Of a stretch of DNA of 42,338 bases, positions 1-42,338 are shown in pieces (positions within the stretch are counted from its first letter, which is position 1; the number at the start of each line of letters is the position of its first letter). The position numbers and the translations under genes were made by a program. The DNA lies in IMG/VR virus record IMGVR_UViG_3300042876_001176, positions 1 to 42,338 of that record; one strand, 5' to 3'. This DNA comes from a virus. The notes beneath the pieces are model-generated. The model was given only the letters and a program-made list of their open reading frames with translations, made no database searches and was not told where the DNA came from.

Positions 1-297
1 ATGAGTGTCTCAAAGGAACATTATATAGACCGAAATTATCGATTTGATGAAGCGGAAGATCGAAAGCGGCCAGATAAGTGGCTGATGGCTAGGCCGCCAA
101 ATACATCTATACAATATAGAATAAATAAAGATAATCCATTTTCACTGGTTATCCATTGGGCATGGAAAATAAATGGTCAACGTTATGAGCTTTATGAAGA
201 GGTGGATAATTTCGCAGATTATAAATATTGGCGGGATCGTGTAGCATTTACTCTTCGAAAAATGCGCTATCTTCGTCAGCAATACACTCAGGGCTAA
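1..297 (+). CDS. Hypothetical protein, 98 aa
   Basis: I do not recognise this protein. It is basic and aromatic-rich (many Arg, Tyr and Trp residues), with no signal peptide, no membrane segment and no known motif. Its ATG is the first base of the window, so an upstream start cannot be excluded. It is AT-rich compared with the neighbouring late genes and reads towards them, which fits a small accessory gene at the prophage edge. The next gene starts two bases after its stop. Confidence 0.55.
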   Translation: MSVSKEHYIDRNYRFDEAEDRKRPDKWLMARPPNTSIQYRINKDNPFSLVIHWAWKINGQRYELYEEVDNFADYKYWRDRVAFTLRKMRYLRQQYTQG

Positions 298-299
298 AA

Positions 300-464
300 A
301 TGTACGCCGTTTTAGCTCAAATTTATTGGCCCGTCTGGATTGCATTTGCGGCTATGGGATATAGTGCCTTCGGTATGTTTGCTGGTATTGTCGCCGTATT
401 TGCATCATGGTCTTTAGCGTGGCGAATTGAATTTAAAACGTGGAAATTTTGGAAGGGCGTTTAA
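300..464 (+). CDS. Small inner-membrane protein, 54 aa
   Basis: The start is the ATG at 300, two bases after the previous stop, with CAGGG about ten bases upstream. An in-frame start at 228 would lie inside the previous gene and looks wrong. Residues from about 5 to 40 are almost entirely hydrophobic (two short membrane segments), followed by a basic, Trp-rich tail. It is probably co-transcribed with the 98-aa gene. Its TAA stop shares bases with the TAA stop of the convergent endolysin gene (a TTAA overlap). Function unknown; a holin-like role is possible but unsupported. Confidence 0.55.
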   Translation: MYAVLAQIYWPVWIAFAAMGYSAFGMFAGIVAVFASWSLAWRIEFKTWKFWKGV

Positions 465-1024
465 AGCCCCGCAAAATAAAGCCCCCTAGCCCAAACATCA
501 TTCGAATAATCGTCGTGCGTCGTGCCTTTGTCGATGCCTTCCAGCGTGCAAACGTTTTTCACTCCAAAATTATAAGCAGCAACCGCGCCTTGTAATTGCC
601 TGGCGGCAGGCCAATCTGAATGCCGGCGCCTGATCTTAACCAGGTTATCGCTGACGATGCAGGCCGCTTGATTGATATGTGCCTGGCTGCGCGGATCCGG
701 ACGGCCTAAAACAGTATGACTGCGGTGGTCAATCTGCATAATGCCGAACGCTCGGCCTATATCGCCCCAACCAGCATCATCGAGCAGCCAACCTATTCGA
801 CTTTCCCGGCTAGCAATGCCGATCAACAACGCCGGCGGCAGATCGTATTCGTCCGCGGCATTTAAAAACCGGTCGGCAATCTGCAGCGCTCGGTCATGAT
901 CCAGCTTTGCCAAATATTGAGAACACTCGATTCCACGAAACGCCGTGCCTTTACTGGTTAATTTTCCAGCACCGGAAGGGCTGTACTCGCTTAAAATCGC
1001 ATTACTTTCGCTATTGCCGATCAT
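461..1024 (-). CDS. Endolysin, goose-type lysozyme (GH23-like)
   Basis: A 187-aa muralytic enzyme expected to cut the glycan strands of peptidoglycan at lysis. The catalytic glutamate is likely E74 in IASRESRIGW, followed by the FGIMQID motif (residues 93-99) and a GAVAAYNFG motif near the C-terminus. These three blocks are the hallmarks of g-type lysozymes and SLT folds. There is no signal peptide or SAR segment at the N-terminus, so it should need a holin for export. It is the last gene of the late operon, far from the holin-like cassette near 22 kb. It overlaps the 86-aa gene upstream by 14 bases. Confidence 0.88.
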   Translation of the reverse strand: MIGNSESNAILSEYSPSGAGKLTSKGTAFRGIECSQYLAKLDHDRALQIADRFLNAADEYDLPPALLIGIASRESRIGWLLDDAGWGDIGRAFGIMQIDHRSHTVLGRPDPRSQAHINQAACIVSDNLVKIRRRHSDWPAARQLQGAVAAYNFGVKNVCTLEGIDKGTTHDDYSNDVWARGLYFAGL

Positions 1025-1271
1025 CTGAATAATCTCCGTTAACCAGTTTGGCTTTTACCCTGTCGATCAGCCAATTAATGCGGGGGCCGCTCGAAGTATG
1101 GCTTGCAAAATATAAATGGTCGTCATGATCGACGCCAATAATGATTACTTCGGATAATTTTCCCTGAGCTGCTTCTAAAACGTCATTAGGATCAATATCA
1201 AGACGTGTAGACCCAGTGAAATTTAATATCTCTGCCACTGTTAGTGCCTCTGCCCAATCAGTTCGCGACAT
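1011..1271 (-). CDS. Hypothetical phage protein, 86 aa
   Basis: An acidic, soluble small protein with predicted alternating strand and helix and no recognised motif. It sits between a 40-aa coiled-coil gene, which overlaps its start, and the endolysin, whose start it overlaps by 14 bases. This chain of overlaps suggests translational coupling at the end of the late operon. By position it could serve lysis or the virion, but nothing in the sequence shows which. Confidence 0.6.
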   Translation of the reverse strand: MSRTDWAEALTVAEILNFTGSTRLDIDPNDVLEAAQGKLSEVIIIGVDHDDHLYFASHTSSGPRINWLIDRVKAKLVNGDYSDDRQ

Positions 1272-1363
1272 AGTTTCAATAAATACTCATTCGACATTCT
1301 CAGAACCAGAACCTGCGCCCTCAATTGCTCGACCAGTTTTTTCAAGCGGATGTTTTCATCCAT
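1241..1363 (-). CDS. Very small coiled-coil protein, 40 aa
   Basis: This reading frame starts at an ATG (1363) separated by a single base from the TAG stop of the 2401-aa gene, and its end overlaps the start of the 86-aa gene by 31 bases. The product begins MDENIRLKKLVEQLRAQVLV and has leucine or valine at heptad spacing, so it should form one amphipathic helix or coiled coil. Tight packing against both neighbours argues for a real, translationally coupled gene. Function unknown; it could be a small regulator or lysis accessory. Confidence 0.55.
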   Translation of the reverse strand: MDENIRLKKLVEQLRAQVLVLRMSNEYLLKLCRELIGQRH

Positions 1364-1364
1364 G

Positions 1365-4300
1365 CTACTGCCTAAACCCAAACACCAGCGCCATCGGGTT
1401 TTCGGTTTTCCCATCATTCAATGCTTCGGCCCCGCTAATGGTCCGATTCACCTGAGCGGACGGCAAGCTGGTTAGGTCGCCGAGGACATTGATAGCGGCT
1501 TTCCGAAACGCCTCGTCGAATTCGCCTTGATACGCCTGGCTGCCCAGCTTGCCAATATCGGTAATAAACCGCAGTCCGGCTGGGCCTTGATAGTCCCGGC
1601 CCATGTCATTGGCACCGGTCACGGTTTTAACTGCGTCGGAAAACTCCCGTACGATCACCATCAAGCCCATTAGGTAATCGATCTGCTGGGCCAGCAATTT
1701 CTTGCTCAGTTCGTCCCAGTCGTCATCGCCGCCGCCGTCAGCTGTCAACGCTTCTTTCAGGAAAAAACCCAACACCGGCGGTGCCGAATACAACATCAGG
1801 TAATCCACGGCCAGTTTGGCTTTTTTCTTTTCAGTCATGGTTTGCGCCACGCCCAGGTTAAAAGCCGTATTCATAAAGCTATAAAACACAGTAAAAAGCT
1901 TCATGAGTTTGTCGCGCTCCATAGCCGATAAGTCTTTAGTCTGCCCGCCGCCCTGTGCATCAATTACCGCCTGATCGGCCAAGGCAATCGCCCTTTCCTC
2001 TTCATTCAAATCGGCGATCGCTTTGTCATAAGCGCCCAACCAGGTCGGCACGTCGACCAGCTGCTGGGCTTTCATCATCATCAAGAAGGTGCCGGATCGG
2101 ATCGCGGCCCGCGCCGGCGTTTCATCCTGCACTCGGTTTCGTAATTCGTTCAGCTCCCGGAACCGGGTGCGGGACCGGTTACGCATGAATTCCGACTTGT
2201 CGTTTACTTCTCGCAATGCTCCTTTCGGATCGCCGATAAAACGGAATATGCCTCGACCTATCCACGGCGCGCCCACCCGCACAATCGATTGCGTAAGCCC
2301 CAAAACCTGCATGGCGGCCGACATAGCATTAAAACCCAGGCCGGCGGCGCTGATGCCTTGCCGTAATTTGCCCAGGGCGATCTCGCCGGCATTGGTCGCC
2401 GCCTGGTCGCCGCCGGCAATATCCTGCTCCCAGCTTTTAAACTGTCGCACCACTTCCGGCCCGTAATGGCCGCGAATCGCTTGGTCGATGGAATGCGACT
2501 TCATCAGCTTATTCATATCGATCAGCCATTCGTGCCAGGCTAAATCGTGAATCACTTCATTGATGCCGGCATACACGCCGGACAGCGAATACAGCAAGGG
2601 CCGGCCCAGGATGGCTTCTTCCCGGTTCTTGGTGAAGCTGCGGCGGGTCGTGGCCGAGCTGTAAGCTCCTTGCATCTGCCGTTTGGCCTCTTCGGCGCTG
2701 GCATGTTGTTCGGCGCGCTGGCTGGCGAGAGGATCGTATTTGATCGGGTAATAGCCGCCCGTCAACCGCAACTCAACAGGCTCTCCGGCGGCGGTTTTGG
2801 TTTGCACGATCACCGGCTTGGGTTCCACCCAATTCGGTTCCTTGCCATAGACGCGGCGTTCCTTGGCGCCGATTTCCGGCCGGTAGCTGTCGAAATAGTC
2901 CCAGATGCGTTGTACGGCTTGCCACTCTTCGGCCGTCAAGGTTTGCAGCACCGGTGTGATTTGCTCGATGCTCCAGCCTTCACCGCCTAAAAGCCGCTGC
3001 AAGTTGCCATCGTTGCCGGTATTCAGCGCCATAGCTAGGCGCATTTCTCGGTTAAGGCTGCGGCCGATGCTAGGGAAAAATTGACCTTTGCCGCCCATCT
3101 TGCCCATCTTGAATATCGGGTTGAGAATGGTCGTCAGCTTTTCGGTGGCGTCGGCGCGGCGAGTGGCTTCATATTCGCCGCGATCGTTGGCGCTACGGAT
3201 GAAATACTCCCACACCGAACCGCCGTCTTGACCACCGTCCAAAATCCGCGCCCAGGTCGACGCCTTGATGTGCGACGCATAAAACCCTTTTAAAAATTGC
3301 CAGGTGCGGCCAGCGTTGGTGGTCGGTGTCCGGGTATCGGCAATGCGGGTGCCGGCATGCTGAATGATGCTGCCGACGATCTCTTGTTTCACTTCCTCGA
3401 AGTTGCGGTTTTTCTTGGCAGTCAACAGCGTATTTTTCAGCCGGCCCAGGTGCTCGATCTGCTTGATGGTATCGACCAGGCCGCGAAACTCTTCGACCGT
3501 CATGTCCTTATAGGAAATCTTGCCGGCCTCGTTCAACAGCTCCAGCGGAATATCCGGTTCATAACCTTGTTCCCGTTGCGACTCCGCCCATTGCGACAAC
3601 GATTTGCGTTTATCCAGAACCTTATTGGTAGTCTTGCGCAAATCGAAGCGCTCCAGTTCCCGATAAATCTGGTCCTTATATTCCGGATCGATCTTGTTAT
3701 TGTCGGCTTCCAGCTTTCGGAAATAGCGTAAACCGGCCTCGACGTCGTCTTGTGCTTGATAAGCGGCACGGGTGGCCTGCACGTTGATGATCTGATTGCG
3801 CTTTTCGGCGGCGGCAATATCCAGCTTGCCGGCTTTCTCGGCAGCGGCGGCGGCCTTGGCGGCCCGCACTTCCGCTCGGGCAAATTGCGCCGGCGAAATA
3901 TCCCGCACTTTAACCCTGGCAACCATGGCTTCGGCAAATTCCTTGGCCGCACTACCCAATAGCCGCAGGGAACCGGTGGCCTTGGCCAGCGCATTGGCTT
4001 CGGTGGTGATAAACCGCGCCCGCACTTCGTTATGAATCGCCAAATCCGCTGCGCGCTGAATCGCGTCGGGCGTCGATAAATCGCCGTAGTTTTGCAACAT
4101 GCGTTCGTCAGTCAGGCGCTCGATCTCATCTTTCGGCGTGGGCGAATCTGCCAGTTTCTTGACCAGCTCATCGCCGGATGAAAAGCCGAACAGTTCCGCG
4201 ATGATGTCCGGATGCAAGCCATCCTTGGCAGTCATTTTCAAGTCGACCAGGCGATTGACCACCGCGTCGGGAATATCGAACAGCGATTTCAGCGCGGCGT

Positions 4301-7300
4301 ATTCGATGCGGCCGGCATTCAATCCGGAGGGATTAATCACCTGTTCGCCGGCTTTGCCTTCCTCGGTGAATATATTGGCACCAAAGCCTAGCGAATACTG
4401 CGCCTGGCCTCGTAATTCCGCGTCGAATTTATCCTCGAATTCGCGGAAATCGTATTTACCGTTGGCGTCTGGTGTCAGATAGCCTTCATCGAGCAGCTTT
4501 TCCGCCATCGCCTCGATCGACAAGCCGCCTTCCTTGCGTACCAAAGGCTTGCCGAAAACCGGTACCGGCGAACGACCAGGCTGATCCCAGTTCCACTCGC
4601 TTTCCAGTTGTTGCCTATCCAAGCCCCCGAGTTTCGCGATGGCGGTAAATAGCGAATCTTGTGTACCATCGACTTTACCAGGATCTGAACCAGACTTTTT
4701 ATCGGTGGCCAGCTTATCGTCAGCGCTGATCTTGCCGGTTAAAAACTTCCAGGCGCGATAGACAGGCTGTTTCAAAACCTCCATCCGCACTTCCGCCCTA
4801 ACCTCTCGCCGCAACTCATCATGCTGGCGTTGTAGTTTTTTCAACTCCCGGTTGCGGGCGTTCTGCAGCCACTGCATATCCCGCAAGCCTTTCAGCGCCA
4901 ACTGTTCCATCGCCGTGCTGGTGGCTTCCTGGCCGGCGGCTTGATAGGCGGCGTATTCCTCGGTCGTCATGCCGGATTGCGCCTGATCGGCGAACAGCGG
5001 CATCATCGACCGCGCCTGCTGGGCTAGTTTGATTTCCTCGTCGGTGGCCAACATCCGGTCAAACACCTGGCGCACTTCGTCGGTCAGTTCGATGTCCTTG
5101 AAGTGGTCGCGGACATGCTCATACACTTTTTTCATCCACTGCCGGAAACTGGCAAAGATGCGGGCCAGTGGTAAGCTGGGTGCGTTGCCTTCAAACAGGT
5201 ATTTCTCAAAACCCTCGGCAAACTGCTCGTGATAGCTGCGCTTTTGCTCAAAGTCCAGGTTGTACCATTCCTCGATAGATTCCAGTCCAAACCATTTCAG
5301 CAAGGCGTCGGTATCATCGAGCAGCTGCTTTTGCGCGGCCGTGGTGCCGACCAGGTCGTTTTCCGCACGCAGATTGGCGGCCAGATCGAACTGCATTTCT
5401 AAAAAGAAATGGCCGGATTCATGCAGGAAGGTGGACAGGTCTGCTTTGTCCAGCAGTGTGATGGTGCGGGTGGCGGGATTAAACGCGCCCCGGTTGCTAT
5501 CGGTGCCCTGATTGAAAGTATCGCGGCTAAATGACAAGCCCACGTCGGCCCGCGAATCAAACGCTTCGCCGTTCTTGTCCAGCACGTCCAGCACCCGCAC
5601 CTGGTTGCTGTTGAAGAATCCGGCCAGGTTCATCACCGCGTTGCTGGTCATGTCGCCCTGATTGACGATGATCGCGGCGGCGGCATTCGCCATCGATAAG
5701 CCGCGGTGGAGGGCATCCATACGGCCATCGGTGCGCAAGGTTTCGGATTGCTCGGATTTAAGCGGGATAAAAGCCACCGGCGCATGCTGGTTGTCCATCA
5801 GCATCACCCCGGATTCGCCCTTGGACAACGTTTTTGCAGTGCTTTTGGCGACATTGGGCGCGCTAACCGGATCGGCCAGTTTGCCTTCCTCGGCATAAAC
5901 CCGTTCGACGACGGGTACGGTTTTAGTTTTATCGGGCTGAGTGGTCGTGCCTTTCTGGTCAGTGCCGCCCTGCTCGCCGGATTCGTAAACCCACTGCCTG
6001 CCATTGCCTTCCGCGCCGGCAATGGCAAAGATACCGCGCGGCGTAATCTCGCTACCGCGAAACACTTCTGCAAGCTTTTTGTTCATGGCCCGGTCGGCGG
6101 CGCTCAGTTCGTTGATGCCGCTCGGGTGATTGTGGGCAAACCAGATATTGGCAGCGCCATTGATGCGGAAGGCTTCGCCGGCGATGGTGGCGGGGTAAAC
6201 GGAGGCTTGATCGATAGCGCCCTTGAAAGCACCGACTATCGCCAAAGGTTTGCCGTCTTTGTCGGTGATCAGCGCATCAAAGCGCTCGACCGTGCTTTTG
6301 GATAAATAGGCTAAGGCTTGGGCGGCTTGTTCCGGCGTGCTGACGAGATCGGCACCAAGTTGTCGGGTATTTTCTTCGACGATCTGGGTTCGGGTACCGT
6401 AGGTGCCGGTTGGGGCGTCGTCGCGCGATAAACCGCCTCCGGTATCTGTGCCGGTGCTATCAGCTTTTCCGGCCTCGGCTGGTACGTCAAATAGGTCAAG
6501 GGTGTAGTCATCGCGTTTTGAACTCCGGCGTTGAAACAGAATGGTATCAGGATTATTATCCTCGGTGGCGATGGTGGAGCGAGTTGTGTCACCTTCACTA
6601 GCAATGCCGTTAGTGTCTGTCCTCGTAACGGCGTCGCCCTGATTATTCTTCTCGGTTTGGCTGAGCGTATTTCCGCCAGCCGATTGACTCGCTACATTGA
6701 CCGGATACAGGCTAAATAATTCCTCCGGCGTCTTTCCAAATTTATCGGCCTGCACCGCATAAAAGTTAGACAGCAAGGCCGCATAGTGATCGTTCACCTT
6801 ATCAGTAAACCGCGACACGCCGGCCAGCTGCTGCTTAATGGTGTCCTTCACGGCCAAGATGGATGCCTGAAAGCTTTCATCGGTCTGCTTATGGGTCAAA
6901 ACCCGCGCAACTTCGGCCTGTAGTTCCTCGGCGTGGTTATCCATATATTGCTTGGCGCCGGCGCGGCTGAACTCTTCGCCCTCGATGCGGATATGGTCGA
7001 CCAAGGGCTGGGCATATTCGGTCGCGGCAATCTTGCTCACGTAATCGCTCATCGCAATCTTGATCTCGCCGCCGGTCGCTAAAGCGGTCGGCAGCTGCTG
7101 GGCCACGTCCGGCAAACTAGCCGCGATTTGTTCGGCAACACCGGACTGGGCAAAGCTCTGAGCATCGATATAGACATTTTGTGCATGGCTATTCGCCAGC
7201 GCCTCATCGATGAAGCTTTGCATCGCGGCCGGATCGCGCTGCAAAACTTTACTGGCAGCAGCAATCTGGTTGATTTGCTCGATGTGCGCGGCTTGTTGGT

Positions 7301-8570
7301 CGGCCTGCTGTGCCAGGCTAAACTGCTCATGAATCCGCTTGCCGGAAACGACCATCACCTCGCTAGGCGTGCCGAATAATTCCCCAAAGGCTTCGGCCAG
7401 AATATTGCCGGGTTGAATATCCTGCCCGGCCACGATCTCGCCGCCCGCCTCGCCCGCTGCGCCTAAACCGGCTTGAATGGGTAGCTGCAGGGCGATATTC
7501 GCCATTTCCTGTGCCAGTGGCCGGTTGACCAGCTTTCCGGCCACGGATTGCGGCAAAACCGCCTTGCTGGCGATGCCGCCGGATATGGCGTCGAATAATC
7601 CCACCACGCCAGCATGCTTGGCCGCTTGCTCGGTAATCTTCGCCAATGTCTGCGGGTTTTGCAGGGCTTCGGTAATGGCGTTAGGATCGGTGACGTCGAC
7701 GCCGGCGTTTTGCAGGTTGCCGACCAGTTCGCCGGCATAGTCCACCAAAGTAGAATTAGCGCCTATGGTGCCGGCTGCTCCGGCTGGGCCGGCATAGAGG
7801 CTGGCGGGAATGGCGGCCAATAAACCGGGCATGGATTGGATCAGGGATTCCGGGCCGATAGCCTCGATAAATTTCAACGGGTCTTTGGATACTTCGCCAA
7901 ATGCTGTGGAAAAATCAGGGGCGCGCATAACATTGCCGACCACGCTGGGCGCTGGAATGGCATTGCGCTCCACTTGCAAGCCGGCCAGATCGGCCGCCGA
8001 TTTCCCAATCCGCTGTTGAATCTTCGGCTGATAAAAATCCCGAAACTGCTGGCGTTCCTCCGGCGTTTTTAGCCTGGCATAACTTTCCCCCAGCACACCC
8101 AATCTATCGCCAAACAGCTTGGGTATATCCGGCTCGCCTGTAGCAATCGCCTGATCGATTTTGTCTAACTGATCAAGTCCCGCCGACTGGTTAAATACCT
8201 GCAAGGCATGCGGCAAGGATTCCAGGGCCGGCACACCGCGCTTAAACGAATTCAGCAGGGTTTCAAGGTGCCCCAGGTTATCGATGTCATCATGAGCGAT
8301 CGCGGCTTTCTTGGGATCTGACAACAAGTTTCCCGTGGCCGGCAACGATTTGGCCAAGGTGTCGTAATCCACGGCATCCAGTTTAGCCCGGCGCTCGACG
8401 GTGCCGGTATCCAGGCGCACCGCTTCGACCGGCAAGTCATACTGCTTGGCCAAGCCTTGCAGCCTGGCTTCGGTATCCGGTTGTTTGTCGACGGCAGTTT
8501 GCAGGGATTGGCGGATATTGTCGGCGCTGTCCTGTTGGATCAGGCCAAGGTAGGGATTGGATTCGTCCAT
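1365..8570 (-). CDS. Giant polyvalent ejection (internal virion) protein with JAB and HExxH domains
   Basis: A 2401-aa protein, the largest in the window, downstream of two other internal virion proteins. Hydrophobic stretches lie near residues 245-290 and 2250-2275. Around residues 735-850 there is a RadC/JAB-like (MPN+) domain with HNHPSG (H813, H815), the usual zinc ligands of that metalloenzyme family. A second zinc-protease motif, HESGH (H1050-H1054), lies in the next segment. Residues about 1200-1750 are charged and helical, and about 1800-1990 resembles regions shared by large phage polyvalent proteins such as DarB. By position and size it should be packaged and injected with the DNA, as T7 gp16 is. 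Peptidase and host-protection roles are inferred from the motifs only. Confidence 0.85.
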   Translation of the reverse strand: MDESNPYLGLIQQDSADNIRQSLQTAVDKQPDTEARLQGLAKQYDLPVEAVRLDTGTVERRAKLDAVDYDTLAKSLPATGNLLSDPKKAAIAHDDIDNLGHLETLLNSFKRGVPALESLPHALQVFNQSAGLDQLDKIDQAIATGEPDIPKLFGDRLGVLGESYARLKTPEERQQFRDFYQPKIQQRIGKSAADLAGLQVERNAIPAPSVVGNVMRAPDFSTAFGEVSKDPLKFIEAIGPESLIQSMPGLLAAIPASLYAGPAGAAGTIGANSTLVDYAGELVGNLQNAGVDVTDPNAITEALQNPQTLAKITEQAAKHAGVVGLFDAISGGIASKAVLPQSVAGKLVNRPLAQEMANIALQLPIQAGLGAAGEAGGEIVAGQDIQPGNILAEAFGELFGTPSEVMVVSGKRIHEQFSLAQQADQQAAHIEQINQIAAASKVLQRDPAAMQSFIDEALANSHAQNVYIDAQSFAQSGVAEQIAASLPDVAQQLPTALATGGEIKIAMSDYVSKIAATEYAQPLVDHIRIEGEEFSRAGAKQYMDNHAEELQAEVARVLTHKQTDESFQASILAVKDTIKQQLAGVSRFTDKVNDHYAALLSNFYAVQADKFGKTPEELFSLYPVNVASQSAGGNTLSQTEKNNQGDAVTRTDTNGIASEGDTTRSTIATEDNNPDTILFQRRSSKRDDYTLDLFDVPAEAGKADSTGTDTGGGLSRDDAPTGTYGTRTQIVEENTRQLGADLVSTPEQAAQALAYLSKSTVERFDALITDKDGKPLAIVGAFKGAIDQASVYPATIAGEAFRINGAANIWFAHNHPSGINELSAADRAMNKKLAEVFRGSEITPRGIFAIAGAEGNGRQWVYESGEQGGTDQKGTTTQPDKTKTVPVVERVYAEEGKLADPVSAPNVAKSTAKTLSKGESGVMLMDNQHAPVAFIPLKSEQSETLRTDGRMDALHRGLSMANAAAAIIVNQGDMTSNAVMNLAGFFNSNQVRVLDVLDKNGEAFDSRADVGLSFSRDTFNQGTDSNRGAFNPATRTITLLDKADLSTFLHESGHFFLEMQFDLAANLRAENDLVGTTAAQKQLLDDTDALLKWFGLESIEEWYNLDFEQKRSYHEQFAEGFEKYLFEGNAPSLPLARIFASFRQWMKKVYEHVRDHFKDIELTDEVRQVFDRMLATDEEIKLAQQARSMMPLFADQAQSGMTTEEYAAYQAAGQEATSTAMEQLALKGLRDMQWLQNARNRELKKLQRQHDELRREVRAEVRMEVLKQPVYRAWKFLTGKISADDKLATDKKSGSDPGKVDGTQDSLFTAIAKLGGLDRQQLESEWNWDQPGRSPVPVFGKPLVRKEGGLSIEAMAEKLLDEGYLTPDANGKYDFREFEDKFDAELRGQAQYSLGFGANIFTEEGKAGEQVINPSGLNAGRIEYAALKSLFDIPDAVVNRLVDLKMTAKDGLHPDIIAELFGFSSGDELVKKLADSPTPKDEIERLTDERMLQNYGDLSTPDAIQRAADLAIHNEVRARFITTEANALAKATGSLRLLGSAAKEFAEAMVARVKVRDISPAQFARAEVRAAKAAAAAEKAGKLDIAAAEKRNQIINVQATRAAYQAQDDVEAGLRYFRKLEADNNKIDPEYKDQIYRELERFDLRKTTNKVLDKRKSLSQWAESQREQGYEPDIPLELLNEAGKISYKDMTVEEFRGLVDTIKQIEHLGRLKNTLLTAKKNRNFEEVKQEIVGSIIQHAGTRIADTRTPTTNAGRTWQFLKGFYASHIKASTWARILDGGQDGGSVWEYFIRSANDRGEYEATRRADATEKLTTILNPIFKMGKMGGKGQFFPSIGRSLNREMRLAMALNTGNDGNLQRLLGGEGWSIEQITPVLQTLTAEEWQAVQRIWDYFDSYRPEIGAKERRVYGKEPNWVEPKPVIVQTKTAAGEPVELRLTGGYYPIKYDPLASQRAEQHASAEEAKRQMQGAYSSATTRRSFTKNREEAILGRPLLYSLSGVYAGINEVIHDLAWHEWLIDMNKLMKSHSIDQAIRGHYGPEVVRQFKSWEQDIAGGDQAATNAGEIALGKLRQGISAAGLGFNAMSAAMQVLGLTQSIVRVGAPWIGRGIFRFIGDPKGALREVNDKSEFMRNRSRTRFRELNELRNRVQDETPARAAIRSGTFLMMMKAQQLVDVPTWLGAYDKAIADLNEEERAIALADQAVIDAQGGGQTKDLSAMERDKLMKLFTVFYSFMNTAFNLGVAQTMTEKKKAKLAVDYLMLYSAPPVLGFFLKEALTADGGGDDDWDELSKKLLAQQIDYLMGLMVIVREFSDAVKTVTGANDMGRDYQGPAGLRFITDIGKLGSQAYQGEFDEAFRKAAINVLGDLTSLPSAQVNRTISGAEALNDGKTENPMALVFGFRQ

Positions 8571-8583
8571 TGATTATCGTCTA

Positions 8584-9090
8584 TTAGAGGCTACGGTCGT
8601 ATCTTTCTATTTCGGCAATTAATAAAGCGGCGGCTCTAACTAAATCCGCGCGATAGTTTTTTGGTTTCCACCAACTTGAAGACCACGGCCATTCTGGCGG
8701 CGGTTCCCCTTGATTTGGAAATGAGTCTGCATATAACGCGTAACATCCACCCGCAATTGCTAGTTCCGGTTTCTTATATGTGTCATCTAGCTCTGGTGTT
8801 CGGTGTTCAACTTCAATTTGTCGACGCCTTTCGTTTGTAACGTCTATTGCCGCTGTAGAAAACTTACCTACGATTTTTCTGTTTTCTATGGCTTTGTGGA
8901 TACATTCATGATGTGCGAAATGTTCGACTTTCCCAGCAGTTATGATTACCTCCTTTTCATGCTGAGGGTGACTTCTATAAAACATCTGGTTACCGCAAAG
9001 TAAGCAATCAACCGGTCTTACTGCCAATTGCGGAATACAATCGGCTTTTCCGCATGAAATGGTTCTAATGGATGGTGTGCAATAACACAT
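8584..9090 (-). CDS. Phage protein with Cys/His N-terminus and ERRRQ-type C-terminal domain
   Basis: A 168-aa protein in two parts. The first 75 residues are rich in Cys and His (CYC, CGKADC, CLLCG, HFAHHECIH) and look metal-binding. The rest has the pattern ERRRQ ... ELDDTYKKPELAIAGGCYAL ... W-rich ... AALLIAEIERYDR, which I recognise from many uncharacterised phage proteins, usually as a stand-alone domain. It starts with an ATGA overlap on the stop of the 712-aa gene and ends 13 bases before the 2401-aa gene. It is more AT-rich than both neighbours, so it may be a later insertion (moron) between two ejection genes. Confidence 0.65.
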   Translation of the reverse strand: MCYCTPSIRTISCGKADCIPQLAVRPVDCLLCGNQMFYRSHPQHEKEVIITAGKVEHFAHHECIHKAIENRKIVGKFSTAAIDVTNERRRQIEVEHRTPELDDTYKKPELAIAGGCYALYADSFPNQGEPPPEWPWSSSWWKPKNYRADLVRAAALLIAEIERYDRSL

Positions 9091-11228
9091 CAGAGCAACC
9101 CCTTATGCTTCGCATACATATAAAAAATATCGTCTTCACTGATCGCCTGGCCGGGTTTTGCGGCGCGCCAGGCCTCGATGATCTTGGCCCGCTCATCGTC
9201 CGGAATGGGCACCTTGTCTTTCTTCAAGTCCACCAAGACGGCCGGCTTATCGCTGCTGCCCCATAGCAAGCCTTTCACGCCCACTTTGGTAAACATCTGC
9301 GCCGCGACCTTTTGAATCTCTTCAGCATTCAGCTTCTTGCCTTTTTCCTGCTCGGCATCGCCTATGCGCTGATCGAAGGCCGACCAGATTTTGCCGACCT
9401 TAGCCGCGCCTTCCTGGTCGTCATCCTTGGGCGTGGGATCGATGCCGGCTTCGCTCATATAGGTATGCAAAATGTCCTCGGCCGAGCGGGTTTCGGTATG
9501 GCTGCCGTTGGCGGCGCTTTGCTGCTCGCTAGTCAGCTGCTTAAACTCGGTATCGTTCAGCTTGTCGCGGAAGGCCATCAGGTTGGTGTTCTGCAATAGC
9601 CCGCTGTCGGTTTTCAGCTGGTAATACAATTTCCAATCGGTAGCTACCGGTTCGCCGGCCGCTATCTTCTGCCCAAAGTTCATCAGGTTATCGACCTGAT
9701 TGGGCGGCACCGCCGCGCGGACATTCACTGGCAGCGCCGAAAACTTGCCGCCGTTCTGCAGCAGCTGGCGCATGGCCTCCGCCGTGCTTTCCTCTTCGCG
9801 TTGCTTGATGGCCTTGGTTTGCTCTTCGTACTGGTTAGTCACCTCGGCCAATACCTGCTTGCGCAGATCCGGCGAGGCATTGGGGCCGATGTGTTCCAGG
9901 GCCACGGCATGGGCATCGGCCAGCGTCGGCCGTTGATATTGGCCTTCGCCGGCGGCATAGGCATTCATGTTGTGAGTGACGTAGGCTTGGGTTTCTTTCG
10001 GCAGGTAGGTCAGCCAGTTTCCGCCCTCTTTGCCAGCCTTATCGAGCGCCTCTTTGGTCGCGCCTGGCCCGGCGTTATAAGCCGCATAGGCCATGCTTAA
10101 ATCGCCCCGGAAGGTTTTCAGTTGCTGGTTGAAGTAAGCCGCGCCCAGCGCTTTGTTATATTCCGGGTCGTTTTTAAAGCGGTTTTCGTCCCACTCCACC
10201 CCGGCCAGCTTCGCCGCTTCCGGTCCGGTGGCCGGCATCACCTGAGCAATGCCGACTGCGCCTTTCGGGCTGGTGACTGGGTTTTGCGTGCCAGGCACAA
10301 AATGATTGCCGCCGGACTCGGCATTAAACAGAATATTCAGCGCCCGGTCGCCATCGGAAGTTTGCAAGCGTGGTGCAATGTTCGACATCACATTTTGCGC
10401 CATGCCAAACGATGCCCTGGCATCCTGTTCCTTGGTGATGGTCTGATAGGCCTTGAGCATATCGTTAGTGTCCATATCCGGCGCGAAATCGTGCAGGATT
10501 TTGGTGGCGCTGGCATGGTCGTTTTGCGCCAGGGCGGATTGAATCGCCCCGTTCAGCGCGTCGGACTTGTGCTTTTGCGCCTGGGATGCGCCATATTCCT
10601 CGCCGAATCCCTCCAGTTTTCCTAGATCAACACTCGCCGTGTGAATAGCGTCCAGAGACTGACGAATGAGCTCAGGATTGTTATAGTTAAGCCCGATAGT
10701 CTTTTGATTGGTGTCGATGGTGGATACGCCGACGCCGCGTTTATAAACCCGGTATTGCTCCGCTTCATGTTGCAGCAGCTGACCGCGCGTGTGCGTGATA
10801 GCCGATTGCGCATGTTCGGCAAATAGTCTCTTTTGTTCATCGTTCCCCAAGGTGTCGGCGATTTCGCCAAAGGCGTGATCCAGATCGTTGGTGACGTTGT
10901 CGGTTAACGGAATGCTGTTTTGTTGGGTAAATACATCGGCACCGCGAACGTTAAAAGCCCCGTCCTGCCCAAACAGCCTATCCTGCCGGCGCGTTTCGAA
11001 CTGGTTGATGGCGTCTTGGGCACGGGTTCGGTTGGCTTCCTGCTCTTCGCGCATTTGCAGCGTCATGGCCGCATGGCCAATATCCTGAACGGCCGATGAG
11101 GCCTGTTTCAAAAAGGCCTGTTCGGTGCCGCCCAAAAAGTTGCTGGCATCGGTGGGGATATTTTGCCGAACGCCGGGCAGCTCGCTGGGTTCGACTTGCC
11201 GTTGATACTCCGGAACGCGCATGGCCAT
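9090..11228 (-). CDS. Internal virion protein with lytic transglycosylase (SLT) domain
   Basis: A 712-aa protein whose middle (about residues 290-425) is a soluble lytic transglycosylase domain: FNAESGGNHF with the likely catalytic Glu near 304, then GIAQVMP and AYNAGPG. The flanks are long, charged and helical. In T7-like podoviruses such a protein is packed in the capsid core and locally opens peptidoglycan while DNA enters. Its start overlaps the stop of the 168-aa internal protein (TAATG), and its stop overlaps the next ATG. The gene order (small, SLT, giant) matches the T7 ejectosome order gp14, gp15, gp16, although here the SLT domain is in the middle protein. Confidence 0.87.
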   Translation of the reverse strand: MAMRVPEYQRQVEPSELPGVRQNIPTDASNFLGGTEQAFLKQASSAVQDIGHAAMTLQMREEQEANRTRAQDAINQFETRRQDRLFGQDGAFNVRGADVFTQQNSIPLTDNVTNDLDHAFGEIADTLGNDEQKRLFAEHAQSAITHTRGQLLQHEAEQYRVYKRGVGVSTIDTNQKTIGLNYNNPELIRQSLDAIHTASVDLGKLEGFGEEYGASQAQKHKSDALNGAIQSALAQNDHASATKILHDFAPDMDTNDMLKAYQTITKEQDARASFGMAQNVMSNIAPRLQTSDGDRALNILFNAESGGNHFVPGTQNPVTSPKGAVGIAQVMPATGPEAAKLAGVEWDENRFKNDPEYNKALGAAYFNQQLKTFRGDLSMAYAAYNAGPGATKEALDKAGKEGGNWLTYLPKETQAYVTHNMNAYAAGEGQYQRPTLADAHAVALEHIGPNASPDLRKQVLAEVTNQYEEQTKAIKQREEESTAEAMRQLLQNGGKFSALPVNVRAAVPPNQVDNLMNFGQKIAAGEPVATDWKLYYQLKTDSGLLQNTNLMAFRDKLNDTEFKQLTSEQQSAANGSHTETRSAEDILHTYMSEAGIDPTPKDDDQEGAAKVGKIWSAFDQRIGDAEQEKGKKLNAEEIQKVAAQMFTKVGVKGLLWGSSDKPAVLVDLKKDKVPIPDDERAKIIEAWRAAKPGQAISEDDIFYMYAKHKGLL

Positions 11229-11734
11229 TATTGAGCCGCCTTGGCGCCGGCATACATGGTCGCCGAAGATATGAGCGACGACGCGCCAGTCATCACGCCG
11301 ATTTTAGTAGGGCTGATGCTATCGGCTTTCCACTTGTCCAGATTCGACGCCGCCTTGTAATTGGCCGCTTCTACCGTATAACCCCAGGCCTTTCGGGCCG
11401 CATTCTTCTCGATCTGGTTAACGTCCTGCTCCCCCAAAAATTTGGTAGTAGCCATTAAATCGACCGCCGTGCCCGAATTGAGATCCAGGCCATTCGCCGC
11501 CAAGGCTGCCCGCTGTCGGCTTAAGGTTTGCGACTGTGCCAGCATGGCCTGCTGTGCTTGTTCCTGGCCCTGTTGCAAGGCGGCGCTACGCTGATAGCCG
11601 GCGATTTTCTCGTTGTTAGCTTGGACTTGTGCCTCATAATTAGCCTGTTTCTTTTGTGCCGAGGCTTGTTCGGAGGCGCTATAGGCGCTTAAGCCTGCGC
11701 CAATAACGGCCAGGGCTGCAAAGGCATAAGGCAT
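11228..11734 (-). CDS. Internal virion protein, gp14-like, 168 aa
   Basis: The N-terminus is a hydrophobic segment (residues about 2-18), followed by an Ala/Gln-rich helix (residues 20-80) with many Gln residues, and a second Ala/Gly-rich segment at the C-terminus. Small proteins of this make-up directly precede the SLT ejection protein in many podoviruses, where they form the outer-membrane part of the DNA channel. The ATG at 11734 is chosen over a TTG three bases upstream because AGGAG lies seven bases before it. Similarity to T7 gp14 is by position and composition, not clear sequence identity. Confidence 0.75.
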   Translation of the reverse strand: MPYAFAALAVIGAGLSAYSASEQASAQKKQANYEAQVQANNEKIAGYQRSAALQQGQEQAQQAMLAQSQTLSRQRAALAANGLDLNSGTAVDLMATTKFLGEQDVNQIEKNAARKAWGYTVEAANYKAASNLDKWKADSISPTKIGVMTGASSLISSATMYAGAKAAQ

Positions 11735-11737
11735 CAA

Positions 11738-12082
11738 TTACTCCTGTTTGATTAAAACTTCATCGATCTTGGCTTCATCATCTTCATCGGTATGATGAAT
11801 ACAAAACCAGGTGAAATCGGTGATTGAGATGATTTTATGAACGGTATCGGCTTTGATGGCGATGACCTGCGGGCCTGTGTATTCGCTGATCTCGCCATCG
11901 ATCTCCACTTGCACTGTGCCGCTGGCCAGAATGCTGTAATGCTCATAATGGTGTTTGTGGGTGCCGATCACATAACCAGCCGGCGCCGACATTTGCCGGA
12001 TGTAAACCTTGTTGCCGTCGGTTGGAAAATGGTGTTTTATCCCGAAAAACGCCGCTAAATCTACTATTGGGCTCTGGTTCAT
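11738..12082 (-). CDS. Cupin-fold metal-binding protein, 114 aa
   Basis: A single-domain cupin. Motif 1 reads GTHKHHYEHYSILASG, with likely metal ligands H42, H44 and E47 or H48, followed by a distal His (VHKII, H82). Cupins bind a metal and serve as enzymes or sugar- or ligand-binding proteins. It starts with an ATGA overlap on the oxygenase gene, so the two should be made together. Their place between the tailspike and the ejection proteins is unusual for phage core genes. Its substrate cannot be read from the sequence; a role in modifying or supporting the tailspike is inference. Confidence 0.75.
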   Translation of the reverse strand: MNQSPIVDLAAFFGIKHHFPTDGNKVYIRQMSAPAGYVIGTHKHHYEHYSILASGTVQVEIDGEISEYTGPQVIAIKADTVHKIISITDFTWFCIHHTDEDDEAKIDEVLIKQE

Positions 12083-12666
12083 CGTTGATACCGGGCCTCG
12101 AAGTGATGCGTTCTAATGCAAATCGCCAGCAAGATAATGTCCTGATCGGATTCGTTGACAACTTCGTGGGTCGTATTGTTGTAGAAATGGTAAACATCGC
12201 CGGTTCTGCCAGGCATGCTTTCGCCGTCATCGGTCCAGACGAAAGCCGAGCCGGGAGCGCCTTGAATGCAAACATTAAACTTGTCGTAAAAATCGACATG
12301 CCAACTTCGATCGATATGCGGATGGATTTTATGACCAGGCTTAACCCTGGAAATCAGAATGCCGCCCAGATGCTCACCACGAATGGCCCCCATCAGCATC
12401 CAGATCAGGGAATTGATTGATGGCAATTGGTAATAGGCGGGATACCAAACCGGAAAATGCGGGTCATTGAATCCCGAAAAATCGCCTTTTTCAACATAGG
12501 GCCGTTTATCGTTATACCGCACCCAAATGTCATCGCAATCGCGGTGCGGTGAATCGGGTTGACTGGTACGCTCCCGGTCTGCATTCCATAGCTCGGGCTG
12601 GGTGTGTAGTTCGAATGCTAGTTGTGACACATCGACATTCTGATCCAGTAAAAACATATTTTTCAC
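12079..12666 (-). CDS. Aspartyl/asparaginyl beta-hydroxylase-like 2-oxoglutarate/Fe(II) oxygenase
   Basis: A 195-aa protein with a facial-triad pattern: HPHID (H117, D119) and a distal His in NNTTHEVVN (H167), on a double-stranded beta-helix pattern (GGILISRVKPGHKIHPHID ... GDVYHFYNN). The family couples oxidation of 2-oxoglutarate to hydroxylation of Asp, Asn or other residues. A longer frame opens at 12735, but the GTG at 12666 is preferred: GGGAG lies nine bases upstream, and it forms a GTGA overlap with the tailspike stop. It is followed by the coupled cupin gene. Hydroxylation of a virion protein is a plausible but untested role. Confidence 0.8.
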   Translation of the reverse strand: MKNMFLLDQNVDVSQLAFELHTQPELWNADRERTSQPDSPHRDCDDIWVRYNDKRPYVEKGDFSGFNDPHFPVWYPAYYQLPSINSLIWMLMGAIRGEHLGGILISRVKPGHKIHPHIDRSWHVDFYDKFNVCIQGAPGSAFVWTDDGESMPGRTGDVYHFYNNTTHEVVNESDQDIILLAICIRTHHFEARYQR

Positions 12667-15600
12667 AGTTTTGATCTCCCAATCTGCGGATATTGTGGAA
12701 AAAAAGTCAAGCGGTCGCCGTCGTCGGCCTTCCATGAGCCGATGCCGGAAAAGCCGCGTCTAATCGCTTCGTTGACGGCGCGGTTTTGGGTGTCGGAAAC
12801 GCCCATCCAGGCGCTAAATCCATACGCCGACCAAGTGGCTTCGCCGTCTTCATTGCTGATCAATGCGCCACGCAGCAACCCTTGTGCCAGCGCATCCCAA
12901 AAGCTGTTGTATGAACCGGCGCCGGTATCGTCCCACACGTCGGAATAGGCATTGCAGCCCACTAATACTCGTTTCCGAAATCGGGCCGGGATGGTGGTGG
13001 CGAGATGGTGATAGACCAGATTCCAAAAGTCGGTCGGGGCATGCGGACCAGGTGCGCTGAAATCGCCCGCCTCCAAATAGGTCATGACATGCATGGCATC
13101 CACGCGCTGTACCAGGGCGGCATAGTCGCACCAACCGGTCCAGGCCGGATTATCGTAAGCCGTGCCGGTAATGGCCGGTACGGCGATATGGCAAAGTTTG
13201 CGCTGCGCGTGCAAGGCGTCGGCCACGGCAACGATAAAGGCGGTCGCTGCCGTCCGATCGCTTGGGTAGACGTTTTCGATGTCGACCACCGCACCGTCCC
13301 AGCCATTGTCGACCACAGCATTCACCGCTGCCGTGATATAGCCACTGGGGTAATTGACGACGATGGACGATAGCGCGCCGTCGAAATCCCCAATCGCAAA
13401 GCTGTAATTGGTGAGATACAGCAGGCATTTAACCCCGCGCGCCTGTAAAAACCCTTTGTCATCCGGGAAGGTTTCCAGCACCTCCAGCACCCCGGAACCG
13501 GTGGCCGTGCTCCAGGTTTCGCCGACCGCAAAGGTGCCGGTGACGTTGTGGATTTTGCAAACCAGGTTGTGCGGGTCCGCTGAAAACCAAACGATGTCGC
13601 CGGCGCCGCTGGGGCTGGTGATATGCTGGCCGGCGCTCAGTGTGCCTGTCTTGGCGCTAAAGGTCAGATAGCTAAAACCATCGTTCATCTTGCCTTTGTA
13701 CAGACCTTCCGTGCCCAGCGATCGAGTGCGCAAAAAAGCCAGGCCCTGCATGCTGGTCCCGGTCCAGGTGTCCGAGGCTTCGGTTTTCAGGTAATAAGCG
13801 CCGACCGTGGCATCGATATGGTCGACATAAAACCGTAAGAGCGCCTGCGATCCCGATGCATTGGTCGTCACAAATCGTAGCCAATAATCCCCGGCCTCGA
13901 AGCCGTACGGCGCGCTCAGGCTGATTTCCTGCCAATCCCAGGGCGTATTGGCCGGGGTAAAGCTGGCGATCAATGTCCAGGGGCCGGTGGGCGAGGTGCC
14001 GACATAGCAATCGGCGGCAATCGAATACCAGGCGCCGACCGTCGAGGCGAATTTGAATGCCAGCTTTTCGGCGGTGTGCGCGACCGGTACTTGCAACAGG
14101 AATTTACTGTCGACCTTGGTGCCGTCGGTATAAGTGCCGAATGCTACCCCGACATACAGCGTCGGATTGGCTTCGTTAAAACCGTTGGCCAACCATGCCC
14201 AGGCGGCATTAGCATTGAAATACCAGGCGTCGAAATCGACATAATTCAGGGTGCCGTAGGCATGGCGAATGGTGGCGTTGCCGCCGGCGTCGGGTTCGAT
14301 GGAGGTTTGCCATTTCACGCCGGCATGCTGCACCGGTTGCCAAAGCGCTCCGCAATAGGCCGCCAGATTATTCAGCGAGTTGGCCAATGGGCTGTCGCCA
14401 TACATCAGCAGCCGGGATTGCGCCCATTTGGTCTTGCGTATCCCCGGCTCATTCAATTCGCCTTCCACCCGGTTGGCGGTCGGCCAGGTACTTTGCCCGT
14501 CGATCAAACCCACGGCAGCCATCACGGCTTTCATGCCGGCGCTGATGTCCGAGGTGTTGGTAATTTGCGCGGGACCGATGCCGCCTTCGGCATACGCGCC
14601 GAACGGGTACACCATGCGCTTTGGTGGATTGGCCGAGCCCAACGCCACCGAGTAAGTCTTGATAAAAGCCCGGCCTATCATGTAATCGCTGGCCCAGATA
14701 TCCGAACCGTCGGCTTTCAAATAATAGGCGCCGGGAATCACGGCATGGGTCAATAGATAATCGTTGATCGCTTCCAGGGTATTGACGACGGAATCGGGAA
14801 AGCCGCCTACCCGATCGATGTAAATCCGCAGCAAAGTGGCTGTGCCGTAAGGTGTGGCGTTTTTGGTAACAAACCGCACCCAATAGGTGCCGGCGGCAAA
14901 GGTGTACGGCGTATCGAGATTGATTTCCTGCCAGGCGCGTTGGCTATAATTGGGGGCGAAATTGGCAACTAATGTCCAAGGGCCGGTTTCCGATGTGCCG
15001 ATATAACAATCCGCCGAGATTGGATACCAGGGGCCTATCTCGATCACCAATTTAAACGCCAATGTTTTGGCGGTATGGGCATTGGTGGCAAAGCGGAATT
15101 TACTGTCGACCAGCGTGCCATCGCCATACGTGCCGAATGCCACGCCTAGATACAGCATGGGATCGGCTTCGTTATAGTCGTTTTCATGCCCGGTCCAGAC
15201 AGCATTCAGATAATCGGCGATCACCTGATTGTTTTTGTTCAAATCGGTTTGGACGGCGGCATTAAATGTCGCTTCGCTGACCAATGCCCCGCTACCATCG
15301 CCCAATATCATCACCGGACGCGCCGGCCAACTGGAGCCAGGCGGATAATCGATGATGGCATTGCCACTGCTGACGCCGGGTTTTACCGAGACGCAATCCG
15401 ATGTCAGCGAATAATTACCGGTAAAGTCCGGCAGCGCGTAAATTCGCAACAGCCCAGGGCCGACATTCAGCGTTTGAAAGGTCAGGGTGTAGGTAGTACC
15501 GGCCACGATGGCAAACGGCGTGTCTAGGGTAATGGTGGCAATTTCGCGCTCTACCCATTGCGTGCGGGTGCTGTAGTTGGTCGGCGCAAATACGCCGTTG

Positions 15601-16361
15601 AACACCTCAGTCGCCCCCAGTTTAATCTTGACCTGCACATCATAGCCGGCCCCGGCCGGTACGCCGAGCGCCACCCAAAACCTCAGCAAGCTGACCGTCA
15701 TCGAGGCGGCGGCGACAAAGCTAATTGCCGTGGTGATGGCACGCGAAGAGGGTGTGACGGCGCCGGCGGTGGTCAACGTCGCCGGATCGGTGCCGAACAA
15801 CGGCAAGCCCCACGATATTTTGTCGATGTGTGAATAGTCCCAGTAATAGCGGGTATCGCCGGAATCCCGATACATGACGATGCCGTTATCCTCCCACCAT
15901 GGCCCTTGCATGATCGGTTGCGAATTGCCCGCCACATTGCCCACCGTTAAATGATGCATGTTGTAGGTGTGGCTCATCAGTTCGCACAAGCCGCTGTCCA
16001 CGTAGCTTTTCAGGGTCGCCCAGGGGATAAAGTCGGTTTCCGGCAATCTCAACCGTTGCCGGCGGCCGATGATCGCCAGTCCAAAGGCGATCTTGTGATC
16101 GATCATCCACGGCAAAATCAGTGACGTGGAATCCAGGCCGTCATCCAGGTGGATACAGGCAATCGGATAATCCGGCGACCAGGTGCCCGCCTGCCACTGC
16201 GAATATTGCTCCGGCAGTACAAAGGTATAGCCCAGTTCCAGCAGGTAAACGATATGCGCCTGAATATCGTTGGGGTGTTCGCGGTAGGTCAGTGGTACTT
16301 GGTTCTGCGGCACACAGCCGTGATAGCAGATCAGGACATTGTTCAGGCCGCGTTTAGCCAT
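12663..16361 (-). CDS. Tailspike with split NodB-type deacetylase and GH18-like glycosidase domains
   Basis: A 1232-aa protein directly after the fibre adaptor. The N-terminal part looks like a polysaccharide deacetylase (CE4/NodB): CYHG near residue 10, HLDDG near 75 (catalytic and metal Asp), SHTYNMHH near 129 (metal His pair in the spacing seen in PgaB/IcaB), and VYPFGAY only near 583. The roughly 450 residues between the last two motifs hold at least two beta-sandwich modules; a third copy of the second module lies at about 700-850. Residues about 960-1225 look like a GH18 barrel, with WDGAVVDIEN near 1020 carrying the catalytic Glu. The architecture recalls PgaB, so the receptor may be a GlcNAc polymer. 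The ATG at 16361 is preferred to a TTG at 16373; neither has a strong ribosome site. Confidence 0.85.
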   Translation of the reverse strand: MAKRGLNNVLICYHGCVPQNQVPLTYREHPNDIQAHIVYLLELGYTFVLPEQYSQWQAGTWSPDYPIACIHLDDGLDSTSLILPWMIDHKIAFGLAIIGRRQRLRLPETDFIPWATLKSYVDSGLCELMSHTYNMHHLTVGNVAGNSQPIMQGPWWEDNGIVMYRDSGDTRYYWDYSHIDKISWGLPLFGTDPATLTTAGAVTPSSRAITTAISFVAAASMTVSLLRFWVALGVPAGAGYDVQVKIKLGATEVFNGVFAPTNYSTRTQWVEREIATITLDTPFAIVAGTTYTLTFQTLNVGPGLLRIYALPDFTGNYSLTSDCVSVKPGVSSGNAIIDYPPGSSWPARPVMILGDGSGALVSEATFNAAVQTDLNKNNQVIADYLNAVWTGHENDYNEADPMLYLGVAFGTYGDGTLVDSKFRFATNAHTAKTLAFKLVIEIGPWYPISADCYIGTSETGPWTLVANFAPNYSQRAWQEINLDTPYTFAAGTYWVRFVTKNATPYGTATLLRIYIDRVGGFPDSVVNTLEAINDYLLTHAVIPGAYYLKADGSDIWASDYMIGRAFIKTYSVALGSANPPKRMVYPFGAYAEGGIGPAQITNTSDISAGMKAVMAAVGLIDGQSTWPTANRVEGELNEPGIRKTKWAQSRLLMYGDSPLANSLNNLAAYCGALWQPVQHAGVKWQTSIEPDAGGNATIRHAYGTLNYVDFDAWYFNANAAWAWLANGFNEANPTLYVGVAFGTYTDGTKVDSKFLLQVPVAHTAEKLAFKFASTVGAWYSIAADCYVGTSPTGPWTLIASFTPANTPWDWQEISLSAPYGFEAGDYWLRFVTTNASGSQALLRFYVDHIDATVGAYYLKTEASDTWTGTSMQGLAFLRTRSLGTEGLYKGKMNDGFSYLTFSAKTGTLSAGQHITSPSGAGDIVWFSADPHNLVCKIHNVTGTFAVGETWSTATGSGVLEVLETFPDDKGFLQARGVKCLLYLTNYSFAIGDFDGALSSIVVNYPSGYITAAVNAVVDNGWDGAVVDIENVYPSDRTAATAFIVAVADALHAQRKLCHIAVPAITGTAYDNPAWTGWCDYAALVQRVDAMHVMTYLEAGDFSAPGPHAPTDFWNLVYHHLATTIPARFRKRVLVGCNAYSDVWDDTGAGSYNSFWDALAQGLLRGALISNEDGEATWSAYGFSAWMGVSDTQNRAVNEAIRRGFSGIGSWKADDGDRLTFFPQYPQIGRSKL

Positions 16362-17001
16362 TGGATACCACAATCAATGAGAACTGCTTGCCAACCGCGC
16401 CGGCCTGAAAGGTTAGGTCTATGGAAGTGTAATAGGATGCGCCGCCCACCACGCTGGTATTCAGCACCCATTCCGCTTGGGTTACCGCGCCGTTGATGCA
16501 GACATACACCACCGGCTCCAGCACAAAAGTTTGATCCGGAAAGTCGATATGCACGGTTGTTCCGGTGACTGCAAAGCTTTCCGCATAACTGACACGCTGC
16601 AAGGCTTGGGTTTCCGGAGGATGCAAAATGGTATCGATAATCTGCTGGATCAGAATCACCGCCTTATCCGCGGCATCGTTCAATACCGTTGGGTAAAAAT
16701 TGCCGTGATTGGTCAGCTTCATCAGTTGGGTGTAAGGCACCCCGGATTTGATCACCAGCGTAAAGTTATAGGCGAGCGGCGAAATCAGCGTAATCGAGCC
16801 GCCTGGCGCTGTATCCTGATCAACATTCAGCGCCACCGTGTAATCGACGCCATATGTCAGCGGCAAATCGCCGGTGACTTGAGAGGCCATGACAGCAAGC
16901 GCCTGGTCAGGGCTGAATACTTTGAAGGTAAACGGAAAGGTGCTAACTAGCCCATTGCCGTAATAGGTCGACGAACGGCGAACTTCGCTATCGATAGACA
17001 T
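16354..17001 (-). CDS. Tail fibre/spike adaptor, T7 gp17 N-terminal type
   Basis: A 215-aa protein beginning SSTYYGNGLVSTFPFTFKVF, then a GVDYTV ... GGSITL ... SGVPYTQ pattern. This is the signature of the T7 gp17 N-terminal domain that docks fibres on the tail tube. The middle (NDAADKAVILIQQIIDTIL) matches the following helix. Here the adaptor ends after about 215 residues with a small beta-rich domain, and the receptor-binding enzymes are on the next gene, so it probably anchors the large tailspike. Its start overlaps the stop of the gp13-like gene (ATGA), and its end overlaps the tailspike start by eight bases. Confidence 0.85.
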   Translation of the reverse strand: MSIDSEVRRSSTYYGNGLVSTFPFTFKVFSPDQALAVMASQVTGDLPLTYGVDYTVALNVDQDTAPGGSITLISPLAYNFTLVIKSGVPYTQLMKLTNHGNFYPTVLNDAADKAVILIQQIIDTILHPPETQALQRVSYAESFAVTGTTVHIDFPDQTFVLEPVVYVCINGAVTQAEWVLNTSVVGGASYYTSIDLTFQAGAVGKQFSLIVVSNG

Positions 17002-17468
17002 CAGGCCCTCATTTCAAAGCGAAAAAGCGGAAGACCTGGTTTATATTCCACGGTTTCCATCATTTCAAAGCCCAGCACCCGCAACCAGGCAATGGTTCGG
17101 GTGTTTCTAACGTCGACCACATTGGTCAGGATCGGATACTTGGCCAACATGTTCCTAACCACTTCGCGAGTGTCCCGTGTCAGAGTCTTGCTATAGTCGT
17201 CGACCAGATCGGTACACAACAGCCACGGCGCCGCCATATTCACGGTGCGCGGCGAACAACCAAAGATGCAAGCCAGCTTGCCGTCGACATGGGCGGCACG
17301 GGTCAGCGCCAAATCCGATGCCTGCAGCGACTTGATAATCACTTCGTCCGGGGTATCGTCGCAAACGGCGGACAGCTCATCGATGTCGCATTGCCGCAGA
17401 TTTTGGGACAGGTCGAAAATGTCCTCATCGTTGGGAAACCGCAACGTGTAAATAATCGGATCAACCAC
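17001..17468 (-). CDS. T7 gp13-like GNAT-fold virion-associated protein
   Basis: A 155-aa protein with the GNAT-like pattern of the T7 gp13 (internal virion protein A) family: an N-terminal RFPNDEDIFDLSQNLRQCDIDEL segment, HVDGKLACIFGC, WLLCTDLV, and RNTRTIAWLRVLGF near the C-terminus. In podoviruses this protein helps assemble the internal core; acetyltransferase activity has not been shown for it. It lies between the tail-tube protein B and the fibre adaptor. The start is GTG 17468 or TTG 17471; a GGAGGT ribosome site serves either. It overlaps the preceding gene by a few bases. Confidence 0.75.
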   Translation of the reverse strand: MVDPIIYTLRFPNDEDIFDLSQNLRQCDIDELSAVCDDTPDEVIIKSLQASDLALTRAAHVDGKLACIFGCSPRTVNMAAPWLLCTDLVDDYSKTLTRDTREVVRNMLAKYPILTNVVDVRNTRTIAWLRVLGFEMMETVEYKPGLPLFRFEMRA

Positions 17469-19521
17469 CAACAGCCACCTCCATCGCTAAATAAACAATT
17501 TCCAAGGGCAAGGGGTCGTTTTGTTGAATTTCCACTTGTCCGGTTTGATTCCAGTCCGACTGAATCACCAGTGGTATTTCCTCGGTTTTTAATGATGGCG
17601 GGGTGCCAAAGGGTTCAAAGCTGCGAATGCGGATCGGTGTTTGGCGGGCGGCATCGGGGCCGGCGCTGAATTGGCCGGAACTGGCGACCTTCACCCAAAC
17701 CTGATTGATGTTTTTAACCCGTGACTGGCCGCTGGTTTCATCTTGAAATGACGCCGGTAGCGATTTAATAGCCGCCTCGATAGGTAGCCCAACATGCGCC
17801 TTACTCACGGCATTGGGTAAGGTAATCGAGCCGCCGCTAACAACTTGCTGAGGCATCACTGCGCCGTCGCCCAATATCGAGACGGTTTTGCCTTCCAGAT
17901 GGTTAAGTCCGGTTAGCGTGGCGGTGGGAGCGCCGGAATAACTTAAGCCGCTATCGACAAAGAAAGCATCTTCCAGCACCGTCCAGGAACGGGTATCCAG
18001 CATTTCCACGTAACGCTTGGTCACGCCGCCGATGGTGCGGCGGACAATGGCATAGACCACGTCAAAATTGCTCTCGGTAACCGCGCAAACCGATTCGAAA
18101 TAGCCGTCTGTCGTGTGTTGATGCCAGGCGGTTAATTGTTGTTCCGGCAGGTAGGTTAATCCCAACAGCTTGCCCTGATTATTGACCGCCCAGCAGGTGG
18201 GATACGGCGAACGGCTAAAGGCCAGGTCGACAATGGTGTAATTATTGAACAAGTGGCTGGCCATTAGGCACAGGTCATTACTTTGATAGCCGTTGAGTTG
18301 CCATTGATAGGCGATCTCGCGCAGGTGGCCGCCCTGAGATGAAGCAAAAATGGCGGTATTGTTAACCACGACCGGTTGCACGTTCGACGCGCCATTTTGC
18401 GACTGGGCCTTGATGGTGACGGTGGACGGCTCCAGCGCGCTGCCGTTCTGCGAAAATACCCTAAATTCCGTGGATGCCGTCATCATCAGCATGTCCAGCA
18501 TGGTAACGATATGGCGGATGTAATTGGCCCGTTGCGCGGCTATCCGTAACCGCAAGGCATCGGCGGCTTGCGACGGCACGCTGTAATACATGTTGCTTTC
18601 GGTGCCGGACTGCGTGCCCCAGATGTTTTGCGGCTGGTTGTTGGTGCCGGCAAAGAAACGACGCTGTTCGTAATAACCCACCGCCGACGGGTAATTGTTG
18701 GCACTGGTGAAGACGGTATCCTGCATCGGCGGGGTGATAGTCATATCGGCCAACACATTGCGATCGACAAAACTGGTACCCACCACTTGCCCAACATAGC
18801 CAAACGCGCCATTGGTGGATTTATAAATATTGTAATAGCCGGCGCCGCTCACTGCCGACCAGGTCACCGTGTTGTAATTGCCGGTGATGGTTAGATCGTT
18901 GGTAACTGCCGCGGTGTGTGCGGATGGTGCAGACTCTTCGCGGCCATAGCTGTCCAGCGTCGTCACCAGGTATTGATAGGTTTCCGGCGTGCCGGCGGTA
19001 GTATAAGTCGCCGCACAATTGACAGTCGCCGGCGGGGTTTTGCTGGAGGCAAAGGTGATTGATGTCAGCGTCCAATTTAGATTCGATATCCGTCTTAGCT
19101 CTTTTGGCGGGTGATTCGGGTGGACCAAAGTAATGATGTCGCCGGACTGCACGTAATGAATATCGAACAGCTCCGCCTGCAGGTAAGGATTAGCAATCTC
19201 ATACGGCACGCCGGCCGACAGCAAAGTCGCGCCCTGGGTATGAAACCGGAAGTATCCCGCGCCCAGTTCGATGCAAAACGTTTGGCTATTGCTAAACGAG
19301 AACGGAATTAGCCTGGCAGTGAATGGCGAGTTCTTGATCTCGCGGACGAAATGCAGGCCGCCGCGATTGGCGACCGGCCCTTGCGGCAATACCAAAAAGT
19401 TTTTGCACAAGGCCAGGCCGGATTGGAATTTATCCAGATCCAGACGGCCATCCATATCCGGCGACAGTTCGCCGCCTACAAACGACTGTTTAAGGGTGCG
19501 AAGTTTAGGCACGGGCGGCAA
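17461..19521 (-). CDS. Tail tubular protein B-like nozzle protein
   Basis: A 686-aa beta-rich protein opening with KQSFVGGELSPDMDGRLDL, then LCKNFLVLPQGPVANRGG. The ELSP / GR.D / NF...P.G...R.G pattern marks the podovirus nozzle (tail tubular B) family, and the rest resembles a beta-propeller interrupted by a fibronectin-like segment near residues 165-255. It should form the distal tail tube under the adaptor ring made by the next-upstream gene, which it overlaps by 17 bases. Its stop overlaps the start of the gp13-like gene. Confidence 0.87.
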   Translation of the reverse strand: MPPVPKLRTLKQSFVGGELSPDMDGRLDLDKFQSGLALCKNFLVLPQGPVANRGGLHFVREIKNSPFTARLIPFSFSNSQTFCIELGAGYFRFHTQGATLLSAGVPYEIANPYLQAELFDIHYVQSGDIITLVHPNHPPKELRRISNLNWTLTSITFASSKTPPATVNCAATYTTAGTPETYQYLVTTLDSYGREESAPSAHTAAVTNDLTITGNYNTVTWSAVSGAGYYNIYKSTNGAFGYVGQVVGTSFVDRNVLADMTITPPMQDTVFTSANNYPSAVGYYEQRRFFAGTNNQPQNIWGTQSGTESNMYYSVPSQAADALRLRIAAQRANYIRHIVTMLDMLMMTASTEFRVFSQNGSALEPSTVTIKAQSQNGASNVQPVVVNNTAIFASSQGGHLREIAYQWQLNGYQSNDLCLMASHLFNNYTIVDLAFSRSPYPTCWAVNNQGKLLGLTYLPEQQLTAWHQHTTDGYFESVCAVTESNFDVVYAIVRRTIGGVTKRYVEMLDTRSWTVLEDAFFVDSGLSYSGAPTATLTGLNHLEGKTVSILGDGAVMPQQVVSGGSITLPNAVSKAHVGLPIEAAIKSLPASFQDETSGQSRVKNINQVWVKVASSGQFSAGPDAARQTPIRIRSFEPFGTPPSLKTEEIPLVIQSDWNQTGQVEIQQNDPLPLEIVYLAMEVAVGG

Positions 19522-20122
19522 TCCCGGCGGGTTTGTATCCGGCTCTTTTCAAGCTGCTTTTGTAGTTCTGGCAGTCTGAATCAATAGCCAGCTGAATGGC
19601 GACGTTCGCCAGCCCCAATTGTTTTTGAGAAGCCGCAACCCCAACATCGCCCTTAATCAATGGTCCGGCCAGGTGCGAGGATAACAATGTCGACAGCGCG
19701 GCCACAAATAACGGCGGGAACTTAGTGGGGTCGACAATTGAAGAGCAGTATTTCAACTCGATGTTCGCCTCGTTGACATACAGCACATAGCTATCTACGC
19801 CGGCGGTCGTGCTGATCTCGGTAGAATATTCGGTAACCTCGTCAACGCCGGCGGCTTTGATCCTGACGACATTGATATAGTCGGCCGGCAAGGCATAGCA
19901 ATAGGTCCATTCCGCGGTATTGTTGGTGACAGTCGCCGGAAAAATTCGGCGCGTGGCAAAGTTCCAGTTATGCTTATCCAGCAGCTCCAGAAGCGCTAAC
20001 GGATAAAACGTGGCGCAATAATTGGCTTCGACGGAGTTGTCGGGCGGCGAGATGCTGGACACATCGGCAGCATTGCCAAGCTTGCCGAGTGCCAGGTTGC
20101 AGATGTCGACGGCGGTGGCCAT
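19505..20122 (-). CDS. Tail tubular protein A-like adaptor
   Basis: A 205-aa protein with the opening ATAVDICNLALGKLG, LLDKHNWNFATRR near residue 50, the YALPADYINVVRI block and a C-terminal helical half. These are the conserved parts of the T7 gp11-like adaptor that sits between portal and nozzle. In transcription order it is followed by the nozzle gene with a 17-base overlap. An SGNH-hydrolase gene lies directly upstream, which is not the usual neighbour. Confidence 0.87.
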   Translation of the reverse strand: MATAVDICNLALGKLGNAADVSSISPPDNSVEANYCATFYPLALLELLDKHNWNFATRRIFPATVTNNTAEWTYCYALPADYINVVRIKAAGVDEVTEYSTEISTTAGVDSYVLYVNEANIELKYCSSIVDPTKFPPLFVAALSTLLSSHLAGPLIKGDVGVAASQKQLGLANVAIQLAIDSDCQNYKSSLKRAGYKPAGIAARA

Positions 20123-20137
20123 AAAATTAGCGTGTTA

Positions 20138-21490
20138 TTAAAATTTAAACACAGGAACAGCTCTTGCTGCAACTATTGCCAAATTCGCCTTTTGCAATTC
20201 ATGCTTGCCGTCAGATGTCCAGCCCGGAGAATTCCAGATTCCTGAGTCCCTGAACGTTTCCATAATATTTGCAACATCGATAACATAATCGATTCCATTG
20301 ATTAACCCAGACCTCAATGAATTATTGTCAGCAACGCGAATCGCTTCGATTGGAGCGGACGGGATTGACTGATTGCCAGGAGTGGCAAATGAGTCGGTTG
20401 ATGTGGTGTGTGGAGATGCTGTAACCCACCCTATTCGTTTACCGGCAAACTTTCCAGCGATCAGCGTTTGCCTATCTGCTGCTACTTGCGCCGCCGATCT
20501 TCCGCCTGAATCATAATCATTGAATCCAAGGTCGCTGATAATGTCTGTAAAATACGCTAACATATTGGCTCTATTGACCGCTTTAGTCAGATACCAATCT
20601 GCCCTGTCCCCGTTAACTCCGTAATTTGCAGAACAGACAAACTGCCCTATAGAGCGTTCTATAGTACCTGTTTGCATTGATGAATCTGTTGTGTCACCTT
20701 TCCCTTGTATCCTGCTTGTACCAACAAGGGCCACGGCCCGTTTAGAGCTTTTTGCGGTTATCGCGCAAGCTCCATAATACTGGTTAGCCCCTGACGAATT
20801 TATAGTCCCCGACATTGTTTTATCAGTAAGACCTGACGCTCCGAACTCGGATAACGCACCCCCGTAAGCTCCAGCGGCTTTATTGCAAAATACAATCCCG
20901 GCAGTTGAAACGAAAAATGACCTGATGATATATTTCGATCCTTTCGGTATCGTGAAACTCAAAGGGTCCGATTTTAAGTTGGAAACATCCGCTATCGTTC
21001 CAGACGGCGACCCGCTAAATGTCAACTGGTTCCGTGTCCCGATGGGGTATTCTATACTTGCCGTCAGTGTTGCAACTGCGCCAGTCCCCGTCTCCACTCC
21101 AGAGGTTGTGTTATCAACATACCAATTGGGCCACTCGACTTGAAGACCGACTAAGTCTTCGTGCGCGAATTGAGGGTCATACGTCAGTATTTGCTTGTTT
21201 GTACTACTGAATGAATCCGGCAAAAACACGTGATGACCAACATATCTTAGACTGCTTACGTCAGCGCCTGTTTTAGCATTATATAAAACCACCCCATCCG
21301 ACACATAAACCGTATCTGATCCCGTGACCATGTACTGGCCGATCGGGAGTGGCAGCGAGGCTTGGAGGGCAGCTAGTGTGGGATATTCTCTAATCAACCT
21401 GGAAATACTGCTATCAAAATTAATGAACCCATCCAGCACCTTCCCATCGTCCGAATAAATCCCCGCCGGCGCCTGACCTACTTTCGACAT
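20138..21490 (-). CDS. SGNH/GDSL-hydrolase-like tail-associated protein
   Basis: A 450-aa protein. The N-terminal 90 residues (LIREYPTLAALQASLPLP ... DTVYVSDGVVLYNA) look like a virion attachment segment; residues about 110-230 are beta-rich. From residue 250 the SGNH blocks appear in order: VGTSRIQGKGD (likely nucleophile S259, with GTS in place of GDS), YGVNGD near 292, LGFND (N324) and DGKH (D427, H430). Such esterases on virions remove O-acetyl groups from host polysaccharides. The gene is clearly AT-richer than its neighbours (one 60-base line counted at 40 percent GC, against 55 percent in the nozzle gene), so it was probably acquired separately. Ribosome site AGGGG upstream. Confidence 0.75.
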   Translation of the reverse strand: MSKVGQAPAGIYSDDGKVLDGFINFDSSISRLIREYPTLAALQASLPLPIGQYMVTGSDTVYVSDGVVLYNAKTGADVSSLRYVGHHVFLPDSFSSTNKQILTYDPQFAHEDLVGLQVEWPNWYVDNTTSGVETGTGAVATLTASIEYPIGTRNQLTFSGSPSGTIADVSNLKSDPLSFTIPKGSKYIIRSFFVSTAGIVFCNKAAGAYGGALSEFGASGLTDKTMSGTINSSGANQYYGACAITAKSSKRAVALVGTSRIQGKGDTTDSSMQTGTIERSIGQFVCSANYGVNGDRADWYLTKAVNRANMLAYFTDIISDLGFNDYDSGGRSAAQVAADRQTLIAGKFAGKRIGWVTASPHTTSTDSFATPGNQSIPSAPIEAIRVADNNSLRSGLINGIDYVIDVANIMETFRDSGIWNSPGWTSDGKHELQKANLAIVAARAVPVFKF

Positions 21491-21502
21491 AACCCTACCC
21501 CT

Positions 21503-21733
21503 TTACTGTGGCCAGTGGCCGTTTTGAATCCAATACCAAACGCCGCCCAGAATGCCCAATACGGAATACTGAGCGACTGATTTAGTGATTTCCCAACACA
21601 TTTCTTTTCTGGCTCTTTCCGACTCAATGCGCTCTTGAATCCAGGCATGATGATCGCCATGGGTTTCGGCATCGATCCGCGCCCGCTCTTCGAATACTTC
21701 GGCCAGAACCACTTTTAATTCGTCTTTGGTCAT
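21503..21733 (-). CDS. Small membrane protein of lysis-like cassette, 76 aa
   Basis: The N-terminal half is a charged helix (MTKDELKVVLAEVFEERARI ... HHAWIQERIESERARKE), and residues about 50-70 form one membrane segment (SVAQYSVLGILGGVWYWI). The ATG at 21733 is chosen because it makes an ATGA overlap with the lipoprotein stop; a TTG nine bases further up is less likely. Proteins of this form are common in phage lysis regions. An i-spanin would carry its membrane segment at the N-terminus, so this is not a standard one. Holin-accessory or spanin function is inference. Confidence 0.6.
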   Translation of the reverse strand: MTKDELKVVLAEVFEERARIDAETHGDHHAWIQERIESERARKEMCWEITKSVAQYSVLGILGGVWYWIQNGHWPQ

Positions 21734-21936
21734 CGGCCACAATCCCTATTCCACAATTGCCGTTCAACCGCGGCTTCCCGCAATTGCGCATCGGTCATGG
21801 TTTCAAGCTGGGCAGCGCTATACTGAGCCGCCGGCTGTTCGCACCGGTTCGGCGCCGGTGTGCGCGAGGGGTTGAGCGAGCAGGCTGATAAGCTGATCGC
21901 GAGGCATGCGAGCAACGGCGGAATGAATCTCTTCAT
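21730..21936 (-). CDS. Small lipoprotein, possible o-spanin (Rz1-like)
   Basis: A 68-aa protein with a clear lipoprotein signal peptide: MKRF, a hydrophobic core and the lipobox LSAC, so the mature chain starts at Cys19 and is about 50 residues. AAAGGA lies seven bases before the ATG. The first 119 bases lie inside the holin-like gene in another frame, an embedding typical of Rz1 genes. The mature part has few prolines, unlike many o-spanins, so the call is tentative. The 76-aa membrane gene starts on its stop codon. Confidence 0.6.
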   Translation of the reverse strand: MKRFIPPLLACLAISLSACSLNPSRTPAPNRCEQPAAQYSAAQLETMTDAQLREAAVERQLWNRDCGR

Positions 21937-22261
21937 CGGTCGGTCCTTTGGGTTTTTCAGGGGTTACGATAGCGGCCAGCGATCCGGCAATACCGATCAA
22001 TGCAGGCACGCCATACATCGCACAGCCGACATAATCGCCAGCCAGTCCGGCAATCACGGCTTTGCCGGCATAATCGGCAATCGTTGGTGCGGCGACCACG
22101 CCGCCAATCGCCCCTATCTTGGTGGAAGATTCGCCGGCGCGGGCCTTAAGCCAGTCGCCGGCGACACTAACGGCGTCAATGGGTAGTGAGCCTTGCGATA
22201 CCTCCACAAAGCTCACATTGCCCTGGCCGTCCGTTACTTTTTTATAAACGGGATCGGCCAT
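21818..22261 (-). CDS. Putative holin, two membrane segments, 147 aa
   Basis: The start at 22261 follows the preceding stop by one base and is better than an in-frame start at 22303 that would overlap it. After about 48 polar residues there are two hydrophobic stretches (about 50-75 and 80-100: KIGAIGGVVAAPTIADYAG and YGVPALIGIAGSLAAIV), then a charged tail with TDEEIHSAVARMPRDQLISL. Size, layout and the embedded lipoprotein gene suggest a holin in a lysis cassette. The endolysin is about 21 kb away at the end of the operon, so the lysis genes would be split. Confidence 0.5.
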   Translation of the reverse strand: MADPVYKKVTDGQGNVSFVEVSQGSLPIDAVSVAGDWLKARAGESSTKIGAIGGVVAAPTIADYAGKAVIAGLAGDYVGCAMYGVPALIGIAGSLAAIVTPEKPKGPTDEEIHSAVARMPRDQLISLLAQPLAHTGAEPVRTAGGSV

Positions 22262-22262
22262 G

Positions 22263-22469
22263 TTATTGACCTGGTACCAGCTCGGCGGCAAAGTCAGCCG
22301 CACTCAAGATGCTGGATTCGCCTTGATCGACGATGTTGTAGTCGCCGACCGAGATAGGCCCGGTAACCTGAATCACCGAACCATCGTCCAGCGTGGCCGA
22401 AACCGCCACGACCTGGCTGGCCTGAACGGTTTGGATGATGGTTTTTCTAAGTTGGACGGTTTGCGGCAT
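22263..22469 (-). CDS. Hypothetical phage protein, 68 aa
   Basis: A small beta-rich protein (VVAVSATLDDGSVIQVTGPI) with no signal peptide or known motif. It starts on the stop of the 80-aa gene (they share base 22469) and ends one base before the holin-like gene. Position after the capsid cement gene suggests a head or head-completion part, but nothing confirms this. Confidence 0.6.
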   Translation of the reverse strand: MPQTVQLRKTIIQTVQASQVVAVSATLDDGSVIQVTGPISVGDYNIVDQGESSILSAADFAAELVPGQ

Positions 22470-22711
22470 TACTCACCCCCTTCTGGGTTTTGATCGTCGT
22501 CCTGACCATCGTCTGGATTTTGATCATCTTCAGAACCTTTCACGGTGGTTTTCACGGCGGTTTTCACCGTACGCGCCGGGGCTTTAACCAGTTTAAGGTT
22601 GTCACTCAGCTTCATGCCCTCTGGGAAGGTGGTTTCAAACTCTTCACCTTCCTTGACGATGCGGCATTCGTGACTGATCAATGTTTCTCTTAAAGCAATA
22701 TATTTAGGCAT
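22469..22711 (-). CDS. Hypothetical phage protein with acidic tail, 80 aa
   Basis: The first 45 residues form a compact basic region (PKYIALRETLISHECRIVKEG) typical of small beta-barrel phage proteins. The last 25 residues are a low-complexity Asp/Glu/Gln/Gly/Pro tail (EDDQNPDDGQDDDQNPEGGE) containing a repeated DDQNP. It is packed between the cement gene (two-base gap) and the 68-aa gene. Function unknown; a head-associated role is inferred from position only. Confidence 0.6.
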   Translation of the reverse strand: MPKYIALRETLISHECRIVKEGEEFETTFPEGMKLSDNLKLVKAPARTVKTAVKTTVKGSEDDQNPDDGQDDDQNPEGGE

Positions 22712-22713
22712 GA

Positions 22714-23166
22714 TTACGCGACCGAGAAGCCAGATGGATAATAAGCACCGGTATTCACATCGGAGTCGGTAATGACTGCGCTGAATTTACCGGCAGTGAG
22801 TGGGCCAGTGGCAATTGAATAGATAACGCCTAGATAGCGCTGGCCAATCGGTTGCGCCAGGATGAATGAAGGGTTAATCGCTAAAACCAGCGGCTTGCGG
22901 CCTGCGGTTAATTCCGTTTTCGCCACGGCATCCAGTTCCGCAATAATGGTCGGCGAAGATAAATCGGCGGAAGCGGAGGTAACGACCTGAAAGGTCACGG
23001 TGGCGGCGCCGGCTGCCGTGACAGATTCGTCCACGTTAAAAATGGCATACAAGTCATCGCCGACCGCGATGTCCCGATTGACGCCAAGATCGATGGAATA
23101 GGTGGAATTGGCCGTAACAGTGACCGCTTGCGCGGTCGATAATTGTAAAAGTGCATCGGTGATCAT
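22714..23166 (-). CDS. Capsid cement protein, Bbp16-like
   Basis: A 150-aa beta-rich protein opening MITDALLQLSTAQAVTVTAN, then YSIDLGV, a GDDLYAIFNVDESVTAAG block, and LAQPIGQRYLGVIYSIATGPLTAGKFSAVIT. This is the pattern of the BPP-1 Bbp16 cement family, which sits on the outside of the shell and stabilises it as trimers. It directly follows the major capsid gene (12-base gap), as in BPP-1. Confidence 0.85.
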   Translation of the reverse strand: MITDALLQLSTAQAVTVTANSTYSIDLGVNRDIAVGDDLYAIFNVDESVTAAGAATVTFQVVTSASADLSSPTIIAELDAVAKTELTAGRKPLVLAINPSFILAQPIGQRYLGVIYSIATGPLTAGKFSAVITDSDVNTGAYYPSGFSVA

Positions 23167-23178
23167 AATGTCCCCTGA

Positions 23179-24201
23179 TTAGCTGATAACGGTTTCGGCG
23201 ATACCCAGACCGTCAACGGTCCGAATCGGTACGCCCAGGAAACGCAGTTCGTGGATGTTGTTGCCGAACTGGGTGGTGGCTTCTTGAATGCCCAGGTAAG
23301 CCGAAGACTTATCCTGCGCTTGAATCATCAAGCCTTCCTTAATGGAGCGGTTGCAGTAAAACGCCGCGCGGCCCATGTTCATGTTTGGGATGCGGGCGAT
23401 CGCTTTCACCATTAACTTCATCAAATTGGTCGCTGCCGTGGCCGCTTGAGTGCCGGTGACGCCGATCCAATCTGAAATATCGATGTTGGCGATACGGACC
23501 GCATAGCGCCAGTCTTTAACAACCAGGCCGGAATCCCATTGATACAGAGATCGTGCCGCTTGATACCAACCACCGGCGGCATCCTGCACAGATTCTTCGC
23601 CCAGGTCGCGGCTGGAAAGCCCCGCTTGCGAACCTTTAGGGAAGGTACAGAAAATCGTCTCTTCGCCCCACAACACCAAATACATGGATGAGTTATCCGA
23701 GCCGCTACCGCCGCCGAGAATGACGTTTTGACCGTTACCGGCTGACGAAGAGCTATAACGAGTGGATAGGCCCGAGAAGGTTTTAAGATCGATGCCGGCG
23801 TTGCCGTTAAAGATTTTATTCACCATTTCTTGCGACATGCCTTCGATAAACGGCACCTCTTCGGATAAACGGAACGCCGCCGAGTTGCCGTTTAATTGCA
23901 GCAACTTTGAATCGATATGCGATCGCGCTTCCAACATCGCACAGGGCTCGGTGACTTGCGCGGTAGTAGATTTGGAAGGCGGTACGCCGGCGTTATATTG
24001 CCGCCAGTACACGGCAGGCAAACCGGTACGAATCGTCACCACATGGCTAGTCGGTTGATTTGCTTCCCGATAGACGATGTCTTCGAGAATGTCGTTACGT
24101 TTGGACAACAGTTCGGCGACCGGGTCGATTTTACCGTCCGGACTGGTACGTTTGGATACATCGGCCAGGGTAAGCTGGCCGCTTGCTAATGCTACTGTCA
24201 T
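23179..24201 (-). CDS. Major capsid protein (Bbp17-like, HK97 fold)
   Basis: A 340-aa protein. The N-terminus (TLADVSKRTSPDGKIDPVAE) and the segment NDILEDIVYREANQPTSHVV / TGLPAVYWRQYNAGVPPSKS are typical of the BPP-1 and epsilon15-like major capsid family, as is GNMGRAAFYCNR-like text (MNMGRAAFYCNRSIKEGL) near residue 275. There is no propeptide or protease gene nearby. It lies between the scaffold gene and the Bbp16-like cement gene. Confidence 0.9.
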   Translation of the reverse strand: MTVALASGQLTLADVSKRTSPDGKIDPVAELLSKRNDILEDIVYREANQPTSHVVTIRTGLPAVYWRQYNAGVPPSKSTTAQVTEPCAMLEARSHIDSKLLQLNGNSAAFRLSEEVPFIEGMSQEMVNKIFNGNAGIDLKTFSGLSTRYSSSSAGNGQNVILGGGSGSDNSSMYLVLWGEETIFCTFPKGSQAGLSSRDLGEESVQDAAGGWYQAARSLYQWDSGLVVKDWRYAVRIANIDISDWIGVTGTQAATAATNLMKLMVKAIARIPNMNMGRAAFYCNRSIKEGLMIQAQDKSSAYLGIQEATTQFGNNIHELRFLGVPIRTVDGLGIAETVIS

Positions 24202-24222
24202 TTTTCAGGCTCCTAGGGGGGG

Positions 24223-24894
24223 TTAGGGATTCATGTCGGGGAACATTTTTTGAGCGAGGGTTTTATCTTTGTCGGCGGCGGTATCTTTATCGCCAGGCAC
24301 TAGCGTGTCTTCGGAAATCATCTTGCCGGCGCGGATGAACAGCCGAATCATGTCCGGATGATTGCCCAGGCCGGTCTTGTTCAGTTGTTCCTGCAGCTCC
24401 GGTGTGACGAATACCGAAGCGGCTTTGGCGGCATAGCTCAGGTTTTCGTCAAACTTATCGCCGCCGATTTCTTTATCGGCCCTGGCCGCCGCTTCCCAAT
24501 CGGCTTTTTGCTGCTCAACAGTAGCGAAATGATCTTTCAGGATCTTTTGCTGCAGCTGAGCGCCCATCTCGATCATCATTTGGGCTTGCTCTTGTTTCAA
24601 TCCGGCTTTTGATGCCACTTCCTTGAAGGCCGGCATTAATTGCTGATCTAACAGAATGCCTTCCGGCACAGTGAAATCGGTGTACTCGATAGGCGCGGCA
24701 GGTGCGGGTTCAGTGGTCTGTGCAGCGGGGGGCGATGCCGAATCGGTTTGCACAGGTGCGGCAGGCTGCTGATTTTGCTGGCCTTGATCCGCTACGCCTG
24801 CTTGGGCGGCGGGTTGAGCGACCGGCGCGCCGCCGGTGTCGGTAGCACTGCCAGGCAATACGGTTGCCGTGCTATCAATGGTTGTTCCGGACAT
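24223..24894 (-). CDS. Capsid scaffolding protein
   Basis: A 223-aa acidic protein. The first 75 residues are low-complexity Ala/Pro/Gln/Thr, and the rest is helical: a long helix containing LKQEQAQMMIEMGAQLQQKI, then DENLSYAAKAASVFVTPELQEQLNKTGLGNHPDMIRLFIRAGKMI. The ELQEQL ... GLGNHPxxIR..A..G pattern is shared by podovirus scaffolding proteins upstream of the capsid gene. It guides shell assembly and then leaves. It overlaps the Bbp19-like gene by 20 bases. Confidence 0.85.
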   Translation of the reverse strand: MSGTTIDSTATVLPGSATDTGGAPVAQPAAQAGVADQGQQNQQPAAPVQTDSASPPAAQTTEPAPAAPIEYTDFTVPEGILLDQQLMPAFKEVASKAGLKQEQAQMMIEMGAQLQQKILKDHFATVEQQKADWEAAARADKEIGGDKFDENLSYAAKAASVFVTPELQEQLNKTGLGNHPDMIRLFIRAGKMISEDTLVPGDKDTAADKDKTLAQKMFPDMNP

Positions 24895-25183
24895 GACTTT
24901 CCTCTTTCAGTAATTGAATGTATTGATCGGGGCAATCAACAAATAAGCTTTGCAGCCATAGGCCTATGGAGCGTTCTCCTTCACTGAATGCCATGATCAT
25001 GGGATCGGCGTTGAATGAAGTTCGATGCACGCCGCACTTGCCCAGCGCCCGGCGAATGAAACGCCGGCCGGCCGGGGTATCGATCACGGTTTTAAAATCG
25101 GCATCGTCCATCAAGGCCTGGCGATTTCTTTCGGCCTCTCGGGTTTCCCGGATGAGTTGCTCTTCTTGCAGCTTGTTCATCAT
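24875..25183 (-). CDS. Bbp19-like phage head-region protein
   Basis: A 102-aa protein. After a charged helix it shows TPAGRRFIRRALGKCGVHRTSF and FSEGERSIGLWLQSLFVDCPDQYIQLLKEE, the pattern of the Bbp19 family found between portal and scaffold in BPP-1-like phages. Its molecular job is not established. It starts at ATG 25183 with an ATGA overlap on the portal stop. Confidence 0.78.
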   Translation of the reverse strand: MMNKLQEEQLIRETREAERNRQALMDDADFKTVIDTPAGRRFIRRALGKCGVHRTSFNADPMIMAFSEGERSIGLWLQSLFVDCPDQYIQLLKEESHVRNNH

Positions 25184-26865
25184 CGCCCACCTCTAAACGC
25201 CGCTTGCGCTTGCATGGCTCTTAACATATCGCCGCCTGCCGTGCCTTGGCCGGTTGGCGTGCTGCCTGCTTTATTTAGGATATTGGCGCCCTGCTCCAAC
25301 ATCGCCGCATGTTGGGCTTGTTGTGCCTGTTGGGCGCGCTGTTGGCGGATCAAGGTTAGGTTTTTATCGGTCACCAACAACTCGGGCGGTATGCCCAGCA
25401 TGTCTGCGGTAATGTCTGCCCATTGATCGGCGTCGAATTTGTCCAGCACATCGGGTTTAATGGCCGCTACTTGTCCCAATTCGGAAACGAATTGGCCGAT
25501 GGAATTAATCGCTACAGCTTTCTGGGCTTGCGCCAGTACCGAGATGTATTCGATGTTGAGGTTATGGCCCGACAACTCTTCGGGCGGTGGCGGCAACAAG
25601 CCGCCGGTTAGCATGCGCTCGAAGGTGGTTTCCAGTAACGGCGTCAGCAGCTCATTGGTCACCCGTTCAACGACAGGCCCGAGCATCAACATCTGTTCGG
25701 TTTTACGCGCCGCCACTTCATACGCGGTCATGTCTTTAGACTGGTCGGTAATCGCTAAGAAGATGTCGACGAAGAAGGTGCTATTGATCCGGCCGCGAAT
25801 GTCCTGCAAATCCTCCAGCAAGGTCTGCAAGTTCAAATTCACTTCAAACGCCGTGCGAATCCCATCCGATTGGGAATTGGGTTCGTAAAAACTAATCCCG
25901 CCCGGGAATATCTCCAGTTCCCGGTTCTTAAAAGTCGAAGGCACTTGTAAGGGCGGGTTGGCCTGGTAATCGATCGCTTGCGATTTGCGAAACTGTTGCA
26001 TCTGCAGCTGTTTAACATCGCCCAGAGTTTCCATTCCGGGACTATTTCCGTAAATATCTCCGCCCATCACTTGCCAGCGTGGACAAACGCCCGGGAAAGA
26101 TTTGTAACCGGATTCCCTGAGCAGTTGTCCGTTGGAACTGGAGACTTCCCAGTAGGTCGAGCGCCAGGGCATATTGATCGCATCGATCTTGGTGTGGTCG
26201 CGATCCGTGCGTGGTTCAATCGCATGCCGCAAGGTAAACCAGCCGCCCAGTTCGCCCTTATCGTACTGGCCCTGGATGGTGTGGCTGCAGTTTTGGTAGC
26301 CGAATTCGCTGACAATCGCGCCAACCGTCTTATCGAACTCGCGATACAAGGTCACCACTTCACCGCGCCAATTGGTTTCGATGCAATATTCACCGATAGT
26401 AAATGGATGCAGGTGAATGACGTTTTTGTAATCATCGGCCATGATCGCGGCGGCGGTGCCGAATACCCCCATTTCACCGTACAGCATCGGTAAAACCCGG
26501 TAGGCGTTCGATTGCACCAGCACGTTTGCAATCAAACCCGTCACATCGGACAGCCATTCCTTAACCGGATGAAAGCGCATCAAGTCCTTATCGTGCAACG
26601 ACAACTTAAACCAGGGCCGCGACGGCGATGATGCGCCGCTCATCATGCCAGCCATCAGAATTCGACTGGCACGGGTCGCCGAGTTGTCATAGATCGAATT
26701 GAAGCGCTTGAAGCCCTTGTCGCGATCAGACAGAAAAAACCGGCCGTTATAGGGCAGGATGAAATTTGATAGATCCTGCCATTGCCCAAACCAGCTAGAG
26801 CGTTCGGACTTCAGCGCATCGGCGCGCTGATTCAGCTGCTTGATTAAATCCGGATTGCGGGCCAT
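25180..26865 (-). CDS. Portal (head-to-tail connector) protein
   Basis: A 561-aa protein with the podovirus head-tail connector signature: WFGQWQDLSNFILPYNGRFF near residue 25, DNSATRASRILMAGMMSGAS (residues about 60-80), then GVFGTAAAIM, VCPRWQ and the long stem helices. The C-terminal 60 residues are rich in Gln and Ala (RQQRAQQAQQAQHAAM). It forms the dodecameric DNA gate and terminase dock. The stop of the small gene upstream overlaps its ATG (TAATG). Confidence 0.92.
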   Translation of the reverse strand: MARNPDLIKQLNQRADALKSERSSWFGQWQDLSNFILPYNGRFFLSDRDKGFKRFNSIYDNSATRASRILMAGMMSGASSPSRPWFKLSLHDKDLMRFHPVKEWLSDVTGLIANVLVQSNAYRVLPMLYGEMGVFGTAAAIMADDYKNVIHLHPFTIGEYCIETNWRGEVVTLYREFDKTVGAIVSEFGYQNCSHTIQGQYDKGELGGWFTLRHAIEPRTDRDHTKIDAINMPWRSTYWEVSSSNGQLLRESGYKSFPGVCPRWQVMGGDIYGNSPGMETLGDVKQLQMQQFRKSQAIDYQANPPLQVPSTFKNRELEIFPGGISFYEPNSQSDGIRTAFEVNLNLQTLLEDLQDIRGRINSTFFVDIFLAITDQSKDMTAYEVAARKTEQMLMLGPVVERVTNELLTPLLETTFERMLTGGLLPPPPEELSGHNLNIEYISVLAQAQKAVAINSIGQFVSELGQVAAIKPDVLDKFDADQWADITADMLGIPPELLVTDKNLTLIRQQRAQQAQQAQHAAMLEQGANILNKAGSTPTGQGTAGGDMLRAMQAQAAFRGGR

Positions 26866-27071
26866 TACGCGCCTAATAGGGTTTTCTTGCCCAGCTTATC
26901 GGTCAGCGGTTTGGTATCGCCCAGGCCGCTGGTCAGTATCGTTGAGCCGTATTGCTGCGCATTGTTAGCCGCCGTGCCGGCGCGAACGCTGGCCGTGGTG
27001 GGCGTTTGTGCCAATTGCGGTGGCGGCGCGGCGGGTGCGGGTGGTGGCGGACTGCTTCCTCCGGAACACAT
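26865..27071 (-). CDS. Small proline-rich phage protein, 68 aa
   Basis: The N-terminus is Pro/Ala-rich (GGSSPPPPAPAAPPPQL), and the C-terminus carries STILTSGLGD ... GKKTLLGA. This C-terminal pattern recurs in small genes between large terminase and portal in many podoviruses. Function unknown. GAGG lies five bases before the ATG. Its stop overlaps the portal start. Confidence 0.7.
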   Translation of the reverse strand: MCSGGSSPPPPAPAAPPPQLAQTPTTASVRAGTAANNAQQYGSTILTSGLGDTKPLTDKLGKKTLLGA

Positions 27072-27088
27072 AGAAACCTCTTCAAAAA

Positions 27089-28567
27089 TTAACGGGGAGA
27101 ACGTGCAAAAGGATCATGGCCGCGAATAGCCTGATCGCGCGGCCTATTGGTAAAACCGCCGCGTAGTTTTTTGTTAACCGGAAAGGCGAAAGACAAGCAC
27201 AGCGCATCGGCCTTATTCGGCGATGGCAGCCCTCTGGCTTTCATGTCTTTCTTGCTTTCCAGCTGAATCTTGCCGTCCATGCGCGGCACGGTTTCCGGCG
27301 AGATTAGTTCGTCGTACAGCTCGGGATCATCGGGAATGCAGCCGCCAGATTTCAGCCAGTCGCGCATCAGCTTCCACATTTCCGCCCGCTTATTCAGGCA
27401 GCCCGGATCGGATGATTCACCGGCAAACCACACTAACGTCCAGTCTCGGCCCATAGTCGAACCGGCGGACTTGATGCCAGTGCCATAACCGGCATCGATA
27501 AACACCGCGTCGGCATCGTGTTCGTCTTCCAGGTTGGCGATGATGTTCGCCACCTGAATATCGTTGTCATTCTTGGCGAGTTTGCGCAGAATCTGAAAGT
27601 GCAAGCCTTGCCGTAAACCGATGATTAGCGGGTCGTCGCCTTCCCAAGCCGGGTCGACGGTGATGATCTTCGGCGCAAAATTGAATTGCTCGATGCGAAT
27701 ATCACGGCCCAAGGCCTTATCGGCATCATCGGTAGCAATGAACTGTTTCGCCGAGACATTGGGGAACATCCCGCGCACCCTAACTTTGAAAAAGTCGCTA
27801 TCGACGCCGTGGTCCTCTTGCCATTTAGCAATCTGGGCCTTGTTTGTGCCTTCAACTGTCCGGGAATCTATCTGCCGATTAACCCAGCGGTGCCGATGTT
27901 TACGAAAACACTCCCTAAACTCGCCGGTATTCCGTGTCGGGTTACCGAACGTGATCCATATAATTTCAGTGTCCTCGTCAGACAGCGCGCCTTCGGTCAC
28001 TTTCCAAACCGCATCATCGATCGCCGATGCTTCGTCATAGATGATGACGATGCGCTTGCCCTGGTTATGCAAACCGGCGAAAGCTTCGGTATTGTTCTTC
28101 GACCAGGTCACAAAGTTGGCCCGCCATTCGCGGGTATGGTCTTTGTCCCGGCTGGCGATGCTGGTGGCTTGCACATCAAACCAGTCTGCCGTGATCGACA
28201 TCCGCGACCATTTTCCAACCTCGGGCGAAGTCTTGGTTTTCAGCTGGCTATCGGTATTGGCGGTGATGACCACCTTGCAATCTTCGCAAGTGGACAGCGC
28301 CCAGTTCACAAGCATCCCCAGTTCGGCAGACTTGCCGATACCGTGGCCGGATGCCACCGAGATTTTCAGCGGCTCAAACCGTGTCTCCGGGTTTTGCAGA
28401 TGGTCCCGGATGATGCAATTGATGTCGGTCTGCCACTCGCGTGGACCTTTGTGGCCTTTCAGCGGGCCGTGGTCCCAGTCCCAGGCCAGCAGGCTCCATT
28501 TGTGCGGATCGGTGCTACACTCGGCAGCCAGTTCAATCAGCTGGTCGGCTGCCTTATCCGCCGACAC
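27089..28567 (-). CDS. terL: Terminase large subunit
   Basis: A 492-aa DNA-packaging motor. ATPase motifs: Walker A GHGIGKS (residues 74-80) and Walker B VIIYDEA (D178, E179). The RNase H-like nuclease half has the acidic residues D305 (TVDPAW), D358 (VFIDAG) and an Asp in NKADAL near 460. The Walker A form with GIGKS is the one seen in BPP-1-like and related podovirus terminases. The start overlaps the end of the small subunit by 14 bases. Confidence 0.93.
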   Translation of the reverse strand: MSADKAADQLIELAAECSTDPHKWSLLAWDWDHGPLKGHKGPREWQTDINCIIRDHLQNPETRFEPLKISVASGHGIGKSAELGMLVNWALSTCEDCKVVITANTDSQLKTKTSPEVGKWSRMSITADWFDVQATSIASRDKDHTREWRANFVTWSKNNTEAFAGLHNQGKRIVIIYDEASAIDDAVWKVTEGALSDEDTEIIWITFGNPTRNTGEFRECFRKHRHRWVNRQIDSRTVEGTNKAQIAKWQEDHGVDSDFFKVRVRGMFPNVSAKQFIATDDADKALGRDIRIEQFNFAPKIITVDPAWEGDDPLIIGLRQGLHFQILRKLAKNDNDIQVANIIANLEDEHDADAVFIDAGYGTGIKSAGSTMGRDWTLVWFAGESSDPGCLNKRAEMWKLMRDWLKSGGCIPDDPELYDELISPETVPRMDGKIQLESKKDMKARGLPSPNKADALCLSFAFPVNKKLRGGFTNRPRDQAIRGHDPFARSPR

Positions 28568-29111
28568 GCAATCTAGCTCTCTCCAACCGGTCGGCCAAGT
28601 TGTCGGTCACGTCCAGGGTGACCTTGTCGTTCAGCATGCCCAAGTGGCGGGCCGCCAAGGTTTGAGCATCAGTTTTATTCCAGAATTTAATTTCGCTGGT
28701 ATGCCCAACAAAATTGCCGTCGTCGTCGCGCAGTTCTGTGGTTTTAATGCTGGAAATGGAAAACGCGATTTCATCCGGCCATTGCGAAGGCGGCAATAAT
28801 CGATCGTTGGCATCGTAGGCTTTGCGTGGGTCGGCAAAAGCGATATAGCCTACGTGTCGTAGCACGTTATCTTGACGGACTTGTAAACGCTCTTCCCGTT
28901 CTCCGCGAAGTAATTCGAGAATCCGCTTGATTTCAGGTTTTTTCATCATACGACTAGCGGCTTGGCTAGCGGTTTTCTCAGAATATCCAGCAGTGATGGC
29001 CGCTTTAGAGGCAATAGGCGTTAGCAGCATGTTCTGAGCGAATAGCCATTCCTTTTCTGGAACCATGCTACGTAATTCTTCCAGAGTAGTTTCAGGAGTA
29101 AGAATATTCAT
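28554..29111 (-). CDS. terS: Terminase small subunit
   Basis: A 185-aa DNA-recognition protein. An N-terminal helix-turn-helix region (LTPIASKAAITAGYSEKTASQAASRMMKK, residues about 30-58) is followed by a helical domain with VLRHVGYIAFADPRKAYD and a C-terminal tail that should contact TerL; this is the Terminase_2 pattern. ATG 29111 is preferred to TTG 29120, but no good ribosome site precedes it. Three TTGTTAA-type repeats lie immediately upstream. Confidence 0.85.
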   Translation of the reverse strand: MNILTPETTLEELRSMVPEKEWLFAQNMLLTPIASKAAITAGYSEKTASQAASRMMKKPEIKRILELLRGEREERLQVRQDNVLRHVGYIAFADPRKAYDANDRLLPPSQWPDEIAFSISSIKTTELRDDDGNFVGHTSEIKFWNKTDAQTLAARHLGMLNDKVTLDVTDNLADRLERARLRVGG

Positions 29112-29144
29112 ACTTAACAAAAATACTTAACAAAAGTTAACAAG
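29112..29144. repeat. Three tandem CTTAACAAA-type repeats before terS
   Basis: On the plus strand ACTTAACAAAA (29112), ACTTAACAAAA (29125) and AGTTAACAAG (29135) follow each other at 13 and about 10 bases. They end at the terS start codon. Likely uses are packaging-site recognition by TerS, operator control of the late genes, or an AT-rich promoter (TTGTTA boxes on the minus strand). I cannot choose among these. Confidence 0.45.
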
Positions 29145-29240
29145 TGCGAAGAAATCTAAACAAGGAGTGAACAAACCAACTCAAGCACATGGCTATAAAC
29201 GCACGACAATTGCGCTACAGCCCAGCGCGGAAAAAATCCA

Positions 29241-29267
29241 AAAAAAAAGCCCGCTCCGTTTCCGGGC
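29241..29267 (-). terminator. Intrinsic terminator between Q and the late genes
   Basis: Read on the minus strand: stem GCCCG, a nine-base loop, CGGGC, then at least eight T. It starts 10 bases after the stop of the Q-like gene and lies about 130 bases before terS. This is the place of a lambda tR'-type terminator that a Q protein would overcome to express the late operon. A clear promoter between Q and the hairpin was not found. Confidence 0.75.
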
Positions 29268-29277
29268 AGGCTTTCGT

Positions 29278-29874
29278 TCAGTATGGCGTTTTATACGGTT
29301 TTTTTGTCTCAACGTCAAGCGGTTTCGTTGCGGCCGCCAATACAGCCTGAACCTCACCATCCAGATCGATCACATATTTCAAAATTTGCAAATAACGGTC
29401 TTGCCAATGCCTAAACCAATCCATCTTTTCCAAACCAGCGGCCGCGGCAATCTTGCGGCCCGATAAAGGCTTGATGCCTGTCCCGGCACACGCCGAACAT
29501 ACCACCCGCGCGCCGGAACCAGCTTCAGGAATATAACCAGAGCCGGAACAAGACATATGTACCAACGGCCTGATTACTTCATACACCGCAATAGCCGATA
29601 AGTTGGAAACCGTTGGCCGGCCCTTCACAATCTGCCAGCCATCGCGATTAGCCAAATGCCCAGCCCAAACCCGCACATAGGCAATCAGCATTCGCACGGC
29701 ATCATCATCCAAGGCATAACAGCCCAGCGCAAAATTCATCGCAATATCGCTGGACCCGGCCAAATAACCCGCCAATTCAGAACGGGTCAACACCACGCCG
29801 GTACTGCGGCGCGAACCGGACTCAAAAAAGGACGATCCTGCGCACAGCAGGCCGATAATTTCAGGGTTAGCCAT
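29278..29874 (-). CDS. Late antiterminator, lambda Q-like
   Basis: A 198-aa protein. A helical N-terminal half is followed by a zinc-finger-like unit HMSCSGSG ... CSACAGTG (H106, C109, C126, C129) and then PLSGRKIAAAAGLEKMDWFRHWQDRYLQIL. Lambda Q has the same order: a Cys-rich finger with CxxCxGxG, then S.R.A ... W ... Y. The position, last in the leftward early operon and just before the late genes, fits. Here the first metal pair is His/Cys. The ATG at 29874 is chosen (a longer frame exists to 29994) because it just overlaps the preceding stop. Confidence 0.75.
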   Translation of the reverse strand: MANPEIIGLLCAGSSFFESGSRRSTGVVLTRSELAGYLAGSSDIAMNFALGCYALDDDAVRMLIAYVRVWAGHLANRDGWQIVKGRPTVSNLSAIAVYEVIRPLVHMSCSGSGYIPEAGSGARVVCSACAGTGIKPLSGRKIAAAAGLEKMDWFRHWQDRYLQILKYVIDLDGEVQAVLAAATKPLDVETKKPYKTPY

Positions 29875-30052
29875 GCTCAACCTCCACCTCATCATAAGAT
29901 TTACATTTCCGGCCGTAGCGCTTGCCCAGACCGCAATAACGCGTGTCCAACTCTTCGCGCTGATATTTGCAGCCGGCGCAGGTGCCATTCTCAATCGAGA
30001 TCAGCACGTCCAGCGGATCCCGGTACATTCTTCGTTCCAATACTTCAGCCAC
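29867..30052 (-). CDS. Small Cys-rich (zinc-finger-like) phage protein
   Basis: A 61-aa protein with CAGCKYQREELDTRYCGLGKRYGRKC: four cysteines (CxxC ... C ... C) likely hold a metal. Proteins of this type often precede Q-like genes in phages; their function is unknown to me. The GTG at 30052 is preferred because GGAGAGG lies four bases upstream; an ATG at 30091 lacks any ribosome site. The stop overlaps the Q start by a few bases. Confidence 0.6.
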   Translation of the reverse strand: MAEVLERRMYRDPLDVLISIENGTCAGCKYQREELDTRYCGLGKRYGRKCKSYDEVEVEHG

Positions 30053-30106
30053 AACACCTCTCCAAATTACAAAAAACGCCTTGCCTGACATCGTTGGCGG
30101 CAAAAT

Positions 30107-30358
30107 CCGTCCCAGACTTTACTGGGACAAGTCCACTGGGACGGCTGCAAGCCTTTATTTCTCTAGTCTTGTCCCAGTCCCAGTAAAAACAGTTAAAAAA
30201 AATAAATAGTAATATTCGGTAAACACACGTCGCGCAGGCGCGCGCGTACGCGCGTGTACATGTGCGCGCCTGCGATAAAACTGGGACACTGGGACAAGCC
30301 GCGCCAGCCGTGGTCTGTAGCCGTCCCAGTGGACTTGTCCCAGTAAAGTCTGGGACGG
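30107..30358. repeat. 252-bp nested palindrome with ten CTGGGAC sites, candidate replication origin
   Basis: Two perfect 40-base inverted arms (30107-30146 and 30319-30358) flank a 172-base centre. Inside lies a second pair, CTTGTCCCAGTCCCAGT (30168-30184) against the 19 bases at 30280-30298, with the same centre of symmetry. The heptamer CTGGGAC or its complement occurs ten times, five in each direction. The stretch 30184-30224 is about 85 percent A+T. Iterated sites, dyad symmetry and an AT-rich tract next to a primase-helicase gene suggest an origin. A MITE is an alternative, but no target duplication is seen at the edges. Confidence 0.7.
30233..30274. repeat. GC-rich inverted repeat inside the origin-like block
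   Basis: CGCAGGCGCGC (30233-30243) and its exact complement GCGCGCCTGCG (30264-30274) flank a 20-base centre of alternating purine-pyrimidine bases (GCG, TACG, CGTGTACATGT). The centre could adopt unusual DNA structure. It lies directly beside the AT-rich tract. Confidence 0.6.
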
Positions 30359-30406
30359 CTGCACCCCTTGTTGGACGTGGGCCTATCTTAAAAATTGCGC
30401 GCGAGC

Positions 30407-30479
30407 TGCCGCTGGCGCAAAGCAAAAACAGGCGCAAAAGCGAAAAAATCGCGGGCGTGCCGCTAGCGCGAGGCAAAAC
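30407..30479. repeat. Two 22-base imperfect direct repeats
   Basis: TGCCGCTGGCGCAAAGCAAA at 30407 and TGCCGCTAGCGCGAGGCAAA at 30458 differ at three positions. They lie in the rest of the 530-base gene-free stretch 30053-30582, between the palindrome and the end of the primase gene, followed by a G-rich stretch near 30505-30535. I see no gene there. Confidence 0.45.
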
Positions 30480-30582
30480 CACCGGACGGCAAAAAGCAGG
30501 CTGCGCGGGCGAGGGGTGCGGGGAGAGGGTCAAGGAATCGTAAAATGAGCCGCTGCGCGGGTGTTTTAGATAGAGGGCCATA

Positions 30583-33093
30583 TCAATCCTTGTCCGGATC
30601 GGAAAAGATGTCCTTGCGAATCCGATCGGCTGGAGGTCTGACATAACCCCAACGTCTGAACTGCCCGCTCGGCTCCCGTACCCGTTCCCAGCCGATCTTC
30701 TGCATGATCCGCCCAACCCGCGATGTCATGCGGTTAGCTTCATCGATCTTCGATTTCTCAACCTTGCAGGCGTTGATCAGTAGATCCAGCGCCGTGTAGA
30801 AATTATGCAGCTTCTCGGACGGATCGTTCACATAGTTCTGAATCAACTCTTCCCAAGCATCGACGGACAAGCGGCTGGACTGCTCAGGCTCGAAATACAG
30901 CGCCTCTTCCTCAATCGTTGGCCAAAACCGTTCCCCGGCGTTAAACGCCACAATCGCCTCGGCAAACAGCTGTTCACGAATCTCTTTCAGTAACTCGGTA
31001 TCAACCTCGGCGCACCGTACCGGCCATATCCGCCGGTTACCGGTCTGGTCTTTCAAATACTGGTCCAGGTTAGTCGTACCGCCAAATACACAAACACGAG
31101 GCGCTTCGACCGGGCGGCGGTCATACGGCCGACGAAACTTATCCCTGGCAATGGCCAGGAACGACTTAAACGCCGTATCCTCGGAACGGCTAAACATCCC
31201 CATCTCGGCCATCTCCTGCAGCCACACGCCTTGAATGGCCATGTTGCCTTCGTTGGTGCCAATGTCGAACGGTGTCTCGCTAAACCAAGGGTCGGCCAGG
31301 ATCCGGAAGAAGGATGACTTCCCCTGCCCCTGCTTGCCTTCCAGGACCAGCATGTAGTCAAACTTGCAGCCCGGCCGGAAAATCCGCGCAACCATGGCGA
31401 TCAGGAAAAACCGCCCAGCCAGGCGCAGAAATGGGGTGTTCTCGGCTTGGGTAATATCGGCCAGGTAGCAATCCAGGCGCTTGGTGCCGTCCCACGGCGC
31501 CAAGCTGGTCAGAAACTGCCTAACCGGATGAAACTTGTTAGCGTTGGCCGCATGCGCCACCCCTTCGGCAATGGTCGACATGGCCTTGATCAGCACGTCG
31601 ACATCGTCGGCCAGCCATTCATCAAGGCAGGAATCGTCGGCGCCGTCCCAAACGCCCGGCTCGGTAGTCCACGGCGTCGGCAAAAGCCGCTCGATCTGAT
31701 GTGCAAATTCGTTATAGCCAATCACCCCGCGCCAACGCGGGTGCATCCGCAAAATCTTGGCCACGTTCGATCGGCACGGCTCAATCCCGCCGCGGGCTTT
31801 CTTGGCCAAGGCGTGATACCAGGCGCTATCGGGATTCGGTGATTCGTCCGGGTATTCTGGATAGTCAGGCGGCTCCGGGTAATCCGGCGGAAAATCATCG
31901 GAACCCCCGCCGCCAGCGCAAGGGGGCACAGGGGTAGAAGGCAGTTTGGTAGCGGATTCGCCATAGGCGGCGCCTATAAACGGCTTCGACTTGGCCCGAA
32001 CATAATTCGCCAGGTCTTCGCCTGTCATGCCGCCCTCGATGGCGTCGGCCACATCCCAGCCGTTCTTCATGCTGCCCACCGGCGGGATCTCCATCACCCA
32101 CACCTTGCAGCCCAATTCAACCAGCTTCTCGGCAATCTTACGGGCGGCAACCAGGCCAGGCTGTTTGTCCTCGGGCAAATAGGGAGGGATAAAATCGGCC
32201 GGCGCGCTCTTATGCTTTTTCTCGCGCTGGCTATCGCAATCCGGCCAGATAATCACCCGGCGGCCGGCCAGCGGCGTCCAATCGGTCTTATCGACCGCCT
32301 TGGAGCCGCCCGACCAGGTCAGGCAAGCCAGTTCAGTCAGGTCGATATCGGCCGCATCGGCGCACTTCTCGCCCTCCACCAACAGCACCGGGGCAAAATG
32401 TTCCGGGTCGTCGACGTCGGCAACGGTCAACCGCTCCAGTCCGTACAACGGCCTCGGTACCGCCCACTGCATCCAGCGCCATTCATGCCTTCCGGTTTTC
32501 TCATGCCGGCACCAGGTTAGCGGCAAAACCTCCTTGCCGCCGTCGCTGGTCTTGAATCGATACACATAGCCCAACACCTCGCCATCCAGGCCGCGATAGG
32601 TCCAAACAGTTTCGGGCAAACCTCGCACGGAATGTGCTTTGTGCCGTTCCGGCGCGTCGGCCGGTACCGGAATGATCGGGTGCCAGAGAGAATCGTTGGA
32701 AGGTTTTTTGTCCGGCTCGGCAGGTTTATCCCCCTGCCGAGGCTGACGGTTATAAGGCGCCTTCGCCTTCTTCTCTCGGGGTGTATTGGGTACCTCAATG
32801 CCCAGCAGCTCGCCCAACTCTTTAGCCGCCGCGCCCTGGTCGTCATTGCAAAACAGATAGGCATACAACGAGATCGGATCGGACCCCGAGTCATCGGTCG
32901 CAAAATCCTGCCAAACCCCTTTGCGGATATTGATCGAGAACGACCCCATCTTGCTGTCGCCACGGGTGGGATTCAGCGCCCGGTATTCGGACCCGCTCTT
33001 CTCGCCATCGGGCAGCCATTCGCCAAGCAGCGACTCAAACTGTCCCAGGGCCGCGGCATTGATCGCGGCGAAGTTGATTTTTTTGGCTGCCAT
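30583..33093 (-). CDS. Replicative primase-helicase (TOPRIM plus VirE-type ATPase)
   Basis: An 836-aa protein. The N-terminus (DSKMGSFSINIRKGVWQDFA) resembles the DNA-binding region of phage primases. A TOPRIM domain follows, with VLLVEGEKCADAA near residue 240 and RRVIIWPDCDS near 283. A Pro/Asp/Glu-rich linker lies near 400-430. The helicase half has VLEGKQGQGKSSFF (Walker A, near 583) and VWLQEMAEM (Walker B, near 624), as in VirE/P4-alpha-like SF3-type ATPases. The tail looks like a winged helix and may bind origin repeats. The origin-like block lies downstream of its stop. Confidence 0.87.
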   Translation of the reverse strand: MAAKKINFAAINAAALGQFESLLGEWLPDGEKSGSEYRALNPTRGDSKMGSFSINIRKGVWQDFATDDSGSDPISLYAYLFCNDDQGAAAKELGELLGIEVPNTPREKKAKAPYNRQPRQGDKPAEPDKKPSNDSLWHPIIPVPADAPERHKAHSVRGLPETVWTYRGLDGEVLGYVYRFKTSDGGKEVLPLTWCRHEKTGRHEWRWMQWAVPRPLYGLERLTVADVDDPEHFAPVLLVEGEKCADAADIDLTELACLTWSGGSKAVDKTDWTPLAGRRVIIWPDCDSQREKKHKSAPADFIPPYLPEDKQPGLVAARKIAEKLVELGCKVWVMEIPPVGSMKNGWDVADAIEGGMTGEDLANYVRAKSKPFIGAAYGESATKLPSTPVPPCAGGGGSDDFPPDYPEPPDYPEYPDESPNPDSAWYHALAKKARGGIEPCRSNVAKILRMHPRWRGVIGYNEFAHQIERLLPTPWTTEPGVWDGADDSCLDEWLADDVDVLIKAMSTIAEGVAHAANANKFHPVRQFLTSLAPWDGTKRLDCYLADITQAENTPFLRLAGRFFLIAMVARIFRPGCKFDYMLVLEGKQGQGKSSFFRILADPWFSETPFDIGTNEGNMAIQGVWLQEMAEMGMFSRSEDTAFKSFLAIARDKFRRPYDRRPVEAPRVCVFGGTTNLDQYLKDQTGNRRIWPVRCAEVDTELLKEIREQLFAEAIVAFNAGERFWPTIEEEALYFEPEQSSRLSVDAWEELIQNYVNDPSEKLHNFYTALDLLINACKVEKSKIDEANRMTSRVGRIMQKIGWERVREPSGQFRRWGYVRPPADRIRKDIFSDPDKD

Positions 33094-33095
33094 TT

Positions 33096-33311
33096 TCAGA
33101 ATGGACAGTCGTCGCCACTTTGTACGTTAAATGGGGGTTTTGGATAATTCCAGTTGATAACCCTAACCGAATCAAAATAGCGCTCAATCCTAGGCACATC
33201 CTGCATAAAAAAGCGCTTACCGCGATTTAATAAATTAAAAGTAGTACGATTCTTACAAGTTAGAAGCAATGAATGTGCATCGCGTAGACGATGCCGGTGA
33301 ATAGCCATCAT
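33096..33311 (-). CDS. Hypothetical phage protein, 71 aa
   Basis: A basic protein (AIHRHRLRDAHSLLLTCKNRTT) ending WNYPKPPFNVQSGDDCPF, with no known motif to me. The ATG at 33311 makes an ATGA overlap with the preceding gene, so it is preferred to an upstream in-frame start at 33359. It ends two bases before the primase-helicase start. A C-terminal FNV..GDDCPF ending is often seen in small phage replication-region proteins, but I cannot assign a function. Confidence 0.55.
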   Translation of the reverse strand: MMAIHRHRLRDAHSLLLTCKNRTTFNLLNRGKRFFMQDVPRIERYFDSVRVINWNYPKPPFNVQSGDDCPF

Positions 33312-33538
33312 TCCTGGCTCTCCGTGCAAACCCGCATTCCCGCTCCAATCACCGAGCAATCCAATGGCTGCGCAAATGGAGGCATCAGCTCTGTCGATAC
33401 AATCGAATTGGCTGGAATCTCCGTACTGCCGTCCCAGCCCTCGATCAACGTGTGCTTAGGACTATTCTTGATCAACTTATCGACCAGTGCTTTTCGGTTT
33501 GCCGCCGTGCCATACACGATAAATTTGCTCACATCCAA
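33308..33538 (-). CDS. Hypothetical phage protein, 76 aa
   Basis: A small protein starting MDVSKFIVYGTAANRKALVD, with an alternating strand-helix N-terminus and a C-terminal part rich in Ser, Pro and Ile. No motif recognised. It overlaps both neighbours (ten bases upstream, ATGA downstream), so it belongs to the leftward early operon. Confidence 0.55.
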   Translation of the reverse strand: MDVSKFIVYGTAANRKALVDKLIKNSPKHTLIEGWDGSTEIPANSIVSTELMPPFAQPLDCSVIGAGMRVCTESQE

Positions 33539-33801
33539 TCCTTAAAAACAGCCTCAAACCTGCAATTAACCCAGCGCCGTAAACCAATGGCCGCCTGGTC
33601 AATCACCCAATAAATCGTCAGCGCCAGCAGCACCAAGCCCACCACCGTCAAAAACACCAGCATCGAAAGCAAGCCGCTCAACACGGCGCCAACCAGCATC
33701 ACAAACGGCTTCAACATCAACCCCGCACCTGCCAACACCAACAACACGCCCAGGCACAACTCTTCTAAAAAACTCGCGCCGGCGCGGCATAAGCCATCCA
33801 T
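33529..33801 (-). CDS. Small membrane protein, 90 aa
   Basis: After a short Cys-containing N-terminus (MDGLCRAGASFLEELC) most of the chain is hydrophobic: two to three membrane segments between residues about 15 and 70, then a basic tail (GLRRWVNCRFEAVFKDWM). The ATG at 33801 is preferred, as AAAGGGG lies six bases upstream; ATG 33807 is also possible. It follows the LuxR-type gene by about 12 bases. Function unknown. Confidence 0.55.
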   Translation of the reverse strand: MDGLCRAGASFLEELCLGVLLVLAGAGLMLKPFVMLVGAVLSGLLSMLVFLTVVGLVLLALTIYWVIDQAAIGLRRWVNCRFEAVFKDWM

Positions 33802-33812
33802 ACCCATCCCCT

Positions 33813-34112
33813 TTAATGACAACTCGGTAACGTCACCAAGCCCAAATCCAGCGCCGCTAAAATCGCCGCGCACCGGGCGTTCTGCCCGCCACCATGAATG
33901 CCCAGCTTCAAATAAATATGTTCCAGATGCATGGAAATCGTCTTAGCCGACACGTTCAATTGCCGTGACATCGCTTTGTCCGGCATGGCCTGGCACACCA
34001 GCTGCAACACCTCGAATTCCCGTTCGGTCAACCCGCGCCGATCGTCAATGGACCATGCGGGCGTACCTGCCACATCAATACTAGGGACTCGATAAACAGC
34101 GGGCGTTTCCAT
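33813..34112 (-). CDS. Small LuxR-type (GerE) DNA-binding regulator
   Basis: A 99-aa protein made almost only of a LuxR C-terminal helix-turn-helix: LTEREFEVLQLVCQAMPDKA, then MSRQLNVSAKTISMHLEHIYLKLGIHG (residues about 28-73). No sensor domain is present, so it should bind DNA constitutively or as an oligomer. GGAG lies eight bases before the ATG. It heads a leftward gene set, and the divergent region upstream has palindromes with TTCCCT arms that may be its sites. Confidence 0.8.
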   Translation of the reverse strand: METPAVYRVPSIDVAGTPAWSIDDRRGLTEREFEVLQLVCQAMPDKAMSRQLNVSAKTISMHLEHIYLKLGIHGGGQNARCAAILAALDLGLVTLPSCH

Positions 34113-34136
34113 CAGCAAAGCTCCAAGAAAAACAAT

Positions 34137-34171
34137 AGGGAAAATTCCCTAGGCCATATTCCCTAGGGAAT
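34137..34171. promoter_or_regulatory. Two TTCCCT palindromes, candidate operators
   Basis: AGGGAA-AA-TTCCCT lies at 34137-34150, and the perfect palindrome ATTCCCTAGGGAAT at 34158-34171. Their centres are 21 bases apart, two helical turns. They sit just upstream of the LuxR-type gene, in the 207-base gap to the divergent gene at 34320. Autoregulation by that LuxR-type protein is the simplest reading. Elsewhere the gap holds a GCCGC-CGAA-GCGGC hairpin and an 18-codon frame (34209-34265), both unproven. Confidence 0.55.
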
Positions 34172-34319
34172 CGGCCCGATAGTCCAAACAACAAAAACCG
34201 GCGATCCTATGTCCAGCCAAAAAACGGCCGCCGAAGCGGCTGAGGTAGGAGGCGCAACAAACTAAAAATACCCACATGCTAGACTTTTGGGTCTCACACA
34301 CATCGACCAACACAGGAAA

Positions 34320-34670
34320 ATGAATAAATATCTAATACATATCCATCTGCAGCCAAGAAGCAGTGAGGACATAAAACAATTCGGCATCGCGCTAACCCAA
34401 GTGCTACAGCAGCAAGCGGAAGCCGTTCAGTTCGCCTATTCCACCCCTGACAAGTTTCAACTGGGCTACTTCGTTCAATCATCAAAACCCGCCGGCGCGA
34501 TTAGAACCGCTATCGACGGCAATCAATCCGTCACGATTGACCCTCGCAACCCTCGCCGCCCCATCAATACTGGATTCCGTAACGGAGACAGTTTGTTTGT
34601 GATCGAACTGGGCAAGGACATCAGCGAGAACGGCTTTAATGTTCTAAAAACATGGGTCAATCGCCATTGA
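34320..34670 (+). CDS. Hypothetical protein, 116 aa
   Basis: A soluble protein of mixed strand and helix, starting MNKYLIHIHLQPRSSEDIKQ. The ATG at 34320 has AGGA four bases upstream; an in-frame start at 34287 lies earlier but lacks a site. It reads against all its neighbours, between the LuxR-type gene (divergent) and the 59-aa gene (convergent, 14-base overlap of ends). This isolated orientation suggests its own promoter and possibly expression in the lysogen. No family recognised. Confidence 0.6.
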   Translation: MNKYLIHIHLQPRSSEDIKQFGIALTQVLQQQAEAVQFAYSTPDKFQLGYFVQSSKPAGAIRTAIDGNQSVTIDPRNPRRPINTGFRNGDSLFVIELGKDISENGFNVLKTWVNRH

Positions 34671-34836
34671 AAGGCGTCTTGAAAACCTCATCCAATATCG
34701 GCTCATACACCCGCAAACGGATGCGATAACCCCATTCAAAAAATCGACTAACCCATGGCAAACACATGAACCATTCAAGCAGAGTGACTTTGTATCGCGT
34801 GCCGCCGCATTTAATTTGGAAGGTATTGGGTTTCAT
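34657..34836 (-). CDS. Small protein coupled to the Cro-like gene, 59 aa
   Basis: A basic, aromatic-rich protein (LLEWFMCLPWVSRFFEWGYRI). The ATG at 34836 overlaps the Cro-like stop (ATGA), the main evidence that it is real. Its residues IKCGGTR repeat the Cro-like tail DKCGGTR, owing to a 20-base DNA direct repeat. It ends inside the 3' end of the convergent 116-aa gene. Function unknown. Confidence 0.5.
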   Translation of the reverse strand: MKPNTFQIKCGGTRYKVTLLEWFMCLPWVSRFFEWGYRIRLRVYEPILDEVFKTPFNGD

Positions 34837-34854
34837 CGCGTGCCACCGCATTTA
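34794..34854. repeat. 20-base direct repeat across the Cro-like stop
   Basis: ATCGCGTGCCGCCGCATTTA (34794-34813) and ATCGCGTGCCACCGCATTTA (34835-34854) differ at one base and are 41 bases apart. The first lies in the 59-aa gene and the second in the tail of the Cro-like gene. In both frames it encodes KCGGTR. A local duplication is likely. Confidence 0.6.
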
Positions 34855-35042
34855 TCCGCTTCAGGTTCGCCAAAGAACGTCTCAAGTTTCGAGACACTAA
34901 CAACACCGGGATTTGGAATTTTTCCGCGCGCAAACTTGGTAAGCCAATCAAATTTAACCCCGGACTGATCCGCCAGAACCCGGTAATTGCCATGACTACG
35001 CACGCGATCACGAAGATGATTTGTTTTGCTCAAAATATTCAT
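34833..35042 (-). CDS. Cro-like XRE-family regulator, 69 aa
   Basis: A small helix-turn-helix protein: HLRDRVRSHGNYRVLADQSG followed by VKFDWLTKFARGKIPNPGVVSVSKLETFF. The pattern, with GV..DWL.KFA.GK.PNPG in the recognition helix region, is common in phage Cro-type regulators. It diverges from the CI-like gene, and the gap of 69 bases holds an operator. It probably heads the leftward early operon and represses the immunity promoter. Which partner plays Cro and which CI is inferred from size and gene order. Confidence 0.75.
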   Translation of the reverse strand: MNILSKTNHLRDRVRSHGNYRVLADQSGVKFDWLTKFARGKIPNPGVVSVSKLETFFGEPEADKCGGTR

Positions 35043-35053
35043 GCGCCCAGATT

Positions 35054-35067
35054 AGTAAAACTTTACT
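35054..35067. promoter_or_regulatory. Operator between the Cro-like and CI-like genes
   Basis: AGTAAA-AC-TTTACT is a six-base inverted repeat with a two-base spacer, 12 bases upstream of the Cro-like start. The same motif recurs at 36796-36809 and, less exactly, at 36827-36840. Likely bound by one or both divergent XRE proteins. Confidence 0.65.
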
Positions 35068-35111
35068 CAAAAAACAAGCAAAATTTTCCTCATGACTTTT
35101 TTTATGATCCG

Positions 35112-35483
35112 ATGATGAATGAAGAAGCGAAAAATCTCGCCCGAAATCTAAGGCGGATAATGGATTATCACGAGCACAATCAAAGGGATGTTGAGAAAAT
35201 TTCGGGCGTTGCACAAAAAACGGTCTCAAACATCCTTAATCCAGGGGATGAAAAATCCACGCGCCTAGACATCATTGAAGCAATAGCAAAAGGATATGGA
35301 ATGAAGACGTGGCATTTGTTGATAGATGACCTTCCGGAAGAATTGCTTATAAATCACTCTATTGAAAAGGTAATCGACAACTTTAGACACTCAAGCCCCA
35401 AGGGCCGAGATGCGATTCTTAAAGTTTCTGAGGCAACGGCTGACTATAGTCTCGATGCCGAAAAAAAACTGAATCAGGCATAG
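35112..35483 (+). CDS. CI-like XRE-family repressor without peptidase domain
   Basis: A 123-aa protein (ATG 35112, or 35115 next to it). The helix-turn-helix spans LARNLRRIMDYHEHNQRDVE, then KISGVAQKTVSNILNPG (residues about 8-48), followed by a helical tail. There is no LexA/S24 peptidase domain, so RecA-driven self-cleavage is unlikely. No ribosome site is visible, and a TATGAT box ends four bases before the ATG, so a near-leaderless mRNA is possible. Divergent from the Cro-like gene, with the membrane-protein cassette downstream. Confidence 0.75.
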   Translation: MMNEEAKNLARNLRRIMDYHEHNQRDVEKISGVAQKTVSNILNPGDEKSTRLDIIEAIAKGYGMKTWHLLIDDLPEELLINHSIEKVIDNFRHSSPKGRDAILKVSEATADYSLDAEKKLNQA

Positions 35484-35500
35484 GCTTACGGACATAAAAA

Positions 35501-35839
35501 ATGGCTGCATTCCTAAGCTTAATTATTCAAGCTGTTGGCTTTGTAACGTCTATATATCTAGGTTTTACTCGGGATATTAAGCAGGGGCTATTGTTAGCTA
35601 TAGCAATAGGTCTAGGACACTTCGCATTTACACAATTATCAAATTTTTTAATGTTTATTCATCAAAAAACTCTAGCTAATTATGAGCTCGATGAGTTGAA
35701 CTTGCGCGCTGTTTCAGGTTTTGGCGCAGAAAAGATTCTAAATGTTTGGCGCCGAATTTCATCAGTTTGTGGGTTAATGTATTTTTGCTTTTCTTCTGCA
35801 GCGATATGGTTATTTGTTACCGGTTCAAATCCGTTCTAA
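35501..35839 (+). CDS. Membrane protein of immunity cassette, 112 aa
   Basis: Three hydrophobic segments: residues about 4-20, 28-52 and 88-107 (SVCGLMYFCFSSAAIWLFV), separated by a polar stretch (NYELDELNLRAVSGFGAEKI). It follows the CI-like gene by 17 bases and would be co-transcribed in the lysogen. Small membrane proteins in this place often alter host surfaces or exclude other phages; no sequence evidence assigns this one. AT-rich. Confidence 0.65.
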   Translation: MAAFLSLIIQAVGFVTSIYLGFTRDIKQGLLLAIAIGLGHFAFTQLSNFLMFIHQKTLANYELDELNLRAVSGFGAEKILNVWRRISSVCGLMYFCFSSAAIWLFVTGSNPF

Positions 35840-36183
35840 GCATCCTGGCTTTAATTATTATCGCGGGATGCGCCAAATCATCTACGATTCAGCCTGCGGC
35901 GTCCAGCCAGTCTGAATTTTCCGATGCAGTCTTTAGCGGCGAAACCCATGCCGTTTCAAAGCCAACACCCGGCGAAGAACAATTCCGCATCTTTCACCAT
36001 GCCGCCACCGGTTTTATTTCACTAGAAACCATCCGCAACTCCGCCGAGAACCGAGCCACGGAATTTTGCAAACGCAAGAACAAATCGCTCAACGTCGTCC
36101 AGGAAACCACCTCAACCCCGCCTCACATCCTAGGCAACTTCCCGCGTGTCGAGTTGGTATTCGAATGCCTAGCAGTAAAATAA
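35806..36183 (+). CDS. Lipoprotein, 125 aa
   Basis: The signal peptide MVICYRFKSVLSILALIIIAGC has a lipobox IIAGC, predicting a lipid-anchored mature protein of about 104 residues. The ATG at 35806 is chosen because it puts the basic residues and core directly before the lipobox; the in-frame start at 35746 would add a second hydrophobic stretch. It overlaps the previous gene by 34 bases. The mature part has no motif known to me. An exclusion or conversion role is inference. Confidence 0.65.
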   Translation: MVICYRFKSVLSILALIIIAGCAKSSTIQPAASSQSEFSDAVFSGETHAVSKPTPGEEQFRIFHHAATGFISLETIRNSAENRATEFCKRKNKSLNVVQETTSTPPHILGNFPRVELVFECLAVK

Positions 36184-36419
36184 CCCTGAATTTTCATATC
36201 TATAAATGGATAATTCTATATTTGTTGGCAATTTTAGTAGTAGGCTGCGCAAGCACTTCCAATATCGATTTAAGCAAAGTGGAAACCAATTGCGGCCAAA
36301 CCTGCGCTAAAAACTACTCTCAGTGCGTCAGCGCTCCCACCAATTTCCCGATCCAGGTACAACATGAATGCGTCGACGCGCTGCGTCTTTGCGCACAGGC
36401 CTGCCCGCCTAGAAAATAA
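36165..36419 (+). CDS. Cys-rich lipoprotein, 84 aa
   Basis: The signal MPSSKITLNFHIYKWIILYL continues to a lipobox LVVGC. The mature chain of about 56 residues holds seven cysteines (including the lipid-anchored one) in an unusual spacing (CGQTCAKNYSQC ... HECVDALRLCAQAC), which suggests disulfides in the periplasm. It starts inside the end of the previous lipoprotein gene (19-base overlap). The cassette of one membrane protein and two lipoproteins after a repressor fits lysogenic conversion. Confidence 0.65.
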   Translation: MPSSKITLNFHIYKWIILYLLAILVVGCASTSNIDLSKVETNCGQTCAKNYSQCVSAPTNFPIQVQHECVDALRLCAQACPPRK

Positions 36420-36473
36420 CCCCTAAAAACACGAATGGTGCAAGCATTTCATCATGTTATTTGATAGATTGAC

Positions 36474-36479
36474 TATAAT
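36474..36479 (+). promoter_or_regulatory. Perfect TATAAT box upstream of the 51-aa gene
   Basis: A consensus -10 hexamer lies 52 bases before the ATG at 36532. The -35 region is weak: no good TTGACA match at 16-18 bases. It may start a separate transcript for the small membrane gene. Confidence 0.4.
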
Positions 36480-36531
36480 CGCCTAACCTACGGCGTTGGC
36501 GCTGATACTATCAATATTTAAGGAGGAAAAG

Positions 36532-36687
36532 ATGTTTGAATCATCGAAAGGATTGCTGCCAGTAGCGACTGTCGTTCTGCTGGGTATGGTTTTCGCATGC
36601 TGCGATAAGCCCTGGCGAACCATCGCCTCGGTCGTTATTGTTTTATTCTTAGTCTCCGGCGGCATCCTTGCTCCGATGAATCACTGA
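36532..36687 (+). CDS. Small two-segment membrane protein, 51 aa
   Basis: A perfect AGGAGG lies six bases before the ATG at 36532, the best ribosome site in the region, so this start is preferred to the in-frame one at 36496. The protein has two hydrophobic segments (about 8-23 and 29-48) around a CCDKPW turn. It stands alone between a TATAAT box and an intrinsic terminator, so it may be a single-gene unit expressed strongly. Function unknown. Confidence 0.65.
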   Translation: MFESSKGLLPVATVVLLGMVFACCDKPWRTIASVVIVLFLVSGGILAPMNH

Positions 36688-36720
36688 TACCTAGCAATCA
36701 CACTATAAAAACTTCCAGAT

Positions 36721-36743
36721 AACCCGCCTAGTGCGGGTTTTTT
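36721..36743 (+). terminator. Intrinsic terminator of the immunity operon
   Basis: AACCCGC-CTAGT-GCGGGTT followed by further T (six in a row in total). It ends the transcript of the 51-aa gene and separates it from the operator-controlled rightward promoter. Confidence 0.8.
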
Positions 36744-36795
36744 ATTGCCTGTCGAATCGCATTCTAGCGGTTTTTCTATCGCAACAATTAATTTG

Positions 36796-36840
36796 AGTAA
36801 AAATTTACTTGATTTATTTTTTTAATAGTATTATTTTACT
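36796..36840 (+). promoter_or_regulatory. Rightward early promoter with two operators
   Basis: The operator AGTAAA-AA-TTTACT (36796-36809) matches the one between the Cro-like and CI-like genes. A second, weaker copy AGTATTATTTTACT (36827-36840) starts 31 bases later, about three helical turns. A plausible promoter, TTGATT (36809-36814) and TATTTT (36832-36837) at 17-base spacing, is overlapped by both. Binding would block polymerase, so the operon from 36966 onward is probably controlled by the immunity proteins. Confidence 0.6.
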
Positions 36841-36965
36841 CAACAAGCCATAACGCTAGGAACAATAAATCCCGTTCCAACCCATCGGCCAGAACCTGGA
36901 AGCCCCAAGCAGTAAGTCGGGGCATACGCGCGCTGGCCGCCTGCCAGCTTTTTTAGGAGCCAACC
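36841..36965 (+). ncRNA. Structured leader with attenuator-like terminator
   Basis: This 125-base leader has several hairpins: GGAAC/GTTCC, CCAG-AAC-CTGG (36889-36899), a GCCCC/GGGGC stem, and a terminator GCTGGC-CGCCT-GCCAGC-TTTTTT (36932-36954). The terminator ends just before the AGGAG of the first gene. CGGCCAG (36886-36892) is complementary to CTGGCCG (36933-36939), the 5' arm of the terminator, so an alternative antiterminator fold can be drawn. It could also be a short stand-alone RNA. Confidence 0.5.
36932..36954 (+). terminator. Terminator hairpin upstream of the rightward operon
   Basis: A six-base-pair GC-rich stem, a five-base loop and six T, located 11 bases before an ATG. It would stop most transcripts before the operon unless relieved. 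Confidence 0.7.
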
Positions 36966-37247
36966 ATGGAAATCCATGATGTCGAAATCAGAGCCATCGT
37001 TCCTGTAGTTGATCGCGGCTTGGTGCCCCAAAAAGGCGACATGATCAAAGTTGAAGATTGCAAAAATCACCGCGATTGGCTGGAGCTGGAAAGCGGCGAA
37101 ATCATTCCGCTGAATTGGAAATATTGCTTTGTCAAAAAAGTATGCAAAAACGGCTCATTCCTGGCGTGCGGACGGTGGTTTAGAGCGTTAACGGCTCAGG
37201 CATACGTCAGCTCAAATCATTTTGGAACCAGCGTCATTTATCTTTAG
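36966..37247 (+). CDS. Hypothetical protein, 93 aa
   Basis: First gene of the rightward operon, with AGGAG six bases before its ATG. A beta-rich protein (IRAIVPVVDRGLVPQKGDMI ... KVCKNGSFLACGRWFRALTA) with no recognised motif. The operator-controlled promoter and attenuator-like leader lie directly upstream. Confidence 0.6.
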   Translation: MEIHDVEIRAIVPVVDRGLVPQKGDMIKVEDCKNHRDWLELESGEIIPLNWKYCFVKKVCKNGSFLACGRWFRALTAQAYVSSNHFGTSVIYL

Positions 37248-37256
37248 GAGTTCGCC

Positions 37257-37496
37257 ATGCTGATCGCTGAAAAAACCATAAAAGAAACCGTTGGCTTCAT
37301 CGTCGCCCAGTTCCGCCGCCAAGCTAAAGCAGCAAAAACCGCCGGGGAAAGAGACGCGGCTTATCAAAGCGCCAAATCGGAATTGTCTGGCATTTCCAAG
37401 CTGCTGATCGGCCGCAGGGAACATTCCTACACCGACCTGGCGCTAATCGATCTAAAAAACATTGATGCCCAATACAAAAAGGCCCAGGCCGCTTGA
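37257..37496 (+). CDS. Hypothetical helical protein, 79 aa
   Basis: A basic, mostly helical protein (MLIAEKTIKETVGFIVAQFRRQ ... AAYQSAKSELSGISKLLIG) with no recognised family. AGGAG lies seven bases before the ATG, and it follows the 93-aa gene by nine bases. A strong hairpin and a terminator follow its stop. Confidence 0.6.
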   Translation: MLIAEKTIKETVGFIVAQFRRQAKAAKTAGERDAAYQSAKSELSGISKLLIGRREHSYTDLALIDLKNIDAQYKKAQAA

Positions 37497-37505
37497 TGGC
37501 TGGCG

Positions 37506-37546
37506 CTTTGCACAAAACGCCTTGCCTCAGGGTGTTTTATGCAAAG
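37506..37546 (+). terminator. Long hairpin after the 79-aa gene, probable terminator
   Basis: A nearly perfect 41-base hairpin: arms CTTTGCACAAAACGCC and GGTGTTTTATGCAAAG (one mismatch, one G-U pair), extended by three inner pairs to a CCT loop. The core CGCCTTG-CCT-CAGGGTG is followed by TTTTAT, so it could end transcription in either direction. Confidence 0.55.
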
Positions 37547-37579
37547 TGGCAGTTGCTTTGTATGCGCTTCCTTCCTACT

Positions 37580-37607
37580 GACCCGGCTTCGATAGCGGGT
37601 CTTTTTT
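37580..37607 (+). terminator. Intrinsic terminator
   Basis: GACCCG, a ten-base loop, CGGGTC and six T. Second hairpin in the 301-base gene-free stretch 37497-37797. It separates the first two rightward genes from those after 37798. Confidence 0.75.
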
Positions 37608-37614
37608 GAAGGGT

Positions 37615-37689
37615 CATCACGTAAACCCTGCTGATCGCCTCACACCGATTAGCACTCTATCTATCGAGATCGGCAGGGTTTACGTGATG
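37615..37689. repeat. 22-base inverted repeat, possible regulatory RNA or binding site
   Basis: CATCACGTAAACCCTGCTGATC (first 17 bases exact) pairs with 37668-37689; the only mismatch becomes a G-U pair in RNA. The loop is 31 bases. No T-run follows, so it is not a terminator. It starts eight bases after one. The rest of the gap (37690-37797) holds no gene I would support, only a 15-codon frame at 37732-37779. Confidence 0.6.
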
Positions 37690-37797
37690 GCACGGCCGGT
37701 GTCCTAGTCACCGAAAAAAGGGCTAGCAGTTATGTTTTCCTTTGTGATCGAAAAAAAAGCCGTGTCATCAACCCCTTAACCAAACTGGAGAATCATC

Positions 37798-38052
37798 ATG
37801 AATATGGCCGAAGCAAAACAAAAACTGATGGAAATGGCTGATGGTAAATATCACAGCATTGAATACAAACTTAACGATCATGGCAAAGGCTCTTTTAACC
37901 AGGAATGCAATGTTTACATTGATGGTTACAACCATTATAAAGGCGCGCACTGGGAAGATGCGTTAGCGCAACTCGAAAGCGCTATGTCTGGCAAACCGGC
38001 AATCAGCGAAGACTTGCCTTTATCAAAACCCAAGGCTACTGCCAGCGTATAG
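37798..38052 (+). CDS. Hypothetical protein, 84 aa
   Basis: GGAG lies before the ATG. The protein has a helix, a beta region (YHSIEYKLNDHGKGSFNQEC, NVYIDGYNHYKGAHWEDALA) and a C-terminal tail of low complexity (LPLSKPKATASV). The middle suggests a small strand-rich domain of a type found in phage early operons, but I cannot name it. Ten bases separate it from the next gene. Confidence 0.6.
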   Translation: MNMAEAKQKLMEMADGKYHSIEYKLNDHGKGSFNQECNVYIDGYNHYKGAHWEDALAQLESAMSGKPAISEDLPLSKPKATASV

Positions 38053-38062
38053 GGGGCTAGCT

Positions 38063-38401
38063 ATGAGCAACGCCGCCAAAACCCTAGAGCCACGCAACCA
38101 GGCTATCGATAACCCCATAACCAGGGAACGTTTAGCCTGGAGCATCGACGCCATGATGAAAGCCAAGGCCCGATCGCTGGGCGTCATCCCCTACCCTCAC
38201 CTGATCGACAGCATTGTCCTCAAGGCAAACGAACAATTGGCGGCGGGCCGCGATGTCTTGTCCGTGTTTTTTGCGGCCCGTGACGAAGCGGAAATCCTGC
38301 TTAGTCGTCAGGAAAATGCCGAAAACATCATCGATCAGCTGCTAGGCCTGATTCGCCAAACCGCCGATCAAAACCCCATGGCCCAACACCAAGCCATTTA
38401 A
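38063..38401 (+). CDS. Hypothetical helical protein, 112 aa
   Basis: A mostly alpha-helical soluble protein (RERLAWSIDAMMKAKARSLG, DEAEILLSRQENAENIIDQL) with no recognised motif. It lies directly before rdgC with a 13-base gap, so it is probably co-expressed. Confidence 0.6.
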   Translation: MSNAAKTLEPRNQAIDNPITRERLAWSIDAMMKAKARSLGVIPYPHLIDSIVLKANEQLAAGRDVLSVFFAARDEAEILLSRQENAENIIDQLLGLIRQTADQNPMAQHQAI

Positions 38402-38414
38402 CCGGAGAAAAACA

Positions 38415-39335
38415 GTGTGGTTTAAAAATTTAGCGGTTTACAAGTTTTCTCAAGAAATGGTCTTGCATCCGCATTCGATGAACGAAGCGCTCATGAAAAA
38501 GCCATTTACACCCTGCCAGACACAGGAAGAATTTAGTTTCGGCTGGGTGCCCCCGGTCGGCGAACAATCGGATGTATTGGTTCATGGAAACTTTCCGTAC
38601 CTGGTGATTTGCGGCAAAAAAGAAGAAAAGATTCTGCCAGGCGCGGCAATTACGGAACAGCTTGTCAAACGGGTCACGGACATTGAAGAGCGCGAGGCTC
38701 GAAAACTACCCCATAAAGAGAAGCTGAGATTGCGGGATGAAGTGATATTCGAACTATTGCCCCGGGCCTTAACCCAGTCCGCCAAAACCTTCGCCTACAT
38801 CGACCCGACAAATGGCTATCTGATCGTCGATGCCGCATCATCCAAGAAAGCCGAAGACTTATTGAGCCAATTGCGCAAATGCTTGGGCTCGCTGCCGGTA
38901 GTGCCGCTGCAAGTTATAGCCAACCCCACTGCCACCATGACCAGCTGGCTACACGACCATAACTTGCCTGATCAATTCCGGATCGAAGACGAATGCGAGC
39001 TGCGATCGCCGGAGAAAGAAGGCGGTGTGATTCGCTGCAAGCATCACGACCTGGCGTTGCCGGAAATTAAAAACCATCTGGACAGCGGCAAATCGGTGCA
39101 CAAACTATCGTTGAGCTGGAGCGATAAAATCAGCTTCACCCTAGATGCCAATCTGGCCATCAAACGCCTCAAGTTTTTAGACCTGATTCAAGAGGCGGCG
39201 GCAAATACCGAAGCCGTAGATCAGATCGAGCAATTCAACAACGACTTTTACATCATGGCCGGTGAAATTGCCAGCATGCTGACCAGTTTGATTGATGCCT
39301 TCGGCGGCCAGATCGACAAGGCAGAGACATCATGA
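38415..39335 (+). CDS. rdgC: RdgC-like recombination-associated protein
   Basis: A 306-aa protein with the RdgC opening MWFKNLAVYKF (GTG start), ALMKKPFTPCQTQEEFSFGW, KILPGAAITEQL, and the C-terminal half TSWL ... EDECELRSPEKEGGVIRCKH ... KLSLSWSDKISFTLDANLAIKRLKFLDL. RdgC forms a ring dimer around double-stranded DNA and restrains RecA. In phages it may control recombination or host response. It is typical of beta- and gammaproteobacteria. Length matches the usual 300 or so residues. Confidence 0.92.
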   Translation: MWFKNLAVYKFSQEMVLHPHSMNEALMKKPFTPCQTQEEFSFGWVPPVGEQSDVLVHGNFPYLVICGKKEEKILPGAAITEQLVKRVTDIEEREARKLPHKEKLRLRDEVIFELLPRALTQSAKTFAYIDPTNGYLIVDAASSKKAEDLLSQLRKCLGSLPVVPLQVIANPTATMTSWLHDHNLPDQFRIEDECELRSPEKEGGVIRCKHHDLALPEIKNHLDSGKSVHKLSLSWSDKISFTLDANLAIKRLKFLDLIQEAAANTEAVDQIEQFNNDFYIMAGEIASMLTSLIDAFGGQIDKAETS

Positions 39336-39439
39336 GCTATTTCCTACATATCCTTTTTAAATGGCAACGCTGGCGCTGGCAAAAGCACGAAGAACGCTTG
39401 TTTAAAAACAATATCAGCTGCATGAGGCGCACGAAATGA
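39332..39439 (+). CDS. Very small basic protein, 35 aa
   Basis: The frame starts with an ATGA overlap on the rdgC stop and ends with an ATGA overlap on the next start. The product, MSYFLHILFKWQRWRWQKHE and 15 more residues, is basic and Trp-rich with an amphipathic N-terminus. Double overlap in an otherwise tightly packed operon supports a real gene. Function unknown; it may mainly couple translation. Confidence 0.5.
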   Translation: MSYFLHILFKWQRWRWQKHEERLFKNNISCMRRTK

Positions 39440-39756
39440 AAAAATGTAAAAAACCAATAAAAAATCCGGAGCAATATATTGCTGGAAAAACGGCTGATGG
39501 TCGCATCGTTTACCACTGTCTAAGATGGTGCAACCGAATATTACGTGAATTTGCGTTCACGCTCGATCCAGTCGCCATAAATGGAGAGAGCCGTGATGAA
39601 TTAGCAGGGCAAATTGATGCCCGCGACGTGCCGAAAGAATTTATCTCCGAAGAAAGATCGGGACAGCTTGGTTACCAAAAATACCTACCTGGAAAAGAGC
39701 CGATTGATTGGGTATTAGCGGCGCTAAATAATGGATGGGAGCCTGAGACGCTATGA
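39436..39756 (+). CDS. Hypothetical protein, 106 aa
   Basis: Soluble, basic at the N-terminus (MKKCKKPIKNPEQYIAGKTA), then mixed. No motif recognised. It starts and ends with ATGA overlaps on its neighbours. Confidence 0.6.
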   Translation: MKKCKKPIKNPEQYIAGKTADGRIVYHCLRWCNRILREFAFTLDPVAINGESRDELAGQIDARDVPKEFISEERSGQLGYQKYLPGKEPIDWVLAALNNGWEPETL

Positions 39757-39980
39757 AAAACAAACTCACCGATCTCAACAATCATTTATTCGTCCAGCTC
39801 GAACGGCTGAATGATGAAAGCCTGACGGGCGATAAACTCAAAGATGAAATCAACCGCGGCAAAGTCATGACCGGCATTGCCAGCAATATCATTGCCAATG
39901 GCCGCTTGGTGCTCGATGCGGAAATCGCCAAATCGGACCATCGGCTCAACTTTACCCCTAAAGCATTGGCCGCCGAATGA
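39753..39980 (+). CDS. Conserved phage protein, 75 aa
   Basis: The opening MKNKLTDLNNHLFVQLERLN, then DESLTGDKLKDEINRGKVMT and GIASNIIANGRLVLDA, matches small helical proteins I recognise from many proteobacterial prophages, where they precede HNH or early genes. Function not known. ATGA overlaps at both ends. Confidence 0.7.
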   Translation: MKNKLTDLNNHLFVQLERLNDESLTGDKLKDEINRGKVMTGIASNIIANGRLVLDAEIAKSDHRLNFTPKALAAE

Positions 39981-40579
39981 AATCGCGACACGCCTATACC
40001 CCCGAACAAATCGCCTGGCTGCGCAAAAATCGCAGCAAGTGGGTGCTGACCGAGATGGTGGAAAACTTCAACGCCTTGTTTGAAACTAACCTGAGCAAGA
40101 CGGCTATTAACGGCACCTGCAAACGCTTAAAAATTTACACAGGCAGAACCGGTCTATTCATAAAGGGTGGCACATCCTGGAATGCGGGGCTGAAAATCGG
40201 CAATCATAATAAAAACCAGTCAACCCAATTTAAAAAGAACGCTGTGCCGCATAACACCGCACCGGTTGGCACCGAATTGACTAGAGGCGATGGTTATATC
40301 TGGCGGAAAATCGCCGAACCCAATCAATGGCGACAAAAACACCGCATCTTGTGGGAAGAAAAGCACGGCCCGATCCAGGGCGGCATGCGCCTGGTGTTTA
40401 AAGACGGCGATCGCACCAATTTCGCCGAGGATAATTTCGAACTGGTCAGCAACGCCGAATTGCTCCGGCTATGCAAAAACAACTACCTACAGCAGCCGGA
40501 ACACCTCAAGCCGGTGGTGATGACCTTATCCAAACTTGAAGTGCGTATTTTCGAAAAAGCCAATCGAGTGGGGCAATAG
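39977..40579 (+). CDS. HNH endonuclease
   Basis: A 200-aa protein. Residues about 7-51 look like a DNA-binding helical domain (YTPEQIAWLRKNRSKWVLTE). The nuclease part is TRGDGYIWRKIAEPNQWRQK, then HRILWEEKHGPIQGGMRLVF and KDGDRTNFAEDNFELVSNAE. The KDGD.TN.. .N.E.VS pattern is typical of this phage HNH group, in which the middle His of HNH is usually not conserved at VF. It may nick DNA or spread as a mobile nuclease. Tightly packed with its neighbours, so it behaves as an operon member. Confidence 0.82.
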   Translation: MKSRHAYTPEQIAWLRKNRSKWVLTEMVENFNALFETNLSKTAINGTCKRLKIYTGRTGLFIKGGTSWNAGLKIGNHNKNQSTQFKKNAVPHNTAPVGTELTRGDGYIWRKIAEPNQWRQKHRILWEEKHGPIQGGMRLVFKDGDRTNFAEDNFELVSNAELLRLCKNNYLQQPEHLKPVVMTLSKLEVRIFEKANRVGQ

Positions 40580-40587
40580 ATAGTCCA

Positions 40588-40800
40588 ATGACAACCGGCC
40601 TGATTAGCACAGAACAGCTTAAAACCGTCACCGGTTACGACCGGGTTGGCGACATTGAGCGCTGTTTGCGGGCGGCTGGCGTGCGCTTTTTCTACGGCAA
40701 GGGCGGCAGGATCATCACCTCCATGGATGCAATCAATGCCGCATTAGGCATACAATCGCAAATCTCGCCTCCAGAACAGGAATTTGAATTCCTAGACTAA
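40588..40800 (+). CDS. DUF4224-type small protein, possible excisionase or int partner
   Basis: A 70-aa protein with the pattern LISTEQLKTVTGYDRVGDIE, RCLRAAGVRFFYGKGGRIIT and MDAINAALG. DUF4224 proteins are common next to phage integrases, usually with a helix-turn-helix-like fold. An excisionase-like role is inferred from the neighbourhood only. Confidence 0.7.
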   Translation: MTTGLISTEQLKTVTGYDRVGDIERCLRAAGVRFFYGKGGRIITSMDAINAALGIQSQISPPEQEFEFLD

Positions 40801-40902
40801 TAAAAAGGGTAGAGACTATGGTAACTCAGTAGTGCTAGATCCAAAGCCGCAACCTTCAGCCTATGGGCAATGACTGCTATCTCAGAGCTAAACAGGTACG
40901 GC

Positions 40903-40955
40903 CTAGCGCTTGAAAATTAAACATAAATTGATTCAGCGCTCTATTTGAGCGCTAG
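40903..40955. repeat. Three AGCGCT sites in a nested inverted repeat
   Basis: CTAGCGCT (40903-40910) and AGCGCTAG (40948-40955) form an inverted pair, with a further AGCGCT at 40935-40940. They lie in the 158-base gap upstream of the DUF551 and integrase genes. Possible site for an integration regulator. Confidence 0.45.
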
Positions 40956-40958
40956 GTT

Positions 40959-41219
40959 ATGAGTAGAATAATGATGGAATGGCAACCGATAGAAACAGCG
41001 CCCTACGCAACTAATGTGCTGGCGTGGCTGTTTTTACCAAAAAACCCAATGGCTAGCTCCCATGTGATTGCTCAGCGTGTTTTTGTGGAAGAGGATGAAT
41101 CAGAAATCTACGGCGAGTTTCGACGAACTGTCGGCTGCTGGTGGGCGAATGGGATGTATTACCCGGCGGGTTACGTAACACACTGGATGCCACTGCCCGA
41201 GCCGCCTAACACAAATTAA
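40959..41219 (+). CDS. DUF551 family protein
   Basis: An 86-aa protein with the family ends: MEWQPIETAPYATNVLAWL near the start and YVTHWMPLPEPP at the C-terminus, and Trp-Trp in the middle. DUF551 proteins are small phage and prophage products of unknown function. ATG 40959, 40971 and 40974 are all possible; the domain itself begins at the last. Confidence 0.8.
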   Translation: MSRIMMEWQPIETAPYATNVLAWLFLPKNPMASSHVIAQRVFVEEDESEIYGEFRRTVGCWWANGMYYPAGYVTHWMPLPEPPNTN

Positions 41220-41228
41220 AAAACAGCC

Positions 41229-42338
41229 ATGACCAAAGGCCCTGCCCGCACTGCCATTATACCGGCTCACATCGATGCCAAAAAACTGCCGACCGGCATC
41301 TGGTGGGATAAATCCGGCGCCGGTAAATGGATGCTCAAATATAAAGATGCGGACATGGGGAAATGGCGGTCGAAGCGACTGATAGGGGCGGAAGCATCGC
41401 TGGCCGAAATCTGGCAAGCCTATGAATCGCACAACGCGCCAAGGGTGGCGACATTCAGCACGCTGTCAAAGGATTTTCAACAGACGCCAATCTGGCGCAG
41501 GCTGGCAATCAGCACCCAGCGCGACTATCTCGATTGTCACATGCAAATCTGCAGCACAAAGGGTAAAACCGGCACGTTAGGTGATGTGCCTTTGAGCCAA
41601 TGGACTATTGGCCTAGTGCGTAAATACCGCGATAAGCGTGGCGAAGCCTCGGCAAGCCGGGCAAACAAAGAGCTGGCCTATATCAAGCGTATATTCAGCT
41701 GGGCCTATGAGTACGAAAAGATCAAATTCAATCCGGCGGATGGCGTTAAAAAACTCACGATCAAGCCGCGCCAGCATTATGCCGAAGACAGCGACTACGA
41801 ATTCATGTTGCAAGTCGCCAAGGAATCGAATTATTGGTACGTCTGGCCGGCGATGGAAATCGCCTATCTCTGTAGAATGCGCTTATCGGAAGTCCTGGAC
41901 CTTTCCGATGCCAACGAATTGCCGGCCGGTTTGCTGATCAAGCGCCGCAAAGGCAGTCGCGATAACATCACGGAATGGAACCCCCGATTGCGTGCCGCTT
42001 GGGATCACGCTATCGCTACCCGAAACCAAATTCTAGCCGACCGCAAACAACCGCACCCGATCCGCGCCGAACATAGGCACATCATCATCAGCGAAAGAAC
42101 CGGCGATAAAATCGTTTTGGACTCTTTAAAAACAGCCATTGGCCGAATAACAGTGGCCGCCAAACAGGCAGCAGAAAAACGAGGAATCAATTGGGTGCCT
42201 TTCACATTCCACGATCTCAAGCGGAAAGGTGTCAGCGATACAAGCGGGGATAAATTGGAAGCTTCGGGCCACAGAACAGCGTCAATGTTGAACGTCTACG
42301 ACGTCAAACTTAAGACTGTAAAACCCTCTAATGATTAA
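41229..42338 (+). CDS. int: Tyrosine recombinase integrase
   Basis: A 369-aa protein. N-terminal arm-binding-like region to about 75, a core-binding helical domain to about 175, and the catalytic domain from 185. The catalytic residues are R218 (RMRLSE), a Lys near 238-241, H328 in FHDLK, H348 (SGHRT) and the nucleophile Y357 (NVYD). The second Arg of the usual HxxR is Lys (HDLK331), as in other integrases of this phage group. The stop is the last base of the window, so the attachment site should lie beyond it. DUF4224 and DUF551 genes are upstream. Confidence 0.92.
   Translation: MTKGPARTAIIPAHIDAKKLPTGIWWDKSGAGKWMLKYKDADMGKWRSKRLIGAEASLAEIWQAYESHNAPRVATFSTLSKDFQQTPIWRRLAISTQRDYLDCHMQICSTKGKTGTLGDVPLSQWTIGLVRKYRDKRGEASASRANKELAYIKRIFSWAYEYEKIKFNPADGVKKLTIKPRQHYAEDSDYEFMLQVAKESNYWYVWPAMEIAYLCRMRLSEVLDLSDANELPAGLLIKRRKGSRDNITEWNPRLRAAWDHAIATRNQILADRKQPHPIRAEHRHIIISERTGDKIVLDSLKTAIGRITVAAKQAAEKRGINWVPFTFHDLKRKGVSDTSGDKLEASGHRTASMLNVYDVKLKTVKPSND

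Follow-up and report, generated by a model that had tools for sequence, protein, structure and literature searches.

A predicted phage tail enzyme joining a PgaB/IcaB-type deacetylase domain, interrupted twice in its sequence, to a GH18 glycosidase domain, with a constant upstream partner

The window analyzed here, the whole 42,338-nucleotide stretch of virus record IMGVR_UViG_3300042876_001176, carries among its tail genes an enzyme in which a NodB domain of the PgaB/IcaB type is followed by a GH18 domain, and which is preceded by a gene ending in a small partner domain. With a probability of roughly 0.62, these two genes form a module, carried on the virion, for the de-N-acetylation and cleavage of a surface polymer of the GlcNAc type, PNAG being the leading candidate. 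The double interruption of the deacetylase barrel, as traced in sequence, and the constant partner domain are the strongest new points, and the substrate is the weakest point of this reading.

The enzyme is encoded on the minus strand by an open reading frame of 1236 codons from a TTG at 16373, or 1232 from an ATG at 16361, with its stop at 12663. The ATG matches the start of the closest relative (locus L030, at about the equivalent Met), and the limits 12663-16361 given by the initial annotation fit this start. A plus-strand enzyme at 12663-16361 was rejected, as that strand has no open frame there. Residues are numbered with the TTG codon as 1, so that those of the initial annotation are 4 lower. 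The gene and the features of its deacetylase and beta-sandwich regions are as follows.

12663..16361, minus strand: complete gene of the enzyme; 1232 aa if translated from ATG 16361, with TTG 16373 as the other possible start
15918..16361, minus strand: NodB barrel segment A, residues 5-152, with motif 1 (D77-D78) and motif 2 (H135, H140); TIGR03938, IcaB/PgaB structures, hhalign to PgaB 31-179
16140..16145, minus strand: Asp pair D77 D78, catalytic/metal, invariant in the family
15954..15971, minus strand: HTYNMH, metal His pair H135/H140 with PgaB-type H-x4-H spacing; family conservation, structure matches
15351..15917, minus strand: insertion I, about 153-341, a conserved linker and beta-sandwich 1, whose strands span about 188-325; PgaB has no counterpart in the alignment
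15183..15350, minus strand: NodB barrel segment B, about 342-397, matching PgaB about 180-226 between motifs 2 and 3; hhalign
14643..15182, minus strand: insertion II, about 398-577, beta-sandwich 2, CBM-like by fold; model, profile alignment
14379..14642, minus strand: NodB barrel segment C, about 578-665, with YPFG motif 3 (589-592) and conserved R646 and R654; hhalign to PgaB 228-280
13716..14180, minus strand: third sandwich, 732-886, a copy of insertion II at 51% identity

The short motifs singled out in the initial annotation, HLDDG (75-79), SHTYNMHH (134-141), VYPFGAY (588-594) and WDGAVVDIEN (1025-1034), are all present, and profile matches and invariance in the family speak against chance. 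The NCBIfam PgaB model TIGR03938 matches residues 14-161 (E 5e-10; 38.2 bits, below its full-length equivalog cut-off of 321.9 bits), phmmer retrieves the IcaB structure 4wcj at 1.4e-8 plus two PgaB structures, and IcaB and PgaB are the top Foldseek matches, from 8.7e-9, of a predicted model of residues 5-726. Motifs 1-3 of PgaB-type NodB occur in order (DD 77-78, H-x4-H 135-140, YPFG 589-592), and the Asp-His-His metal site and catalytic Asp of CE4/NodB enzymes are invariant in the family. PF01522 (cut-off 23.1 bits) does not match the whole window protein and reaches 17.4 bits when the segments are spliced; relatives L016 (24.4) and L038 (27.5) pass the cut-off. The PgaB/IcaB assignment, proposed from the H-x4-H spacing, is thus supported by TIGR03938 and by the structure matches, and deacetylase activity is predicted.

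The barrel was traced by comparing a profile of 15 enzyme-family members with one of four PgaB-type NodB proteins (L007, L041, L042, L043). Sliding windows matched 5-152 to PgaB 31-179, about 349-397 to 180-226 and about 580-665 to 225-280, three collinear blocks in the order A, B, C, and because of this the NodB barrel is, as far as aligned sequence can tell, interrupted twice, by two beta-sandwich insertions. The initial annotation had recognized an interruption, but as a single one of about 450 residues of repeated sandwich modules; the sandwiches are there, but so is a piece of PgaB barrel (about 342-397), and the repeat copy lies at 732-886. Joined, A, B and C align with the PgaB profile over 235 columns (hhalign score 139.3, E 2.4e-19), whereas A and C alone score 119.7 in an alignment that ends at motif 2, with C not joined. 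Adding segment B brings C into the alignment, and three pieces gain almost 20 score units over two. Segment B alone matches PgaB at an hhalign E of 1.2e-3 and is in register in the three-piece alignment. Because segment C alone scores 21.4 against a shuffle maximum of 20.7 (0 of 300 shuffles reach it; E 0.018), it is supported chiefly by how it aligns together with the other pieces and by conservation of YPFG, R646 and R654.

The AlphaFold model rests on a shallow alignment; its confidence is good for segment A, the two sandwiches and the B helix, but poor for much of C, including around YPFG. Since the model is poor there, closure of the three segments into one barrel is something that we infer. 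The low confidence around YPFG and the weak alignment of C by itself could be taken to mean that segment A is a partial NodB relic and that the YPFG region sits in another domain. Such a division into two separate domains is nevertheless very improbable: B and C together score 37.7, compared with a maximum of 21.9 in 300 column shuffles, in the right order and place, the third piece improves the alignment as described, and YPFG and both Arg are invariant or nearly so in the family.

The module at 400-577 recurs as the third sandwich, after the deacetylase, and this copy was not found at that place in any relative. Loose fold matches of the insertion sandwiches include CBM32 pairs and phage baseplate proteins (Foldseek). 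A fold search of BFVD likewise gave loose sandwich matches only, the architecture of the enzyme being absent among the best 50.

The C-terminal part of the enzyme contains the glycosidase.

12666..13475, minus strand: GH18 domain, about 967-1236, DGxxxDxE, with E1033 as the likely acid; Pfam PF00704, Foldseek
13275..13301, minus strand: WDGAVVDIE, GH18 catalytic strand, 1025-1033, with D1026 and E1033 invariant

PF00704 matches residues 1008-1152 (E 9.9e-9) with 35.7 bits, above its cut-off of 29.6 bits, and a model of the C-terminal region retrieves GH18-type TIM barrels by Foldseek (YdhD at 2.3e-18, 4q6t at 3.9e-17, also 5jh8 and SleL), so that the GH18-like site proposed earlier is borne out. 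The DGxxxDxE signature is complete in the window (D1026, D1031, E1033), and in the compared members D1026, E1033, Y1099 and W1214 all show conservation. GH153, the glycosidase of PgaB, was rejected: PF14883 has no match in the window or in the family members scanned, while a real PgaB used as a control gives 6.4e-151. By sequence and fold, the glycosidase is a true GH18 domain, for which hydrolysis is predicted.

Position 1031 is less constant: the window and L030 have Asp, L031 has Thr, and 12 other relatives have Asn. The Asp at this GH18 position steadies the N-acetyl group. Its replacement in 13 relatives, together with the large binding-type sandwiches, would suit a receptor-binding protein in which the enzyme folds are kept mainly to bind, the deacetylase or GH18 domain being inactive or nearly so in many members. 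Asn-x-Glu, however, is the working catalytic pair in GH85, so Asn at 1031 need not mean lost activity; the window itself has the canonical Asp, and the metal triad, both motif-1 Asp, the GH18 Glu and the first GH18 Asp are invariant across diverse phages. A mainly binding role is accordingly quite unlikely.

Peptidoglycan is the other target to be weighed. A tail enzyme directed at it would use a YdhD/SleL-type GH18 domain to cut the glycan strand and the deacetylase to modify it, thereby aiding DNA entry. The nearest GH18 folds do include the sporulation glycosylase YdhD and the cortex-lytic SleL, the copy in phage PMBT3 is annotated as a peptidoglycan hydrolase, and the L032 and L038 members adjoin Amidase_3 lysis genes. 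The deacetylase, in contrast, is nearest to PgaB/IcaB and not to peptidoglycan deacetylases, a virion transglycosylase (SLT, 9090-11228) is already encoded separately by the window phage, and a place behind a tail-fibre adaptor is what a surface receptor enzyme would occupy. We regard the peptidoglycan reading as unlikely and retain the surface-polymer module.

The upstream gene is composed of two parts.

16630..17001, minus strand: tail adaptor domain of the T7 type, making up the N-terminal half of the upstream gene; matches to PHROG tail/tail fibre families (2e-18) and to BPP-1 Bbp9 (39.5%)
16357..16599, minus strand: partner (docking) domain of about 80 aa that forms the C-terminal part of the upstream gene and is conserved in 18/18 loci

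The enzyme follows tail genes and this adaptor, the position typical of tailspike depolymerases, and its neighbors are phage tail genes rather than a pga operon. The name tailspike in the initial annotation holds for the tail location and is loose otherwise, as no anchor is seen in the protein itself, which follows an adaptor encoded by another gene. The portal protein of the window phage is nearest to Bordetella BPP-1-like and environmental podoviruses, and the adaptor, enzyme, gp13-like and internal virion genes are common to the window and L030.

The same two-gene unit occurs in at least 17 other phage loci, giving 18 with the window. A single-protein scan of viral contigs gave no relatives, and an alignment-based search was needed to find them; they comprise PMBT3, two Acinetobacter phage-like plasmid records, one MAG contig and many IMG/VR contigs. 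D77, D78, H135, H140, YPFG and E1033 are conserved in up to 18 of these phage loci. An Acinetobacter "phage" match (H4) was rejected as host DNA with a pga operon, and an apparent N-terminal extension of about 300 residues in L016 is an artefact of an ORF start chosen over the upstream partner gene. In one Acinetobacter indicus phage-like plasmid (L006 4074-6040), an insertion carrying a transposase splits the enzyme gene beyond the initial portion of the deacetylase.

In each of the 18 loci, the partner domain is encoded immediately upstream of the enzyme (hmmsearch E 1.7e-44 to 2.7e-7, with a profile built from four of the 18 loci it was scored on). The window, L030, L005 and L006 have it fused to a T7-type adaptor, PMBT3, L032 and L038 to other N-termini, and it is free-standing in most of the cases in which DUF2460, often found at the enzyme C-terminus in siphophage members, is fused to the enzyme. 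Docking as a plain pairing of adaptor and tailspike was thus widened, given the free-standing partner in DUF2460-fused siphophages. Partner domains are divergent, too much so for a broad alignment to serve in scanning; a reciprocal scan of viral contigs with the domain gave six loci, all with the enzyme. On the simplest reading, the partner is obligate and would bind the enzyme. A more elaborate proposal, possible but tentative, is a phage-only tail machine in which one polymer chain would be gripped by the in-barrel sandwiches, deacetylated and passed to the GH18 domain, while the partner would serve as an exchangeable coupling through which phages with different hosts could carry the enzyme on a podovirus adaptor, a siphovirus fibre or a DUF2460 tail tip.

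For the two-gene module, the following course can be proposed. The upstream gene would supply the tail adaptor and the partner of about 80 residues, which would hold the enzyme on the tail. The PgaB-type de-N-acetylase would be metal-dependent, with D77 as the base, D78, H135 and H140 binding the metal, and YPFG as motif 3, and the two beta-sandwich modules within the barrel would probably grip the polymer. The GH18 glycosidase would then act, with E1033 as the acid and D1031 positioning the N-acetyl group. Removal of acetyl groups and cutting of a GlcNAc-type surface or biofilm polymer would let the phage reach the cell wall.

It is plausible, as first suggested, that a GlcNAc polymer is deacetylated and hydrolyzed in consecutive steps. 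A GH18 enzyme, however, normally cleaves beta-1,4 linkages of GlcNAc and depends on the N-acetyl group, which means that deacetylation beforehand could hinder the GH18 domain; this order of action is the main weakness of the in-series idea. The hydrolase of PgaB needs a deacetylated polymer and cuts only deacetylated PNAG (PMC5933820).

Hosts offer some bearing on the substrate. A PgaB scoring above the curated cut-off is encoded in the same MAG as L011, a single case that depends on correct binning, and Acinetobacter has pga loci, as in L007. Among 297 sampled genomes of the phylum of the L011 MAG, a full-length match was present in that MAG only; the other matches were mostly PgaB-sized proteins or GH18 stretches (ORFs mostly 1105-1168 aa). 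Two such cellular ORFs were examined (L056 1779-5090 and L057 718-4101), and both, of about 1100 aa, carry CE4 and GT2 with GH18 in front; one passes the Pfam GH18 cut-off, and BLAST aligns the other with the phage GH18. As GH18, CE4 and GT2 share one cellular chain, the two enzyme types therefore already co-occur beside a polymer synthase. L032 and L038 possibly belong to phages of Gram-positive hosts. PNAG also occurs in Gram-positive hosts.

Several other genes of the window deserve mention. Directly downstream of the enzyme, 11738-12082 (minus strand) encodes a cupin that also matches the PHROG families "tail fiber adhesin" and "short tail fiber" (2e-15), and the small gene at 12079-12735 (minus strand), also downstream, is cupin- or Asp-Asn beta-hydroxylase-like; both may be further tail or modification proteins. 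The 450-aa product of 20138-21490 (minus strand), which adjoins the tail genes, has a PHROG match to lysophospholipase L1-like esterases and is possibly a second, O-deacetylating surface enzyme. The product of 1365-8570 (minus strand), 2401 aa long, contains LPD22 and a JAB domain resembling RadC and occupies the place of an ejected internal virion protein. The phage looks temperate because 34992-42338 contains a repressor-like gene, RdgC, an HNH endonuclease and an integrase that reaches the right end of the window.

The enzyme has counterparts among both cellular and phage proteins. Like PgaB, it has a PgaB/IcaB-type NodB domain with motifs 1-3 in order, followed by a TIM-barrel glycosidase; PgaB, however, is a periplasmic export protein with an uninterrupted NodB domain and GH153, whereas the window enzyme is a phage tail module with an interrupted NodB domain and GH18. 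Because GH153 is absent, it resembles PgaB without being one, so that the earlier label PgaB-like holds for layout and not for membership. IcaB of Ammonifex degensii (4wcj), the best sequence and fold match of segment A, is a single uninterrupted domain without a glycosidase. YdhD, SleL and 4q6t share the fold and GH18 site but are cellular or spore enzymes without a joined NodB domain in those structures, and the cellular GH18-CE4-GT2 proteins (e.g., L056, 1104 aa) hold GH18 and CE4 in one chain, but in reversed order, with GT2 attached and with low GH18 identity to the phage domain.

Among phage proteins, PMBT3 AUM59625 (annotated peptidoglycan hydrolase / minor tail protein) has the same architecture, at 31% identity over both parts, and a partner domain encoded directly upstream; unlike the window phage, PMBT3 is a siphovirus, and its unit lacks the third sandwich, has Asn at 1031 and carries the partner on a different N-terminus. 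The annotation of this member (L001 7989-11045) as a peptidoglycan hydrolase (YvbX) misses the deacetylase part. No description of a phage tail protein pairing a NodB deacetylase with GH18 was found in the literature searched. Phages Aristophanes and Possum resemble the window phage in tail-borne polysaccharide deacetylation, a likeness by description only, and the parts of these reports available to us do not describe a NodB-GH18 pair (PMC8471582; PMC9569702). The window enzyme would belong with the phage depolymerases. Should PNAG prove to be its substrate, it would correspond on the phage side to PgaB and could lead to enzymes for attacking a biofilm polymer that many bacteria produce. Its three-piece barrel and constant partner would also make it a clean case of tail enzymes re-mounted between unrelated virions.

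Follow-up and report, generated by a model that had tools for sequence, protein, structure and literature searches.

Positions 30107–30358 of the window hold a nested palindrome with ten copies of the heptamer CTGGGAC, and this element is very probably the replication origin of a phage, read by the Rep protein that is encoded beside it. (This estimate comes from sequence comparison and is for the origin itself; it excludes the Z-DNA step that we discuss below.) By the window, we mean the whole stretch of DNA that we analyzed, which is all 42,338 nucleotides of the IMG/VR virus record IMGVR_UViG_3300042876_001176. The record contains phage head, tail, terminase, repressor-like, and integrase genes, and it is therefore from a temperate phage. 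It also encodes a full-length homologue of RdgC (38415–39335) and a 2401-amino-acid protein (1365–8570) that matches phrog_9880 over almost its entire length.

A preliminary description of this DNA had proposed an iteron-based origin with dyad symmetry. The comparative support for that proposal is strong: relatives share the layout after rep, and the letters of the iterons covary with Rep.

The nested palindrome and the adjacent rep gene

The element and its neighbors have the following features (the strand is given where there is one).

28554–29120: terminase small subunit (TerS)
30107–30358: whole nested palindrome, the putative origin (inverted arms and iterons)
30107–30149: outer inverted arm distal to rep, 43 nt, 98% complementary to 30316–30358
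30109–30115, − strand: iteron CTGGGAC, outer block
30122–30128, + strand: iteron CTGGGAC, middle block
30136–30142, + strand: iteron CTGGGAC, middle block
30143–30170: spacer of fixed length (28 bp) between the middle and inner blocks, with a GGCTGCAAGCC-type box (from the spacing in relatives and the enrichment of the box)
30171–30177, − strand: iteron CTGGGAC, inner block, overlapping the next iteron by 1 bp
30177–30183, − strand: iteron CTGGGAC, inner block
30184–30228: A+T-rich tract (80% A+T), candidate DNA unwinding element
30238–30269: perfect alternating purine-pyrimidine tract, 32 bp, Z-DNA-prone
30281–30287, + strand: iteron CTGGGAC, inner block
30289–30295, + strand: iteron CTGGGAC, inner block
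30296–30322: spacer of fixed length (27 bp), mirror of 30143–30170 (from the spacing in relatives)
30316–30358: outer inverted arm proximal to rep, pairs with 30107–30149
30323–30329, − strand: iteron CTGGGAC, middle block
30337–30343, − strand: iteron CTGGGAC, middle block
30350–30356, + strand: iteron CTGGGAC, outer block
30583–33093, − strand: rep, primase-helicase initiator, 836 amino acids (Pfam PF05272, PHROG primase/helicase, AlphaFold model, match to 7pds)
30586–30873, − strand: C-terminal winged-helix domain of Rep (residues 741–836), putative iteron reader
30649–30651, − strand: wing residue W815 of Rep

Along the + strand, the order is thus one iteron (−), two iterons (+ +), the 28-bp spacer, (− −), the A+T tract, the alternating tract, (+ +), the 27-bp spacer, (− −), and (+). 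The arms are 43 nt long with one mismatch, so the perfect 40 bp that had been reported for them is right; in 500 shuffles of the region, no inverted repeat was longer than 21 bp. We also confirmed that there are five heptamers per strand (ten within 30109–30356) and that an inner inverted pair shares the same center: the heptamer pairs at 30171–30183 and 30281–30295 are centered within 1 bp of the center of the arms. The interior stretch that had been put at about 85 percent A+T is 80% A+T overall (30184–30228), and its first 30 bp are at about 87%. The primase-helicase is indeed the neighbor, and the gap that had been given as 530 bases is about 480 bp with a TTG start at 30103 (and longer with a later start). 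The alternating tract was not in the preliminary description. It lies to the right of the center of the palindrome, within a GC-rich and partly self-complementary region (30233–30274, 82% inverted).

Across the window, CTGGGAC occurs 18 times (versus 3.1 expected), and outside of the element there are never more than two copies per 252 bp. One tandem pair, at 28472–28484 within the putative large terminase ORF, has the same 6-bp spacing as the inner pair of the origin, and is probably a chance occurrence. Over 40 bp, the two arms in the window do not differ at all, whereas those of close relatives have diverged, which suggests recent homogenization between the inverted arms. GC skew near the element is weak and is confounded by gene direction, and we did not find a clean switch in skew at the element. 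Searches with the element gave no match among phage records (blastn) or in Rfam.

We modeled Rep with AlphaFold2 (82 sequences, pLDDT of 89). The model has a DnaG-like zinc-binding domain (1d0q), a DnaG-type primase, a helicase core of the VapE/PriRep type, and a C-terminal winged helix. Its top structural match, with the next match far lower, is PriRep1 with double-stranded DNA (7pds), which aligns to residues 422–827 (Z = 33.1 over 396 residues, VIA-align), and the sequence profile of Rep matches 7pds with E = 7e-88. The helicase core of Rep is homologous to that of PriRep1, a self-loading initiator helicase from a SaPI. The winged helix (residues 746–818) is confidently modeled and is inside the 7pds alignment, as a match of fold only. 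There is also a distant similarity between the helicase domain and papillomavirus E1 (2v9p, Z = 10.6).

Conservation of the layout and covariation of iterons with Rep

Searches of viral and bacterial genome contigs yielded about 160 loci with relatives of Rep, among them prophage loci in Nitrosomonas, Methylovorus, and Herbaspirillum. There were 98 usable full-length Reps, and 85 loci remained after we dropped those that were over 90% identical or had short downstream sequences. The preliminary description had suggested a search for the heptamer cluster in related prophages, and the same anatomy, with other iteron letters, does follow the same gene in about 60 non-redundant relatives (Reps under 90% identity). 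In 66 loci, a single 7-mer occurs at least five times within 450 bp after rep, while shuffles that preserve composition top out at 2 to 5. The inner iterons beside the core face (−|+) in 59 of these 66 loci, and the commonest block pattern, which is also the window's, is −+−|+−+ (outer, middle, inner, core, and mirror). The start-to-start spacing from middle to inner iterons is 33–40 bp in 100 of 103 measured cases, counting both sides, and the core is 58–103 bp long, aside from one outlier in which the inner iterons were mis-assigned (L096).

The spacer has a signal of its own. A box of the RAxSCCK type (R-A-x-S-C-C-K) is found in 57% of spacer segments, as compared to 5% in shuffles, and in many relatives it has a fixed place between the middle and inner iterons. 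Since the box is kept while the iterons change, it may be a second recognition site or a priming site. One relative (L008) has a DnaA-box-like sequence (TTGTGGATAA / TTATCCACAA) arranged symmetrically beside both outer iterons (at ~4770–5060, just after rep).

The pattern has limits, as Rep relatives at about 33–36% identity (L150–L170) are mostly without a clear array or tract right after rep by these measures. Among more distant plasmids and phages with VapE-type Reps, most have iterons and most are without a long alternating core. The iterons come straight after rep in plasmids pGO128 and pKNA06 and in Staphylococcus and Paenibacillus phages. In both the 4.3-kb pGO128 (L180, 2685–3202) and pKNA06 (L181, 3175–3800), iterons directly downstream of the gene for a VapE-type Rep are found with no alternating core.

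The iteron letters are largely uniform inside each phage and differ between phages: besides CTGGGAC, we found CTGTGAC, AGTGGGAC, GTTGGAC, GTTAGAC, GTAGGAC, GTATGGAA, GTGTGGAA, GTTAGGAA, GTTGGGAA, and, as a further variant, GGTATGGAA. On a tree of Rep that was built without the C-terminal domain, the iteron classes require 25 changes, as compared to 39.5 if labels are shuffled (0 of 200 shuffles were as low). Of the domains of Rep, the C-terminal one is on average the most strongly associated with the iteron letters. Within the GGAA-tailed subfamily, the best single predictor among all 836 positions is residue 815, which distinguishes GTATGG loci from GTTAGG/GTTGGG loci in 26 of 27 cases (tyrosine is found in 8 of 9 GTTAGG/GTTGGG loci and in 0 of 18 GTATGG loci), with the proviso that this association is post hoc and came from scanning. 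In four independent pairs on the tree, about 3.7 agree on average and none disagree, and four pairs cannot reach significance (p = 0.125). The association points to the winged helix of Rep as the reader of the iterons.

The alternating purine-pyrimidine core

Within 450 bp after rep, the longest alternating run has a median length of 21.5 bp and reaches 59 bp; the corresponding medians are 9 upstream of rep, 8.5 inside rep, and 9 in shuffles. At 57 of 84 loci, a run as long as the observed one turned up in no more than 1 of 200 dinucleotide shuffles. There are 67 alternating runs of at least 16 bp in the 38 kb after rep and 20 in the other 1.06 Mb of these loci, an enrichment of about 90-fold at the origins, and 71% of the steps in the core alternate (50% in shuffles). 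The tracts of different relatives have no single recognizable sequence in common.

The tracts are 67% GC and are dominated by CG/GC and CA/TG steps (the pyrimidine-purine steps are 401 CG, 222 CA, 135 TG, and 101 TA). CG and CA/TG steps are the cheapest to convert to Z-DNA (Table 1 of PMC3024258). We compared Z-DNA formation to melting with a simplified equilibrium competition model, in which the Z energies are from PMC3024258, and the melting parameters and the form are our own simplification. In this model, the probability that the window's tract is in the Z form is 0.46 at a superhelical density of -0.020 and 0.999 at -0.025, and melting occurs near -0.05 and not earlier. Across relatives, Z-DNA prevails in the origin at 69 of 81 loci in this model. 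A functional Z-DNA element at the tract is a plausible hypothesis.

The part of the core that is richest in A+T is on the side away from rep in 46 of 57 loci, and the window follows this pattern. In 18 of 57 relatives, no 20-bp stretch of the core is at 60% A+T or more; in other words, about a third of cores are without an obvious AT-rich unwinding element. The alternating tract is not indispensable: two closely related methanotroph-type loci (L014 and L097, with Reps that are 57–58% identical by tblastn) have T-tracts in its place, and another locus (L149) has a non-alternating palindrome. Since the tract can be replaced, a physical role (for example, helping the DNA to open or storing stress) is favored over strict sequence recognition.

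We tentatively suggest, as something that may well turn out otherwise, that a supercoil-driven tract of left-handed Z-DNA does part of the work of initiation throughout this group of phage origins, and that in about one-third of members it apparently replaces the AT-rich unwinding element. The B-Z switch or its junctions would store or release torsional energy as hexamers assemble on the mirrored iterons. It is also possible, if somewhat doubtful, that the element is an origin whose tract acts as a hinge that flexes or bends easily, or as a region for wrapping, and not as Z-DNA. Alternation maximizes pyrimidine-purine steps, and two facing arrays about 90 bp apart might loop together. However, TA is taken to be the most flexible step, and in these GC-rich tracts it is the rarest of the pyrimidine-purine steps.

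The preliminary description had raised a cruciform as an alternative, and it is unlikely that the GC-rich core of the origin extrudes one (or a hairpin). The window's core is partly self-complementary (82%), and the palindrome in L149 is where the tract would be, but the hairpin energies of 59 tracts do not depart from those of alternation-preserving shuffles (mean z of -0.12). This implies that the alternation is conserved, and not a palindrome or self-complementarity.

Probable origin function and comparison with known systems

If the element is an origin, then Rep would bind the CTGGGAC iterons via its C-terminal winged helix, and the two mirrored half-origins (each with outer, middle, and inner iterons and a fixed spacer of 27–28 bp) would load two facing Rep hexamers. 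The core of about 97 bp between the hexamers would be melted, and the two helicases would run outward, so that forks leave in both directions. More speculatively, the alternating tract might store torsional stress under negative supercoiling or make flexible B-Z junctions, and Z-DNA formation there might ease opening when Rep binds.

We consider it very unlikely that the element is instead a regulatory array, such as an operator, that serves a phage transcription factor. It is intergenic with multiple dyad sites, and genes for a GerE/LuxR-type regulator and a CI-like repressor are close by. However, the array follows rep in relatives, its letters track the C-terminal domain of Rep itself, a long melting or Z-prone core amid head-to-head arrays is not operator-like, and plasmids with a VapE-type Rep and few other genes retain the array. 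A DNA packaging site (pac or cos) read by the terminase small subunit is more improbable still. The gene for TerS is about 1 kb from the element and is close to it in the window's clade, but homologues of the window's TerS or TerL were found in just 6 of 85 loci, all from that clade (divergent terminases would escape this search), and the architecture is common to about 60 relatives; we rejected packaging as a general explanation on these counts. A MITE had also been raised, and the long and perfect inverted repeats at the ends would fit a MITE or other mobile palindrome. This reading is excluded for the present record, which has a single copy of the element. It is extremely improbable overall, as many lineages have the element in the same place behind the same gene, with a sequence that turns over and a layout that is conserved.

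That iterons lie downstream of a PriRep/VapE initiator is already known. In the open-access literature (most subscription journals are outside of this scope, so priority is not established), we found nothing relevant to Z-DNA in phage origins by title and abstract, nor did we find the six-block mirrored layout with a Z-prone and often AT-poor core in a large group of phages. The paper on the VarioGold phage says nothing of an origin. About 60 origins that share a layout and differ in their iterons, with corresponding changes in Rep, are a ready dataset for the recognition code of self-loading Rep helicases. Clear evolutionary constraint on Z-DNA-forming potential is rare, and the conserved alternating core would be an example of it at a defined and testable site in bacterial viruses; the old question of whether Z-DNA has a role in replication can be tested directly there. 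The core also calls into question the rule that an obvious AT-rich unwinding element is required at an origin.

The origins of iteron plasmids such as RK2, P1, and R6K combine repeats with an AT-rich unwinding element, for which the window has a candidate. Those origins load the host's DnaB and have direct repeats, whereas the window's initiator is itself a helicase and its arrays are mirrored. The alpha protein of phage P4 is like the window's Rep in that a primase, a helicase, and a C-terminal iteron-binding winged helix are in one protein, but its helicase family and its ori/crr layout are different. SV40 T-antigen and papillomavirus E1 form two head-to-head hexamers, and we know of no comparable Z-prone core in their origins. 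These initiator helicases, which recognize their own origins and have been compared with SaPI Rep, have an N-terminal origin-binding domain (PMC7581432); in contrast, the putative origin-binding domain of the window's Rep is C-terminal.

The closest parallels are the SaPI and SCCmec initiators (PriRep1, SaPI5 Rep, and Cch2). In SaPIs, the iterons lie just downstream of rep and are recognized by the C-terminal domain of Rep, apparently in the form of two hexamers; Cch2 of SCCmec binds the equivalent site with its own C-terminal domain (PMC7581432). The window shares the short iterons directly downstream of an initiator-helicase gene, and its Rep has a homologous helicase and C-terminal domain (7pds, Z = 33.1). 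In the SaPI class, iteron arrays flank an A+T-rich melting region; those of the window flank an A+T-rich tract (30184–30228), and in 18 of 57 relatives no 20-bp stretch of the core is at 60% A+T or more. On the other hand, the window's Rep has an N-terminal primase of the DnaG/TOPRIM type, while SaPIbov1 and SaPI5 have AEP primases (PMC7581432). Unlike the SaPI and SCCmec origins, those of the window's group have a strict six-block nested dyad with a fixed spacer and a GC-rich alternating purine-pyrimidine core, and their hosts are mostly Betaproteobacteria and methylotrophs.
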